A stretch of 44,587 nucleotides of DNA from a virus. The number at the start of each line of letters is the position of its first letter. Position 1 is the stretch's first letter. Below, one piece after another: positions 1 to 44,587 of this stretch. A program made the position numbers and the translations under genes. The stretch lies in IMG/VR virus record IMGVR_UViG_3300025520_000007, positions 1 to 44,587 of that record; one strand, written 5' to 3'. Under the pieces are notes generated by a model. That model was not told where the DNA came from. It saw only the letters and a program-made list of their open reading frames with translations, and ran no database searches.

Positions 1-52
1 GGTAATGCGAACCCCTCAAGCCCTGTAGTCAGTGGGGGTGAAAGTTACTGAA

Positions 53-2476
53 ATGGGGGTGTCGAATCACGATTCCGTGCTGTCACAGCTCCGCGCCGCG
101 GGGCTGATCGTCCCGTACCTGAAGGTCACGGGGAAGCCGGTCCGCTGCAAGGTCGAAGGGGAGCGCGAGAAGCGGGGCTGGTACGTCCTGCACGAACTTA
201 TGCTGGACGGCGGCGACCTGGTGGTCGTCGGGTCGTTCGGGATCTGGCGCGGCAACGACAAGGGAGCGCAGAAGGTCACGCTCGAGCGCAACGCGCTCAC
301 CGATGAGCAGCAGGCCGCGCTGCGCCAGCGGCTAAAGGACGACCAGAAGCGCGCGGAGCAGGAACGCCGGGCGGAGGCGAACCGGGCGGCGGAGCAGGCG
401 GACCGCGTGTGGCGCAAGCTCGCCACCACGGGCGAGTGCGACTACCTGGAGCGCAAGGGCGTCAAGGCGCACGGCGTGAAATTCACGCCTTCGGGCGCGA
501 TGGCCGTGCCGATGATGGATGCGAGCGGGCGCGTGTGGGGGCTGCAGTTCATCCTCACCCGCGCGAGGCACGCCAAGCGCATCGCACGGACGGAGCGCGA
601 CAAGGAATACTGGCCCGCCGGCCTGGACAAGATCGGGAAGTTCCACCTGCTGGGCGGCGTGCCGACCTGGTGCGTGCTCCTCGCTGAAGGCTACGCGACG
701 GCCGCCAGTCTGCACGAAGCGACCGGCCTGCCGGTGGCTGTGACCTTCGACGCCGGCAACCTGCTTCCGGTGGCGCGCGTGCTGCGCAAGCGCTACCCCG
801 GCATCAACATCCTGATCTGTGCGGACGACGACGCATTCGGCAAGTGCCAGGGCTGCAAGGCGCCGGTCAAGACCGGCCGGCTGGATGACCTGTGCCCGGC
901 CTGCGGCAAGCCGCACCGTAGAGAGAACACCGGCTGCCGCGACGCCGCGACCGCCGCGCTGACCGTCGAAGGCAAGTGGATCAAGCCCGAATTCCCCGAT
1001 GACATGCAGCGCTGGGAGCAGTTCTGCGAGCGCGGCACGAAGATCACCGACTTCAACGACCTGCACCACGCCTGCGGCCTCACCACGGTGCGTTCGCAGG
1101 TCGAGGACGCGATCAGGCGGTTCAACTGGGCCGCGCCCGCCGCCGCGCGGGACTCGGACACTCGGGGGGGCGGGGCGGCGACCGCCGATCTGCGGCCGGT
1201 CGAAAGCGTCGAAACGCTGCTCGATCGCTTCTCGCTCGTCTACGGCCATGGCGGATCAGTGTTCGACCATCAGGAACACATCCTGGTCACGCTGTCGGAC
1301 ATGCGCGATCTCTGCACGCGGCGCGAGTTCTCGCGCCGATGGCAAGAGCATCCATCGCGCAAGATCGTGCGGGTGGAAGAGGTCGGATTCGACCCGGGCG
1401 AAGAGGACCCGGCGATCAAGTGCAACCTGTGGTCCGGCTGGCCGACCGTGCCCAAGGCCGGCAAGTGCGAAAACCTGCTCGATCTGCTGCAGTACATGTG
1501 CCAGGCCGATCCGAAGGCCGAAGAGCTATACCAATGGGTGCTGCGCTGGATCGCCTACCCGATCCAGCACCCCGGCGCGAAGATGAAGACCACGGTCGTC
1601 ATCCACGGCCCGCAGGGCACCGGCAAGAACATGTTCTTCGAAGCGGTCATGGCCATCTATGGGCGGTACGGATGGGTCATCGACCAGTCGGCCATTGAAG
1701 ACAAGTTCAACGACTGGGCTTCGCGCAAGCTCTTCCTGATCGCCGACGAAGTGGTCGCGCGGTCCGAAATGTTCCACATCAAGAACAAGCTGAAGTCGTT
1801 CATCACGAACGACCAGATCCGCATCAACCCGAAGAACATGCAGGCGTACTGGGAGGCGAACCACGTCAACATGGTTTTCCTCTCCAACGAACGCATGCCC
1901 GTCGTGCTCGAAGAGGACGACCGGCGGCACGCGGTCATCTGGACGCCGGTGAAGCTTGGCCCCGACTTCTATTCCGCCGTGAAGGCCGAGATACAAGCGG
2001 GCGGCATTGCCGCGCTGCATGACCACCTGCTGAACCTGCCCATGGGCAATTTCGCCGCCCATACGCTGCCGCCGATGACCGAGGCGAAGGCCGAACTGAT
2101 CGACCTGTCACGCGACTCGACCAGCCGCTTCCTGATGCACTGGACGGCCGGCGAGATCGGCGGCGTCGGCCTCATGCCGGCGCTGTCGGAAGACGTCTAT
2201 CAGCTCTATGTCGCCTGGTGCCATCGCAACGGCATCGGCCGTGGCGCGCCGCTCAACAAGCTTATCGATGCGCTGGTGAAGAAGCACCGGTGCGGCCACA
2301 AGCGCAAGCGGCACATGGTCGGTGCAACCACGAAGCAGAGCACCTTCATCTTCCCGCCAGGCGTCGACGAGGAGCCGCCGGGCAGCAGTCAGCAGGTGTT
2401 CTTCTCCGACTGCATCGAGGCCTTCCGCAACGCACTGAACGACTACAAGCAAGGACTGAGCCGTGTGGGATTCTGA
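53..2476 (+). CDS. Phage/plasmid-type primase-helicase (TOPRIM-like plus SF3-like DUF5906 helicase)
   Basis: Predicted bifunctional replication protein of about 807 residues, the architecture of phage P4 alpha-type proteins. The N-terminal half has a TOPRIM-like segment (LLAEGYATAAS near residue 209, then ICADDD), immediately followed by a four-cysteine zinc ribbon (CQGC...CPAC). The C-terminal half is an SF3-like helicase with Walker A HGPQGTGKN near residue 520 and Walker B-like LFLIADEV. It should make primers and unwind phage DNA in the cytoplasm. The ATG at 53 is chosen over GTG at 32, which would add seven residues; neither has a convincing Shine-Dalgarno. It is followed directly by the TGTGCAGGG repeat field, its likely origin. 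Function confident, start uncertain. Confidence 0.9.
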   Translation: MGVSNHDSVLSQLRAAGLIVPYLKVTGKPVRCKVEGEREKRGWYVLHELMLDGGDLVVVGSFGIWRGNDKGAQKVTLERNALTDEQQAALRQRLKDDQKRAEQERRAEANRAAEQADRVWRKLATTGECDYLERKGVKAHGVKFTPSGAMAVPMMDASGRVWGLQFILTRARHAKRIARTERDKEYWPAGLDKIGKFHLLGGVPTWCVLLAEGYATAASLHEATGLPVAVTFDAGNLLPVARVLRKRYPGINILICADDDAFGKCQGCKAPVKTGRLDDLCPACGKPHRRENTGCRDAATAALTVEGKWIKPEFPDDMQRWEQFCERGTKITDFNDLHHACGLTTVRSQVEDAIRRFNWAAPAAARDSDTRGGGAATADLRPVESVETLLDRFSLVYGHGGSVFDHQEHILVTLSDMRDLCTRREFSRRWQEHPSRKIVRVEEVGFDPGEEDPAIKCNLWSGWPTVPKAGKCENLLDLLQYMCQADPKAEELYQWVLRWIAYPIQHPGAKMKTTVVIHGPQGTGKNMFFEAVMAIYGRYGWVIDQSAIEDKFNDWASRKLFLIADEVVARSEMFHIKNKLKSFITNDQIRINPKNMQAYWEANHVNMVFLSNERMPVVLEEDDRRHAVIWTPVKLGPDFYSAVKAEIQAGGIAALHDHLLNLPMGNFAAHTLPPMTEAKAELIDLSRDSTSRFLMHWTAGEIGGVGLMPALSEDVYQLYVAWCHRNGIGRGAPLNKLIDALVKKHRCGHKRKRHMVGATTKQSTFIFPPGVDEEPPGSSQQVFFSDCIEAFRNALNDYKQGLSRVGF

Positions 2477-2483
2477 CCTGAAC

Positions 2484-2750
2484 TGTGCAGGGTGTGCAGG
2501 GCCTGTGCAGGGTACTGTGCAGGGTGCGAATCGCCCGCAAACGGCTTGCCGTCGCCATTGTGCAGGGTGTGCAAGGTCTCCGCGCGCGTGTACACGCGAG
2601 AACGCACAGCGCCACCGCCCTCATTCCCGAGAAAAATCGATTTCTCGCGTACACGCGACCCTGCACACCCTGCACACCCTGCACATTCCAGCATCCATGC
2701 GGGTTTCCGCCCGCCTCGTACCCTACACATCACCCTACACACCCTGCACA
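2484..2750. repeat. Symmetrical iteron field, candidate replication origin
   Basis: No convincing gene lies between 2477 and 2782. The stretch holds six copies of TGTGCAGGG in the forward direction (2484, 2493, 2504, 2516, 2559, and 2568 as TGTGCAAGG) and six in reverse, CCCTGCACA (2659, 2668, 2677, 2742, plus CCCTACACA at 2721 and 2733). The two blocks flank a centre with a perfect 14-bp palindrome CGCGTGTACACGCG (2585-2598), an AT-richer dyad CGAGAAA/TTTCTCG (2628-2634/2641-2647) and CGCGTACACGCG (2646-2657). Several units are tandem at 9 bp. The position directly after a P4-alpha-like primase-helicase suggests its origin, as P4 ori and crr also use short repeats in both orientations. A packaging site next to the terminase gene is the alternative. 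Confidence 0.8.
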
Positions 2751-2782
2751 AAGGTGTGGGTAGTGGTGAAAGGTGGTGAGCG

Positions 2783-3370
2783 ATGAGCGAAGCGAAGCCG
2801 GAAATGGGGTTCGCCGAATTCGCCCGCCATATCGGCGTCCGGCCCTCCTACATCACCGAACTGCGCAAGGCTGGCCGCCTGGTGCTCACCGACGACGCCA
2901 AGGCCGTGAAGGTCGCAGAATCGCTCGCGCTGATCGACAGCACCCGCGACCCTTCACGCGGCGGCGTAGCGGCCCGCCATGCGGCCGCGCGGGGCCAGGA
3001 AGTCGGACCGCGCACCCAGTCGGACCACGGTGACGACGATGAGCGTGCGGCGAACGTCGCGGCCGCATCGAGCGACCACGGTTTCCAGAAGGCCAAGGCC
3101 ATCAACGAGCGCTACAAGGCGATGACCGCCAAGGTCGAGTACGAACGCCTCATCGGCAAGCTCGCCCCGGTGGCCGACATCGAAGCGGCTGCCGCTGACC
3201 TGGTCACCGCACTGCGCCGCCGACTCGAAGGCATGGGCACCACGCTGGCCCCGCTCGTCGCACCGGTCAGCGAGCCGAGCGCCTGCAAGGCCCTGATCGA
3301 CGAATTCGTCGAAGGCGTGCTGCGCGAAACCTCTGACACCCTCAAACCGAAGAAGGGAACCCCGCAATGA
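2783..3370 (+). CDS. Terminase small subunit-like DNA-packaging protein
   Basis: A 195-residue protein beginning with a winged/helix-turn-helix segment (FAEFARHIGVRPSYITELRKAG, residues about 10-30) of the gpNu1/DUF1441 type. It would recognise the packaging site and hand DNA to the large subunit. The middle is charged and low-complexity (about 50-95); the C-terminal half (ERLIGKLAPVADIEAAAADL onward) is helical and similar to small-terminase oligomerisation regions. It starts 6 bp after GGTGGTG and overlaps the ParB-like gene by ATGA. The assignment rests on the HTH, position upstream of the large subunit and the head gene order; the large subunit is two genes downstream instead of next door. 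Confidence 0.72.
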   Translation: MSEAKPEMGFAEFARHIGVRPSYITELRKAGRLVLTDDAKAVKVAESLALIDSTRDPSRGGVAARHAAARGQEVGPRTQSDHGDDDERAANVAAASSDHGFQKAKAINERYKAMTAKVEYERLIGKLAPVADIEAAAADLVTALRRRLEGMGTTLAPLVAPVSEPSACKALIDEFVEGVLRETSDTLKPKKGTPQ

Positions 3371-4056
3371 ACGCGCCTGAACTGCGCCCGGTGGTTGATC
3401 TGCGCCCCTACGCCGGCAACGCCAAGCGCCACCCGCCGGAACAGATCGAGCAGCTGGCCCGCACCTTCGAAGCGCTGGGCTTCGTCGGCGCGATCGTCGT
3501 GCGCAACGGCACCATCGCCAAGGGGCACGGCAGCCTGAAGGCCGTCGAATCAATCTACGCCCGCGGCGGGCTGCTCTACCCCGCGCCGGGCCGGGAGCAG
3601 GGCGCCGAGCCCTTCCCGGCCGGCACCGTGCCCGTGCTCGATGTCACCGGCTGGACCGAATCCCAGTTCCGCGCCTACGTCATCGCGGACAACCGCCTCG
3701 CCGAGGGCGGCGACTGGGACGCCGAAATCCTGCGCAGCGAACTGGACGCACTGAGCGAGCAGAGCGACCTGGACGACTTCGACTTCGATCACCTGGGCCT
3801 GGATTTCGACGACGTCCTCAGCGCGCTGGACGAAGACGAACGCACCGTCGACGCGAACGCTGCCCACCAGCGCGACGACGACAGCGCGCCGGCCCCGACC
3901 ACCACCGGCGCGGCTACCACAGCCAAGCCGCCGCCGAAGAAGCCCACCGTCTACCCGGTCATGATCAGCCTCAACCGTGCCCAGTACGACCGCCTGCAGG
4001 CCTTCAAGGACGAACACGACATGTCGGACGCCGACGTGCTCATGAGAGGAATCTGA
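3367..4056 (+). CDS. ParB/sulfiredoxin-fold domain protein
   Basis: A 229-residue protein with an N-terminal ParB-like domain: LRPYAGNAKRHPPEQIEQLA, then IAKGHGSLKAV (the GHGR-type box) and YVIADNRLAEGGDWD (residues about 7-120). The C-terminus is acidic, then Pro/Thr/Ala-rich, ending in a segment (VMISLNRAQYDRLQAFKDEHDMSDADVLM) that may be a small DNA- or protein-binding module. Phage proteins of this type have been described as nucleases, NTP-binding proteins or DNA-modification partners; which applies here is not shown. It sits between the terminase subunits and overlaps the downstream radical-SAM gene by 1 bp (TGATG), suggesting a functional pair. It has no partner ParA, so plasmid partition is unlikely. 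Confidence 0.8.
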   Translation: MNAPELRPVVDLRPYAGNAKRHPPEQIEQLARTFEALGFVGAIVVRNGTIAKGHGSLKAVESIYARGGLLYPAPGREQGAEPFPAGTVPVLDVTGWTESQFRAYVIADNRLAEGGDWDAEILRSELDALSEQSDLDDFDFDHLGLDFDDVLSALDEDERTVDANAAHQRDDDSAPAPTTTGAATTAKPPPKKPTVYPVMISLNRAQYDRLQAFKDEHDMSDADVLMRGI

Positions 4057-5432
4057 TGTCACTCCGCATCTACACCGGCGAATACCTGATCTCCCCCGCG
4101 CTGCTGCACTTCGGCGGCAACTGGTGCACGCACGGCTGCGCCTACTGCTTCGCGAACCTGAACAAGCCGGATCGCGTGTCCGACCAGAACGACATCGCGC
4201 GCGTGCTGAAGTGGTTCGATACCGGATCCACGTCCATGGAGTTCGAACTGCTGCAGATGGGTCACCCGATCCTGATGAGCAACGACAGCGACCCGTGCGC
4301 GAAGAGCAACGCGGCGACTCACCGCTGCATCGTCGAGGCGCTGTCGCCGCTGGGCGTGCGCTTCGCGTACCAGACCCGCGGCGGCGTGCCGGAAGAGGAA
4401 CAGCGCATCATCGATCAGGCCCCGACCATGGTCTATGTGTCGCTCACCACCGACGACGAAATGGTGCGCCAGCGCCATGAGCCGGGCGCGCCGCCGCACG
4501 CGCAGCGCATGCAGTTCATCCGCCGCCTGCGTGAAGCCGGCCACATGGTGGTGATCGGCCTGAACCCCTTCGTGCCCAAGTGGTGGGGCGACGTCGACGC
4601 CTGCTTCGAGCAGCTGGCCGGCTGGGGCGTTACGCACGTGTGGCACCAGGCTATGCATCTGTCGCGCTGGCAGATCAGCGCCATGTCCGACAAGGCCAAG
4701 GTCAAGCATGCCGACCTGATCGACTACGCGTCGAAGAAGGTCGCACCCGACGCGAAGGACTACGCCGCCGCGCTCGACCGCATCGAGGCCATGGGCTTCA
4801 ACCTGTTCTCCGGCGGCGTCTCGAACAAGCTGGGCTTCTGGGACGAATGGTTCGACCGCCTCGGCTACCCGTGGTCGCCGACGGTCGATGCGCTGGTGCG
4901 CGACTGCGATCTGGCGTCCGGTGGCCAGCCGCTCGCCATCGACCTGGCGGAGTTCAACGCCTGGGCCGATATCGGCCTGAAGCGCCCGCGCGCCATCTGG
5001 AAAGAGTTCCTGAACGGCTTCGGTCGCAGCGTTCGCAATGCCGGCGAGGACACGCGGGCGCACAGTCAGGCAGAGGCGAACGCCTTCATCTGGCGCTTCG
5101 ACGAATTCCCGACGCGGTTCCGGCACGCCTGCTTCGCCCGCGTGCTGTACGACGACGCGCACGCCGCCGACCTCGACGGCGTGCCCCTCATGGCAGTGTC
5201 GAAAGACGGGTTCGCGGAATGGGAAGTGGGGCATTCCGACGTGACCTTCCTCAACCACCCACTGGAAAGGAAGTGCGATGGCCGAGAACCACTCTGCTCG
5301 ACAGAAGAGCAGCGGCAAGTACAGCACGCGCAAGGGCCAGATGGTCCGCAAGCGCAGTGCCCCGTACTCGCCGAAGTACCGCGGCAGCTAGCAGAAAGCG
5401 GGGCGGCTGAGGCTGCCCCGCCGCAGGCCTGA
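4056..5432 (+). CDS. Phage radical-SAM protein
   Basis: About 458 residues. The N-terminus carries WCTHGCAYCF (residues about 24-33), a CX3CX2C iron-sulfur motif typical of radical-SAM enzymes that cleave S-adenosylmethionine to start radical chemistry. Later segments (MSNDSDPC, VRFAYQTRGG, MVYVSLTTDDE, MVVIGLNPF) fit strands of a partial TIM barrel, resembling SplB/photolyase-like radical-SAM proteins. The substrate is unknown; modification of phage DNA or a nucleotide is a guess based on the ParB-like neighbour. The last 50 residues (after FLNHPLERK) look like non-conserved read-out because another ORF (5278-5391) occupies that DNA in a different frame. The stop overlaps the terminase start (TGATG). 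Confidence 0.8.
   Translation: MSLRIYTGEYLISPALLHFGGNWCTHGCAYCFANLNKPDRVSDQNDIARVLKWFDTGSTSMEFELLQMGHPILMSNDSDPCAKSNAATHRCIVEALSPLGVRFAYQTRGGVPEEEQRIIDQAPTMVYVSLTTDDEMVRQRHEPGAPPHAQRMQFIRRLREAGHMVVIGLNPFVPKWWGDVDACFEQLAGWGVTHVWHQAMHLSRWQISAMSDKAKVKHADLIDYASKKVAPDAKDYAAALDRIEAMGFNLFSGGVSNKLGFWDEWFDRLGYPWSPTVDALVRDCDLASGGQPLAIDLAEFNAWADIGLKRPRAIWKEFLNGFGRSVRNAGEDTRAHSQAEANAFIWRFDEFPTRFRHACFARVLYDDAHAADLDGVPLMAVSKDGFAEWEVGHSDVTFLNHPLERKCDGREPLCSTEEQRQVQHAQGPDGPQAQCPVLAEVPRQLAESGAAEAAPPQA
5278..5391 (+). CDS. Nested 37-residue basic protein
   Basis: ATG at 5278 is preceded by GGAAAGGAAG, the best Shine-Dalgarno in this area, and opens a 37-codon frame ending in TAG at 5389. The product (starting MAENHSARQKSSGKYS) has ten Lys/Arg and one Glu, so it is strongly basic, with no membrane segment. 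It lies wholly inside the 3' end of the radical-SAM frame, in the +1 register, exactly where that protein stops looking conserved. It could be a small nucleic-acid-binding protein. Function unknown; it may also be a chance ORF, but ribosome site and composition favour a real gene. Confidence 0.55.
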   Translation: MAENHSARQKSSGKYSTRKGQMVRKRSAPYSPKYRGS

Positions 5433-7447
5433 TGCAGACCGCACCCGTCACACGTGAAGGCTATGCCGACGTGCGCGAGCGGCTTCGCCGCATCGCGTCG
5501 AAGTCGATCGCTCCGCGCGAAAACCTGACGGTCAGCCAGTGGTCCGACGCGAAGATCCACCTCACCACGAAGAGCGGTGCGAAGGCCGGCCGCTGGGTGA
5601 CCGACAACAACCCGCCGCTGCGCGAGCCCATGGACTGCATGAGCGCCCGCAGCCCGGTGAAGGATGTCGCGCTCATGTTCCCGATCCAGTTCGGGAAGTC
5701 CGCCGTCGGCACCAACGTCGTCGGCTACTGCATGGAGCACGACCCGGGCCCGATCATGTACGCGCTGCCCGGCGAAGTGTCGATGCGCAAGTGGATCAAC
5801 CAGAAGTTGAACCCCATGCTGGAAGCCTGCGAAGCGGTGCGCAACACCCTCGTCAGCCTGTCCAGCCGCGACGCCTCGAACACCCGCGAGTTCAAGGACT
5901 TTCTCGGCGGGCAACTGAATATCGAGCACGCCGGCAGTCCGCAGCGACTGAAGTCCTCGACCGTTTTCCGGCTCATCGTCGACGAGGTCGACGAGTTCGC
6001 CCGCAATCTGGTCGGCGGCGGCGACCCGATGAAGATGCTGGAAGGCCGCACCTCGGCCTATCCGCTGAACTACAAGCGCCTGTACATCAGCACGCCCGAA
6101 CTGCTGGGCGTGAGCCGCATCCACGAACTGTTCCTGAAGGGTGACCAGCGGCGCTATCACGTGCCGTGCCCGCACTGCGGCGAAATGCAGCACCTGGAAT
6201 GGAAGGGCCTGCAGTGGTCCGAAGGCGGCAAGCGCGCCTGGTACGTCTGCCGCGAGAACGGCTGCATCATCGAAGAGCATCACAAACGCCAGATGATCGC
6301 GTTCGGCCGCTGGGTCGCTGCGAACCCCGACGCGGAAATGCGCAGCTACCACATCAACTGTCTGTACTACCAGCCTGACCTCGGCCCGAGCTGGGCACAG
6401 ATGGCGCAGGACTGGATCGAAGCCCAGGGCGACCCGGAGAAGACCAAAACCTTCACCAATGACCGCCTGGCGGAGCCGTATGAAGACCCGTCCATGCGAA
6501 AGGCGAAAGTCAGCCTCATCAAGGACCGGACAGAGCCTTACAAGCTTCGCCACGCCCCGGCCGGCGTGCTCGCAGTCACCGCGGGCGTGGACACCCAGGA
6601 CAGCCGGCTTGCCGTCCACATCACCGGCTGGGGCCGCAGCATGGCCTCATGGACCCTTGACTACGTCGAACTGCCGGGCGATCCCGAGGCCGGCGAGGTG
6701 TGGGACAGTCTTGTCGAACTGCTCAGCCGACCTATCGAACATGAATGGGGCGGCACGCTGCAGGTGCTTGCCGCCGCCATCGACGCCGGTGGCCACCGCA
6801 CGGAATCGGTGAAGGACTTCGTTCGTAGCGGTCGCATTACCCGGCCCATGTGCATTTTCGGATCGCCGCAGAACAACGCGCCTGCGCTCGGTAAGGGAAG
6901 GCTCGAAGACACGAAGCGCAGCGGCAAGTCAGACCGTCGCGGCCTGCTCATCTACCAGGTCGGCACGGTCGCCATCAAGCACCAGCTGTACGCGCGCCTT
7001 TCGACCGACCACGACAAGCAGATCGCCGATCGCCTCGTGCACCTGAGCGAGGATCTGGACGACTTCTACTTCAAGGGCCTTGTGTCCGAGGTCTACAACC
7101 CGAAAAAGAACCGGTTCGAGAAGAAGACCGGCGTGCGCAATGAGCCGCTGGACACCTACACCTACTCCTATGCCGCCGCCCTGCACCCGGAACTGCGCCT
7201 GCATCGGCACAACCGCGACGACTGGGACCGGCGCGAGCGCGAACTGCGCGCGCTGTCCAGCCCCGGCGCCATCCAGGCCGCCAGCGAACGCATCGCCGCT
7301 GCCGCCCGCGCCCGCGATGAGCGCGATGAGCCCGCGCCCTCGCTCGACGGCCGCCGCGACCCGGTACCGATGCCGGCGCCCATGCCGCAGTCGCGCCCGC
7401 GCAACGACGACAGCGACCTCTTCTCACCCATATCGATGATCGGCTGA
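5432..7447 (+). CDS. terL: Terminase large subunit, GpA family
   Basis: A 671-residue packaging ATPase/nuclease of the lambda GpA type. The ATPase domain shows a Walker A-like segment FPIQFGKSAVGTN (residues about 83-95) and a Walker B VDEVDE (about 183-188). A zinc-binding insertion CPHCGEMQHLEW...CREN follows, then the C-terminal nuclease domain with GVDTQDSRLAVHITGW, which carries an Asp typical of the RNase H-like nuclease core. It docks on the portal and drives DNA into the prohead, cutting concatemers. Start ATG overlaps the radical-SAM stop. Length and order of motifs are normal for the family; the C-terminus is Pro/Arg-rich. Confidence 0.95.
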   Translation: MQTAPVTREGYADVRERLRRIASKSIAPRENLTVSQWSDAKIHLTTKSGAKAGRWVTDNNPPLREPMDCMSARSPVKDVALMFPIQFGKSAVGTNVVGYCMEHDPGPIMYALPGEVSMRKWINQKLNPMLEACEAVRNTLVSLSSRDASNTREFKDFLGGQLNIEHAGSPQRLKSSTVFRLIVDEVDEFARNLVGGGDPMKMLEGRTSAYPLNYKRLYISTPELLGVSRIHELFLKGDQRRYHVPCPHCGEMQHLEWKGLQWSEGGKRAWYVCRENGCIIEEHHKRQMIAFGRWVAANPDAEMRSYHINCLYYQPDLGPSWAQMAQDWIEAQGDPEKTKTFTNDRLAEPYEDPSMRKAKVSLIKDRTEPYKLRHAPAGVLAVTAGVDTQDSRLAVHITGWGRSMASWTLDYVELPGDPEAGEVWDSLVELLSRPIEHEWGGTLQVLAAAIDAGGHRTESVKDFVRSGRITRPMCIFGSPQNNAPALGKGRLEDTKRSGKSDRRGLLIYQVGTVAIKHQLYARLSTDHDKQIADRLVHLSEDLDDFYFKGLVSEVYNPKKNRFEKKTGVRNEPLDTYTYSYAAALHPELRLHRHNRDDWDRRERELRALSSPGAIQAASERIAAAARARDERDEPAPSLDGRRDPVPMPAPMPQSRPRNDDSDLFSPISMIG

Positions 7448-7449
7448 CC

Positions 7450-7734
7450 ATGGCACGCGAAGAACTCCTCGACGTCATCCGTGAAGAACTCGCCGCCCAG
7501 CACCGCCGCCTGAGCGTGCCCGACGACGTCACCGTCGAAGTGTGGAAAGGCCTCGAACACCGGCTGCGCTTCCGTGCCGGCGGCAGCGAACTGACCTACA
7601 TCCGGCGACGGCAGGACACGTCCGCGCGCGACGCCGACATCCGGCGCCGCTTCAACGGCCGCAATGCTAACGAACTGGGACGTGACCACAACATATCCGC
7701 GCGCTACGTGCGGAAGATCGCGAAGGGGAAGTGA
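7450..7734 (+). CDS. Mor-like transcription activator
   Basis: A 94-residue protein with the Mor/C family pattern: a short N-terminal helical dimerisation part (LLDVIREELAAQH), a GGSELTYIRRR turn, and a C-terminal helix-turn-helix (DIRRRFNGRNANELGRDHNISARYVRKI). In phage Mu, Mor activates middle transcription with host RNA polymerase. Here the gene is in the late operon, two bases after the terminase stop, so it could boost transcription of the structural genes downstream, or be a leftover. It ends by overlap with the next start (GTGATG). Confidence 0.7.
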   Translation: MAREELLDVIREELAAQHRRLSVPDDVTVEVWKGLEHRLRFRAGGSELTYIRRRQDTSARDADIRRRFNGRNANELGRDHNISARYVRKIAKGK

Positions 7735-8348
7735 TGAACGTACTGAAGGAAATAAATCTGCGGATGAACGGCGGCCGGTGCCCAGGTCCTCGCGCGCTCG
7801 GCGAGTGTGCGGCGATCACGGAGATTCACGCGAAGGGCAGCGAAGACAGCTACTTCACGGCCCACCTGTATCTGCACTGCACTGAAGGCGCGCTGACGCC
7901 GGAGGAGGTCGCCGGATGGTTCCATCAGGCCGGCTGCCTGGATGTCACCATCAGCGCCGTCCTGCACGACCCGGACAACAACATCCTGAACGGCGCCAGC
8001 ATTGACGACGGTGTCCGGCCATGGGACGTGAGCTACCGCCTGCCTCCACGCTACATCGACCCCGAAAAGGAGGAGGCGGCACAGGCGTATCTAGTGTTCA
8101 ACGCCTTCGAGGCTGAGCCACAGACCGAAACGGATCTGACATGCCGCGACACCAACGACCCGCAGTACTGGGCGGATCGACTCCGCGCGGCGGACAAAGG
8201 GGAGTGCGAACGCCTGCTGGACGCCATGTTCGATCTCAGGTTGGGCATGCGCGCCAAAGGCATTCCGACGCCCGGCGCCGATGCGCGCTGTGACGAGGGC
8301 ATGGCACTCTTCGAAGAGCGGTTCGGGGAGCACTACCTGCCGTTTTGA
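7734..8348 (+). CDS. Hypothetical protein, first gene of the cassette-like block
   Basis: A 204-residue soluble protein of unknown function, starting at ATG 7734 behind GAAGGGGAAG and overlapping the previous stop. There is no signal peptide or membrane segment. The C-terminal half is helical with many charged residues (YWADRLRAADKGECERLLDAMFDLR). A hairpin with attC architecture begins three bases after its stop, so it may be the first cassette gene. However, no GTTGTC boundary matching that site's left box is visible upstream, so it could equally be a native phage gene next to which cassettes were inserted. Confidence 0.6.
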   Translation: MNVLKEINLRMNGGRCPGPRALGECAAITEIHAKGSEDSYFTAHLYLHCTEGALTPEEVAGWFHQAGCLDVTISAVLHDPDNNILNGASIDDGVRPWDVSYRLPPRYIDPEKEEAAQAYLVFNAFEAEPQTETDLTCRDTNDPQYWADRLRAADKGECERLLDAMFDLRLGMRAKGIPTPGADARCDEGMALFEERFGEHYLPF

Positions 8349-8350
8349 AG

Positions 8351-8413
8351 CGACAACGCACTAGGTCAGGGGAGCGCCGCTTGCGGCGCGTCCCCTGCAC
8401 CGATGGGTTCGGC
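8351..8413 (+). other. attC-like site 1
   Basis: Left box CGACAAC (8351-8357), 6-bp spacer, L'' GGTCAGGGGA from 8364, inner hairpin GCGCCGCTTGCGGCGC (8374-8389), L' TCCCCTGCACC (8391-8401), 5-bp spacer, right box GTTCGGC (8407-8413). L' read in reverse is GGTGCAGGGGA, so L'' lacks one base and an extrahelical base results, as in true attC sites. GTTCGGC departs from the GTTRRRY consensus at one position. The left box pairs only at its AAC/GTT core, as expected when two different cassettes meet. Confidence 0.7.
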
Positions 8414-8440
8414 GGCGCATACGAAGAGAGGAAATAGAAA

Positions 8441-8692
8441 ATGAAGATTTTCCAGATTAACGACTGCGATTGGTGGATTTGTGAGTCGCTTGAGGCTTGT
8501 GTCCAGGACTACCCCGACTACACCGAAGACGCCCGCGAATTGACCGAGGAAGAACTTGACAGGCTCAAGTTCACCATCTGCGACGATGACGAGCGCCCGA
8601 CCGGCGAAGAGCGCACCTTCCGTGAGCAGCTTGCCGCTGAGATCGCGGCCGGTGGCGAATTTCCGCGCATGTTTGCGAGCATGGAATATTGA
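8441..8692 (+). CDS. Cassette-encoded hypothetical protein
   Basis: An 83-residue acidic protein (starts MKIFQINDCDWWICESLEAC) of unknown function. ATG at 8441 follows the Shine-Dalgarno GAGAGGAAA, 28 bp after the right box of attC-like site 1; the stop lies one base before the left box of site 2. This tight packing is typical of promoterless integron cassette genes. Its composition (DYTEDARELTEEELDRL) and lower GC differ from neighbouring phage genes, supporting separate acquisition. No domain recognised. Confidence 0.75.
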   Translation: MKIFQINDCDWWICESLEACVQDYPDYTEDARELTEEELDRLKFTICDDDERPTGEERTFREQLAAEIAAGGEFPRMFASMEY

Positions 8693-8693
8693 C

Positions 8694-8765
8694 GCCGAAC
8701 GACAAAGCTCAGGGAGCCGACGGCGGCTTTATCGCCGGAGGCTCCCCTGGAGCGGCGGGTTCGGC
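8694..8765 (+). other. attC-like site 2
   Basis: Left box GCCGAAC (8694-8700), 6-bp spacer, L'' GCTCAGGGAGCC (8707-8718), central hairpin CGGCGGCTTTATCGCCG, L' GGCTCCCCTGGAGC (8740-8753), 5-bp spacer, right box GTTCGGC (8759-8765). L' in reverse is GCTCCAGGGGAGCC, two bases longer than L'', giving two extrahelical bases. The left and right boxes are fully complementary. Spacers equal those of site 1. Total 72 bp, inside the usual attC size range. Confidence 0.78.
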
Positions 8766-8794
8766 GGCGCGTGTTGCGGAGAAAGGATAAAGCG

Positions 8795-9001
8795 ATGGCA
8801 GACATTATTGAAAAGCTGAAAGAAGCAGAGGGCCAAGTGGACGGTGATTTACGGAAAACCATCCACGATGCCTGGAATGAAATTTTGTGGATGCGAGAGG
8901 CCGTAGTGCTTTCGAAGCGAGCGGTTGAGATCGCGGAATCGAAAGTGCCGCCGAACGCTGGCATAAGCCGCAGGCCGCGCCAGAGGAGAACTAGACGATG
9001 A
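8795..9001 (+). CDS. Cassette-encoded hypothetical protein running into attC-like site 3
   Basis: A 68-residue, mostly helical protein (MADIIEKLKEAEGQ...), unknown function. The ATG at 8795 has GGAGAAAGGA at a suitable distance and lies about 30 bp after the right box of site 2. The first 50 residues look like a genuine protein; the basic tail (VPPNAGISRRPRQRRTRR) is read from the left half of attC-like site 3. Its stop overlaps the next start (ATGA at 8998-9001), so translation may couple across the cassette junction. Confidence 0.65.
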   Translation: MADIIEKLKEAEGQVDGDLRKTIHDAWNEILWMREAVVLSKRAVEIAESKVPPNAGISRRPRQRRTRR

Positions 9002-9049
9002 GCACTGAACGTGAGGCGCGGACTGTCGGCCTTGATGCCCTTGTTGGGC
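8950..9049 (+). other. attC-like site 3
   Basis: Left box GCCGAAC (8950-8956; GCCGCCGAA matches the start of its own cassette), L'' GGCATAAGCC (8960-8969), L' GGCCTTGATGCC (9028-9039), right box GTTGGGC (9043-9049), an exact GTTRRRY. L' in reverse, GGCATCAAGGCC, pairs with L'' leaving two extrahelical bases. Pairing continues inward (CCGCGCC with GGCGCGG). The terminal loop holds the Shine-Dalgarno AGAGGAG and ATG of the next reading frame. 100 bp in total. Confidence 0.78.
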
Positions 9050-9357
9050 CAGAGCAGATTTACCCGGTGCCGAAGTCTGCGCGGGCACAAGCCAAATACG
9101 AGCCGGGGCCGACGCTGGCTGGCGACGTGAAGCCGGTGCGTGAAGGCCGATACCTGCGTTACTTCGACGACGTGGATGACTGGGCATGGTCTGAATTTTC
9201 GGACGGGCGGTGGCTGCGTGACGGCTTCTGGCCGAGCGATGTGCAAGACGCGCCGTGGCGCGGTGCTGTGCGGCCCAACACTAGATCGACGACATATTCG
9301 TCCGATAAGCCGGCGCCGACTGCAGGAGACGGCTCGCACGCGCCGCATGTCGAATAA
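8998..9357 (+). CDS. Hypothetical protein whose start lies in attC-like site 3
   Basis: A 119-residue frame. ATG 8998 follows AGAGGAG but lies in the loop of attC-like site 3, so residues 1-15 come from the site; GTG 9067, after the right box, is the alternative and would be the cassette's own start. The central part (GRYLRYFDDVDDWAWSEFSD, GRWLRDGFWPSDVQDAPWRG) is Trp/Asp-rich and looks like a real small soluble protein. The final residues are read through site 4 and flanking DNA, so the native C-terminus may be altered. Function unknown. Confidence 0.6.
   Translation: MSTEREARTVGLDALVGPEQIYPVPKSARAQAKYEPGPTLAGDVKPVREGRYLRYFDDVDDWAWSEFSDGRWLRDGFWPSDVQDAPWRGAVRPNTRSTTYSSDKPAPTAGDGSHAPHVE
9273..9311 (+). 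other. Partial attC-like site 4, right box missing
   Basis: Left box GCCCAAC (9273-9279) is an exact RYYYAAC and complements the start of its own cassette (GGCCCAAC against GTTGGGCC at 9043). After a 5-bp spacer come L'' ATCGACGA (9285-9292), a CATAT loop and L' TCGTCCGAT (9298-9306) with one extrahelical base. The right box expected at 9312 after five bases reads GGCGCCG instead of GTTRRRY. The array therefore seems to end in an eroded or rearranged junction. Confidence 0.55.
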
Positions 9358-9378
9358 CGGACGGCCAAACCGGACATC

Positions 9379-9654
9379 GTGACCACCAAGACCATGCGCG
9401 AAGCCATGCCCCAATGCGCCGCATGGGTCGATGCCATGCGCGACGTGTTCGAGCACGAGTTCGTCACCGAGCGCATCCGCAATGGCCTGCAGGATGGCAC
9501 ATGCTGGTTCGCGGAGGGCGGGCAGTATGTTGGCCGTCCCGGTCAGCCTGAGCGCGACGCTGAGCGCGCTGCGGGCGAGCACCGCTTCACCCTCGATCAG
9601 ATTGCCACCGGCGGGGCGCGCTGCCCTGATGCGCGCGCGGAACTAAAAAAGTGA
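9379..9654 (+). CDS. Hypothetical phage protein
   Basis: A 91-residue protein of unknown function, GTG 9379 or ATG 9394 as start; neither has a strong ribosome site. A middle segment (RDVFEHEFVTERIRNGLQDGTCWFAEGGQYVG) resembles a small protein often found near phage head genes. It follows the last, incomplete attC-like site and precedes the gpW-like gene, so it is probably native phage sequence to the right of the cassette block. No membrane segment or signal. Confidence 0.55.
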   Translation: MTTKTMREAMPQCAAWVDAMRDVFEHEFVTERIRNGLQDGTCWFAEGGQYVGRPGQPERDAERAAGEHRFTLDQIATGGARCPDARAELKK

Positions 9655-9670
9655 ACTAGTTCCAGTAGAA

Positions 9671-9949
9671 ATGACCGCGGGCGATTGCGACGCTTGCGGC
9701 ATGGACCCGCTGCATACCCTGTCGCTTGACCGCTTGAACGCGATGCTCGCCGAAGCCATCGAGGCGCGGCACAAGCTCGTTACCGGCCCGACCAGCGCGA
9801 GCGGCGAGGGGCGCAGCATTCAGTACGCGCAGCGCGTCGCCGATGCCGATGCCTACATCGAGCGGCTGAATCAGGCGGTCCGTTCGAAGGAAAGCCCGCA
9901 GACCGCCACGCGCGGCCCGATCTACCTGCAGTCGGGTGGTTGCTGGTGA
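9671..9949 (+). CDS. gpW-like head-tail joining protein
   Basis: A 92-residue protein resembling lambda gpW (PF02831): a first helix LNAMLAEAIEARHKLVTG, a short hairpin carrying SIQYAQRV and a second helix ADADAYIERLNQAVRS. gpW plugs the portal ring after DNA packaging and prepares tail attachment. As in lambda, the gene directly precedes the portal gene and overlaps it (GTGA). Start ATG 9671 is poorly supported by a ribosome site. An N-terminal extension (MTAGDCDACGMDP) is not typical of gpW; ATG 9701 (MDPLHT) may be the true start. Confidence 0.72.
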   Translation: MTAGDCDACGMDPLHTLSLDRLNAMLAEAIEARHKLVTGPTSASGEGRSIQYAQRVADADAYIERLNQAVRSKESPQTATRGPIYLQSGGCW

Positions 9950-11535
9950 AGCGCGGGCGCACTCGCGTGAAGGCGCCCGCGCGGTCGGCGTCGATGCACA
10001 CCGCGCACGTCGGCGCATCGCGCACCGATGTCGCCCTGTCGAACTGGCACCCCTTCCCCGGCAGTGCCGATTCCGATCTGCTGCCGGACCTCGAACTCCT
10101 CACCTCCCGCTCGCGCGACCTTGCCCGGAACAACGGCATTGCAGCCGGCGCGGCCCAGACCTTCAAGGACAACATCGTCGGTTCGGTGCTGCGCCTGGTC
10201 GCGGTGCCGGACTACCGGCTGCTGGGCTGGAAGCCCGAGCAGGCGCGCGAGTGGGCGAACGTCACGGAGCCGCTGTTCCGGTCGTGGGCGGACACCACGG
10301 ACTGCGACGCGTCCGGCGAGCAGGACCTGCTGGGCCTCACCCTTTCGGCGCTGGGCGGCACCTTCGGCAACGGCGACGCGCTGGCCCTGCCGCTGTGGTT
10401 GCCCGACCCGCTGTCGCAGTGGTCGACCCGCCTCTCCCTGGTCGAATCGGACCGCCTGTCGACGCCCCCGCAGCTTGAGCACCGCGAGGACATCCGCGGC
10501 GGCATCGAGAAGGACTTTTACGGCCGCCCGGTGGCCTACCACGTGCGCCGTCGTCACCCGGGCGACGCGATGGCGCGCGACCGCTTCATCGTCAGTGGTC
10601 TGAATGACTGGGACCGCATCCCCGCCACCACGCCGTGGGGCCGCCGCCGCGTCATCCATCTGCACGACAAGGACCGCACCGGCCAGTCGCGCGGCAAGCC
10701 CATCGTGTCGGCGGTGATGAAAGAATTCCACATGGCTGGCAAGTACCAGACCACGGAACTCGAAGCCGCCGTGTCGAACGCGCTGGTCGCTGCATTCCTC
10801 GAATCGAACCTCGATCAGGAATCCGCGAACGAACTTTTCGGTTCCGACCCGCGCGAGGCATGGGGCACTTCAGTCAAGCAGGCGCAGAACCTGCGCCAGA
10901 TGCGGGGCGCAGCCATCATTCCGCTGCCGGCCGGCGCCAAGCTCACGCCGTTCGCGCCGGGCCGGCCGAATGCCGCGTTCGAGGCCTTCATGATCGCGTC
11001 GCTGCGCCACATCGCGGCCGGCATGAACATTCCTTACGAACTGCTGCTGAAGGACTTCAGCAAGACGAACTACAGCAGCGCCCGCGCCGCGCTGCTCGAA
11101 GCCTGGCGCTACTTCATGGGCCGCCGCGCCTGGCTCATCCGTGTCTGGCTGCGCCCGGTCTATGAACTGTGGCTGGAAGAGGCGGTGAACGCCGGCCGCG
11201 TCGATGCGCCGGACTTCTACGAAAAGCGCTACGCCTACTCGCGCTGCCGCTTCATCTTCTCCGGCCGCGGCTGGATCGATCCGGTGAAAGAAGCCGAAGC
11301 CGCCGGCATCCGCATGCGCCTCGGCATTTCCACGCTGGAAGCCGAGTGCGCTGAACAGGGGCTGGACTGGGAAGAGGTGCTGGAGCAGCAGGCCGCAGAG
11401 CGCGCCGTCCGCCAGCGCCTGGGCCTTCCGCTGGACATCCCGTCCGCATCCGGCGCCCCGGCGCCGTCCGCCGGCCAGCGCGCCCCGCAAACCAACGAAG
11501 AGCGCGATGAAGAGCGCGAGGACGCCGCCGCATGA
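9946..11535 (+). CDS. Portal protein, lambda gpB family
   Basis: About 529 residues, the usual length for lambda-family portals. It forms the dodecameric vertex ring through which DNA enters. Family features include SRDLARNNGIAAGAAQTFKDNIVG near the N-terminus, a long middle region with PVAYHVRRRHPGD, and the motif ASLRHIAAGMNIPYELLLKDFSKTNYSSARAALLEAWR. The C-terminal tail is Pro/Glu-rich. GTG 9946 overlaps the gpW-like stop; TTG 9940 is less likely. The 3' end overlaps the protease start (ATGA). Confidence 0.95.
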   Translation: MKRGRTRVKAPARSASMHTAHVGASRTDVALSNWHPFPGSADSDLLPDLELLTSRSRDLARNNGIAAGAAQTFKDNIVGSVLRLVAVPDYRLLGWKPEQAREWANVTEPLFRSWADTTDCDASGEQDLLGLTLSALGGTFGNGDALALPLWLPDPLSQWSTRLSLVESDRLSTPPQLEHREDIRGGIEKDFYGRPVAYHVRRRHPGDAMARDRFIVSGLNDWDRIPATTPWGRRRVIHLHDKDRTGQSRGKPIVSAVMKEFHMAGKYQTTELEAAVSNALVAAFLESNLDQESANELFGSDPREAWGTSVKQAQNLRQMRGAAIIPLPAGAKLTPFAPGRPNAAFEAFMIASLRHIAAGMNIPYELLLKDFSKTNYSSARAALLEAWRYFMGRRAWLIRVWLRPVYELWLEEAVNAGRVDAPDFYEKRYAYSRCRFIFSGRGWIDPVKEAEAAGIRMRLGISTLEAECAEQGLDWEEVLEQQAAERAVRQRLGLPLDIPSASGAPAPSAGQRAPQTNEERDEEREDAAA

Positions 11536-12863
11536 AAACCTATCCCCACCTCGCCGGAAGGCTTTTCAACACGCCGCTGCTGGTGCATGCCCCGGCGCTG
11601 GACGCGCTGCTGGCCGGCATCGGACCGCGCCTGCTCGGCCTCTCTGACGACGCGCTCGCACAGGCGCTGTCGCTTGGCAGCAGCGAGCCGGGAATGTTCT
11701 CGACCCGTCGCGGCGAGCGCGTGAAGGAAGCCGGCTGGCCCGGCTATTCCGTCGTCGATGGCGTGGCCGTCGTGTCCGCGAGCGGCGCGCTCGTCCATCG
11801 CACCAAGCTCGACGCCGATTGCACGCTGCTGCTGGGCTACAACGACCTGTCTATGGCGACCGAGCACGCCATGGAGAACAACCCGGATGTACACGCCGTG
11901 CTGCAGGTCTACGACAGCCCCGGCGGCGAAGTGCAGGGCGCCTTCGAGTACGGGCAGCGCATGTTCGAACTGCGCGGCAAGAAGCCGCTCATCGCCATCG
12001 CCGACGGTATGGCCGCCAGTGCTGCATACCTGGGCGCGTCCGCGGCCGATGAAGTGGTGGTCAGCCGCACCGGCTATGCCGGCTCCATCGGTGTCGTCAT
12101 GCGCCACGTCGAGGTGTCGCGCCTGCTGGCGAACGAAGGCATCAAGGTGACGCACATCTTCGCCGGTGCGCACAAGGTCGACGGCAATCAGTTCGAAGTG
12201 CTGTCGGCCGCCGTGCAGGCCGAACTACAGGCCGAGGTCGACGACCTCTACAGCCAGTTCGTGGGCGCCGTGCTGCAGCACCGCCCGCGCATGACCGACG
12301 AAGGCATCCGCAAGACCGAAGCGCGCGTGTTCCGCGGTGTCGCCGCCGTCGCGGCCGGCCTGGCGGACCGCGTGTCGACCACCGACCAGTTGATTTCCGA
12401 GTTGGCGGCACGCCGCCCGACTCGTTCCTACGGGCAGCCCGCCCGAGCCACCGCCGAGCAGAAAGGAGACACCACCATGTCCGGCACCCAAGCACAGGCG
12501 GGTTCGCAAGCGCCCGCCGCCACCTTCACCCAGGCCGATCTGGACGCCGCGCACGCCCGCGGCCGCGAAGAAGGTGCCAAGGCGGAGCGCGAACGCGCGT
12601 CCGCGATCCTCTCGCACGAAGAAGCCAAGGACCGCGGCGCGCTGGCCCTGCAATGCGTCAGCACCGGTCTGTCGGTAGAGCAGTCGGCCGCGATTCTCGC
12701 CGCCGCCCCGAAGGCCACGCCGGCCGCCGGTGCCGCCAGCGGCTTCGCGGCTGCCATGGCCAACGTGCCGAACCCCGATGTCCGGGCGGGCGAGTCCAAG
12801 GGCTCGGAATCCGACCCGAAGGCGATCGCATCCATGTGGGATCACGCGCACGGCACGGCCTGA
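11532..12863 (+). CDS. Capsid maturation protease (S49, lambda gpC-like) with C-terminal scaffold
   Basis: 443 residues. The N-terminal 290 residues form a ClpP/SppA-type S49 serine protease: YDSPGGEVQGAFE, then AIADGMAASAAYLGASAADEVVVS with the serine nucleophile in the ADGMAASAAY block. The C-terminal 130 residues are Ala/Glu-rich and helical (ADLDAAHARGREEGAKAERERA), a scaffold. The protease cuts scaffold and portal proteins inside the prohead. A strong internal ribosome site makes the scaffold separately (next entry), as for lambda C and Nu3. Confidence 0.92.
   Translation: MKTYPHLAGRLFNTPLLVHAPALDALLAGIGPRLLGLSDDALAQALSLGSSEPGMFSTRRGERVKEAGWPGYSVVDGVAVVSASGALVHRTKLDADCTLLLGYNDLSMATEHAMENNPDVHAVLQVYDSPGGEVQGAFEYGQRMFELRGKKPLIAIADGMAASAAYLGASAADEVVVSRTGYAGSIGVVMRHVEVSRLLANEGIKVTHIFAGAHKVDGNQFEVLSAAVQAELQAEVDDLYSQFVGAVLQHRPRMTDEGIRKTEARVFRGVAAVAAGLADRVSTTDQLISELAARRPTRSYGQPARATAEQKGDTTMSGTQAQAGSQAPAATFTQADLDAAHARGREEGAKAERERASAILSHEEAKDRGALALQCVSTGLSVEQSAAILAAAPKATPAAGAASGFAAAMANVPNPDVRAGESKGSESDPKAIASMWDHAHGTA
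12477..12863 (+). CDS. Nested scaffold protein (Nu3-like)
   Basis: In-frame ATG 12477 within the protease gene is preceded by AAAGGAGACACCACC, the strongest Shine-Dalgarno of the region. It would give a 128-residue protein starting MSGTQAQAGSQAP with a coiled, Ala/Glu/Arg-rich body ending in ASMWDHAHGTA. In lambda the scaffold Nu3 is likewise translated from inside gene C and shares its C-terminus. It should direct capsid shell assembly and then be degraded by the protease. Confidence 0.75.
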   Translation: MSGTQAQAGSQAPAATFTQADLDAAHARGREEGAKAERERASAILSHEEAKDRGALALQCVSTGLSVEQSAAILAAAPKATPAAGAASGFAAAMANVPNPDVRAGESKGSESDPKAIASMWDHAHGTA

Positions 12864-12902
12864 CCGTTTGCCTGCCCATCCACCTGAACCGGAGACGAAA
12901 TC

Positions 12903-13268
12903 ATGACTGTTCTCACCGAAGGCCGCCACACCGCGGAATACATCCTGAGCGAGGCCAATGGCCACCGCTCGCGCGAAGTCGGCACGCTGCTCGCCGGCAA
13001 CAAGCTGGTGCCGGGCACCGTGCTTGGCCGCATCACCGCGAGCAGCAAGCTGACCGTGCTCACGCCGGGCGCGTCCGACGGCTCGCAGAACGCCGCAGGC
13101 GTGCTCTATGACGACGTCGACGCCACGGCCGCCGACAAGGCGGCCGTCTACACCGCTCGCGACAGCGAAGTGAAGGGCCTCGCCCTCACCTGGCCGGCCG
13201 GCATCAGCGCGCCGGACAAGACCGCGGCCATCACCGCGCTCGCCGCCCTCGGCATCATCGTCCGCTGA
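12903..13268 (+). CDS. Head decoration protein, lambda gpD-like
   Basis: 121 residues, close to lambda gpD (110). Signature: FTP/LTEGRHTAEYILSEANG at the N-terminus, AGNKLVPGTVLGRIT, and a C-terminal beta-rich part ending AALAALGIIVR. It forms trimers that bind and stabilise the expanded capsid. It has its own ribosome site (GGAGACGAA) 39 bp after the protease stop and is directly followed by the major capsid gene, the lambda D-E order. Confidence 0.93.
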   Translation: MTVLTEGRHTAEYILSEANGHRSREVGTLLAGNKLVPGTVLGRITASSKLTVLTPGASDGSQNAAGVLYDDVDATAADKAAVYTARDSEVKGLALTWPAGISAPDKTAAITALAALGIIVR

Positions 13269-13303
13269 GCGGGCGACCCCACGGAACATCAGGAGACCCC
13301 GCA

Positions 13304-14320
13304 ATGGCTCACATGGACATCTTCAACGACCGTGCTTTCAACATGGTCGACATGACGGCGGCGATCAACAAGCGCCCGCACCTGCCCACCTTCCTGCGCT
13401 CGCAGAACCTCTTCACCCCGAAGCCGGTGCGCACGGCATCGGTGTCGATCGAGCGTCAGAACGGCAAGCTTTCGGTCATCCAGACCAGCGAACGCGGGGC
13501 GCCGCCGAAGGTTGCCGACGCCAACAAGCGCGACATCCGCGACTTTCGCACGGTTCGCCTTGCCAAGGGCGACAAGCTGCTTGCGGCCGAGGTCGATGGC
13601 ATCCGCGCCTTCGGTTCGAGCAGCGAACTTCAGCAGGTGATCGAAGAGGTTGCGCGTCGCCAGACCAATCTGCTGCGCGATCTCGAACTGACGCTGGAGC
13701 GCATGCGCCTGGGCGCCGTGCAGGGCATCGTTCTGGACGCTGACAACACGGTCATCCGCAACTGGTACGACGAATGGGGCATCACGCAGCCGGCGGAGAT
13801 CGATTTCGAACTCGATGTCGAAACCACTGACGTGCGCAAGAAGTGCATTGCGGTCGTGCGTGCCATGGCGCGGGCCGCCGAAGGCTCATGGGTGGATGGC
13901 GTTACGCAGGTGCATTGCCTTGCCGGCGACGACTTCTACGACGCGCTGACGAATCACGCGAACGTACGCCAGACCTACCTGAACTGGACGGCGGCAGCCG
14001 AACTGCGCGAGGGCAACGCGTTCGAGTCGTTCCGCTATGGCGGCATCACCTTCCACAACTACCGCGGTACCGACGACAACAGCACCGTGGCGGTTTCGCC
14101 GACGCTGGCGAAGTTCTACCCGGTGGGCGCAGTCGACGTCTTCCAGGTTGCGCAGTCGCCGGCCGAAACCTTCGATTTCGTGAACACCCCGGGTCAGGAG
14201 TTCTACACCTGGATCGTTCGCGACAAGGACCGCAACGCCTGGGTGCAGCCGGAAATCTTCAGCTACCCGCTGCACATCTGCACCCGCCCGCTGATGCTGC
14301 AGCGCGCGAAGCTGGCCTGA
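13304..14320 (+). CDS. Major capsid protein, lambda gpE family
   Basis: 338 residues (lambda gpE 341). Family segments: FNMVDMTAAINKRPHLPTFL at the start, TASVSIERQNGKLSVIQTSERGAPP, and a C-terminal GQEFYTWIVRDKDRNAWVQPEIFSYPLHICTRPLMLQR. It adopts the HK97 fold and forms the icosahedral shell. Ribosome site AGGAGA 10 bp upstream. Highly likely the most expressed structural gene. Confidence 0.96.
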   Translation: MAHMDIFNDRAFNMVDMTAAINKRPHLPTFLRSQNLFTPKPVRTASVSIERQNGKLSVIQTSERGAPPKVADANKRDIRDFRTVRLAKGDKLLAAEVDGIRAFGSSSELQQVIEEVARRQTNLLRDLELTLERMRLGAVQGIVLDADNTVIRNWYDEWGITQPAEIDFELDVETTDVRKKCIAVVRAMARAAEGSWVDGVTQVHCLAGDDFYDALTNHANVRQTYLNWTAAAELREGNAFESFRYGGITFHNYRGTDDNSTVAVSPTLAKFYPVGAVDVFQVAQSPAETFDFVNTPGQEFYTWIVRDKDRNAWVQPEIFSYPLHICTRPLMLQRAKLA

Positions 14321-14325
14321 TAGCG

Positions 14326-14661
14326 ATGGCATCCGCGCCCTTCGCCGCCATGCTCGACGACATCGACCGCCAGACGCAGTCGATGCTGTCGGACGCGCTC
14401 GCCACGTGGTTTCCATCCACGGGCGAGCCGGCGTGCGAAGAGGTGTCGGTCATCTTCGGGCTGGAAGAGGTCGACGCCTTCTCGGGCAAGCGCACTGAGG
14501 CGATCAAGTATCTGCTGGCCGATCTGCCCGGCCTGCGCAAAGGCGAGTCCATCACCATCGTTCACGGCGCCACCTCGGCGGAGTATGTCGTGGGCGATAC
14601 GGGGCTGCTGTCCGCAACGCGCGGCATCGCCTGGCTGAACAGCAAGCGGGCCTGCGCATGA
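14326..14661 (+). CDS. Head-tail connector candidate
   Basis: 111 residues (MASAPFAAMLDDIDRQTQ...). A predicted N-terminal helix is followed by a beta-rich part (VSVIFGLEEVDAF, SITIVHGATSAEYVVGD). Size and place, directly after the major capsid gene and before a tail-terminator candidate, correspond to lambda FII-type connectors or DUF3168-neighbour proteins. ATG 14326 is chosen because it lies 6 bp after the capsid stop. The end overlaps the next gene by ATGA. Assignment is mainly positional. Confidence 0.6.
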   Translation: MASAPFAAMLDDIDRQTQSMLSDALATWFPSTGEPACEEVSVIFGLEEVDAFSGKRTEAIKYLLADLPGLRKGESITIVHGATSAEYVVGDTGLLSATRGIAWLNSKRACA

Positions 14662-15098
14662 CCCCGAACCGCAACTGGCTCGACGCCGAACCGCTCATCC
14701 TGCACCGCCTGCGCCAGCGCTTCCCGGACGCCGAAGTGCTGCCGTGGAAAGACGTGCCCGACAACATGAGCCTGCTGCCGCTGCCCATGGTAGCCCTGCG
14801 CTTCGTCGGCTTCCATGTCGTGCCGAGCGACCGGCCGCTGCCGCGCGAAGCGCGCCTGCGCGCGGAGTGGCACGTGATCGTCGCCGGCCGCGAAGGCACC
14901 GAGCACGACCCGTCGGGCCCGGCCTCGGCCCAGCTGTCCGACCTGTGCGGCCGCGTGCTGGGCGCGCTGCTGGGCTACCGCCCCGACGGCTTCCCCAAAC
15001 CCCTCATGCCGATCGACACCCCCGCCATGTTCCCCGAAGCGGGCGTCGAGTCGCATGCCTGCGGCTTCGGACTTGAGTTCGTGGCTGTCGCAACCTGA
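14658..15098 (+). CDS. Tail terminator/completion candidate
   Basis: 146 residues with alternating strands and helices: HRLRQRFPDAEVLPWKDV, PMVALRFVGFHVV, ARLRAEWHVIVAGREG, then LCGRVLGALLGYRPDG. This pattern (short helix, beta sheet, long helix) fits gpU/Gp37-like tail terminators, which cap the tail tube and join it to the head. It sits where lambda has Z/U. No diagnostic motif, so the name is an inference. Confidence 0.55.
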   Translation: MTPNRNWLDAEPLILHRLRQRFPDAEVLPWKDVPDNMSLLPLPMVALRFVGFHVVPSDRPLPREARLRAEWHVIVAGREGTEHDPSGPASAQLSDLCGRVLGALLGYRPDGFPKPLMPIDTPAMFPEAGVESHACGFGLEFVAVAT

Positions 15099-15109
15099 AA
15101 GGACATCAC

Positions 15110-15616
15110 GTGCCCATCGCACCCACTGACATCGAGTTCCGCCTGTCCGGCGGCGGTTCGAACACCGACCCCAATGCTTCGCTGGGCGGCGCGAAGAGCA
15201 GCACCGAAATCGGTACCGGCCTGCACAACCTGTTCGACATCGTCGGCAGCGCCGAATCGGCGGCCGGCGACACCGAATACCGCTGCTTCTACGTGCACAA
15301 CGCGCACGCCACGCTTGATCTGGAGAACGCAGTCATCTTCATCCAGAGCAACACGCCCAGTGCCGACACCAGTGTCGAGATCGCTGTCGGCAGCTCCGCC
15401 GTGAATGGCACGGAGCAGACCGTCGCGAACGAATCAACCGCGCCGACCGGCGTCACCTTCAGTGCAGCGGCGAATCTCGGCGCAGCGCTCGCCCTCGGCA
15501 CCATTCCGGCCGGCGAGCACCGCGCCGTGTGGGTGAAGCGCATCGTGGGTGCCGATGCCGCCGCGTACAACGACGACCAGGTCACCCTGCGCGTGCAGGG
15601 CGATACGGCGGCCTGA
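15110..15616 (+). CDS. Virion structural protein of unknown role
   Basis: 168 residues, GTG start behind GAAAGGA. The sequence is beta-rich and Gly/Thr/Ala-rich (IEFRLSGGGSNTDPNASLGGAKS, CFYVHNAHATLDLENAVIFIQ, HRAVWVKRIVGADAAAYNDDQVTLRVQGD). Such immunoglobulin-like segments are common in tail surface or fibre-related proteins. It overlaps the next gene (TGATG), the start of a run of four structural genes before the tail tube. Function not recognised. Confidence 0.6.
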   Translation: MPIAPTDIEFRLSGGGSNTDPNASLGGAKSSTEIGTGLHNLFDIVGSAESAAGDTEYRCFYVHNAHATLDLENAVIFIQSNTPSADTSVEIAVGSSAVNGTEQTVANESTAPTGVTFSAAANLGAALALGTIPAGEHRAVWVKRIVGADAAAYNDDQVTLRVQGDTAA

Positions 15617-16521
15617 TGGGCGTCAAGCACTCCCACCAAACCGCGTCAGCGAATGACCCGGATGCCGAGGTCAGCGCTGATCGCTGGAATGCTGATCACG
15701 AGATAACCGGCCCGGTCGATTGGCCGGTGGAAACCGCGACCCCGTCCGCGCCCGCGGCCGGGAGTCTCCGCACGTTTGTCCGCAACCCGGCCAATCGTGT
15801 GCTACCGCATTGGATCGGTCCGACGGGTCTCGATACTGCAGTGCAGCCGGCGCTTTTTGGCAACGGAGTGATCCTGTTCCTGCCGAACCACGTTGCTACC
15901 GGGCCCCTATCACTGGGCATGCAGTGGAACGGGGCAGGCACCCTATCGCATCCCGTCCAGGCTGCGGGGTCTCCTCTCGGCCACATGAACAAATCGCGCT
16001 ACACCAGCGCGGCGACTGCAAACAGCGCATGTGGGGTGCGCGCTGCCCGCGCATCCAGCATGCGTGAGGCTGGGTTCTTTATGTTCTCCCGGCTGGCGAT
16101 TTCCACGTTGTTGTCTGATATGCAGCTGTTCGCGGGCATGTCCGCAGAGTCGAACGCCATCCCCGGCGACCCCAGCACAACGATGCTTAGCGCGCTCGGG
16201 ATCGGAAAGGACAGCGCGGATTCGCAGCTGCAGATCATCAGCCGAACGCACAACGGGACCGCGACCAAAGTAGCGACGGGGTACGCACCGACGGCCGGCG
16301 ATTTGCTGGATTTCTGGCTGTTCTCAACTCCGGGCGGGTCTGACGTGTGCATGAGGCTCGTCAATCGAACGACAAACGACGTCATCGTCGACAACGTCGC
16401 CGTGTCCGCGACGCTGCCGGGCAGCACCGCGGGCCTCTACACGCACGTGGGCGCGCGCACCGTTCAGGCAGCCGCGGTCGCGATCGACATTGGCCGCATC
16501 TACGTCGAGCAGGATATCTAA
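15616..16521 (+). CDS. Putative tail fibre/receptor-facing structural protein
   Basis: 301 residues from ATG 15616. The first 35 residues (MGVKHSHQTASANDPDAEVSADRWNADHEITG) resemble attachment peptides of phage fibre proteins. The rest is a beta-sandwich-like, Ser/Thr/Gly-rich domain, with slightly lower GC and more mixed codon use than the neighbours, as often seen in exchangeable adhesin domains. Carbohydrate or receptor binding is plausible but not shown. Followed by a protein of the fibre-assembly-like type. Confidence 0.55.
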   Translation: MGVKHSHQTASANDPDAEVSADRWNADHEITGPVDWPVETATPSAPAAGSLRTFVRNPANRVLPHWIGPTGLDTAVQPALFGNGVILFLPNHVATGPLSLGMQWNGAGTLSHPVQAAGSPLGHMNKSRYTSAATANSACGVRAARASSMREAGFFMFSRLAISTLLSDMQLFAGMSAESNAIPGDPSTTMLSALGIGKDSADSQLQIISRTHNGTATKVATGYAPTAGDLLDFWLFSTPGGSDVCMRLVNRTTNDVIVDNVAVSATLPGSTAGLYTHVGARTVQAAAVAIDIGRIYVEQDI

Positions 16522-16523
16522 CC

Positions 16524-16904
16524 ATGTGGAATATTGTCCGTATCAACAGTGACCTGACCCTGATCCAGGTCGGTGACCCGATCCCCGCAGGCGGCGAGGT
16601 GATCGGCCAGACCATCGACCCGGACGCGCTGACCCCGCCCGAACAACCCGTTCCGGTCAGCGTCTCGCGGTTCCAGGCCCGCGCCGCACTGGCGATGATC
16701 GAACGCGGCGGCGTGAATCTGTTCGAGGCCATCAACGGATTCATGACCGCACTGCCGTTGGCCGACGTGCGTCGCCGGGCCTGGGAAGACGCACTGGAAT
16801 TCGAGCGTCCGAGTCCAACGGTGGCCGCGATAGCTGCCATGTTCGGCATGACCGATCCCGAGGTCGACGAACTGTTCCGCCTCGCTGACACGATCAAGGC
16901 CTGA
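16524..16904 (+). CDS. Phage tail accessory protein (fibre-assembly-like)
   Basis: 126 residues. N-terminal beta hairpin (WNIVRINSDLTLIQVGDPIPAGG), then helical VSRFQARAALAMIERGGVNLFEAINGF and AWEDALEFERPSPTVAAIAAMFGMTDPEVDELFRLADTI. The latter pair recurs in small proteins encoded next to tail fibres in many phages, where they may help fibre folding or attachment. Start ATG 16524 is two bases after the previous stop. No catalytic motif. Confidence 0.6.
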   Translation: MWNIVRINSDLTLIQVGDPIPAGGEVIGQTIDPDALTPPEQPVPVSVSRFQARAALAMIERGGVNLFEAINGFMTALPLADVRRRAWEDALEFERPSPTVAAIAAMFGMTDPEVDELFRLADTIKA

Positions 16905-16907
16905 GCG

Positions 16908-17936
16908 ATGTCACTTTTCGATCCGAACATCTTCGACGCGGACATCTTCGATGTCGGGCCGCTGGGCAGCGTCGAGGTGTCGACCGACGCGGCGATCCGC
17001 TGGAACATGCAGGCCGCCGTCTCCACCGCTGCCGCCATCCGCTGGTCACTGCTTCAGCCCGTCCAGTCCGACGCCGCGCTGCGCTGGTCCATGCTTCAGC
17101 CCGCATCGGCCGACCTCATCGCGCGCTGGGCGCTGAATTCCATCGTGGCGGCAGACCAGGCATTCGCCTGGAACCAGCAGCAGTCGGTGGAGCAGACCCA
17201 ACTCATCGCGTGGAAACTGCTGCAGGCAGCGCAGGCCGACGCGAACCTGCAGTGGTCGATGCTCGCTGCGGTCCAGTCCGACGTCACTGCCCTCTGGAAC
17301 ATCGCCGCCACGCTGGGCATCGTGTCGGCCGACCTTGCGCTGCGCTGGTCCGCGCTGGCGCCGGTCACCGCTGACGCCTCGCTGCACTGGCATCTGCTCA
17401 ACGCGGTCGCGCGCGACATCGCGCTGCCCTGGCACGTCGTCCAGACCATCGGCGCCGACAGCACGCTGCGCTGGGCGCTGGTGCAGGCACTGCAGGCCGA
17501 CCTCACAGCCGCCTGGCGCATGGTCACCGCCGTCAGCGCCGACAGCGTGCTCGCCTGGGATCTCGCCGCCGCCCTCGGCATCGTCGCCGCGTCGCTCGAT
17601 CTGCGCTGGTCGCTCATCGCTCGTGTGCAGCAGTCCATCAACGCGCGCTGGTCGCTGCTCGCTTCGGTCGGCGCCGACGCCGACATGCGCTGGGACATCG
17701 TCACCGGCGTCATGCGCGAGATCACCGCGCGCTGGGATGTGGTCGCGCAAGTGGTCGCCGCAAACAGTCTCGACCTGTCGTGGTCGCTGGTGGCCGTCTC
17801 CGAAACCGATCTCGTCATCCGCTGGCAGGTCGGCGAGGTGTTCGACCTCGTCGTGCGCAAGCGCTTCGTGGCCGGCGCATCCACCCGCCGGGTTTTCGTG
17901 ACAGGCGCATCCACCTGCAGGAGCTTCGTCGCATGA
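16908..17936 (+). CDS. Structural protein of twenty 14-residue Trp repeats
   Basis: 342 residues. After a short head (MSLFDPNIFDADIFDVGPLG) comes an uninterrupted run of 20 units, residues about 24-310, with consensus V-x-A-D-x-x-L-R-W-x-L-L-x-A; Trp is present in every unit. Units 8 and 14 carry an LGI insertion, giving a super-period of six units (87 residues). Alternating hydrophobics around LRWxLL suggest a beta-solenoid or other fibrous repeat fold. A C-terminal tail has two near copies of RRVFVTGAST. Located between a fibre-assembly-like gene and an adaptor-like gene, so probably a tail or neck appendage. Family not recognised. Confidence 0.7.
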   Translation: MSLFDPNIFDADIFDVGPLGSVEVSTDAAIRWNMQAAVSTAAAIRWSLLQPVQSDAALRWSMLQPASADLIARWALNSIVAADQAFAWNQQQSVEQTQLIAWKLLQAAQADANLQWSMLAAVQSDVTALWNIAATLGIVSADLALRWSALAPVTADASLHWHLLNAVARDIALPWHVVQTIGADSTLRWALVQALQADLTAAWRMVTAVSADSVLAWDLAAALGIVAASLDLRWSLIARVQQSINARWSLLASVGADADMRWDIVTGVMREITARWDVVAQVVAANSLDLSWSLVAVSETDLVIRWQVGEVFDLVVRKRFVAGASTRRVFVTGASTCRSFVA

Positions 17937-18292
17937 GCACCGCTGCGGCCATGTGGCCGTTCAAAGACCCGCAAGAGGCCTTCGCCTGCGCTTTCGACTT
18001 CGCACTCGAACTCATCGAGGGCGAAACCCTGACCGGCACGCCTTCAATCGCCGTCGAGGTCGTCGGCGGCACCGATGCTTCGCCCAACTCGATCAAGTCC
18101 GGCGCCCCGGTCATCGAAGGCGGCCGCGTGCTGCAGCGCCTCGTCGGCGGCTCGCCGGGCGTCACCTACAGCCTGACCTGCATCGCCAGCACCAGCGAGG
18201 GCAACACGCTCGCGCGGGCCGCGATCCTGCCTGTTGAAGTCGCAAGCCGGTGGAACGAGTACCGCCGGGTCATCAACCCCACCACCACCTGA
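17933..18292 (+). CDS. Phage fibre-tail adaptor-like protein
   Basis: 119 residues, ATG overlapping the repeat protein stop (ATGA). Pattern: MWPFKDPQEAFACAFDFALEL, then a beta-rich domain (PSIAVEVVGGTDASPN, GGRVLQRLVGGSPGVTYSLTCIASTSEGNTLARAAILPV). This DPxExLxYxFDW...G..Y.L.C...T..G....R...L.V layout is found in small virion proteins thought to link fibres and tails or to be head-tail linkers. Immediately upstream of the tail tube gene. Moderately sure. Confidence 0.62.
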   Translation: MSTAAAMWPFKDPQEAFACAFDFALELIEGETLTGTPSIAVEVVGGTDASPNSIKSGAPVIEGGRVLQRLVGGSPGVTYSLTCIASTSEGNTLARAAILPVEVASRWNEYRRVINPTTT

Positions 18293-18303
18293 AAGGACAC
18301 ACC

Positions 18304-19059
18304 ATGCTGCAGGCCTCAATTCTGTCCGGCATCCCGGAGATCGCGCTGTACGACCCGGCCATCCCGTTCGATAGCCGCAACTTCCGCGACATCGGCAACG
18401 CATCGACGCTGAGCTTCAACTACAACGTCGAGCAGCGGCGTCTGCCGAACTATCGCTCGGCGGCGGGTGGCACCTACGCCTCGGCCGACCGCGTGAATGA
18501 AGTCACTGGTCAGATCGATCCGCGCAACTTCAACCCGAAGAACATGGCGCTGGCGCTGTGGGGCAGCGCCACCGACGTTGCCGGTGGTGTGGTCGCCAAC
18601 GAGGCACACGTGTTCCACGGCGCCGGCACCTTCGTGATGACCGCCCGCATGATCGACACCACCGTCGCGCCCGTCGTCGAGGTCGGTGCGACCGTTGTCG
18701 ATACCGACGACTACGTCGTCGAGCGCGCCGGCATCCGCTTCAAGGACGCAGTGACGACTGTCGGCCTCGTTGCAGACGCCGATATCACCATCAGCTATAC
18801 CGCCAGTTCCGTCGTCGACATCCAGGCGCTGATCTCGTCGGCGCCTCTGGTCAGCGTGCGGCTGATCGGGGAAGACGCGGTTTCGGGCGAGCCCGTGACC
18901 GCGCGCTTCTACAAGGTCAAGCTGGGTCTGTCGAGCGATGTTTCGCTGATCGGCGACGACTTCGGCACCCTCTCGCTCTCGATGACGATGGAAGAGGACG
19001 CCACCATCGTCGGCAGCGGTCTGTCGAAGTATTTCAAGATCCAGCAGGCCGGCGCCTGA
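18304..19059 (+). CDS. Major tail tube protein
   Basis: 251 residues, own ribosome site (GAAAGGA). Beta-rich sequence: ALYDPAIPFDSRNFRDIGNASTLSFNY, TGQIDPRNFNPKNMALALWGSA, then VTARFYKVKLGLSSDVSLIGDDFGTLSLSMTMEEDAT. The closing FYKVKLGLSS...G.LSL.M..LED-type segment is typical of siphophage tail tube proteins. Its place before tail chaperones and the tape measure gene agrees. Confidence 0.85.
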   Translation: MLQASILSGIPEIALYDPAIPFDSRNFRDIGNASTLSFNYNVEQRRLPNYRSAAGGTYASADRVNEVTGQIDPRNFNPKNMALALWGSATDVAGGVVANEAHVFHGAGTFVMTARMIDTTVAPVVEVGATVVDTDDYVVERAGIRFKDAVTTVGLVADADITISYTASSVVDIQALISSAPLVSVRLIGEDAVSGEPVTARFYKVKLGLSSDVSLIGDDFGTLSLSMTMEEDATIVGSGLSKYFKIQQAGA

Positions 19060-19412
19060 TGGCTGCCTCACGGCAAGTTCAGATCGGTTCGCTCGCGGTC
19101 ACCGTGCGCGAGCTGACCGTCGGCGAAGTGCGCGACTGGCTGGCCTCGGTCGAGAGCGGCCAGACGCTGGTCGACGCGGCTGGCGAGTACGTGTTCGAGG
19201 ACGCCAGCGTGCAAGAGCTTGCGCGCATGTGTGATCTGCCGGTGTCCGGGTTCGACGCTTTCACCCCGAGCGAAATCGAGCCGATCCGCCAAGCCGCACG
19301 TGATCTGAACCCTCATTTTTTCGGCCTGCGGGCCGCAGTCGCCGCGGCGCAGAAGTCAATCGTGCGCCGGCTTCTGTCGCCCGATCAATCGAGCGAAACG
19401 CCCTCGCGTTGA
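19059..19412 (+). CDS. Tail assembly chaperone (gpG-like)
   Basis: 117 residues, start overlapping the tail tube stop (TGATG). Helical acidic protein: VQIGSLAVTVRELTVGEVRDWLASVESGQ, LARMCDLPVSGFDAFTPSEIEPI, FFGLRAAVAAAQKSIVRRLL. It fits G-type chaperones that coat the tape measure before tube polymerisation. The -1 frame stays open past its stop (see next entry), as in G/GT pairs. Confidence 0.72.
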   Translation: MAASRQVQIGSLAVTVRELTVGEVRDWLASVESGQTLVDAAGEYVFEDASVQELARMCDLPVSGFDAFTPSEIEPIRQAARDLNPHFFGLRAAVAAAQKSIVRRLLSPDQSSETPSR

Positions 19413-19495
19413 TCACGCACGGGCACACGGGCGTCTGGGCTTACCCCTGGCGCATGTACATGATGGCAGTGGAGATGCACTCGGGTGGCAACTGA
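19385..19495 (+). CDS. Frameshift extension of tail chaperone (gpT-like)
   Basis: In the -1 frame relative to the chaperone, the DNA stays open across its stop and encodes RNALALITHGHTGVWAYPWR followed by MYMMAVEMHSGGN before TGA 19493. The string has the look of T extensions of GT chaperones and no start codon of its own. A programmed -1 shift is the standard way to make it in siphophages. I cannot find a canonical XXXYYYZ slippery heptamer; the shift point must lie between about 19330 and 19409. It overlaps the tape measure start (19485). Confidence 0.5.
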   Translation, partial: SIERNALALITHGHTGVWAYPWRMYMMAVEMHSGGN

Positions 19496-21725
19496 CGTCG
19501 AAGTCCGGCTGGCCCTCAACGCGGTCGGCTTTACGCAGGGCGCAAACAAGGCCAAGGCCTCGGTCAAGGACTTGGGCGGCGAACTGACCCGCTTCAAGTC
19601 GCTGGCCACCGGCGCGCTCTCGTTTGCCGGCCTCGGCTTTGGTGTGAGCGAACTGGTGCGTGCGGCCGATCAGTACGGCCAGATGACCGCCCGCCTGCAG
19701 CTCGCGACGAAGGCGACGGGCGACTTTCAGGAGGTGCAAGCCGGGCTGCGACGTGCGGCCGAAGAAACGCGCGCGCCGCTGCAAGACACGGTGAATCTGT
19801 ACTCGCAGATCGCCCCCAGTCTGCGCGGCATTCTGGACTCGCGCGAGATCATCGGCGTCATCACGACGGTGAACCAGGCAATCGCCCTTTCTGGTTCCAG
19901 CGCGGAAGGTTCGAATGCGGCGCTCGTGCAGTTCACTCAGGGCCTGGCTTCCGGAACGCTACGCGGTGAGGAACTCAACTCAATACTCGAGCAGACGCCC
20001 GCCCTCGCCGATGCGATCGCGGAAGGTCTCGGCGTTACGCGCGGGCAGCTTCGGCAACTCGGGGCGGATGGCGAGTTGGGCACAGAGCGCGTCGTGCGTG
20101 CGCTACAGAAGGTTTCCGGGCGTGTCGCAACGGACTTCTCTTCTGTTCCGCTCACGGTCGGCCAGGCTGTCGTTCAGCTGCAGAACTCATTCATCGAGGT
20201 CGTCGGTGTTGTCGATCAGGGAACCGGTGCAACGAGCGCACTTGCCCGCGCCATCGTGTTCGTTTCCAAGGGCATCAAGGACTTCGCAGGGGCGTCAGAC
20301 TCGCTGCGCCCGGTCGTCGAATTCACGATCAACGCGGTCGACGGCGTTGCACGCGTATTCCGCATCATCGGAACCGGTCTGGCTGGTTACACCGTAGCCA
20401 TTAAACAGGCGCTGTCTGGCGACCTGCAAGGTGCGCTCAGCACCTACCGCGATATCGGAAGTCAGGTACAGGCCATCCTCGAAGAGCCGTTGGCAGCCGA
20501 CCAGGGCCGCACAGGCAGCGCCGCGAAAGCTGCGGACGAGCGCTTGAGCATCGAGCGGAATCTGGCCGATCAACTTGTGAAACTGGAGAACCTTCGGGCG
20601 GTCGAGTCCGGCAAGGCGTCGGCTGATATCCTGAAGTCGGACAAGGCGCTGGCTGACGACCGAAACAAGATTGCATCCGACAGCCTGAAAGAGCGCCTGC
20701 GCGGCGAAGAGGCGCTTGCCGATGCGCTGCGAAAGGCGAGCGCACAGTCGCTGACAGACGCACAGAAGGCGCGCGACGACGCAGCGAAGCAGCGCACGTC
20801 GGGTCGCGATTCCGCCACGTCTCTGCAAGACCGCGCCGCTGATCGACGAAGCCGGAACCTGTCCGATCGCGAGCGCAGCGACCTCGCCGAACGCAGCGCC
20901 AGCACACTGACCGCGAGCGCCACCCTGCGCGCCGGTGAGGCGCTGGCAGCTACGCGCGAGGGTGATCTGAAACGCGCGGCGCGCCTGGCCGAGGAAGCCA
21001 CGAAGCTTGCGGCGCGCGCCGAGAAATCCGCCGACGCCATCGCCGACGACGATACCGCGGCGCGTGCGCTCGAAGATCTGGCCAAGGTGCAGCAGCGCAT
21101 CGCTGAAGCGCAGGCGCAGGCGAAAGAGCGCGAAGCGGCCGACCTCGAATCGCAGGCGGCTGCACAGAATGCCCAACTCGTCGAGGCAGAGCAGCGCATC
21201 GCCGCCCTGAAAACCGAGACCGCCAAACCCATCACCCTGCAGGCGGATATCGCGCAGGCGCAGGCCCAGATCGAAACCCTGCGCGCGCAGCTCGATGGCC
21301 TGCAGGACAAGACCGTAACAGTCACCGTGAGTACGGTTCAGCAGGGTGCTGCGGCACCCGCCGAGGCAGTTCCGAGCTTTTCCAGCGGTGGTTACACGGG
21401 CCCCGGTGGCAAGTTCCAGCCTGCTGGCATCGTGCATGCAGGTGAGTACGTGCTGCGCAAAGAGGTTGTGCGCCAGGCCGGTGTGATGGGCTTCCTGCAT
21501 CGGTTGAACCGCGACGGTGTGCGCGCGCTGCGGGGTTACTCAAGCGGCGGCCTCGTGAGCCGCATTTACTCGCCGACGGTCGCGTCCGCTTCCGCTACGC
21601 GTGAAATGCAGCCCGCCTACTTCAACATCTCCGGCGTCGGCCAGGTGCCGGTGCAGATCGATCGCGCGACCTCGCGCACCCTCGAACAGAAACTGCGGCG
21701 CGAAGCGCTGAAGGTGGGCAGATGA
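19485..21725 (+). CDS. Tail tape measure protein
   Basis: 746 residues, GTG start. The N-terminus has the tape-measure domain: VRLALNAVGFTQGANKAKASVKDL, YGQMTARLQLATKATG, LVQFTQGLASGTLRGEELNSILEQTPALADAIAEGLGVTRGQLRQLGADG. The middle (about 360-620) is long alpha-helical, Ala/Glu/Arg/Gln-rich coiled coil. The C-terminus has a Gly/Ser stretch (FSSGGYTGPGGKFQPAGIVHAGEYV) common to these proteins. It sets tail length, suggesting a tail of roughly 110 nm by the usual 0.15 nm per residue rule (inference). Confidence 0.93.
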   Translation: MATDVEVRLALNAVGFTQGANKAKASVKDLGGELTRFKSLATGALSFAGLGFGVSELVRAADQYGQMTARLQLATKATGDFQEVQAGLRRAAEETRAPLQDTVNLYSQIAPSLRGILDSREIIGVITTVNQAIALSGSSAEGSNAALVQFTQGLASGTLRGEELNSILEQTPALADAIAEGLGVTRGQLRQLGADGELGTERVVRALQKVSGRVATDFSSVPLTVGQAVVQLQNSFIEVVGVVDQGTGATSALARAIVFVSKGIKDFAGASDSLRPVVEFTINAVDGVARVFRIIGTGLAGYTVAIKQALSGDLQGALSTYRDIGSQVQAILEEPLAADQGRTGSAAKAADERLSIERNLADQLVKLENLRAVESGKASADILKSDKALADDRNKIASDSLKERLRGEEALADALRKASAQSLTDAQKARDDAAKQRTSGRDSATSLQDRAADRRSRNLSDRERSDLAERSASTLTASATLRAGEALAATREGDLKRAARLAEEATKLAARAEKSADAIADDDTAARALEDLAKVQQRIAEAQAQAKEREAADLESQAAAQNAQLVEAEQRIAALKTETAKPITLQADIAQAQAQIETLRAQLDGLQDKTVTVTVSTVQQGAAAPAEAVPSFSSGGYTGPGGKFQPAGIVHAGEYVLRKEVVRQAGVMGFLHRLNRDGVRALRGYSSGGLVSRIYSPTVASASATREMQPAYFNISGVGQVPVQIDRATSRTLEQKLRREALKVGR

Positions 21726-22246
21726 ACGCAGGACGTGCCTTTGAACTCGGGGGCGTCGTCGTGCCGATGACCGCCGCCCTTGACCTGCAGCAGCAGATCA
21801 CCGTCACCGGCGGCGCTTCCACGCGCCGCATGATGAACGGCGCTGCCCTCAAGCAGACGCAGTGGCAGAAGCTGGCGGTCACGCTGAGCGGCAACGGCTG
21901 GTGCCCGCTCGGCCTCGATGCGCTCGACTACACCGGCCCGCTCACGCTGAAGTGCGGCATGCCGCGCGCGATCCGCTCGCAGAGCACGTCCATCGCCCTG
22001 CCGGTGGCGCGACGCACCGATACCGGTTACGAGCCCTTCGCGCGCGCTCACCTCGCCGACGGCCGAGAGATCGAAACCGCTGTTTCGATCGCAACACACG
22101 TTGCCACCGTCACCGCCGTGGCCGGCGCCGTCAGCTATGCGGTCTGGTACTTCCCGCAGCTCACCGTGATCGCCAGCCCGCCCGATGAATCGTTCGACCA
22201 AGGTGGCGCCGAATGCTCCTGGTCGATTACCGCTGAGGAACAGTAA
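21722..22246 (+). CDS. Tail tip protein, unknown
   Basis: 174 residues; ATGA overlap with the tape measure. Beta-rich: FELGGVVVPMTAALDLQQQITVTGG, TLSGNGWCPLGLDALDYTGPLTLKC, then VSYAVWYFPQLTVIASPP. Position directly after the tape measure suggests a distal tail or hub-associated protein (lambda M/L place). No domain recognised with certainty. Confidence 0.6.
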   Translation: MNAGRAFELGGVVVPMTAALDLQQQITVTGGASTRRMMNGAALKQTQWQKLAVTLSGNGWCPLGLDALDYTGPLTLKCGMPRAIRSQSTSIALPVARRTDTGYEPFARAHLADGREIETAVSIATHVATVTAVAGAVSYAVWYFPQLTVIASPPDESFDQGGAECSWSITAEEQ

Positions 22247-23193
22247 TGATCGCCTTCGACCGCGTCGCGCAGTACATCACCAGCGTGGGCACCGATAAGG
22301 TGATGTCGCTCGGCGCCGCCGTGCCGACCTACCTGACCGCGGCGGCAGCGGCGGCTGTCGGATCGATCGCGGGGCCGTGGCCGGTGCCGTACTTGGTCAT
22401 GTCGGGCAACGGGATCGACTGGGAGCTGGGCTATGGGACCATCGAAGACGATATCGATGGGGCATACCTCACTCGATCAAAGGTTCTCCGGTCGACGAAT
22501 GCGGGTGCTCGAATTTCGATTTCCGATTCGCCAGATCCGCCGGCTGTGTATGTTGTTCAGACCGGTCTCGCAGCGCCTGCGGTGACGCACTCGCTCGCAT
22601 CCGACGACCCCTTCTATGGCCTCGACCCTGCGCTCGGCTGCACGGTCGCAATGGGCGTCTATGGCGCGACCGGCCTCGGGTCGCAATCGCTGATCGAAGA
22701 TGATGAGGGTACCGCGCTCGGCGTAGAGACCCGCGTCCGCGCTGCCGCGGCCACAGCGCTCGGCGCAAAGTCTGATGCGCGTATTCCAGGTGCGGTGTCA
22801 TCGGGCTACGGAGATGCGGCCGGTGTGACCTGGTGCGGACGTGCCCAGACCTCGGGCGACGTACCCGACTACATTCTGCGCAACGGGCAGGCCATGGTGC
22901 TGTGGGCGACCGGGGTCTACGTGCTCGACGTGCTCGTTTCTGGACGCCGCACATCGCCGAGTGCGGCCGCATACGGGGCACGGATCACAGCCGTTGTGAT
23001 GCGCATCGCCGGCGGCAGTCCGGTCATCGTTGGCACGCCGACCAAAACCGACATCGCGCTCACCAGTGGTGCGACGGCAACCTGTGCGCTCGTCGTTGAT
23101 ACTGAATCGGTCAGCATCGAAGTCACCGGGGGCGCTGGTGAGGACTGGGTATGGGCCGCGTCCATCCGCGCGGCTGAGCAAGCGGGCGTCTGA
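22246..23193 (+). CDS. Tail tip/fibre-like protein
   Basis: 315 residues, start overlapping the previous stop (TAATG). The N-terminal 105 residues (FDRVAQYITSVGTDKVMSLG, WELGYGTIEDDIDGAYLTRSKVLRSTNAGARISI, VYVVQTGL) match a domain repeatedly seen at the front of phage tail fibres and tip proteins. The remainder is a beta-rich domain (GARITAVVMRIAGGSPVIVGT). Probably part of the baseplate-like tip that contacts the host surface. Confidence 0.6.
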   Translation: MIAFDRVAQYITSVGTDKVMSLGAAVPTYLTAAAAAAVGSIAGPWPVPYLVMSGNGIDWELGYGTIEDDIDGAYLTRSKVLRSTNAGARISISDSPDPPAVYVVQTGLAAPAVTHSLASDDPFYGLDPALGCTVAMGVYGATGLGSQSLIEDDEGTALGVETRVRAAAATALGAKSDARIPGAVSSGYGDAAGVTWCGRAQTSGDVPDYILRNGQAMVLWATGVYVLDVLVSGRRTSPSAAAYGARITAVVMRIAGGSPVIVGTPTKTDIALTSGATATCALVVDTESVSIEVTGGAGEDWVWAASIRAAEQAGV

Positions 23194-25124
23194 TGTTCGG
23201 CGCGCATCCATTCGGCTCTGCTGCGTTCGGCTCCGGCCCGCTCGGCGACCCGCCGGAGGCGCCTGTAGGTGGATCGCTGACGCTGCCGCTGCGCATCAGC
23301 GTGGTCGAAGAGATCGATATCGCGCTGCCGATCACGGTGTCGGTCGTGCCGGTCCTGTCGTTCGCGCTGCCGCTGCGCATCAGCGTCGTCGAAGAGATCG
23401 ACATCGCGCTGCCGCTGATCATCACCGTGCAGTCGTCGACCATCACCAGCCCGTCGCGCTGGCGGCCGGTGGTCACGCTCGGCGGCGTGGATGTCAGCGC
23501 GCGCCTGACGGGCGAGATCCGCATCGAGGCCGGCGAGGGTGAGGCGCGCGTCGCGTCGTTCGTCATGCGGCCAGCGCCGGGCCCGATCACGCTGCCGGAT
23601 TGGACCGGTGCTGCCGTCACGATCGATATCGCGCAGCAGGACGCCAGCGGCAACGCCATCGACGCGCGCCGCCTCTTCACCGGCGTTGTCGACGTGCCGG
23701 ATCTGGACCTGACCGAGCGGCTGGTGTCATTCGAATGCACCGACCAGCTGCAGCAGGTCGTGCGCAGCCTGCCGCGCGAGTGGGTCGACACGAACGTCGG
23801 CGGCTACTACTCGGAGGCAGTGAGCGGCGAATCGTCCGACATGCTGCAGTATGCCGATGCGCGACTGGCCAGCGTGCCGTCCGCGCTCGATCTCGACCCC
23901 TACCAGGCCGCGCGCGTCACACCGTGGAACATCGAGGCCGACCCGGTGCTCGTGCTGACCGAGTCCAGCATCTTCGACGGCTCGCTGCGTGCGAAGAATG
24001 CCGACCGCAACGCCATCCGAAACCAGGTCGAAACGGTGCTGCAGTACCGCTTCCCGCGCCTACGCGCCCGCGTGGTGTCGGTCAATTTCGAACGCACCAT
24101 CAATCAGTACACGTCGCAGGGCCTCGACATCCCGAACCGCGACATGATCGAGCAGGCGCTGTCCGGCATGAGCGGCTGGCAACTGCGCGGTGAAATCAAC
24201 TTCGTCCCCGTCGATCCTGGGCAGTACGAATCGTCCAGCAGCGGCGGCACGGCGGTCACATTGATCAGCGTCACCGACGCGCCGCAACTCGCCCTCGGCT
24301 TCGCGGCGGGGTTCTCGAACCGCTGGGTGCAGTGGGTCACCGAGGAATACCGCCTGACCGTCGCCGCGCAGGCCTCTATCGACGCGCTCGGCCTCTCGCG
24401 CGAAACCTCGAACGGCGCCGTGCTCGACGCGGGCTTCGACGATGGCGCATGGCTCAGCGAGCCCGACGCCGAACCGGCGCTGACCCTGCCGACCATCGGC
24501 GACGTATCGCTCGACTATGGTGGCGCCGGCCGCACCGACCGCGCCGCGGCGCAAAACGCCGTGCGCACGCTGGTGGCGCAGGCGCGCTGCCAGATCCTCG
24601 CCGCGCACCGCGACACGCGCGTGTCGGCGATGACACCCCTGCACGCTGGCATCGACCTGAGCCGCCGCATCGAGATCGACACCGCCGCCGTGCACGCGCT
24701 CGGCAAGGTGGTGAGCCTGGCGCACCGCATGGACATCGAAACCGGCGAGCACGACACCGAGTTCGACATCGCGATTTCCGGGTTCAGCGCCGTTGGCCTG
24801 CAGGACGACGACCCCGTCGAAGCACCGGCCGCACCGGACGACCCGACGCCCGCGCCGGGCTCCGCGCAGCTCGGCGTCGTCTGCGACATGTACATCGGGC
24901 AGTTGACCGGGGCGCCTGAGTTCGATGACGCGACCATGATCGGCTTCAGCACCAACGCCAAGGTCGGCGCCGACTTCGACGCCAACGCGCCGGCCTACCC
25001 CTACGCGCTCAGCGTGCAGGCGCCGGAAATCGAGGCCGCCGTGCGTGACCCGATCACGCTGCCGAAGCTCTCCGCCTACGCCGTTTCCATCCCTCAAGAC
25101 CTGTTCGAGGTAACCATCCTATGA
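23193..25124 (+). CDS. Large tail tip/hub protein
   Basis: 643 residues. The head (MFGAHPFGSAAFGSGPLG) is followed by two identical LPLRISVVEEIDIALP blocks 28 residues apart. From about residue 88 a hub-like region begins: RWRPVVTLGGVDVSARLTGEIRIE, RRLFTGVVDVPDLDLTERLVSFECTD, later DTRVSAMTPLHAGIDLSRRIEIDT and GKVVSLAHRMDIETGEHDTEFDIAISG. The second half resembles the T4 gp27/lambda-type hub folds that close the tail tube. The overlap with the next gene is ATGA. Confidence 0.65.
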   Translation: MFGAHPFGSAAFGSGPLGDPPEAPVGGSLTLPLRISVVEEIDIALPITVSVVPVLSFALPLRISVVEEIDIALPLIITVQSSTITSPSRWRPVVTLGGVDVSARLTGEIRIEAGEGEARVASFVMRPAPGPITLPDWTGAAVTIDIAQQDASGNAIDARRLFTGVVDVPDLDLTERLVSFECTDQLQQVVRSLPREWVDTNVGGYYSEAVSGESSDMLQYADARLASVPSALDLDPYQAARVTPWNIEADPVLVLTESSIFDGSLRAKNADRNAIRNQVETVLQYRFPRLRARVVSVNFERTINQYTSQGLDIPNRDMIEQALSGMSGWQLRGEINFVPVDPGQYESSSSGGTAVTLISVTDAPQLALGFAAGFSNRWVQWVTEEYRLTVAAQASIDALGLSRETSNGAVLDAGFDDGAWLSEPDAEPALTLPTIGDVSLDYGGAGRTDRAAAQNAVRTLVAQARCQILAAHRDTRVSAMTPLHAGIDLSRRIEIDTAAVHALGKVVSLAHRMDIETGEHDTEFDIAISGFSAVGLQDDDPVEAPAAPDDPTPAPGSAQLGVVCDMYIGQLTGAPEFDDATMIGFSTNAKVGADFDANAPAYPYALSVQAPEIEAAVRDPITLPKLSAYAVSIPQDLFEVTIL

Positions 25125-25525
25125 GCTTCGGATTCTTCGCCGACGCCGGACTGACCATCCCGTTCGCCGGCTCGCTGCGCCACTTCTCGACCCAGGGGGA
25201 CAGGCTGATCTACTTCGGCAGCCCATCGAGCGGCCAGCAGCTGCAGGACAGCACAGCACCCGGATCGGCCAACGTGCAGGTCAGCATCACCGACAGCGCA
25301 GGAGGATCCGGACTCGCCGCGGCGTCGATCAAGCTCGCGGGGACCTCGGGCGGCCTCACGTCGGCCACCGGCGGCGCAGCGCTCAGCCTCGGCCATACGG
25401 TGCTGAGCGGCGCGGGCAATGCCAAGCCGATCCATATGCGTTTCGACACCTCGGCCGGCACTGTGGGCACCGACTACACCGACCTCGGCTTGGCGGTGTT
25501 GAACACGATTGAGTCGGCGGTGTAA
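25121..25525 (+). CDS. Tail tip associated protein, unknown
   Basis: 134 residues, Gly/Ser/Ala-rich, beta-type (FFADAGLTIPFAGSLRHFS, VQVSITDSAGGSGLAAASIKLAG, MRFDTSAGTVGTDYTDLGLAVL). No signal peptide or membrane segment. Linked by overlap to the hub-like gene and followed two bases later by another small gene, so it belongs to the tail tip set. Function not recognised. Confidence 0.55.
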   Translation: MSFGFFADAGLTIPFAGSLRHFSTQGDRLIYFGSPSSGQQLQDSTAPGSANVQVSITDSAGGSGLAAASIKLAGTSGGLTSATGGAALSLGHTVLSGAGNAKPIHMRFDTSAGTVGTDYTDLGLAVLNTIESAV

Positions 25526-25527
25526 CC

Positions 25528-25848
25528 GTGGGCGATATCGCGAAAGCGCTCGAGCGCATCGGCGCGCGTGACCTGGCTGGCGGTGGCATGACGCAGGGCA
25601 TGCGCCCGCCGTTCGAGCCGAAGCCGCCGCAGGGTGCGAAACCGCCAGCGGTAGGCAAGAGCAAGTCCGGCGGCGGGAAAAGCTCAGGCGGCAACAACCT
25701 CGTCGAACTGTCGTATGCCACGCGCGAGTATTACGACGAACGCTCGATCTTCAGCAGCGACGGAACCATCAGCATGCGCGTGCGGCCGATCAAGGCGATC
25801 GTGCTCACCAATGGCCAGCGCCTGGAGTTCAAGGAACCGCCGCCGTGA
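25528..25848 (+). CDS. Small tail-region protein with Pro/Gly/Lys linker
   Basis: 106 residues, GTG start. A short N-terminal helix, a flexible Pro/Lys/Gly linker (residues 28-57), and a C-terminal beta segment (LVELSYATREYYDERSIFSSDG, MRVRPIKAIVLTNGQRLEF). It overlaps the next structural gene by ATGA-type coupling (25845). It may connect two tail components. No family assigned. Confidence 0.5.
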   Translation: MGDIAKALERIGARDLAGGGMTQGMRPPFEPKPPQGAKPPAVGKSKSGGGKSSGGNNLVELSYATREYYDERSIFSSDGTISMRVRPIKAIVLTNGQRLEFKEPPP

Positions 25849-27257
25849 CGATGGTGTTCGACAGCCTGCACCAGCCGGCCGGCCCGTTCGCGGATCAGGT
25901 GATATTCGGAAACTCGCTGCACGGCTTGTGTGTCGGGAACGTCGTGACCCGACCGAACGGGCAGACGGTTTCAATCGTCGCGCCCTTCGACCTATTTTCG
26001 GACTGCCTCGCGGTGCGCCTGGCTGGAGTGCCCGATATCGTTCGCACGCCTGAGCAAGCCGCCGCTGACCTCGCTGAAGGTCTGGTATGGATTCCGGAGG
26101 TGCTGCTGCCCGGCGACACGCTGCGCTATTGGTTCTGGCGCAACAGCGCGAAGCGGACATTCCTGATCGAGCTTGTTCAGCAGGTACCGCTTACGTCGGT
26201 CTTCATCCGCGTTGTGCCGTACGGCGAGATCGGCGCCCCGGCGGAGACGGCACGCGTCTCGACGTTTACTGGCTTCACCGTGTCCGATGGCGCGTCGCCG
26301 TGGCAGGTCTGGGACGTATCAGGTGACGGTTCATCCGCGCTGATCGCGCGCGGGACTGCGTCGCCGTTCGACCCCGTACCGACCATCCACCGGCGCATGC
26401 TGGGGCTGTCCATCGTGGTCGAATGCACACTGTCGCAAGGCGGCGACGGCTGGCCAGTGCCAAGCGTTTCGATGGTCCGCAGCAACGCGCAGTGCCTGGG
26501 CACGATAGGGTCGTCGCTGTCTGAGAGCGGTGTTGCACCGGAGCTGATCAGCTGGCGAGAGTTCGAGGGCGAAGAACTCGGGCCGTACCAGATCGCACCG
26601 GTCGGTCCTGGCCTGCCCCCAGTTGGCGCCCAGTTCGTCGACGTTGCGAAGAACGGCGTCGAAACAGTCAGCACGTCTTTCACGCTGTCCGATCGCCTGC
26701 TGTCGTGCTGGTACGGAGACGGCGGCGCCGTGCAGTTCCTGACGCTGTCGCTGCAGCGCGACGAGGTCGGAACGCGGACCTATGTGCACACGGCGCGCGG
26801 CACCTCACGAACGATCAGCGAAACATCGCTGCTCGAATACACGGCCTCGGCGACCTACACCTACGGCGGCGCAGCGCTGCTCACTGAATCGTGGTCCGGG
26901 TCGTCGGACGGTGTTTCCGGTAATCCCGGTTTCCCGTTCGGCATGGCACCCAACTGGAACGGCGGCGGGCTCGCGACGATGACGGCGACGCGCTCCCAGA
27001 TGTACCTACCGCAGCTGAACCAGGACACCGCGCAGACTTTCGGCCTGCTCGCACTCTCCAAAAAGATGTTCGCACCGTTCCACGCCGCAGCCGGCACCTA
27101 CACCGTCGAAGCAGCGCGGCACCCCGGCGGCACGACGCCGACGGCACCCAGCCCGGTGACGGTCACGGAGTTCGGTCCGTTCCCGATACACCTCGCCCGC
27201 GACCCGCGGACCGGCGCGCTCAGCAGCTGGTCGTCAGTCCCCGTCTGTTTCATCTGA
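25845..27257 (+). CDS. Last tail-operon structural protein
   Basis: 470 residues, start GTG/ATG at 25845-25851 coupled to the previous gene. It is beta-rich with many Ser/Thr/Gly (FGNSLHGLCVGNVVTRPNGQTVS, YTYGGAALLTESWSGSSDGVSG) and no enzymatic motif. Slightly less GC-rich and more mixed codon use, as in receptor-binding proteins. Being the last gene before lysis, a receptor-binding or tip-spike role is plausible but not proven. Confidence 0.55.
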   Translation: MTMVFDSLHQPAGPFADQVIFGNSLHGLCVGNVVTRPNGQTVSIVAPFDLFSDCLAVRLAGVPDIVRTPEQAAADLAEGLVWIPEVLLPGDTLRYWFWRNSAKRTFLIELVQQVPLTSVFIRVVPYGEIGAPAETARVSTFTGFTVSDGASPWQVWDVSGDGSSALIARGTASPFDPVPTIHRRMLGLSIVVECTLSQGGDGWPVPSVSMVRSNAQCLGTIGSSLSESGVAPELISWREFEGEELGPYQIAPVGPGLPPVGAQFVDVAKNGVETVSTSFTLSDRLLSCWYGDGGAVQFLTLSLQRDEVGTRTYVHTARGTSRTISETSLLEYTASATYTYGGAALLTESWSGSSDGVSGNPGFPFGMAPNWNGGGLATMTATRSQMYLPQLNQDTAQTFGLLALSKKMFAPFHAAAGTYTVEAARHPGGTTPTAPSPVTVTEFGPFPIHLARDPRTGALSSWSSVPVCFI

Positions 27258-27266
27258 AAGGAAGCC

Positions 27267-27503
27267 ATGGCCACTGCCGAGCAGCATGACATCACGGTCG
27301 GAACGGCGAAGGTCGCCAGCGCCTGGGGCGCGATCGCGATCACGTCGTGGACCGACATCGCGGCCGCGCTGGCCGCGCTCTACACGCTGCTGATGATCCT
27401 CGATCTGTGGTGGCGACGGTTCGGCCGGAACTGGGCCGAGGAACGCGGGTGGGTGCAGAAGCGAAAGCGGCGCGCCACGGATCGGGAGGACGCAGATGAG
27501 TAA
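27267..27503 (+). CDS. Putative holin
   Basis: 78 residues: a moderately hydrophobic segment (AKVASAWGAIAITSW), then a clear membrane helix (IAAALAALYTLLMILDLWW) and a basic tail (RRFGRNWAEERGWVQKRKRR). Size, charge pattern and position directly before the lysozyme gene fit a small holin or pinholin. It would permit release of the signal-anchor endolysin by collapsing membrane potential. Its stop overlaps the lysozyme start by 8 bp. Confidence 0.7.
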   Translation: MATAEQHDITVGTAKVASAWGAIAITSWTDIAAALAALYTLLMILDLWWRRFGRNWAEERGWVQKRKRRATDREDADE

Positions 27504-28008
27504 GTTCCGCATGGCAGTCTCGGGACTGTCGGCATCGGCCGCGCTCATCGTCGCGCTTGCGGTGGGCGAAGGCTACGTCGGAGAGGCCATGATTCCGACG
27601 AAGGACGACCGGCCGACGGTCGGCTTCGGCAGCACCTTCAAGACCGACGGTACGCCGGTGAAGATGGGCGACCGAACGGACCCGGTGCGCGCGCTGATGA
27701 CGATGCACGCGCACCTGAGCCGCGAAGAGCGCGCATTTCGTGCCTCGCTTCCCGATGTCGCGCTCACGCAAGGCGAATACGACCTGTACATGGATTTCGT
27801 CTATCAGTACGGGGCGTCGACCTGGTCGAACAGCAGCATGCGCCGGGCTCTGCTGGCCGGCGACTATCGCGCTGCGTGCGACGCGCTGCTCCGGTACCGC
27901 TTCGCCGCCGGATTCGACTGTTCGACACCCGGCAACCGCCGATGTCCGGGCGTCTGGACACGGCAGCAGGAACGCCACGCGAAATGCCTGGCAGAGCAGG
28001 GGGCCTGA
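27496..28008 (+). CDS. GH24 lysozyme with N-terminal signal anchor (SAR-type endolysin)
   Basis: 170 residues. N-terminal weakly hydrophobic helix (MAVSGLSASAALIVALAVGEGYVG) suits a signal-anchor-release domain. The GH24 core follows: EGYVGEAMIPTKDDRPTVGFGST contains the catalytic Glu and the conserved TVGFGST. It cleaves peptidoglycan glycan strands in the periplasm after release from the membrane. Three Cys in the C-terminal part (CDALL, DCSTPGNRRCPG) may form regulatory disulfides. Confidence 0.88.
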   Translation: MSKFRMAVSGLSASAALIVALAVGEGYVGEAMIPTKDDRPTVGFGSTFKTDGTPVKMGDRTDPVRALMTMHAHLSREERAFRASLPDVALTQGEYDLYMDFVYQYGASTWSNSSMRRALLAGDYRAACDALLRYRFAAGFDCSTPGNRRCPGVWTRQQERHAKCLAEQGA

Positions 28009-28523
28009 TGCTCGCCCGCGCGCTCCCCTGGCTTCTGGTTGCCGCGCTCGCCCTGACCGGCCTGCAGACCTACCGCCTCGCGCTTGAGCAGGGCGCCCAC
28101 GCCCGCACGCAACGCGACCACGCGCAGCAGCTGGGCGATCTGGAGCGTGCCGCAGGCGAGGCCGTCACCGCCGCCCGCACCGAAGAAAGCCTTCGTTTCG
28201 CCGCCCTGTGGGAGATCCTGAATGAAACACAAGCCGACCGCGATCGCGCGCGCGCTGACGCTGCTGGCGCTGCCGATGCTGGTGTCAGCCTGCGCCGGCG
28301 TATCGCAGCCCTTACCGCCGGTTGTCGTGCCGCCGCCAGCGATTCCACCCCTGCCGGAAGCAGCCCGCCAGCCGACAGCACCGACGATCTGCTCGCCGAC
28401 GTGCAGCGCCGGCTTGATGAGGCTGCGGACGGAATTGCTCGACATGCTGACGAAGCACACATCGCCGGCCGAGCCTGCGAACGCGCCTACGACACGCTGA
28501 AGCCTCCGGATGCGCGTCCGTGA
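28008..28523 (+). CDS. Rz: Rz-type i-spanin
   Basis: 171 residues from ATG 28008 (overlap TGATG). One N-terminal membrane helix (LPWLLVAALALTGLQTY) and a long periplasmic coiled coil (ALEQGAHARTQRDHAQQLGDLERAAGEAV). This is the inner-membrane spanin subunit that fuses inner and outer membrane at lysis with its lipoprotein partner, which is encoded inside it in another frame. Confidence 0.8.
   Translation: MLARALPWLLVAALALTGLQTYRLALEQGAHARTQRDHAQQLGDLERAAGEAVTAARTEESLRFAALWEILNETQADRDRARADAAGAADAGVSLRRRIAALTAGCRAAASDSTPAGSSPPADSTDDLLADVQRRLDEAADGIARHADEAHIAGRACERAYDTLKPPDARP
28222..28500 (+). CDS. Rz1: Rz1-type o-spanin lipoprotein nested in Rz
   Basis: 92 residues in the +1 frame, fully inside the Rz gene. 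Signal peptide with lipobox LVSAC (Cys24), then a Pro-rich stretch (PLPPVVVPPPAIPPLPEA) typical of Rz1. The mature lipoprotein is anchored in the outer membrane and binds Rz. ATG 28222 follows GGAGATCCTGA. The fully embedded layout equals lambda Rz/Rz1. Confidence 0.85.
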   Translation: MKHKPTAIARALTLLALPMLVSACAGVSQPLPPVVVPPPAIPPLPEAARQPTAPTICSPTCSAGLMRLRTELLDMLTKHTSPAEPANAPTTR

Positions 28524-28752
28524 CGCTCTCACCTACGCGGCGCGCCTCTTTCGGTCGGGCTACCGGTCGGACGAGGCCGCCGCGCTGTTCGCGCTGGCGC
28601 GCGAGCACTACCGGCTGCTCGCCAAGATCGCCCGCATCAGAGAAGACCGCAACGCCTGGCGCCGACAGTCTGCCCGTCGCCCGCGCTGCACGTGTGCGTC
28701 CTGTCGTCAGTCGGACGGGCCAGCGTTGGACACCACCACCCACCACGACTGA
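28510..28752 (+). CDS. Hypothetical protein
   Basis: 80 residues starting inside the last codons of Rz. The first 55 are helical (RDALTYAARLFRSGYRSDEAAALFALAREHYRLL), the rest basic with a CTCASC motif. Its 3' end overlaps, on opposite strands, the end of the leftward gene at 28707. It closes the late rightward operon. Function unknown; it may be partly non-coding after residue 60. Confidence 0.5.
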   Translation: MRVRDALTYAARLFRSGYRSDEAAALFALAREHYRLLAKIARIREDRNAWRRQSARRPRCTCASCRQSDGPALDTTTHHD

Positions 28753-28994
28753 GCGTATTCCGTCACCACCTGCGCGGCGTCCTCATGCCGCTCGATGCCC
28801 GTGATGACCATCCAGTCGGCGTTGACCGCAATCACCTCGGCACCGTAGAGCGGCAGCAGGACATCGGCCCCGTCGTCGCCGATCACCCGCGCGACGCGCA
28901 CGTAACGCTTCCGCACCTGGTCCCGCATGTCCTTGATGATCAGCATGCCGTGCATCATCCGCTGGCGGACGTACCACGACCGGGGCATGTGCAT
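28707..28994 (-). CDS. Conserved-looking hypothetical protein under a LexA-type box
   Basis: 95 residues from ATG 28994 (28988 and 29030 are alternatives; none has a good ribosome site). Beta-rich C-terminal half: VARVIGDDGADVLLPLYGAEVIAVNADWMVITGIE, then DYAQSW-like YAQSWWVVV. Convergent with the lysis operon and divergent from the LPD29-like gene. The LexA-type box at 29038-29053 overlaps its probable promoter (TTGCCC, 17 bp, TACAGT on this strand), so SOS control is likely. Function unknown. Confidence 0.65.
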   Translation of the reverse strand: MHMPRSWYVRQRMMHGMLIIKDMRDQVRKRYVRVARVIGDDGADVLLPLYGAEVIAVNADWMVITGIERHEDAAQVVTEYAQSWWVVVSNAGPSD

Positions 28995-29037
28995 GCCGCG
29001 GTTTAGTTTGGGGTGGACTTTGCAACGCATCCGGAAA

Positions 29038-29053
29038 CTGTATGGATATACAG
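29038..29053. promoter_or_regulatory. LexA-type SOS box
   Basis: CTGTATGGATATACAG matches CTGT-N8-ACAG, the LexA operator of gamma- and betaproteobacteria. It is the centre of a perfect inverted repeat AACTGTAT-GGAT-ATACAGTT (29036-29055). It lies between divergent genes and overlaps the deduced -10 of the leftward one. Confidence 0.75.
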
Positions 29054-29087
29054 TTGTTAGGGCAAGCGCGCCTGTTACAAATTCATG

Positions 29088-29115
29088 TTGCGATAAACGA
29101 CTAATCGTGTATTAT
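29088..29115 (+). promoter_or_regulatory. Promoter with inverted-repeat operator, copy 1
   Basis: TTGCGA (29088-29093), 16-bp spacer, TATTAT (29110-29115), a sigma-70 type promoter reading toward the LPD29-like gene. The spacer holds TAAACGACTAATCGTGTA (29094-29111), an inverted repeat TAMACGA-N4-TCGTKTA. The same promoter and operator recur at 30730. A repressor bound here would block RNA polymerase; the KorA-like protein at 30516 is the obvious candidate. Confidence 0.7.
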
Positions 29116-29185
29116 TCGATTCATGGACAGCGCGCTGCTGTTCATCCGACGCCGGCCGGAAGCTGGCTCTCTACGGAGATACATC

Positions 29186-30031
29186 ATGATTTTTCGCCCT
29201 GAATCCATTTCCCCCGCACAAGCGCTCTTCCTGGTCGGTTCCGCTGTCGACTACACCGGCGACATGGCAAACCTGCCGGGCGAAGGCGGCATCGTCGAGG
29301 TGTCGTCAGACGGCAAGTACGCGTCCATGATCCTGTCGGACGGCCGTCGTATCTCGCAATTCCCGACAGCGCTCATGGGGCGCCCCGAGAACCGCCGCGG
29401 CTGCGCTGTACGCATCATCGTCACGGGCGAAACGCTGAGCGATGACCGTATTGCAAAGCTGCACACCGCCGCCGCACTGCGCGATGCGCAGACGAGGGCC
29501 AAGGGACGCGAAGAGGCGAAGGCGCGCGATATGGAGCGGGAGCAGCTGGACGCGCAGTACCCCGATTTCGAGCGGGGCCAGGGTTCCAAGGTCGCCGCGG
29601 TCAACATTCGCAAGGTACTGAAGGGCACGTTCCCGAAGGTCAAGTTCTCTGTGCGTTGCGATGGTTCAGCGATTCGGGTTCGGTGGACCGATGGACCGAT
29701 CGCGCAGGCCGTGACGGAAGCGATTGCACGTTTCGAGGCCGGCCGGTTCGACGGCATGACGGACTGCTACGAGTATCGTCGCGACGTGTGGCACGATCTG
29801 TTCGGCAGCGTCCCGTACATTTTCGAGGAGCGCGCCCACAGCGATGCGCTGGTAGAAAAGGCCATCGCTGTCGTCGCAGAGCAGTATGGCGACAAGGATC
29901 GGCCGACGGTCGAGCAGTTCAGCAGCGGCGATGCCTACAGGCGTAGCCCGCTGGCAGATTCGCAGATGGCGCCCATGGATTACAGTTGGCAGAATCTTGT
30001 TCATCGCGCGCTTCGGCAGTTGGAAGGCTGA
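29186..30031 (+). CDS. LPD29-like domain protein
   Basis: 281 residues from ATG 29186, preceded by CGGAG; ATG 29123 would lie at the transcription start, so it is rejected. The C-terminal half (KVAAVNIRKVLKGTFPKVKFSVRCDGSAIRVRWTDGP, FEAGRFDGMTDCYEYRRDVWHDLFGSVPYIFEER) matches the large polyvalent protein-associated domain LPD29, found in plasmid and phage polyvalent proteins thought to act early after DNA entry. The N-terminal half has a beta domain (GGIVEVSSDGKYASMILSDGRR). First gene of a short operator-controlled operon. Molecular role unknown. Confidence 0.75.
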   Translation: MIFRPESISPAQALFLVGSAVDYTGDMANLPGEGGIVEVSSDGKYASMILSDGRRISQFPTALMGRPENRRGCAVRIIVTGETLSDDRIAKLHTAAALRDAQTRAKGREEAKARDMEREQLDAQYPDFERGQGSKVAAVNIRKVLKGTFPKVKFSVRCDGSAIRVRWTDGPIAQAVTEAIARFEAGRFDGMTDCYEYRRDVWHDLFGSVPYIFEERAHSDALVEKAIAVVAEQYGDKDRPTVEQFSSGDAYRRSPLADSQMAPMDYSWQNLVHRALRQLEG

Positions 30032-30041
30032 AGACGATCAC

Positions 30042-30061
30042 GCCGGGGGGCTTCCCCCGGC
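30042..30061 (+). promoter_or_regulatory. Strong hairpin between LPD29-like and next gene
   Basis: GCCGGGGG (30042-30049) and CCCCCGGC (30054-30061) form an 8-bp GC stem with a 4-base loop. No U-run follows, so it is not a standard terminator. It ends 9 bp before the AGGAGAGGA ribosome site of the next gene and may stabilise mRNA or tune expression. Confidence 0.5.
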
Positions 30062-30079
30062 TCTCTGAGGAGAGGAACC

Positions 30080-30271
30080 ATGAAAATCGCGCAAAAGGTT
30101 GCCGTCTACAGCAACGCGCACCGGAACACGTCAGGCATGGGTTTCGGCCCTCGCAATCTCGTGTTGGCTGGCCTCGCCCGCGACCTCGGGCTGAAGCACT
30201 GGATCGGCTCGGGCGTGTTCGAGCTTCACCATCCGAAGCGTCGCGCCCCGCTCCTGGTCCTGCCCCAGTGA
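30080..30271 (+). CDS. Small hypothetical protein
   Basis: 63 residues (MKIAQKVAVYSNAHRNTSGMGF...), with an excellent ribosome site (GAGGAGAGGAACC). Basic, with a compact pattern GFGPRNLVLAGLARDLGLKHWIGSGVFELHHPKR. No membrane segment. It is the second gene of the operon started by copy 1 of the operator-promoter; the stop overlaps the next start (GTGA). Function not recognised. Confidence 0.6.
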   Translation: MKIAQKVAVYSNAHRNTSGMGFGPRNLVLAGLARDLGLKHWIGSGVFELHHPKRRAPLLVLPQ

Positions 30272-30519
30272 CCGGAAAGCATCACAACTGGCACCGGGCG
30301 TGGTCGCGTGTCGCGCCCGGTCGGCTGCGCCATGAGTCCGGTGCGGAGTTCATCGTCACGCGCGGTGACGGCTATACCGACGCCCAGGTGTCCGCCGAAA
30401 CGCTGTCCGTTTTTCAGGAATCTGAACTCGCCCGCGGCGTACCCCTGCACGATCTGGTCGCGCGGCTGCAGCGCCTGTGCCGCGAGGCCGTGAAGTGGCA
30501 CGAAAGGAACCCGGCATGA
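30268..30519 (+). CDS. Small hypothetical protein
   Basis: 83 residues from GTG 30268, overlapping the previous stop. Beta-strand start (AWSRVAPGRLRHESGAEFIVTRGDGYTDAQ) and helical end (PLHDLVARLQRLCREAVKWHE). Overlaps the KorA-like gene by ATGA, so the three small genes are translated together. Function unknown. Confidence 0.6.
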   Translation: MTGKHHNWHRAWSRVAPGRLRHESGAEFIVTRGDGYTDAQVSAETLSVFQESELARGVPLHDLVARLQRLCREAVKWHERNPA

Positions 30520-30746
30520 CCGATGAGCAGTTCGAAGTGCTGGCAGCGCTCACGCGCCTGCATGCGCGGTCCGCAGCGCCCCGCGAAGGCGCGCGCCTGG
30601 TGCTGGTCGGGGGTGTCACCCTGAAAGAGGCCGCTGCGCGCGTGGGTGTGCCACCGCAGGCCGTGAGCAACGTCCTTTCCCGCTGCCGGCGAACGCTGGC
30701 GCTTGTGGAAAAAATCACGCAAAAAGAGGTTGCGCTAAACGAATAA
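30516..30746 (+). CDS. KorA/TrfB-like transcriptional repressor
   Basis: 76 residues. Helix-turn-helix ARLVLVGGVTLKEAAARVGVPPQAVSNVLSRCRR (about 27-60) matches the TrfB/KorA DNA-binding family (PF16509) that controls plasmid operons. The gene end overlaps copy 2 of the operator-promoter (30730-30757). The likely job is repression of both promoter copies, including its own operon through copy 1. Plasmid KorA sites contain TAAAC half-sites; here both operators contain TAAACGA, which agrees. Confidence 0.75.
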   Translation: MTDEQFEVLAALTRLHARSAAPREGARLVLVGGVTLKEAAARVGVPPQAVSNVLSRCRRTLALVEKITQKEVALNE

Positions 30747-30757
30747 TCGTGTATTAT
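30730..30757 (+). promoter_or_regulatory. Promoter with inverted-repeat operator, copy 2
   Basis: TTGCGC (30730-30735), 16-bp spacer, TATTAT (30752-30757). The spacer carries TAAACGAATAATCGTGTA (30736-30753), identical to copy 1 except one base. It drives the gene at 30821 and overlaps the last codons of the KorA-like gene. Confidence 0.7.
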
Positions 30758-30820
30758 TGATTCATCGCAGTGAGCGATAGCTGATCCCGGCAGCGTCTCC
30801 GGGTTGTGAAGGGGTAAGTC

Positions 30821-31618
30821 ATGGACATGTCCATCGAGCAGTTCCGCGCCTGGGCCGCTTCGGCTCAATTCTCCAGCGCCAGCGAGTTGTGCAACGCCAC
30901 GTGCGACGACGCGCACGACGGCTACGACGACGACGGCGCGCCCACCACGAAAACCATCACCTACGCCTGGGCGTACCACACGCTCTCAGCGCAGCTGCCT
31001 GACGGCAGTTCGTTCGAGGTGGGCTATCCCCTCAACGTGGAGTGGTCGGGCACGGAGCGGGCTCGCTACAGCGAGGAATTCGAGGCCGTAGAAGGCGAAG
31101 GCCTGGACCCGATTAGCGTTGAGGGCCTGCGGCTGATTGACGATGAAGATGAGGTGCTCGGTGTGCGCGACACGGATGAGGTGATGCGCGAGGTATTCGG
31201 CGAACGGCTCACGTCGTTCGATGTTGAGGCGCTTCTGCCGCCGGTCGAGGTCGAGGAAATCATCGAGGAAGGGGAACTCATGGAAGGCATGGAACAGATC
31301 ACGTTGAGCAACCCGGGCGCCCCGGATGTTCGATTCACCGGCAAATTGGTCGCGCAGGTATCCAGCAGCCCTGATCAAGCCAGCAGCTACTACAGCGGCA
31401 GCAATGGGCGTTACACGATCCTGCGTCTGTTCAGAACGCGCGGCGGGAAGTTGATCGCGGAGCAGACCGGCCGGACGCAGTGGCAAGGTGAGCGCGACCG
31501 GATCAAGGTTGCCGTGTGCGACGATGAAAAGGCGGTCATCGAGTTTTTCGGCCACGGCTGGCTGGCGAAGGACTTGTACGAAGAGGCCGGCATCAGTGAC
31601 GTGACGGACGTCGACTGA
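30821..31618 (+). CDS. Hypothetical protein, acidic middle, EXLDI-like C-terminus
   Basis: 265 residues; ribosome site GAAGGGGTAAG. N-terminal domain of about 70 residues (beta, YAWAYHTLSAQLPDGSSFEVGYPLN), a very acidic middle (VEVEEIIEEGELMEGMEQ), and a C-terminal domain (DVRFTGKLVAQVSS, GRYTILRLFRTRGGKLIAEQTGRTQW, VAVCDDEKAVIEFFGHGWLAKDLYEEAG) resembling EXLDI-type proteins of unknown role. First gene under operator-promoter copy 2. Overlaps the next gene (TGATG). Confidence 0.6.
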   Translation: MDMSIEQFRAWAASAQFSSASELCNATCDDAHDGYDDDGAPTTKTITYAWAYHTLSAQLPDGSSFEVGYPLNVEWSGTERARYSEEFEAVEGEGLDPISVEGLRLIDDEDEVLGVRDTDEVMREVFGERLTSFDVEALLPPVEVEEIIEEGELMEGMEQITLSNPGAPDVRFTGKLVAQVSSSPDQASSYYSGSNGRYTILRLFRTRGGKLIAEQTGRTQWQGERDRIKVAVCDDEKAVIEFFGHGWLAKDLYEEAGISDVTDVD

Positions 31619-32418
31619 TGCCGGCGCCCCTCGACCTGGTCGGGCGGCGCTTCGGAAAGCTCCTCGTGCTCAAACGCACGGGGAGCGGCCGCGGAGGAAG
31701 GTGGCTCTGTCGCTGCGACTGCGGGATAGAGGAAGAATTTCCCGCCCGCAGGCTCCCCTACACCGATTACACAAAAAAGCGGAAAGACGTCGCCGACGCG
31801 TGCTCGAAGTGCATGCACACGCGGACCTGCGCAGCCTGCGGCCGGCAGTTTGTCAGCCGGCAGTACAAGGCGTGCTGCTCGCCTGGGTGCGAGCGCGCAC
31901 ATCTGCGTGCTCGCTATCTGCAGGACTACTACGCCCGCGTAGCGCGCGACCCTGATCTCAACAAAAAACGCGCTGCTGCGGTACGCGAGCGCGCGGCGGT
32001 AGACGCAGATTTTGCTCAGCGAGTGCGGGCGTGGGAGGAGCGGGCGGCGGCGCGCAAACGCGAGCGGAGGGCCACCGATCCAATCTACGCCGAACACCTT
32101 CGGCGGTTGCACCGCGAGCGCTACAGTCGGACCGCGGAAATCGTGCAGGCTCGCCGGCGCGCGCGGTGGGCTGCAATGGGTCCGGAGCAGCAGCTGGCAC
32201 ACCTTGAACGCCGGCGTGAGCTGAATACGGCCTGGGCGCAGCGTCGACGCGAGGCGTTGAGAGAGAGCCCCGCCCGTTACCGCGAGTACCTTGACCGCTA
32301 TAACGACTACTGCCGCGGGTGGCATGCACGGCGCCGGGCCACTTCAGCGTTGTCCGCCCTGATGGATCTTGGGCGGGTGCTGCAAAACAAGATAGAGAGG
32401 AACGAGGATGGAAGCTGA
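31618..32418 (+). CDS. Zinc-ribbon protein with long basic helix
   Basis: 266 residues. The N-terminus (LVGRRFGKLLVLKR, GRWLCRCDCG) is the small domain that commonly precedes AP2/HNH modules in phage homing proteins, but no HNH or AP2 follows. A second cysteine cluster comes next (CSKCMHTRTCAACGRQF, CCSPGCERAH), then 150 residues of Arg/Ala/Glu-rich helix. Probably binds DNA or RNA. It may derive from a mobile endonuclease that lost its catalytic part. Confidence 0.6.
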   Translation: MPAPLDLVGRRFGKLLVLKRTGSGRGGRWLCRCDCGIEEEFPARRLPYTDYTKKRKDVADACSKCMHTRTCAACGRQFVSRQYKACCSPGCERAHLRARYLQDYYARVARDPDLNKKRAAAVRERAAVDADFAQRVRAWEERAAARKRERRATDPIYAEHLRRLHRERYSRTAEIVQARRRARWAAMGPEQQLAHLERRRELNTAWAQRRREALRESPARYREYLDRYNDYCRGWHARRRATSALSALMDLGRVLQNKIERNEDGS

Positions 32419-33196
32419 GTTGATACCGGCCGGGTCTGAAAAGATGGTTCTCACGCCGCGCACGCCCACAGAACTGGGAAATCTGAGTACGCAGGCGCTG
32501 CGCGCCGAGTTGGCGCAGTCGCTCACGATGTCGGCCCGGCACCTGGCCTACCTCGCCATGATCTGGCGCGAGTTGGAAAACCGCGGTGAGGATCTGTCTG
32601 ATCTGCGCACCGGTCTGGCCGTCTATCTGCCACAGATCGCTGCCGGACACCTCGAAGCCGAGGCTGTCATCAGGTACGCAGGGCATCCGATGCTCTTGCG
32701 AAACATCGCGACGTTGCCGATCGAACAGCAACGGCGACTGCTGGCCGGCGAGACGGTGCCGGTGCTTACAGTAGGCTCAAGCGGGGAATATGAGCAAGCG
32801 GCTTTGCCAGCGCACACGCTCACGCCCGCTCAAGCCCGGATGGTGTTTGGCGATGGCAAGATACGTTCCGTCAGCGAGCAGCAGGCGATACTCGATTCGC
32901 AGCGTGTGACGGCGAAACGTCGTAGCCGGCCAGGCCCTGACGGACGTGTGCGCTACGACCCCAAAACGGACCTGATCCGGGTCGGCCGCGCAACCGCGAC
33001 CGTAGGCGAGTTGATCTCCGTGATCACCGCCCAGCACGCTCCCGATCCTGTATCCGCCGAGGACACCGCTACAGCGGTTGCGATGATCAAGCTGACCGAT
33101 CAGGAACACCGGCAGCTGAAGATTCGCGCTGCGGAGGCCGGCTTGTCGATTCAGGAATTCGTTCGGCGGCTGCTGGTAAAGTTCGCGGCGCTGTGA
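32408..33196 (+). CDS. Ribbon-helix-helix protein with N-terminal helical domain
   Basis: 262 residues. The N-terminal 110 residues are helical (LRAELAQSLTMSARHLAYLAMIWRELENRGEDLSDL, LPIEQQRRLLAGETVPVL), a layout seen in plasmid and phage accessory proteins. A basic linker follows. The C-terminal 30 residues (KLTDQEHRQLKIRAAEAGLSIQEFVRRLL) form an Arc/MetJ-type ribbon-helix-helix, so it probably binds DNA as a dimer. Last rightward gene before the attachment core. Role unknown; a regulator or partition-like function is possible. Confidence 0.6.
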   Translation: MEAELIPAGSEKMVLTPRTPTELGNLSTQALRAELAQSLTMSARHLAYLAMIWRELENRGEDLSDLRTGLAVYLPQIAAGHLEAEAVIRYAGHPMLLRNIATLPIEQQRRLLAGETVPVLTVGSSGEYEQAALPAHTLTPAQARMVFGDGKIRSVSEQQAILDSQRVTAKRRSRPGPDGRVRYDPKTDLIRVGRATATVGELISVITAQHAPDPVSAEDTATAVAMIKLTDQEHRQLKIRAAEAGLSIQEFVRRLLVKFAAL

Positions 33197-33245
33197 CTGA
33201 TCGTGGATTGATGCAAGGGAGCGCGCGACTTTTGCGCGACAGCGC

Positions 33246-33270
33246 TGCACGAAACTGCACTCTGTTGCAC
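33246..33270. repeat. Three helically phased TGCAC repeats near the attachment core
   Basis: TGCAC occurs at 33246, 33256 and 33266, exactly one helical turn apart, 63 bp before the tRNA-derived core. The gene-free stretch 33197-33332 also holds a GCGCG hairpin around 33216-33238. The phased repeats look like arm-type or accessory binding sites for integrase, excisionase or IHF-like factors. Confidence 0.45.
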
Positions 33271-33332
33271 ATGGTCGCGTGGCGAGCGCCGGCACATGTG
33301 ATTGATTCGAAAGCACTTCCATGCGGTCAGCC

Positions 33333-33380
33333 TGCATGGGGTGCAAGGGGTCGCGAGTTCGAATCCCGCCGCCCCGACCA
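33333..33380. other. Attachment core (attP) matching the 3' part of tRNA-Pro(GGG)
   Basis: The 48 bases run from the anticodon loop (ATGGGGT, anticodon GGG) through variable loop, T arm (GCGAGTTCGAATCCCGC) and acceptor strand CGCCCCG-A-CCA. That is the 3' part of a proteobacterial tRNA-Pro. The 5' half of the tRNA is absent, so this is not a tRNA gene. Phage genes flank both sides and the integrase lies 620 bp away, the arrangement of attP. Integration would restore a complete host tRNA. Confidence 0.85.
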
Positions 33381-33395
33381 ATTAAATCAATAACT

Positions 33396-33426
33396 TAAAA
33401 GCCTTTGTTATGCACATTGGCTTTGA
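33396..33426 (-). terminator. Weak terminator-like hairpin for the leftward operon
   Basis: On the minus strand AAAGCC and GGCTTTT (33424-33419 and 33403-33397) can pair around a 15-base loop, ending in a short U run, 16 bp after the stop of the HNH-chimera gene. The GC part of the stem is only three pairs, so termination would be modest. Confidence 0.35.
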
Positions 33427-33439
33427 CGTGTTTTCAGTT

Positions 33440-34003
33440 TTACGCGACTTCGCCGCGAACTTCACGTTCCAGTTCGCGGAGCATCATGGCCTTTCCGATC
33501 CTGACCATGACGTTTTCGCCCCACTCCCTCATGCCAAGATTCACGGCAAGGCAAACCACTCGGCAGTTCTCCAGCACATAACCCTTTGATGAGTCGATTC
33601 TGTCCAGGCTCATCGAAAACGGAGCAGTTTTGCTGCCCGTCGGGATTTCGTCAGAAAACTTGATGCCGGTTATTTCGCATTTGCCGTTCGACCGAAGCAG
33701 AATGAGTTTCAAGGTATTTGCCGAAATGCTCGGGTGACCCTTGGCAGCCTTGACCGATGGTTTGTTGATTCTCTGAATCGTCCGTCCGATCCACGACTTC
33801 GCGTCTGTTGGCATGCTCTCAACCTCCGTCTCCCACGCCACGGACGCAAAGTACGCACGTTTGGCCGTTTCAACCTGTGCAAGGATTTTCATCGCTTCGG
33901 CAAGATCGCCGGTTCGCGTTGTTCTGCAAATGCGAACTCCGTTGATCACCTTGTCGATGTGCCACACACCACCATTCAGCTTGAGGCCTTTGGGCTTCTT
34001 CAT
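33440..34003 (-). CDS. Integrase-arm-domain/HNH-like chimera
   Basis: 187 residues. Residues 5-47 (LKLNGGVWHIDKVINGVRIC, RTTRTGDLAEAMKILAQVE) closely mirror the N-terminus of the integrase encoded next door (LTQRDGIWHINKVIDGERIY, KSTGTGSLEEAEQILIHLL), i.e. the arm-type DNA-binding strands. The rest carries an HNH-like core: C109 in KCEITGIKF, SLDRIDSSKGYVLENCRVVC (132-151). No integrase catalytic domain is present. It overlaps the integrase stop by ATGA and lies between integrase and attP. A nuclease targeted to integrase arm sites is the natural hypothesis; the lower GC suggests recent acquisition. Confidence 0.75.
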   Translation of the reverse strand: MKKPKGLKLNGGVWHIDKVINGVRICRTTRTGDLAEAMKILAQVETAKRAYFASVAWETEVESMPTDAKSWIGRTIQRINKPSVKAAKGHPSISANTLKLILLRSNGKCEITGIKFSDEIPTGSKTAPFSMSLDRIDSSKGYVLENCRVVCLAVNLGMREWGENVMVRIGKAMMLRELEREVRGEVA

Positions 34004-35190
34004 GCGGCGTTGCTCCTAAGAATCGTCAGCGTCGGCGTCGTCCGGTTCGCGGTCGATACCTTATTCGCCTGCGCTATCAGGCCGTCGAGTTCGGCGGCCG
34101 AGTAGTGCGTGGTCACGCTGTCGGACTTGTGGCCCAGCAGCGCCTGACGATCTTCCTTCGGCACGCCTGCTGCGCGCAGCCTGCGGCCGAAGGTGTGCTT
34201 CAGGTCATGCACGCGCAGCTTCTTGAAGCCCTGCCGCGCGGGTTTGCCGAACTCGGCTTGCCAGGCTTCGGCGGCCCTGTTGCGGGCGCTTCGCCAGGCG
34301 GTGGCGTTCATGCGGTGCATCGGTCCGCCCTCGTCGCCGTACGGGAACACCCATTCGTCGTCCAGGCCGCGCTGCCCCTCGATCACGCCGCGTGCCACGT
34401 CGTTCAGCACCAGCACCCGGTATTCCCGGTTTTTCACGCCGGACTGCTCGGTTCGGCCGCCGAACTCCGGCGGCACGATGAACACGCTGGTCTGCAGCTC
34501 GGGCACCTTCACTTCCCAGTCCCAGCGCAGCTTGCACACCTCCTGCTCGCGCGCCCCCGAATTGACGTTGAACAGCGCCATCCGTTCGAGGTAGTCCGGC
34601 AGCTCGGCGAACAGCAGGCGCTGTTCGTCCCAGTCCATCGGGTACGGCTCGCGCGATCGGCCGCGCTCGGTTTCCATCGTGATCGCCGGCACGACATCGA
34701 TCCACGGGCGCTTGTTGTTGTCGCGCCAGGTGCGTGCGCACAGATGCAGGATGCGCACGACGCGCTGCAGGGCGATGTTGATGGTGCGCGGTGACGACGG
34801 TTTCTTCGTCTTGCCGCTGGCCATCTTGCCGCCCTCGCGCATCCACTGGCGGAACGGCTCCAGTGCGTCGTCGTCGATGTGCGTCACCGGCAGTTCGCCG
34901 ATGAAGGGGTCCAGCTGCTCCAGGTACGTGGCCGTCAGCCCGATTGACGGCATGTCCTGATTCTCCAGCAGATACCGCGTCGCGGCGTCGCGCCAGGTCT
35001 TCACCTGCCGGACGCCGAAAAGCTTCTGCTGCCGGCGCTGGTCCAGCAGGTGAATCAGGATCTGCTCGGCTTCTTCGAGCGAACCAGTTCCAGTGCTCTT
35101 GTAAATCCGTTCTCCGTCGATGACCTTGTTGATGTGCCAGATGCCGTCCCTTTGCGTGAGGCCCGACATCCGTTTTCCCGTTCTCGCCAT
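34000..35190 (-). CDS. int: Tyrosine recombinase integrase
   Basis: 396 residues. N-terminal arm-binding strands (9-48), core-binding domain (about 65-170) and catalytic domain with Arg214 (SGAREQEVCKLRW), probable Lys253 (GVKNREYRV), His328-x-x-Lys331-His332 (HDLKHTFGRRL), His354 (GHKSDS) and nucleophile Tyr363 (TTHYSAAEL). The usual second Arg of HxxR is Lys here, a variant I know from a subgroup of phage integrases. It should recombine attP (33333-33380) with host tRNA-Pro(GGG). It lacks resemblance in layout to integron integrases, so it does not explain the cassette array. Confidence 0.93.
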   Translation of the reverse strand: MARTGKRMSGLTQRDGIWHINKVIDGERIYKSTGTGSLEEAEQILIHLLDQRRQQKLFGVRQVKTWRDAATRYLLENQDMPSIGLTATYLEQLDPFIGELPVTHIDDDALEPFRQWMREGGKMASGKTKKPSSPRTINIALQRVVRILHLCARTWRDNNKRPWIDVVPAITMETERGRSREPYPMDWDEQRLLFAELPDYLERMALFNVNSGAREQEVCKLRWDWEVKVPELQTSVFIVPPEFGGRTEQSGVKNREYRVLVLNDVARGVIEGQRGLDDEWVFPYGDEGGPMHRMNATAWRSARNRAAEAWQAEFGKPARQGFKKLRVHDLKHTFGRRLRAAGVPKEDRQALLGHKSDSVTTHYSAAELDGLIAQANKVSTANRTTPTLTILRSNAA

Positions 35191-35507
35191 GGTTTTTTTG
35201 CTCCTGCTGTTGCATGGCGGCGCTCGCTCGCGGGCTCAGGATTGCCCGGGGGCGGCGCCTTGTCAATTGCGTGGCGCTTCATGTACGCGTCGGCGAAGGT
35301 GTCCAGTTCGTGCCGGTCGACCGCCTTGCCCTGCTTGCCGATCGGCACTACCCGCACGTGCGGCCGCACCGTGGCGTCGAACACGCGGCGGCACATGCCC
35401 AGATAGGTGTGCGCGCGGCTGATGCGGATGAGCCGGGGCCACGGTTCGGCCTTCGCCCGCGGTGGATTCGCCTGCGGGCTGTCGTCGAAGGCGGGCAGGG
35501 CGGACAT
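35055..35507 (-). CDS. Excisionase/AlpA-like DNA-binding protein
   Basis: 150 residues. Residues 24-80 (WPRLIRISRAHTYLGMCRRVFDATVRPHVRVVPIGKQGKAVDRHELDTFADAYM) form a winged-helix of the MerR/AlpA-excisionase type. The C-terminal 70 residues are basic low-complexity and are read from DNA that also encodes the integrase start region in another frame (135-bp overlap). Directly upstream of the integrase, so an excision or regulatory role fits. Confidence 0.65.
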   Translation of the reverse strand: MSALPAFDDSPQANPPRAKAEPWPRLIRISRAHTYLGMCRRVFDATVRPHVRVVPIGKQGKAVDRHELDTFADAYMKRHAIDKAPPPGNPEPASERRHATAGAKKPWRERENGCRASRKGTASGTSTRSSTENGFTRALELVRSKKPSRS

Positions 35508-35842
35508 CAGACTTTCTCCCCGCTGCGCGCTTTGGCCGTCGTGATCTTCGCTTCCGCGATGGCCTCACGAAGAATGTTCTCCGCCTTGGCCAGCGCACCT
35601 TTCGTGTCCGGCTCTGACAGCAGCATCCGATAGCAGCGCTCGATGTCGCTCAGCAGCTTTTCGCGCCTCCTGCGCTCCGCGTGCCACTGATCGAAGTAAT
35701 CCCGATGCTCGCGCTCCAGCACCTCCAGCCGATCGGCCGCGCCATCGATCAGTTCGCCCAGCGCGGTCGGGTCTGGCTGCTTGAGCCGCTTGTCCCCGCG
35801 GCGCCAGCGGTTGTAGCGGCGCAGTCGGTCGGATTGGGTCAT
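35507..35842 (-). CDS. Hypothetical helical protein
   Basis: 111 residues from ATG 35842 (MTQSDRLRRYNRWRRG). Predicted mostly coiled coil (LGELIDGAADRLEVLEREHRDYFDQWHAERRRREKLL, KAENILREAIAEAKI). Its stop overlaps the excisionase-like start (TGATG) and its start overlaps the DUF7694-like stop (ATGA). Small helical proteins like this are common in phage early operons; function unknown. Confidence 0.65.
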   Translation of the reverse strand: MTQSDRLRRYNRWRRGDKRLKQPDPTALGELIDGAADRLEVLEREHRDYFDQWHAERRRREKLLSDIERCYRMLLSEPDTKGALAKAENILREAIAEAKITTAKARSGEKV

Positions 35843-36273
35843 CGCGTCACACCTCGCCACACGTAATCGCCCTTGTCCTCCCGGATGGCCGGCTCGTTGT
35901 CCTGGCACGGGCAGGTGTAGCCGCTCAGCCGATCAGCGACAGGGCGCCAGAAGTTGCGCACGCGCCCGCTCGGCACATGGTTATCCTCGGTGGCATCGAG
36001 CAGATCGAACTGGGCCAGTACCCACGATGCTTCGGCGGATCTGCAGCGCTGCCCCATCTTGCTCACGCTGATGTGATATTCCGGCCCCAGCTCCTCGCTG
36101 CCCGGTTCCACCTCTGTGACCTCTACGGCCGAAATTATGAAAAGGCCATTGAGGTGCACCCAGGCTTCGGCCGGGAAGCCCATCGCTGCCAGTTGTGGGA
36201 CGGCTTGCACGCCCTTCACGCGGCGCCAGCCTTCGCCCGTTGGGCGCTTCGGTTTGATGATGGATTCGCTCAA
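35839..36273 (-). CDS. DUF7694-like protein
   Basis: 144 residues. Core GPEYHISVSKMGQRCRSAEASWVLAQFDLLDATEDNHVPSGRVRNFWRPV resembles a small phage domain (DUF7694) recognised by GPxYHISxSKxGxR and a trailing Trp-Pro. The tail has CPCQDNEP. Cytoplasmic, unknown function. Its start overlaps the tiny ORF 36270-36350 by 4 bp. Confidence 0.65.
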   Translation of the reverse strand: MSESIIKPKRPTGEGWRRVKGVQAVPQLAAMGFPAEAWVHLNGLFIISAVEVTEVEPGSEELGPEYHISVSKMGQRCRSAEASWVLAQFDLLDATEDNHVPSGRVRNFWRPVADRLSGYTCPCQDNEPAIREDKGDYVWRGVTR

Positions 36274-36350
36274 GACCGCGTCTCCGGAAACCCGTCATGC
36301 GTCCGGCCGTCGAGCAGGCGGCCGGCGGCCTTCTTGCCGATGCTGGTCAT
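36270..36350 (-). CDS. 26-residue peptide resembling a DUF5131/Gp37 C-terminus
   Basis: ATG 36350 with ribosome site GGAAGGAAGAATCC encodes MTSIGKKAAGRLLDGRTHDG plus FPETRS. KKAAGRLLDGRT..FP is the ending I know from many Gp37/Gp68 (DUF5131) phage proteins and related phage enzymes. Here it stands alone, separated from the DUF5131 gene by an HNH gene. It is either a remnant detached by that insertion or a short gene in its own right. Confidence 0.5.
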   Translation of the reverse strand: MTSIGKKAAGRLLDGRTHDGFPETRS

Positions 36351-36859
36351 GGATTCTTCCTTCCACGCAGCGAACCGGTCTGAATAGGTCCGCCAGCCCC
36401 TCGCCGTGTCTCGCCCTTCACGATCCGATAGACGCGCTGGAACGGAACACCGAATTCAGCGGCGAGTGCCGTGCCGCCCTCGCCGGCAGCGAAGCGCTCA
36501 CGCACGGTCCGCACTTGATCGTCGGTCAGCATGCGTTCGCCCTGGTGCTCAGCGGCATGCGCAACGCGATTGAGCAGTTTCAGGTTGCTCAGCCGGTTGT
36601 CCGTCTTGACTTCGTTCTCGTGGTGCAGCAACTGCGCTGGACCTGGCTTTTCGCGCCCAGCCGAGACCCATACCAGCAAGTGCTCGTAGCAGTAGCCGTT
36701 CGCATCCGCAAGCGGATGGTCCTTGCCAACACGCACCTTGACGTAGCCGTGCTCGCTGAGCATGCGTTCGTCACTCCAGCGGTGGTGTGCATTGCCGCTG
36801 GCACGCTTGACGTGCGAAGCTGGATTGTTGCCGCGCCCGACGCCCGTACTCTTGGTCAT
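36347..36859 (-). CDS. HNH homing endonuclease-like protein
   Basis: 170 residues from ATG 36859 (MTKSTGVGRGNNPASHV). The HNH core: GYVKVRVG, GYCYEHLLVWVSAG, LLHHENEVKTDNRLSNLKLL (His-His...Asn...Asn), AHAAEHQGERM. A C-terminal helix-turn-helix follows (LTDDQVRTVRERFAAGEGGTALAAEFGVPFQRVYRIVKG). This is the usual freestanding HNH mobile gene of phages. It sits between the DUF5131 gene and a peptide resembling that family's C-terminus. Confidence 0.85.
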   Translation of the reverse strand: MTKSTGVGRGNNPASHVKRASGNAHHRWSDERMLSEHGYVKVRVGKDHPLADANGYCYEHLLVWVSAGREKPGPAQLLHHENEVKTDNRLSNLKLLNRVAHAAEHQGERMLTDDQVRTVRERFAAGEGGTALAAEFGVPFQRVYRIVKGETRRGAGGPIQTGSLRGRKNP

Positions 36860-37779
36860 TGAGGAAACTCCCTGGTCATCAGGTCGGCCGGGATCTCGGC
36901 CCGCTTGGTCATCTGCTTCATGAAGAACGGCACGCCAGCTGCGGCGCACTGATCGCGCAGATCGCGAGCCCAGTGCGGATGCATCGGCCGCGCGTGCGGG
37001 CCGCTCTCGCCGCCGCAGATGACCCAGTCAATGTAGCTAGCGGTATCGGCCTCGTCGTCATCAGCGTCATACAGGGCGGAGAAATGGTCCTCAGTTCCGC
37101 CGCCATGGCGGACAACGACGTCCGTCAGGTCGACCGGCCCCAGCATCGGCTCGATGGAAACGAACCGCACCGCGGCCGGCACGTCCAGCAGCTTCGGGAT
37201 GTCGCGGTCGGCCTCGTCTTGGTTGCAGATCGTCGCGCCCAGCCAGACGTTATCGGGCCAGCCGCCGTGGATATTCGTTGGGTCCGGGCCGTGCTGGATG
37301 GGGCCGCCGATCCATGGCAGTGGGGCCATGCCGCGCACGTTACCGACACGTTTGGTCAGAAGGATCCAGTCCAGATTTGGTGTCTCCTCGATCAGCCGGA
37401 AAAGGTCGGCGCGCCATTCCGCCGGCACCTCGTTGTCGAACACGTCGGCCAGCGACGCGCAGAACACGCGGCGGCGGGCGGGCTTCCACATGTGCTGCGA
37501 CCGGTGCGGTCCCTTGCACTGCGCGCGCATCGGGTTGTCAGTGCGCAGCCCGCACACCTCGCACTGGAAGAACGGCTTCGCATTCCACTTCCCCGGCTTC
37601 TTCCAGTTATCGTCACCGGTGCGCTTCCGCGCCTGGCCGGCGCCCCACTGCACGATATGCAGGCGCAGATCGAAATCGCGCTCTGCGTAGCAGTGGTCGC
37701 ATGCGGGGCTGATCTTCGTGCAGCCGATCCACGGGTTCCAAGTCGAGTCGCACCACTCGATGTTCGAGTGCTCAGCCAT
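36856..37779 (-). CDS. DUF5131 (Gp37/Gp68) family protein, radical-SAM-like
   Basis: 307 residues from ATG 37779 (MAEHSNIEWCDSTWNPWIGC). The signature IEWCDSTWNPWIGCTKISPACDHCYAE holds a CX6CX2C cluster typical of DUF5131; a second cysteine set (CEVCGLRTDNPMRAQC) lies downstream. Other family blocks: VFCASLADVFDNEVP, LDWILLTKRVGNV, NVWLGATICNQDEADRDIP, WVICGGESGPHARPMHP, VPFFMKQMTKRAEIPADL. The family is widespread in phages and related to radical-SAM folds, biochemical role unproven. Second such enzyme in this genome besides the one at 4056. Confidence 0.88.
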   Translation of the reverse strand: MAEHSNIEWCDSTWNPWIGCTKISPACDHCYAERDFDLRLHIVQWGAGQARKRTGDDNWKKPGKWNAKPFFQCEVCGLRTDNPMRAQCKGPHRSQHMWKPARRRVFCASLADVFDNEVPAEWRADLFRLIEETPNLDWILLTKRVGNVRGMAPLPWIGGPIQHGPDPTNIHGGWPDNVWLGATICNQDEADRDIPKLLDVPAAVRFVSIEPMLGPVDLTDVVVRHGGGTEDHFSALYDADDDEADTASYIDWVICGGESGPHARPMHPHWARDLRDQCAAAGVPFFMKQMTKRAEIPADLMTREFPQ

Positions 37780-37996
37780 TGCGCACCTCGTGGGTCTTCT
37801 CCCGGTGTAGTTCGGCGGCACGCTTCGCTGCCTTCCGCTCGCGCTTGCGCTGGGCCTTTGCGAGTGCTGCCCAGTCATTCACGGATAGGCCCCTGGGTTT
37901 TGGCGCCGTCGTTCGCTTCGCTGGCCCATATACCAGCGCATGACCTGATGCGAGCGCGCCGATGATGGCCGCCGCATAGAGTCCGGTTCGTTTCAC
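37772..37996 (-). CDS. Small membrane-anchored basic protein
   Basis: 74 residues: N-terminal membrane helix (LYAAAIIGALASGHALVYG), then a very basic helical tail (LAKAQRKRERKAAKRAAELHREK). Overlaps neighbours on both sides by 4-8 bp in the early operon. The topology suggests a membrane tether with a cytoplasmic basic tail. Function unknown. Confidence 0.65.
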   Translation of the reverse strand: MKRTGLYAAAIIGALASGHALVYGPAKRTTAPKPRGLSVNDWAALAKAQRKRERKAAKRAAELHREKTHEVRNG

Positions 37997-38232
37997 GGCT
38001 TCACCTCCCTGCGCGGGGTCATGTTGAGCGCGCCATCACGCTGAGTGGCATCGACGCACATCTTGTCGTCGCGAAATTCGAGGTCTTCGCGTTCGCAGGG
38101 GGCGAGCGACCGTTCGGTGTATCGAATACCTCGGCAGACGGACATTCCGGGGCCTGTGTGTCCGTGCTTGCAGCGAGTTTGTCCGTCCTCCAGTAGTTGC
38201 AACCCACTGCACCATTTAGAAGCTTGTGTCAT
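37993..38232 (-). CDS. Small Cys-containing hypothetical protein
   Basis: 79 residues with five Cys (WCSGLQLLEDGQTRCKHG, SVCRGIRY, LAPCERED, DKMCVDAT), spaced as in small zinc-binding or redox proteins. ATGA overlaps on both ends. No signal peptide. Function not recognised. Confidence 0.6.
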   Translation of the reverse strand: MTQASKWCSGLQLLEDGQTRCKHGHTGPGMSVCRGIRYTERSLAPCEREDLEFRDDKMCVDATQRDGALNMTPRREVKP

Positions 38233-39137
38233 CCCTGCGCTCCTTCGGCGAGTGCGGCGCGGACCAGCTTGTCGAAGTCGATGATGGTCAGTTTCGGCCC
38301 GGCGTGCTCAAAGGCTCGCACCCACGTTTCGAGCACGGCCCACATCCGCGCCTCGCGCTCCCGGCTTGCGGCAAGAGCCGTCTCTGCGGTCTCCGCGCGC
38401 ACCTCTGCCGGGGCGGGCGCAGTGTCCCTGCACGCGCCCGGGGCAAGTCCGCGCAGTTGCCCCCAGCGCCTTGCTTCGGACAGCTGCCAATCACTCAGGC
38501 GCTCGTGCTGGCCCATGCCAAGCGCGAAGCGGATTGGTTGACCGACCGGGCTGCTTCCGCCTTGGTGATGCCAGAGTACCCACAGCAGAGCTGCGCGGGC
38601 CGAATCTGAGAACTCCGGCACCTCTGACGGGTCTGCCATCATCTTCGCGGCGTCACGAAATTGACCGTGTGCAGGGGCGGCGCACGACTCTCCGCGGTTG
38701 AACAGCATCATCGCGAAGTTGCCGACGTCGACCGGATCGCCCTTGGTCAAGTGCTCGACCAGCATCGTCTGCAGGCGCTCTTCCGAGCAGGCGGTCTTGT
38801 CATCCCAGCCGCTCATGCCCCCGGCGCGCTTCTTCGCCAGCTTTGCTTTCAGCGCGGCGGCGAAGCGGTCCACGGCGAAGTCGTCGGGGTGCGTGCTCGC
38901 GAGATACGGGCCGTGCGCCGTGAAGGACGGGATGAACCTCTCCGGGTCGAGTTCGGCCTCGGCCACCAGACTGAGGATCTTGCCGTCATAGGAAACCAGC
39001 GGGACAGTGAAGGCCGGATGCACTGTGTCGCCACAGATGTAGACGCCTTCGTTCTCAATCATCGCGCGCACCTGCGGCAGCACAAGGTCGAATTCTTCGG
39101 CCTGGCCGATAAGGATCGGGTTGCGTCCGGTGGTCAT
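38229..39137 (-). CDS. Hypothetical early-operon protein
   Basis: 302 residues; ribosome site GAAAGGATG. No known catalytic motif; segments such as DLVLPQVRAMIENEGVYICGDT, FNRGESCAAPAHGQFRDAAKMM and LLWVLWHHQGGSSPVGQPIRFALGMGQHERLSDWQ. The last part (PVGQPIRFALGMG..ERL) occurs in small phage proteins of unknown role, so the protein may be a fusion of two modules. Its start overlaps the stop of the second frame over the methyltransferase (39134-39137), not that of the methyltransferase itself. Confidence 0.65.
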   Translation of the reverse strand: MTTGRNPILIGQAEEFDLVLPQVRAMIENEGVYICGDTVHPAFTVPLVSYDGKILSLVAEAELDPERFIPSFTAHGPYLASTHPDDFAVDRFAAALKAKLAKKRAGGMSGWDDKTACSEERLQTMLVEHLTKGDPVDVGNFAMMLFNRGESCAAPAHGQFRDAAKMMADPSEVPEFSDSARAALLWVLWHHQGGSSPVGQPIRFALGMGQHERLSDWQLSEARRWGQLRGLAPGACRDTAPAPAEVRAETAETALAASREREARMWAVLETWVRAFEHAGPKLTIIDFDKLVRAALAEGAQG

Positions 39138-40276
39138 GCTGCATCCTTTCGTTCAAAAAGTTCCCGCTCGCCGAGCAAGCACGACAACTGCTGCTGCAGC
39201 CTGGAGCGGTACGACGCCATTGCCGACGCATCGCAGGCGCGCGGATCGGCTATCACCCATGTCGAATGCCACCCCATCAACCACGCTCCGAAAAGCGGAT
39301 TCAAGAGCCGGCGCGAGGTAGGGGTGCGCGGCAAGGATGTCGGCCCATCGGCTATCTGCTGGGCCAGGGGCGAATAGGCCACGAAGTTCGCTAGCTGATC
39401 CATGTGCTTCCTGCCCCCCCCTGTCAGCGTGCAGTGCTGTTCCGAGTTCGCGCCCTTGCTGTCGCGGGCTGCGGGCGTCGGCCATTGCGCTGCGGCAACT
39501 GTCAGCGGCAATCCCGCGCCGTTCCCGTTCATGTGCTTCGCTTTCAGCGTTGCTGCCCGCGCGTGCCATGACTCCGGACTCTCCTTGTCGTTCGCCACTG
39601 ACGCGCTGGGCGTCGGCCAGTTCGTCGCCTGCTTCGCAAACTCGCCGCCCGCTCCAGGACGGCCCGTCTTCGAATCCATTCCGCTCATGCCGTGCGGCGT
39701 CAGCCACGTGCCGCCACGCGACACAGAACCACCGGTCCCGGCCATGGCTGGCGCCCACGTCGGACGCTGAAAGAGTGAGCCATTCCGCGTTCCACCCGCG
39801 GTCGGCCAGTTCTCCCACGACGCGGGCGGCTGCGCGCTCGTCAAGGTCGCCTTCGGCCTCGTCCACAACGGAGGCGGTGGCAGAAGCGATGCCTGCGACG
39901 TTCTCCAGAACGATGAGCTCCGCACCGCTATCGTCGGCAATGCGCAGGACCTCGAAGAAGAGGCCGGATCGCGCGCCATCCAGGCCTGCGCGCCGTCCGG
40001 CAACGCTGAGGTCTTGGCACGGGAATCCCGCAACGATGCAATCCACTGCTCCGTGCCAGCGTCGAGCATCGAATGTGCAAACGTCAGACCAGACAGGAGC
40101 CGAGTCCAAGGCGCCGCTTTCGATACGCGCCGCCAGAACTGCGGCTGCATAAGCTTCCCGCTCGACGTAGCAGACGCAGCGAGTTTCGACGCCCAGGTAT
40201 CCGAGCCCGGCTCGCACTCCCTCGCCAAGCATGCCGACGCCGGCGAAAAGTTCGATGGTGTGTAGAGCCATGTCAT
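39134..40276 (-). CDS. Second reading frame overlapping the cytosine methyltransferase end to end
   Basis: 380 codons from ATG 40276 (MTWLYTPSNFSPASAC) to TGA 39134, same strand, different register from the methyltransferase. Its ends are joined by ATGA to the PAPS-reductase-like gene (40273-40276) and to the next gene (39134-39137), tighter than the methyltransferase ends. It is Ser/Thr/Trp/Pro-rich with recurrent WPTP blocks (NWPTPSASVANDKES, QWPTPAARDSKGANS) and ends LLNPLFGAWLMGWHSTWV...SYRSRLQQQLSCLLGE. I recognise WPTPxARDxKSG...LNPxFVEWLMGxPxGWT as a recurrent phage protein pattern associated with cytosine methyltransferases. Whether it is translated is unproven. Confidence 0.5.
   Translation of the reverse strand: MTWLYTPSNFSPASACLARECEPGSDTWASKLAASATSSGKLMQPQFWRRVSKAAPWTRLLSGLTFAHSMLDAGTEQWIASLRDSRAKTSALPDGAQAWMARDPASSSRSCALPTIAVRSSSFWRTSQASLLPPPPLWTRPKATLTSAQPPASWENWPTAGGTRNGSLFQRPTWAPAMAGTGGSVSRGGTWLTPHGMSGMDSKTGRPGAGGEFAKQATNWPTPSASVANDKESPESWHARAATLKAKHMNGNGAGLPLTVAAAQWPTPAARDSKGANSEQHCTLTGGGRKHMDQLANFVAYSPLAQQIADGPTSLPRTPTSRRLLNPLFGAWLMGWHSTWVIADPRACDASAMASYRSRLQQQLSCLLGERELFERKDAA
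39153..40271 (-). CDS. DNA (cytosine-5) methyltransferase
   Basis: 372 residues from ATG 40271 (ATG 40289 is possible). Motif I IELFAGVG (6-13), motif IV GFPCQDLS with catalytic Cys85, motif VI VLENV (121-125), motif VIII-like HGRDRWF (about 177-183), and motif IX/X LRCVGNGVVPLQAAAA near the end. It transfers methyl groups from SAM to C5 of cytosine, probably protecting phage DNA from restriction. The target-recognition part (185-300) is Arg/Glu/Ala-rich and is the section where the overlapping frame looks most protein-like. Part of an early modification block with PAPS-reductase-like and N6-methylase-like genes. Confidence 0.9.
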   Translation of the reverse strand: MALHTIELFAGVGMLGEGVRAGLGYLGVETRCVCYVEREAYAAAVLAARIESGALDSAPVWSDVCTFDARRWHGAVDCIVAGFPCQDLSVAGRRAGLDGARSGLFFEVLRIADDSGAELIVLENVAGIASATASVVDEAEGDLDERAAARVVGELADRGWNAEWLTLSASDVGASHGRDRWFCVAWRHVADAARHERNGFEDGPSWSGRRVCEAGDELADAQRVSGERQGESGVMARAGSNAESEAHERERRGIAADSCRSAMADARSPRQQGRELGTALHADRGGQEAHGSASELRGLFAPGPADSRWADILAAHPYLAPALESAFRSVVDGVAFDMGDSRSARLRCVGNGVVPLQAAAAVVVLARRAGTF

Positions 40277-41361
40277 CCGCACAGCCCATACGAAGACGCG
40301 CACGCCGTTGGCTCGATCAGATCCGCGAGCAGGTCGTACGGCTTCCCGCCGCGACTGGTCTTCGCCCACTCGACGCGCGCATAGATGTTCAGGTCGGCGA
40401 ATATCTCGCGACGGTCCGCGGCTTCGTGCCCATCTGACAGCATCGTCGAGAAGCCTCTCTTGCAGGCCTGCCCGACCAGCAGCTCCCACTGCGCGATTCG
40501 CTCAACGTGCTCCGGCCATCGCGCGGATATCTGGCGAAGCTCATCCTTACCCACGTTGATGCAAGGCATGCAGCCGACACGCGAGCAGCCCTGCAGATAG
40601 AGCGGGTTGGGCTGTATGCCAGCCTGCGCGCAGTGATCGAACACCTGCGCAGCCGACCACTCAACCAGAGGCCGGAACGCGAACATGCGCGGCCCGATGC
40701 GCTCAAACTTCAGCGCATTGGCACGTGCCGGCGATTCGTCCCGACGAACCCCCTGCCATGAAACAACCGTGTGGCCCTGGTCGACCAGTTCCAACTGGAA
40801 CAGCACGGCCGGCTTCGTCTTGAGCTCTTCCGTGCAGAACTGAGCCTTCCGGGACGGGAACCGCCCTTTCCAGAGGCACAAGTCGAGATATGGATTGCCC
40901 GTCGGATGCAGGATCTCCAGCGCGCGGCGCTTCGCCGTGTTCGTCCAGCGGACCTTTCGACCACCGCCCACCTTTCGGGTCTTCGGCACAGCCTCGACAA
41001 CGGTTTGTCCGCGGCGCACGACCGTCCTCGTGACGATGCTCCCGCGAGCGTCACGCTTTGGAACCGGATTCCCTGCGCTGTCCAACACCACGGCACGCGG
41101 GTACTGCCGACCTACACGGCGATCCCGCGCGATGAACATCCGTTTCGCAGCAATCTCGTCATCGAACGACGCGCGCAGGCGGTGGATCTGGATGTCCAGC
41201 GCCTGTTCGAGGTAGTCCAGGTACTCATAGACCGCCTCGTGCTCATTCCCGGTGTCGCAGAAGATTGGCACCACGCGGTCGCGGGGGAAACGCGACAGCG
41301 CGAGCAGCAGCGTAGCCGCGCTGTCCTTGCCGCCGCTGACGGAGTGGACGTGCAGGATCAT
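40273..41361 (-). CDS. PAPS reductase/ATP-pyrophosphatase family protein
   Basis: 362 residues from ATG 41361. N-terminal PP-loop SVSGGKDSAATLLLAL (7-22) with PIFCDTGNEHEAVYEYLDYL, a CTEELKTKPA segment and VVSWQGVRRDESPARA. A C-terminal cysteine set (GCSRVGCMPCINVG) may bind a metal or cluster. The family activates substrates with ATP for sulfur transfer; phage members are suspected of DNA or tRNA modification or cofactor scavenging. Its stop overlaps the ATG of the second frame over the methyltransferase. Confidence 0.88.
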   Translation of the reverse strand: MILHVHSVSGGKDSAATLLLALSRFPRDRVVPIFCDTGNEHEAVYEYLDYLEQALDIQIHRLRASFDDEIAAKRMFIARDRRVGRQYPRAVVLDSAGNPVPKRDARGSIVTRTVVRRGQTVVEAVPKTRKVGGGRKVRWTNTAKRRALEILHPTGNPYLDLCLWKGRFPSRKAQFCTEELKTKPAVLFQLELVDQGHTVVSWQGVRRDESPARANALKFERIGPRMFAFRPLVEWSAAQVFDHCAQAGIQPNPLYLQGCSRVGCMPCINVGKDELRQISARWPEHVERIAQWELLVGQACKRGFSTMLSDGHEAADRREIFADLNIYARVEWAKTSRGGKPYDLLADLIEPTACASSYGLCG

Positions 41362-41603
41362 GCCGTCACCTCGATGCTGGGCTTCGGCCCGCGCAGCGAT
41401 TCGATCCAGGTGGGCGCATTCCGCTCGCCATAGGCCCGGACGATGTCGGCCCACTCGCGCGCGTAGCGGCCGCGCGCGTCGTTCCAGCGTCTGTTCGCTT
41501 CGAGCGCGGCGGCGCTGGCCTTTTCCTGTTCGGCGGCTGCCATCCTCAGCCGCGTCAGCCGGCCGGCGAGGTCGTGCATCTGGCGTTGGGTGAGTTGCGT
41601 CAT
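41358..41603 (-). CDS. Hypothetical helical protein
   Basis: 81 residues from ATG 41603 (MTQLTQRQMHDLAGRLTRLRMAA). A helical N-terminal half rich in Ala/Arg/Glu and a short tail (RNAPTWIESLRGPKPSIEV). ATGA overlaps with both neighbours. No motif recognised; probably a small early protein. Confidence 0.6.
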   Translation of the reverse strand: MTQLTQRQMHDLAGRLTRLRMAAAEQEKASAAALEANRRWNDARGRYAREWADIVRAYGERNAPTWIESLRGPKPSIEVTA

Positions 41604-42112
41604 GCCGCACCGTCCTGTGCGCTGTCGGCAATGGTGTAGTGGCGTGGGTAGTTGCCGGCATGGCGCTCGCGCAGCTGGGCAATGATCGGTGTCAGCTGCT
41701 CCACCAGCGCGCGATAGCCGACGCCGTTGTAGGCACGGTCGTCGTGCAGCTTCCCGGCGGCCTTGGCGTCGACGATGATCGCGATGCACGCGAGGGCGTT
41801 GGCCAAGTGCGGCACGCCGCTGTCCGGCGCCACCTCTTCACCCTCGAACCAGGCGTCGAGGTGCCGCTTTGCCGCGTCGACGTAGATCGATGCGCGCACC
41901 CCGGCTTCGCGCCAGTTCGTGCGGCCGTACTTCAGCATGCCTTCCGCGAAGGCGACGCAGCCCAGCGCAGTGGCGGTGGTCGGCCACAGGTGAAGCGGCA
42001 GTTTGTTGGTGCCGATCGCGTCCTTGGGATTGGTCGGCTTGGTGGCGTAGTGTTCGTCCAGGCGCTTCTGTAGACATTCCGCCTGCGCCTTGATGATCGA
42101 ATCGTTGCTCAT
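41600..42112 (-). CDS. dATP/dGTP diphosphohydrolase-like protein
   Basis: 170 residues. The block DAIGTNKLPLHLWPTTATALGCVAFAEGMLKYGRTNWREAGVRASIYVDAAKRHLDAWFEGEE...GVPHLANALACIAIIVDA matches the N-terminal dATP/dGTP diphosphohydrolase domain (PF18909), which occurs in phages that alter nucleotide pools, for example to favour modified bases. The Glu/His/Asp set (EGxxKY, RH, PHLANAL) suits MazG-like metal chemistry. It may cleave dNTPs to dNMP or act as a structural relative; the place beside methyltransferases suggests nucleotide-pool work. Confidence 0.75.
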   Translation of the reverse strand: MSNDSIIKAQAECLQKRLDEHYATKPTNPKDAIGTNKLPLHLWPTTATALGCVAFAEGMLKYGRTNWREAGVRASIYVDAAKRHLDAWFEGEEVAPDSGVPHLANALACIAIIVDAKAAGKLHDDRAYNGVGYRALVEQLTPIIAQLRERHAGNYPRHYTIADSAQDGAA

Positions 42113-42459
42113 GCTCCACCCCGGCTGAACAGCAGAGACAGGATCGACCGCGCTTCCTTCGCTGGCATCGGTTGCGGGACATGCGGCTCGGTCACGACGG
42201 GCTGCGTGTCGGGGATTCCCAGCATGCGGCAGCAGACCTCACGCACCTGGCGCGCGAGGTCCGGGCCCATATCGGCCCAGTCCATGCAGTGCACCGCGCG
42301 GAGCGCTTCGTAGTCGCGCCCTGCGAGGTGTTCCTTTCGGCCGATGGCTGCCGCGACAGCATCCAGCGTGCAGATGCTGAAATGCTTTTCCCGGAACATG
42401 CGGAGCACGCCCGCTGAAGCAGCGAGGGCCTGGAAGTCGGTGATCGGTGGTGTGGTCAT
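42109..42459 (-). CDS. Hypothetical protein
   Basis: 116 residues from ATG 42459, overlapping the N6-methylase-like stop by ATGA; ATG 42468 is the alternative. Helical with HFSICTLDAVAAAIGRKEHLAGRDYEALRAVHCMDWADMGPDL, a pattern recurrent in phage early genes, and a Pro-rich linker near the end. Unknown function. Confidence 0.6.
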   Translation of the reverse strand: MTTPPITDFQALAASAGVLRMFREKHFSICTLDAVAAAIGRKEHLAGRDYEALRAVHCMDWADMGPDLARQVREVCCRMLGIPDTQPVVTEPHVPQPMPAKEARSILSLLFSRGGA

Positions 42460-43229
42460 GCTGCGCATTGCTCCTCGAACAGACCGAACTGCACGGGCTC
42501 GCGCGCGGCCGCGGGTTCGGTGGTGATGGGTATGGGGTGCTCTTCATCTGGCTGCCGGCGCCGGCTCAGCCGCTGCGACCAGCCGAACATCACGTGCGCC
42601 GGCGTGTACCAGCGCTCGCGCTCTTCCAGCGTCAGGGTGTTGCCGGTGACGACCACGGCAGGCACGCCCAGCAGCGACAACTGCACGTAGGTCATGCGCG
42701 CGGCCTTGGCGTCGATGTCTTGCGCGGTGGCGTGCATGCGCAGCGGCACGGCGATGTCCTGCTGCACGAGGTATTCGGCCGCGGCGATGAGCATGGCGCC
42801 GCCGCCGGTGGTCGGGTCGAGCACGGTGATGAAGCCGTCGCGGTCGATGCGCTGGCGCGCGTCCTGCAACGTCATCGCGGCCATCGCCTGGCATAGGTGG
42901 TAGGGCGTGAAGAACTGGCCGGCCCACTTGTTGCCCAGTTCCAATTCCATGAACACGCTGCCCAGCACGTCGTCGTGGCCGCCGGTGTGGAAGCACAGCT
43001 GCAGCGAGCCCAGCGCGTGCGCGAAGCGCTCGACTTCGTCAGCCCGGTACCGACCGACGATGCGCAGGTATTCCGCTTCGCGCTCGGCGCGCTGGCGCAG
43101 GTCGACCGTGTTGCTCAGGGCGATGGCGCACATGCCGACGAAGTCGGACCAGACGGACCACAGGTCATGCCGGTGCGCGTTGGCGCGCAGGGCCTTCATC
43201 AGGTCTTTGCGGTGGGTGGCGGCGTTCAT
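42456..43229 (-). CDS. N6-adenine methylase-like protein (HsdM-type) lacking a visible NPPY
   Basis: 257 residues. HsdM-like layout: LGSVFMELELGNKWAGQFFTP (about 88-108), motif I VLDPTTGGGAMLIAAAEYL (about 133-151), ATAQDIDAKAARMTYVQLSLLGVPAVVVTGNTL. SAM binding is therefore likely. The catalytic NPPY/DPPF expected after GNTL is absent: the sequence runs TLEERERWYTPAHVM. I know this shortened form from other phages, so it is probably a stable family with altered or lost catalysis, rather than a fresh mutation. Confidence 0.8.
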   Translation of the reverse strand: MNAATHRKDLMKALRANAHRHDLWSVWSDFVGMCAIALSNTVDLRQRAEREAEYLRIVGRYRADEVERFAHALGSLQLCFHTGGHDDVLGSVFMELELGNKWAGQFFTPYHLCQAMAAMTLQDARQRIDRDGFITVLDPTTGGGAMLIAAAEYLVQQDIAVPLRMHATAQDIDAKAARMTYVQLSLLGVPAVVVTGNTLTLEERERWYTPAHVMFGWSQRLSRRRQPDEEHPIPITTEPAAAREPVQFGLFEEQCAA

Positions 43230-43663
43230 GGCTTTGCGCCCATGACCTGGGCCTGCGCCACCATCCGCCGCTGCATGGCCAGCACGGCAAGCGAGGCGCG
43301 GGCGATGTCGCTGTTGCGTGCGCCCTCAAGGGCACGGAACACGATAGGGCATGAGGCGCGCAGCGCGGCCTCTCTGGCGGTGCTCACCTCGACCCGGCCG
43401 GTGCGGTCGGCGATGTCCATGATTTCGTTCAGCGTGCGGATCACGGCCGCTGCGTGCCGGTGAGCGACATCCCCGATCCGGCTTCGCGGTATCTCGCGCA
43501 CCATGTAGGCGGCCGCGCCGATGCTGGCGACCTGGTCGCGGCCGAAGTTGGGGGTTCCCAGAAACTGCAGCGCGATGTAGTGCTCGGTTTCGAGCGACAC
43601 GCAGTCGCGTGCGCGGCCGGGCAGGGCCGCCACGTGCTTGATGTGGGCGCCGCGCTTTCTCAT
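43226..43663 (-). CDS. Hypothetical protein
   Basis: 145 residues from ATG 43663 (MRKRGAHIKHVAALPGRARDCVSLETEHY). Helical, with GRDQVASIGAAAYMVREI and HAAAVIRTLNEIMDIADRTG. The opening MRKRG.H.K....P resembles small early phage proteins. Overlapped by 4 bp at both ends. Function unknown. Confidence 0.6.
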   Translation of the reverse strand: MRKRGAHIKHVAALPGRARDCVSLETEHYIALQFLGTPNFGRDQVASIGAAAYMVREIPRSRIGDVAHRHAAAVIRTLNEIMDIADRTGRVEVSTAREAALRASCPIVFRALEGARNSDIARASLAVLAMQRRMVAQAQVMGAKP

Positions 43664-43890
43664 CGTGCTGCCCTCGAACCGGCCGGGAGGTCGGCCCAGG
43701 CAATCACTGTTTGACGGCAGGGCCAGCCGGTGCAGTCGATCCACACATGCCCGTCGAAGTAGCCGGGGAAGATGTCGGCGGCGTAGTGGCCGCCGTTGAC
43801 GTTCAGGCTCTGCAGTCCGAGCGCGAACACCTGCGCGAAGGTGCTGGCGAAAAGCCACGCGGCCGTGGCGAGGGTGTCCGCGCTCGGCAT
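43660..43890 (-). CDS. Small membrane protein
   Basis: 76 residues from ATG 43890 (GTG 43893 possible). N-terminal membrane helix (LATAAWLFASTFAQVFALGLQ), then QSLNVNGGHYAADIFPGYFDGHVWIDCTGWPC. The LGLQSLNVNGGHY part recalls a small phage inner-membrane family (DUF7220-like). Role unknown. Confidence 0.6.
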   Translation of the reverse strand: MPSADTLATAAWLFASTFAQVFALGLQSLNVNGGHYAADIFPGYFDGHVWIDCTGWPCRQTVIAWADLPAGSRAAR

Positions 43891-44587
43891 CACTTCGACG
43901 ACGGCAGACCGAAGAACAGCGGGAGGGCAGTGACCTTCTCGCGCAGCTGCAGCACCAGCTTCTGCGAAGCCTCTTCCAGCGTGACGTCGGGGCGGATGAG
44001 TTCGTACCAGAAGGTCAGCTTTCCCTGGTTCATGCGGTAGCGCAGACGCGCGTCGATGCGAAAGCCCTCTGCCCCGCGGAAGACCTGCACGCCGATGGCG
44101 AACTTGCTGAAGATCTCCATCGCCTTCTCGGTCGCTTCGTCAGAGTCCTCGATGTAGGTCAGCCGCACGCCGCCGCTCTGCAGCTTCGCCTGGCTCTTGA
44201 ACTTGGAGTCCTGTGTGATATCGAGGTTGGTGGCCATCGCCAGCATCTGGGTGCCGCTGGGGTAGCCCTCGGCCGTGGCGATGTCCTTCAGGTTCTGCTC
44301 GATGAAGTAGGCGAACTCGACCTGCGACATCTGCTTCCCGCTGTTGGTCGTCCACTCCTTCCATTCCTCGCTCTTCGCAGGCTCCCATCCGGCGATCCAC
44401 TCGCGATGACCGGGGATGCCCGTGCTGTCGTGGTCATCCAGAACGGCGCGGAAGTACAGTTGCCCCTTGGGAAAGTCGGCCTTGCACCACACCGTTGTGC
44501 CCTCCAGCTCCCCGTGGCGATTGACGTAGGCGGCGAAGCTGTCGATCTCGTCGAAGTTGAACGTGCCGACCGCGCGACGCGGATGCG
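43890..44587 (-). CDS. DUF2303 family protein, 5' end beyond the window
   Basis: At least 231 codons; the frame is open to the right edge, so the true start is outside. The visible part reads FNFDEIDSFAAYVNRHGELE, VWCKADFPKG, HREWIAGWEPAKSEEWKEW, MSQVEFAYFIEQNLKDIATAEG, LQSGGVRLTYIEDSDEATEKAMEIFSKF. This is DUF2303, a conserved phage early protein, often near recombination or DNA-metabolism genes, function unproven. Stop overlaps the next gene. Confidence 0.85.
   Translation of the reverse strand, partial: HPRRAVGTFNFDEIDSFAAYVNRHGELEGTTVWCKADFPKGQLYFRAVLDDHDSTGIPGHREWIAGWEPAKSEEWKEWTTNSGKQMSQVEFAYFIEQNLKDIATAEGYPSGTQMLAMATNLDITQDSKFKSQAKLQSGGVRLTYIEDSDEATEKAMEIFSKFAIGVQVFRGAEGFRIDARLRYRMNQGKLTFWYELIRPDVTLEEASQKLVLQLREKVTALPLFFGLPSSK

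Follow-up and report, generated by a model that had tools for sequence, protein, structure and literature searches.

Clusters of attC sites lacking an integron integrase gene (CALINs) are already known in phages. The accessible part of Qi et al. (2023; PMC9892861) reports 17 CALINs in phage genomes, for instance in Tetrasphaera phage TJE1, and the use of phage attC sites by IntI1. The locus analyzed here resembles those CALINs in comprising attC arrays without intI and small accessory genes, which in theirs include methyltransferases. On the other hand, in the TJE1 attC site, read in the direction of the genes, it is the left arm that bears the extrahelical bases (i.e., the canonical arrangement), unlike our locus, and the accessible part of Qi et al. 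(2023; PMC9892861) describes neither presence/absence alleles among near-identical phages nor genes reversed relative to attC. A canonical attC site has its extrahelical bases (EHB) on the R''-L'' arm, and R' is where the crossover takes place (PMC2727003). Bouvier et al. (2009; PMC2727003) found that inverting the EHB in a synthetic VCR attC site switched the recombined strand and moved the crossover to R''. Our locus displays the same shift of the crossover to R'', albeit in a natural array instead of engineered mutants. The inverted integrons of Spirochaetota (PMC9668308) also depart from the usual polarity, but there intI is turned and not the cassette genes. Finally, the sedentary chromosomal integrons of Methylophilaceae share with our locus an attC consensus close enough for a single covariance model (CM), and differ from it in that their cassettes are canonical (93:1) and their arrays begin at intI/attI.

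The sequence under study was IMGVR_UViG_3300025520_000007 (positions 1–44,587), and the whole 44.6-kb stretch is termed the window (W) below. The gene content of this virus record is that of a phage (terminase, Mor-like activator, gpW, portal and integrase), and a 205-aa gene and a 91-aa gene enclose three small genes with long hairpins in between. The features are as follows.

4056–5432: radical SAM protein, immediately 5' of the terminase gene
5432–7447, plus strand: terminase large subunit (gpA), upstream flank
7450–7734, plus strand: Mor-like late activator, upstream flank
7731–8348, plus strand: 205-aa gene, fixed left flank of the array, found in W, L002, L003/L015 and L004
8351–8413, minus strand: attC1, scanner score 14.6, CM 25.0 bits on the minus strand, natural cut within AAC 8355–8357
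8357–8699, plus strand: cassette A, 343 bp, ORF 8441–8692 (83 aa, phrog_5459)
8694–8765, minus strand: attC2, AAC 8698–8700 and GTT 8759–8761, scanner score 15.6, CM 27.5 bits on the minus strand and 2.9 bits on the plus strand
8700–8955, plus strand: cassette B, 256 bp, ORF 8795–9001 (68 aa, or 76 aa from GTG 8771)
8950–9049, minus strand: attC3, scanner score 18.9, CM 19.5 bits on the minus strand, long variable terminal structure
8956–9278, plus strand: cassette C, 323 bp, ORF 8998–9357 (119 aa, or starting at 9067)
9277–9311, minus strand: outer edge, AAC 9277–9279 being the junction of three different alleles (L004, L002 and W)
9379–9654, plus strand: 91-aa gene, fixed right flank, also present in the cassette-free L006, L007 and L017
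9671–9949: gpW
9940–11535, plus strand: portal protein, downstream of the array
34000–35190, minus strand: phage tyrosine integrase, PF00589 match only
40273–41682, minus strand: PAPS reductase domain protein (PF01507)

With three sites in 0.7 kb, the array is best classified as a CALIN, a class expected to have two or more attC sites spaced by no more than a few kb and to lack a neighboring intI. Judged from its sequence, the window does not appear to bear a complete integron, as neither intI with the IntI-specific domain nor attI was recognized.

The attC identity of the hairpins was examined with two approaches. Our own scanner, which searches for AAC…GTT boxes plus a stem behind unpaired spacers, detected the three sites, each of which possesses a long imperfect stem between AAC and GTT. 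In 20 dinucleotide shuffles of the whole window, there were on average 0.1 matches scoring 14 or more and none scoring 15 or more. One further match scoring 12 or more was found in W, at 36724; it is weak, and both of its arms contain gaps. The CM was trained on 34 chromosomal attC sites from the Methylophilaceae integrons adjoining intI and contained no phage site. With default filters, its sole match in the whole window was 8352–8413 on the minus strand (E = 2.7e-4). With the filters off, the top three matches in 7700–9700 were precisely the three attC sites (27.5, 25.0 and 19.5 bits), all on the minus strand, and the only plus-strand match at any of them scored 2.9 bits. The R boxes (RYYYAAC/GTTRRRY) are complementary in their outer bases at 4/4 positions in site 2 and 3/4 in site 3, as expected for attC. 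In attC1, the outer complementarity is 0/4 in W, because the end of the 205-aa gene now takes the place of the outer box, and 3/4 in L004, in which cassette X resides at this site and the box reads GCCTAAC. The stem strength of the sites corresponds to z of -2.6 to -4.0. The AGGAG (ribosome-binding-like) motif and the ATG of ORF 8998–9357 are situated within the variable end of attC3 (8983–9000), as expected if an attC site lies 5' of its gene, while the ORF of cassette B continues through the box into the following attC. Rfam returned no match, to which we give little weight as the attC family may be absent from that library. The first-pass annotation of this DNA had proposed four hairpins of the attC plan in an array between the terminase and portal genes; the array and three of the hairpins are borne out by the scanner and by a CM built from chromosomal sites, but the fourth, at 9277–9311, is not. 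The self-matching cassette ends that it listed (TTCGGC/GCCGAA, twice, and TTGGGCC/GGCCCAA) are indeed present. Altogether, the three window sites are, on sequence grounds, genuine attC-type sites, and A, B and C real integron cassettes.

The polarity of these sites is opposite to that of the genes they accompany. Read on the plus strand, the extrahelical bases (2, 2 and 3 in sites 1–3) are on the right arm in 7/7 cases; this places the canonical attC on the strand opposite to the genes, the minus strand. Read on the minus strand, all of the extra bases are on the L'' arm, as in known attC sites. The earlier observation that L'' is one or two bases shorter than L' holds for the plus strand, but it does not indicate a plus-strand orientation: canonical extra bases lie on L'' (PMC2727003), and the missing bases thus assign the sites to the minus strand. 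In the controls, namely TJE1, the Vibrio anguillarum phage integron and both arrays of Shewanella phage M16-3, the extra bases were on the left arm in the gene direction, and in the Methylophilaceae arrays, with intI placed to the left, they were on the left arm in 76/78 sites. The plus strand of W, equivalent to the canonical bottom strand, folds at least as well as the opposite strand at every site. The genes of cassettes A, B and C thus run opposite to their own attC sites, and the cassettes are not canonical in layout. The idea that reversed attC sites are selected for supplying stop codons (many ORFs end in ...NV*) was rejected, as the chromosomal consensus TCAAACGTT gives an in-frame stop at least as often.

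Natural recombinants were found in L004 and L002, metagenomic IMG/VR contigs from different IMG datasets with flanks 96–98% identical to W over the aligned stretches; every contig of this phage family is of metagenomic origin. Compared to W, L004 has a 345-bp cassette X inserted in attC1 and lacks cassette C, and L002 has cassette C replaced by a 605-bp cassette D. The ends of the three indels (345, 323 and 605 bp) share exactly a 3-nt overlap, AAC, and nothing beyond; in W, the overlaps are at 8355–8357, 8954–8956 and 9277–9279. The natural junctions are therefore AAC on the plus strand (GTT on the minus strand) at site 1, site 3 and the edge, the phosphodiester being indistinguishable within the 3-nt overlap. 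Such overlaps are what one would expect if IntI acted at the minus-strand G|TT. The first-pass annotation had anticipated relatives differing by whole cassettes, with cuts at 8407/8408, 8759/8760 and 9043/9044. Whole-cassette differences do exist, but none is at the plus-strand G|TT of the right boxes, the indels falling in the three AAC motifs instead. Other relatives, L003, L006, L007 and L017, are free of the array and have other genes in the same slot. The array region is a hypervariable gene hotspot. No match to the L004 array was found in a DNA search of the INPHARED phages, and no isolate with the array is known there.

In the same hotspot, L004 (2130–2500) and L003 (12300–12690) have an extra small gene after the Mor-like gene and before the 205-aa gene. 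It is flanked by direct repeats of ~40 bp (CGCGCTACGTGCG...AAGGGGAAGTGATGAAC) that copy the Mor gene end, indicating a second, non-attC route of gene gain.

At the right edge of the array, the hairpin at 9277–9311 received no CM match and has no GTT box, and 39/300 shuffles fold as well. Its AAC is nevertheless a fixed recombination edge, and the segment, which is recognizable as neither attC nor attI, may be attI-like or a decayed attC. Three different right-edge cassettes share the reading frame in which they run into the fixed flank (9279–9357 in W and its equivalents in L004 and L002), and each of their ORFs ends with a common 25-residue tail encoded by the fixed flank, TRSTTYSSDKPAPTAGDGSHAPHVE; the probability of this agreement by chance is 1 in 9.

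Further viral arrays were gathered by a DNA pattern of the chromosomal attC type regardless of orientation. L103, L105, L109, L113 and L115 are mainly reversed, L107 is mixed, like L010 (found through the 83-aa gene), and L112 (a provirus contig) is canonical. L105 (helicase and methyltransferase) and L115 (terminase) are clearly phage, and the cassette genes are co-directional with the neighboring large genes in L105, L113 and L115. The 20-kb contig of L105 (G201) has eight attC sites in two clusters, 11461–12469 and 14159–15260. Under a uniform ORF rule, the phage arrays including the window family had 20 reversed, 4 canonical and 11 ambiguous cassettes; 11/35 calls are thus ambiguous, and the coding strand of several short cassette ORFs is set by ORF length alone. 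The same rule assigned 1 reversed, 93 canonical and 5 ambiguous cassettes to the chromosomal arrays of Methylophilaceae (~1% reversed). The difference in orientation is significant per cassette (Fisher p = 1e-17), also when L112 and L114, left out at first, are added to the phage count (21:7; p = 1e-16). Counted per array, with mixed arrays set aside, the ratio is 8:1 in phages against 0:15 in chromosomes (p = 1e-5), which is the safer value because the cassettes in one array are not independent of each other. Several reversed ORFs match the phage families phrog_5459, 31522, 478, 6628, 22725 and 21696, which supports their coding strand. Reversed cassettes with the 83-aa gene (phrog_5459) recur elsewhere: in L010 next to genes of lysis type, and in L029 next to a gene resembling a phage integrase. 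The predicted structure of this family (pLDDT 94) has no solved relative, and the similar proteins are all phage proteins of unknown function. PADLOC gave no match for ten cassette proteins.

In Shewanella phage M16-3 (L024; 14664–16921), canonical cassettes are antisense inside a late operon. Relative to that operon, attC thus has the polarity seen in the window phage, though the genes are not reversed.

No integron integrase was found in W by the profile TIGR02249, agreeing with the absence noted in the first-pass annotation, and none of the 25 other virus records searched, many of them fragments, had one above the cut-off. Two short IntI matches were dismissed: that in L029 is within a phage-integrase-like remnant (by eye), and that in L104 is an ordinary phage integrase. 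Many betaproteobacterial hosts have an integron integrase, and we found IntI over the cut-off in 67/187 Methylophilaceae genomes. Host IntI acting in trans is probably the enzyme, as inferred from the structure of the sites. A search for the host with the terminase, covering 369 genomes of the class, yielded matches of 31–38% only, and the host was not found.

One integron links the phage cassettes to bacteria. In a Methylotenera MAG, contig JAURWJ010000029.1 (L025/L083) bears an integron (309–3974) with an integron integrase (479 bits), and five cassettes read as reversed are placed between intI and a canonical cassette. Among them are a member of the 83-aa family, a fragment of a C5 DNA methylase and a phrog_28528 protein; the remaining two are unknowns, and the automatic ORF rule called one of these canonical. 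This integron is akin to the window in its reversed cassettes, the 83-aa family and the attC type, but differs in having intI, in being part of a bacterial MAG and in continuing with at least one canonical cassette. Cassettes proximal to attI are usually the newest, and on that account the reversed cassettes of Methylotenera look like captures from a phage pool.

We considered how else the locus could be explained. The first-pass annotation had placed the attC sites on the plus strand in the orientation of the genes, with canonical cassettes and cuts at G|TT of the right boxes. Such a reading is invited by the near-palindromic R boxes, since AAC…GTT is seen on either strand, but it is very improbable: the CM scored all three sites on the minus strand against one feeble plus-strand match, 7/7 extra bases would be on the wrong arm, and the three natural junctions, all at the AAC of a left box and none at G|TT, already refute it. 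We give next to no credence to the view that the hairpins are terminators or chance structures and that the relatives differ by illegitimate recombination or misassembly. The stems are strong and the hotspot is hypervariable, as this view would have it, but no T-run terminator is present on the plus strand of the array, an independently trained attC model scored the sites, the polarity of the bulges is uniform, and the identical AAC overlap was found in three events on contigs of different IMG datasets.

Two other alternatives accept the attC sites. They could be moved by a non-integron recombinase, such as the phage tyrosine integrase at 34000–35190 on the minus strand, given that W has this gene and that IntI was detected in none of the virus records. 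We regard this as quite unlikely, as the same cassette types adjoin intI in Methylotenera and the attC features are retained, including extrahelical bases spaced by about six to seven; to our knowledge, only IntI reads such features. The array could also be a decayed, immobile remnant, in which recombination has ceased and the alleles diverged long ago. The right edge without a recognizable attC, and attC3, which is long and has the lowest CM score, are compatible with decay, but whole-cassette differences between flanks 96–98% identical, together with intact AAC junctions, make this unlikely.

We are thus rather confident in an explanation in which an integrase-less attC cluster occupies a variable region of the late operon, holds reversed cassettes from a reversed pool and is served by host IntI in trans at AA|C. 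Each cassette gene is on the plus strand, with its attC canonical on the minus strand, and would be read with the late operon; the array region showed neither promoter-like nor plus-strand terminator-like patterns, consistent with read-through. The attC strand folded and cut by host IntI would be the coding strand of the phage operon, and cassettes would be swapped by exchange at AA|C on the plus strand (G|TT on the minus strand). Exchange between attC sites keeps polarity, and for this reason an array with antisense attC would express only the cassettes with reversed genes, which would enrich such cassettes in phages. Phages of this polarity would take their cassettes from a reversed, phage-type pool and keep it up; from there, cassettes could enter the chromosomal integrons of the hosts, where they would be antisense to the usual cassette promoter.

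On balance, we lean toward a broader view, in which a dedicated metapopulation of reversed cassettes is common to betaproteobacterial phages, the polarity of attC versus the operon filters phage from bacterial cassettes, host IntI is needed, and host integrons pick up the cassettes as silent phage DNA. In the open-access literature we found CALINs of phages (PMC9892861), whereas reversed cassettes in phages were not described there. Beyond the CALINs known since Qi et al. (2023), a phage-typical pool of reversed cassettes looks new, and so do the natural recombinants. The latter provide natural, nearly base-precise evidence of phages exchanging integron cassettes, where the earlier work, in its accessible part, had static arrays and an IntI1 assay. 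The locus raises the question of why attC is antisense to phage operons, making the recombinogenic strand the coding strand. The gain and loss of cassettes at the exact cut point indicate a cassette pool on the side of the viruses, with an enzyme that is apparently not virus-borne. Cassettes that have passed through phages may be recognizable by their reversed polarity, a simple mark in the sequence by which the traffic between phages and chromosomal integrons would become measurable.
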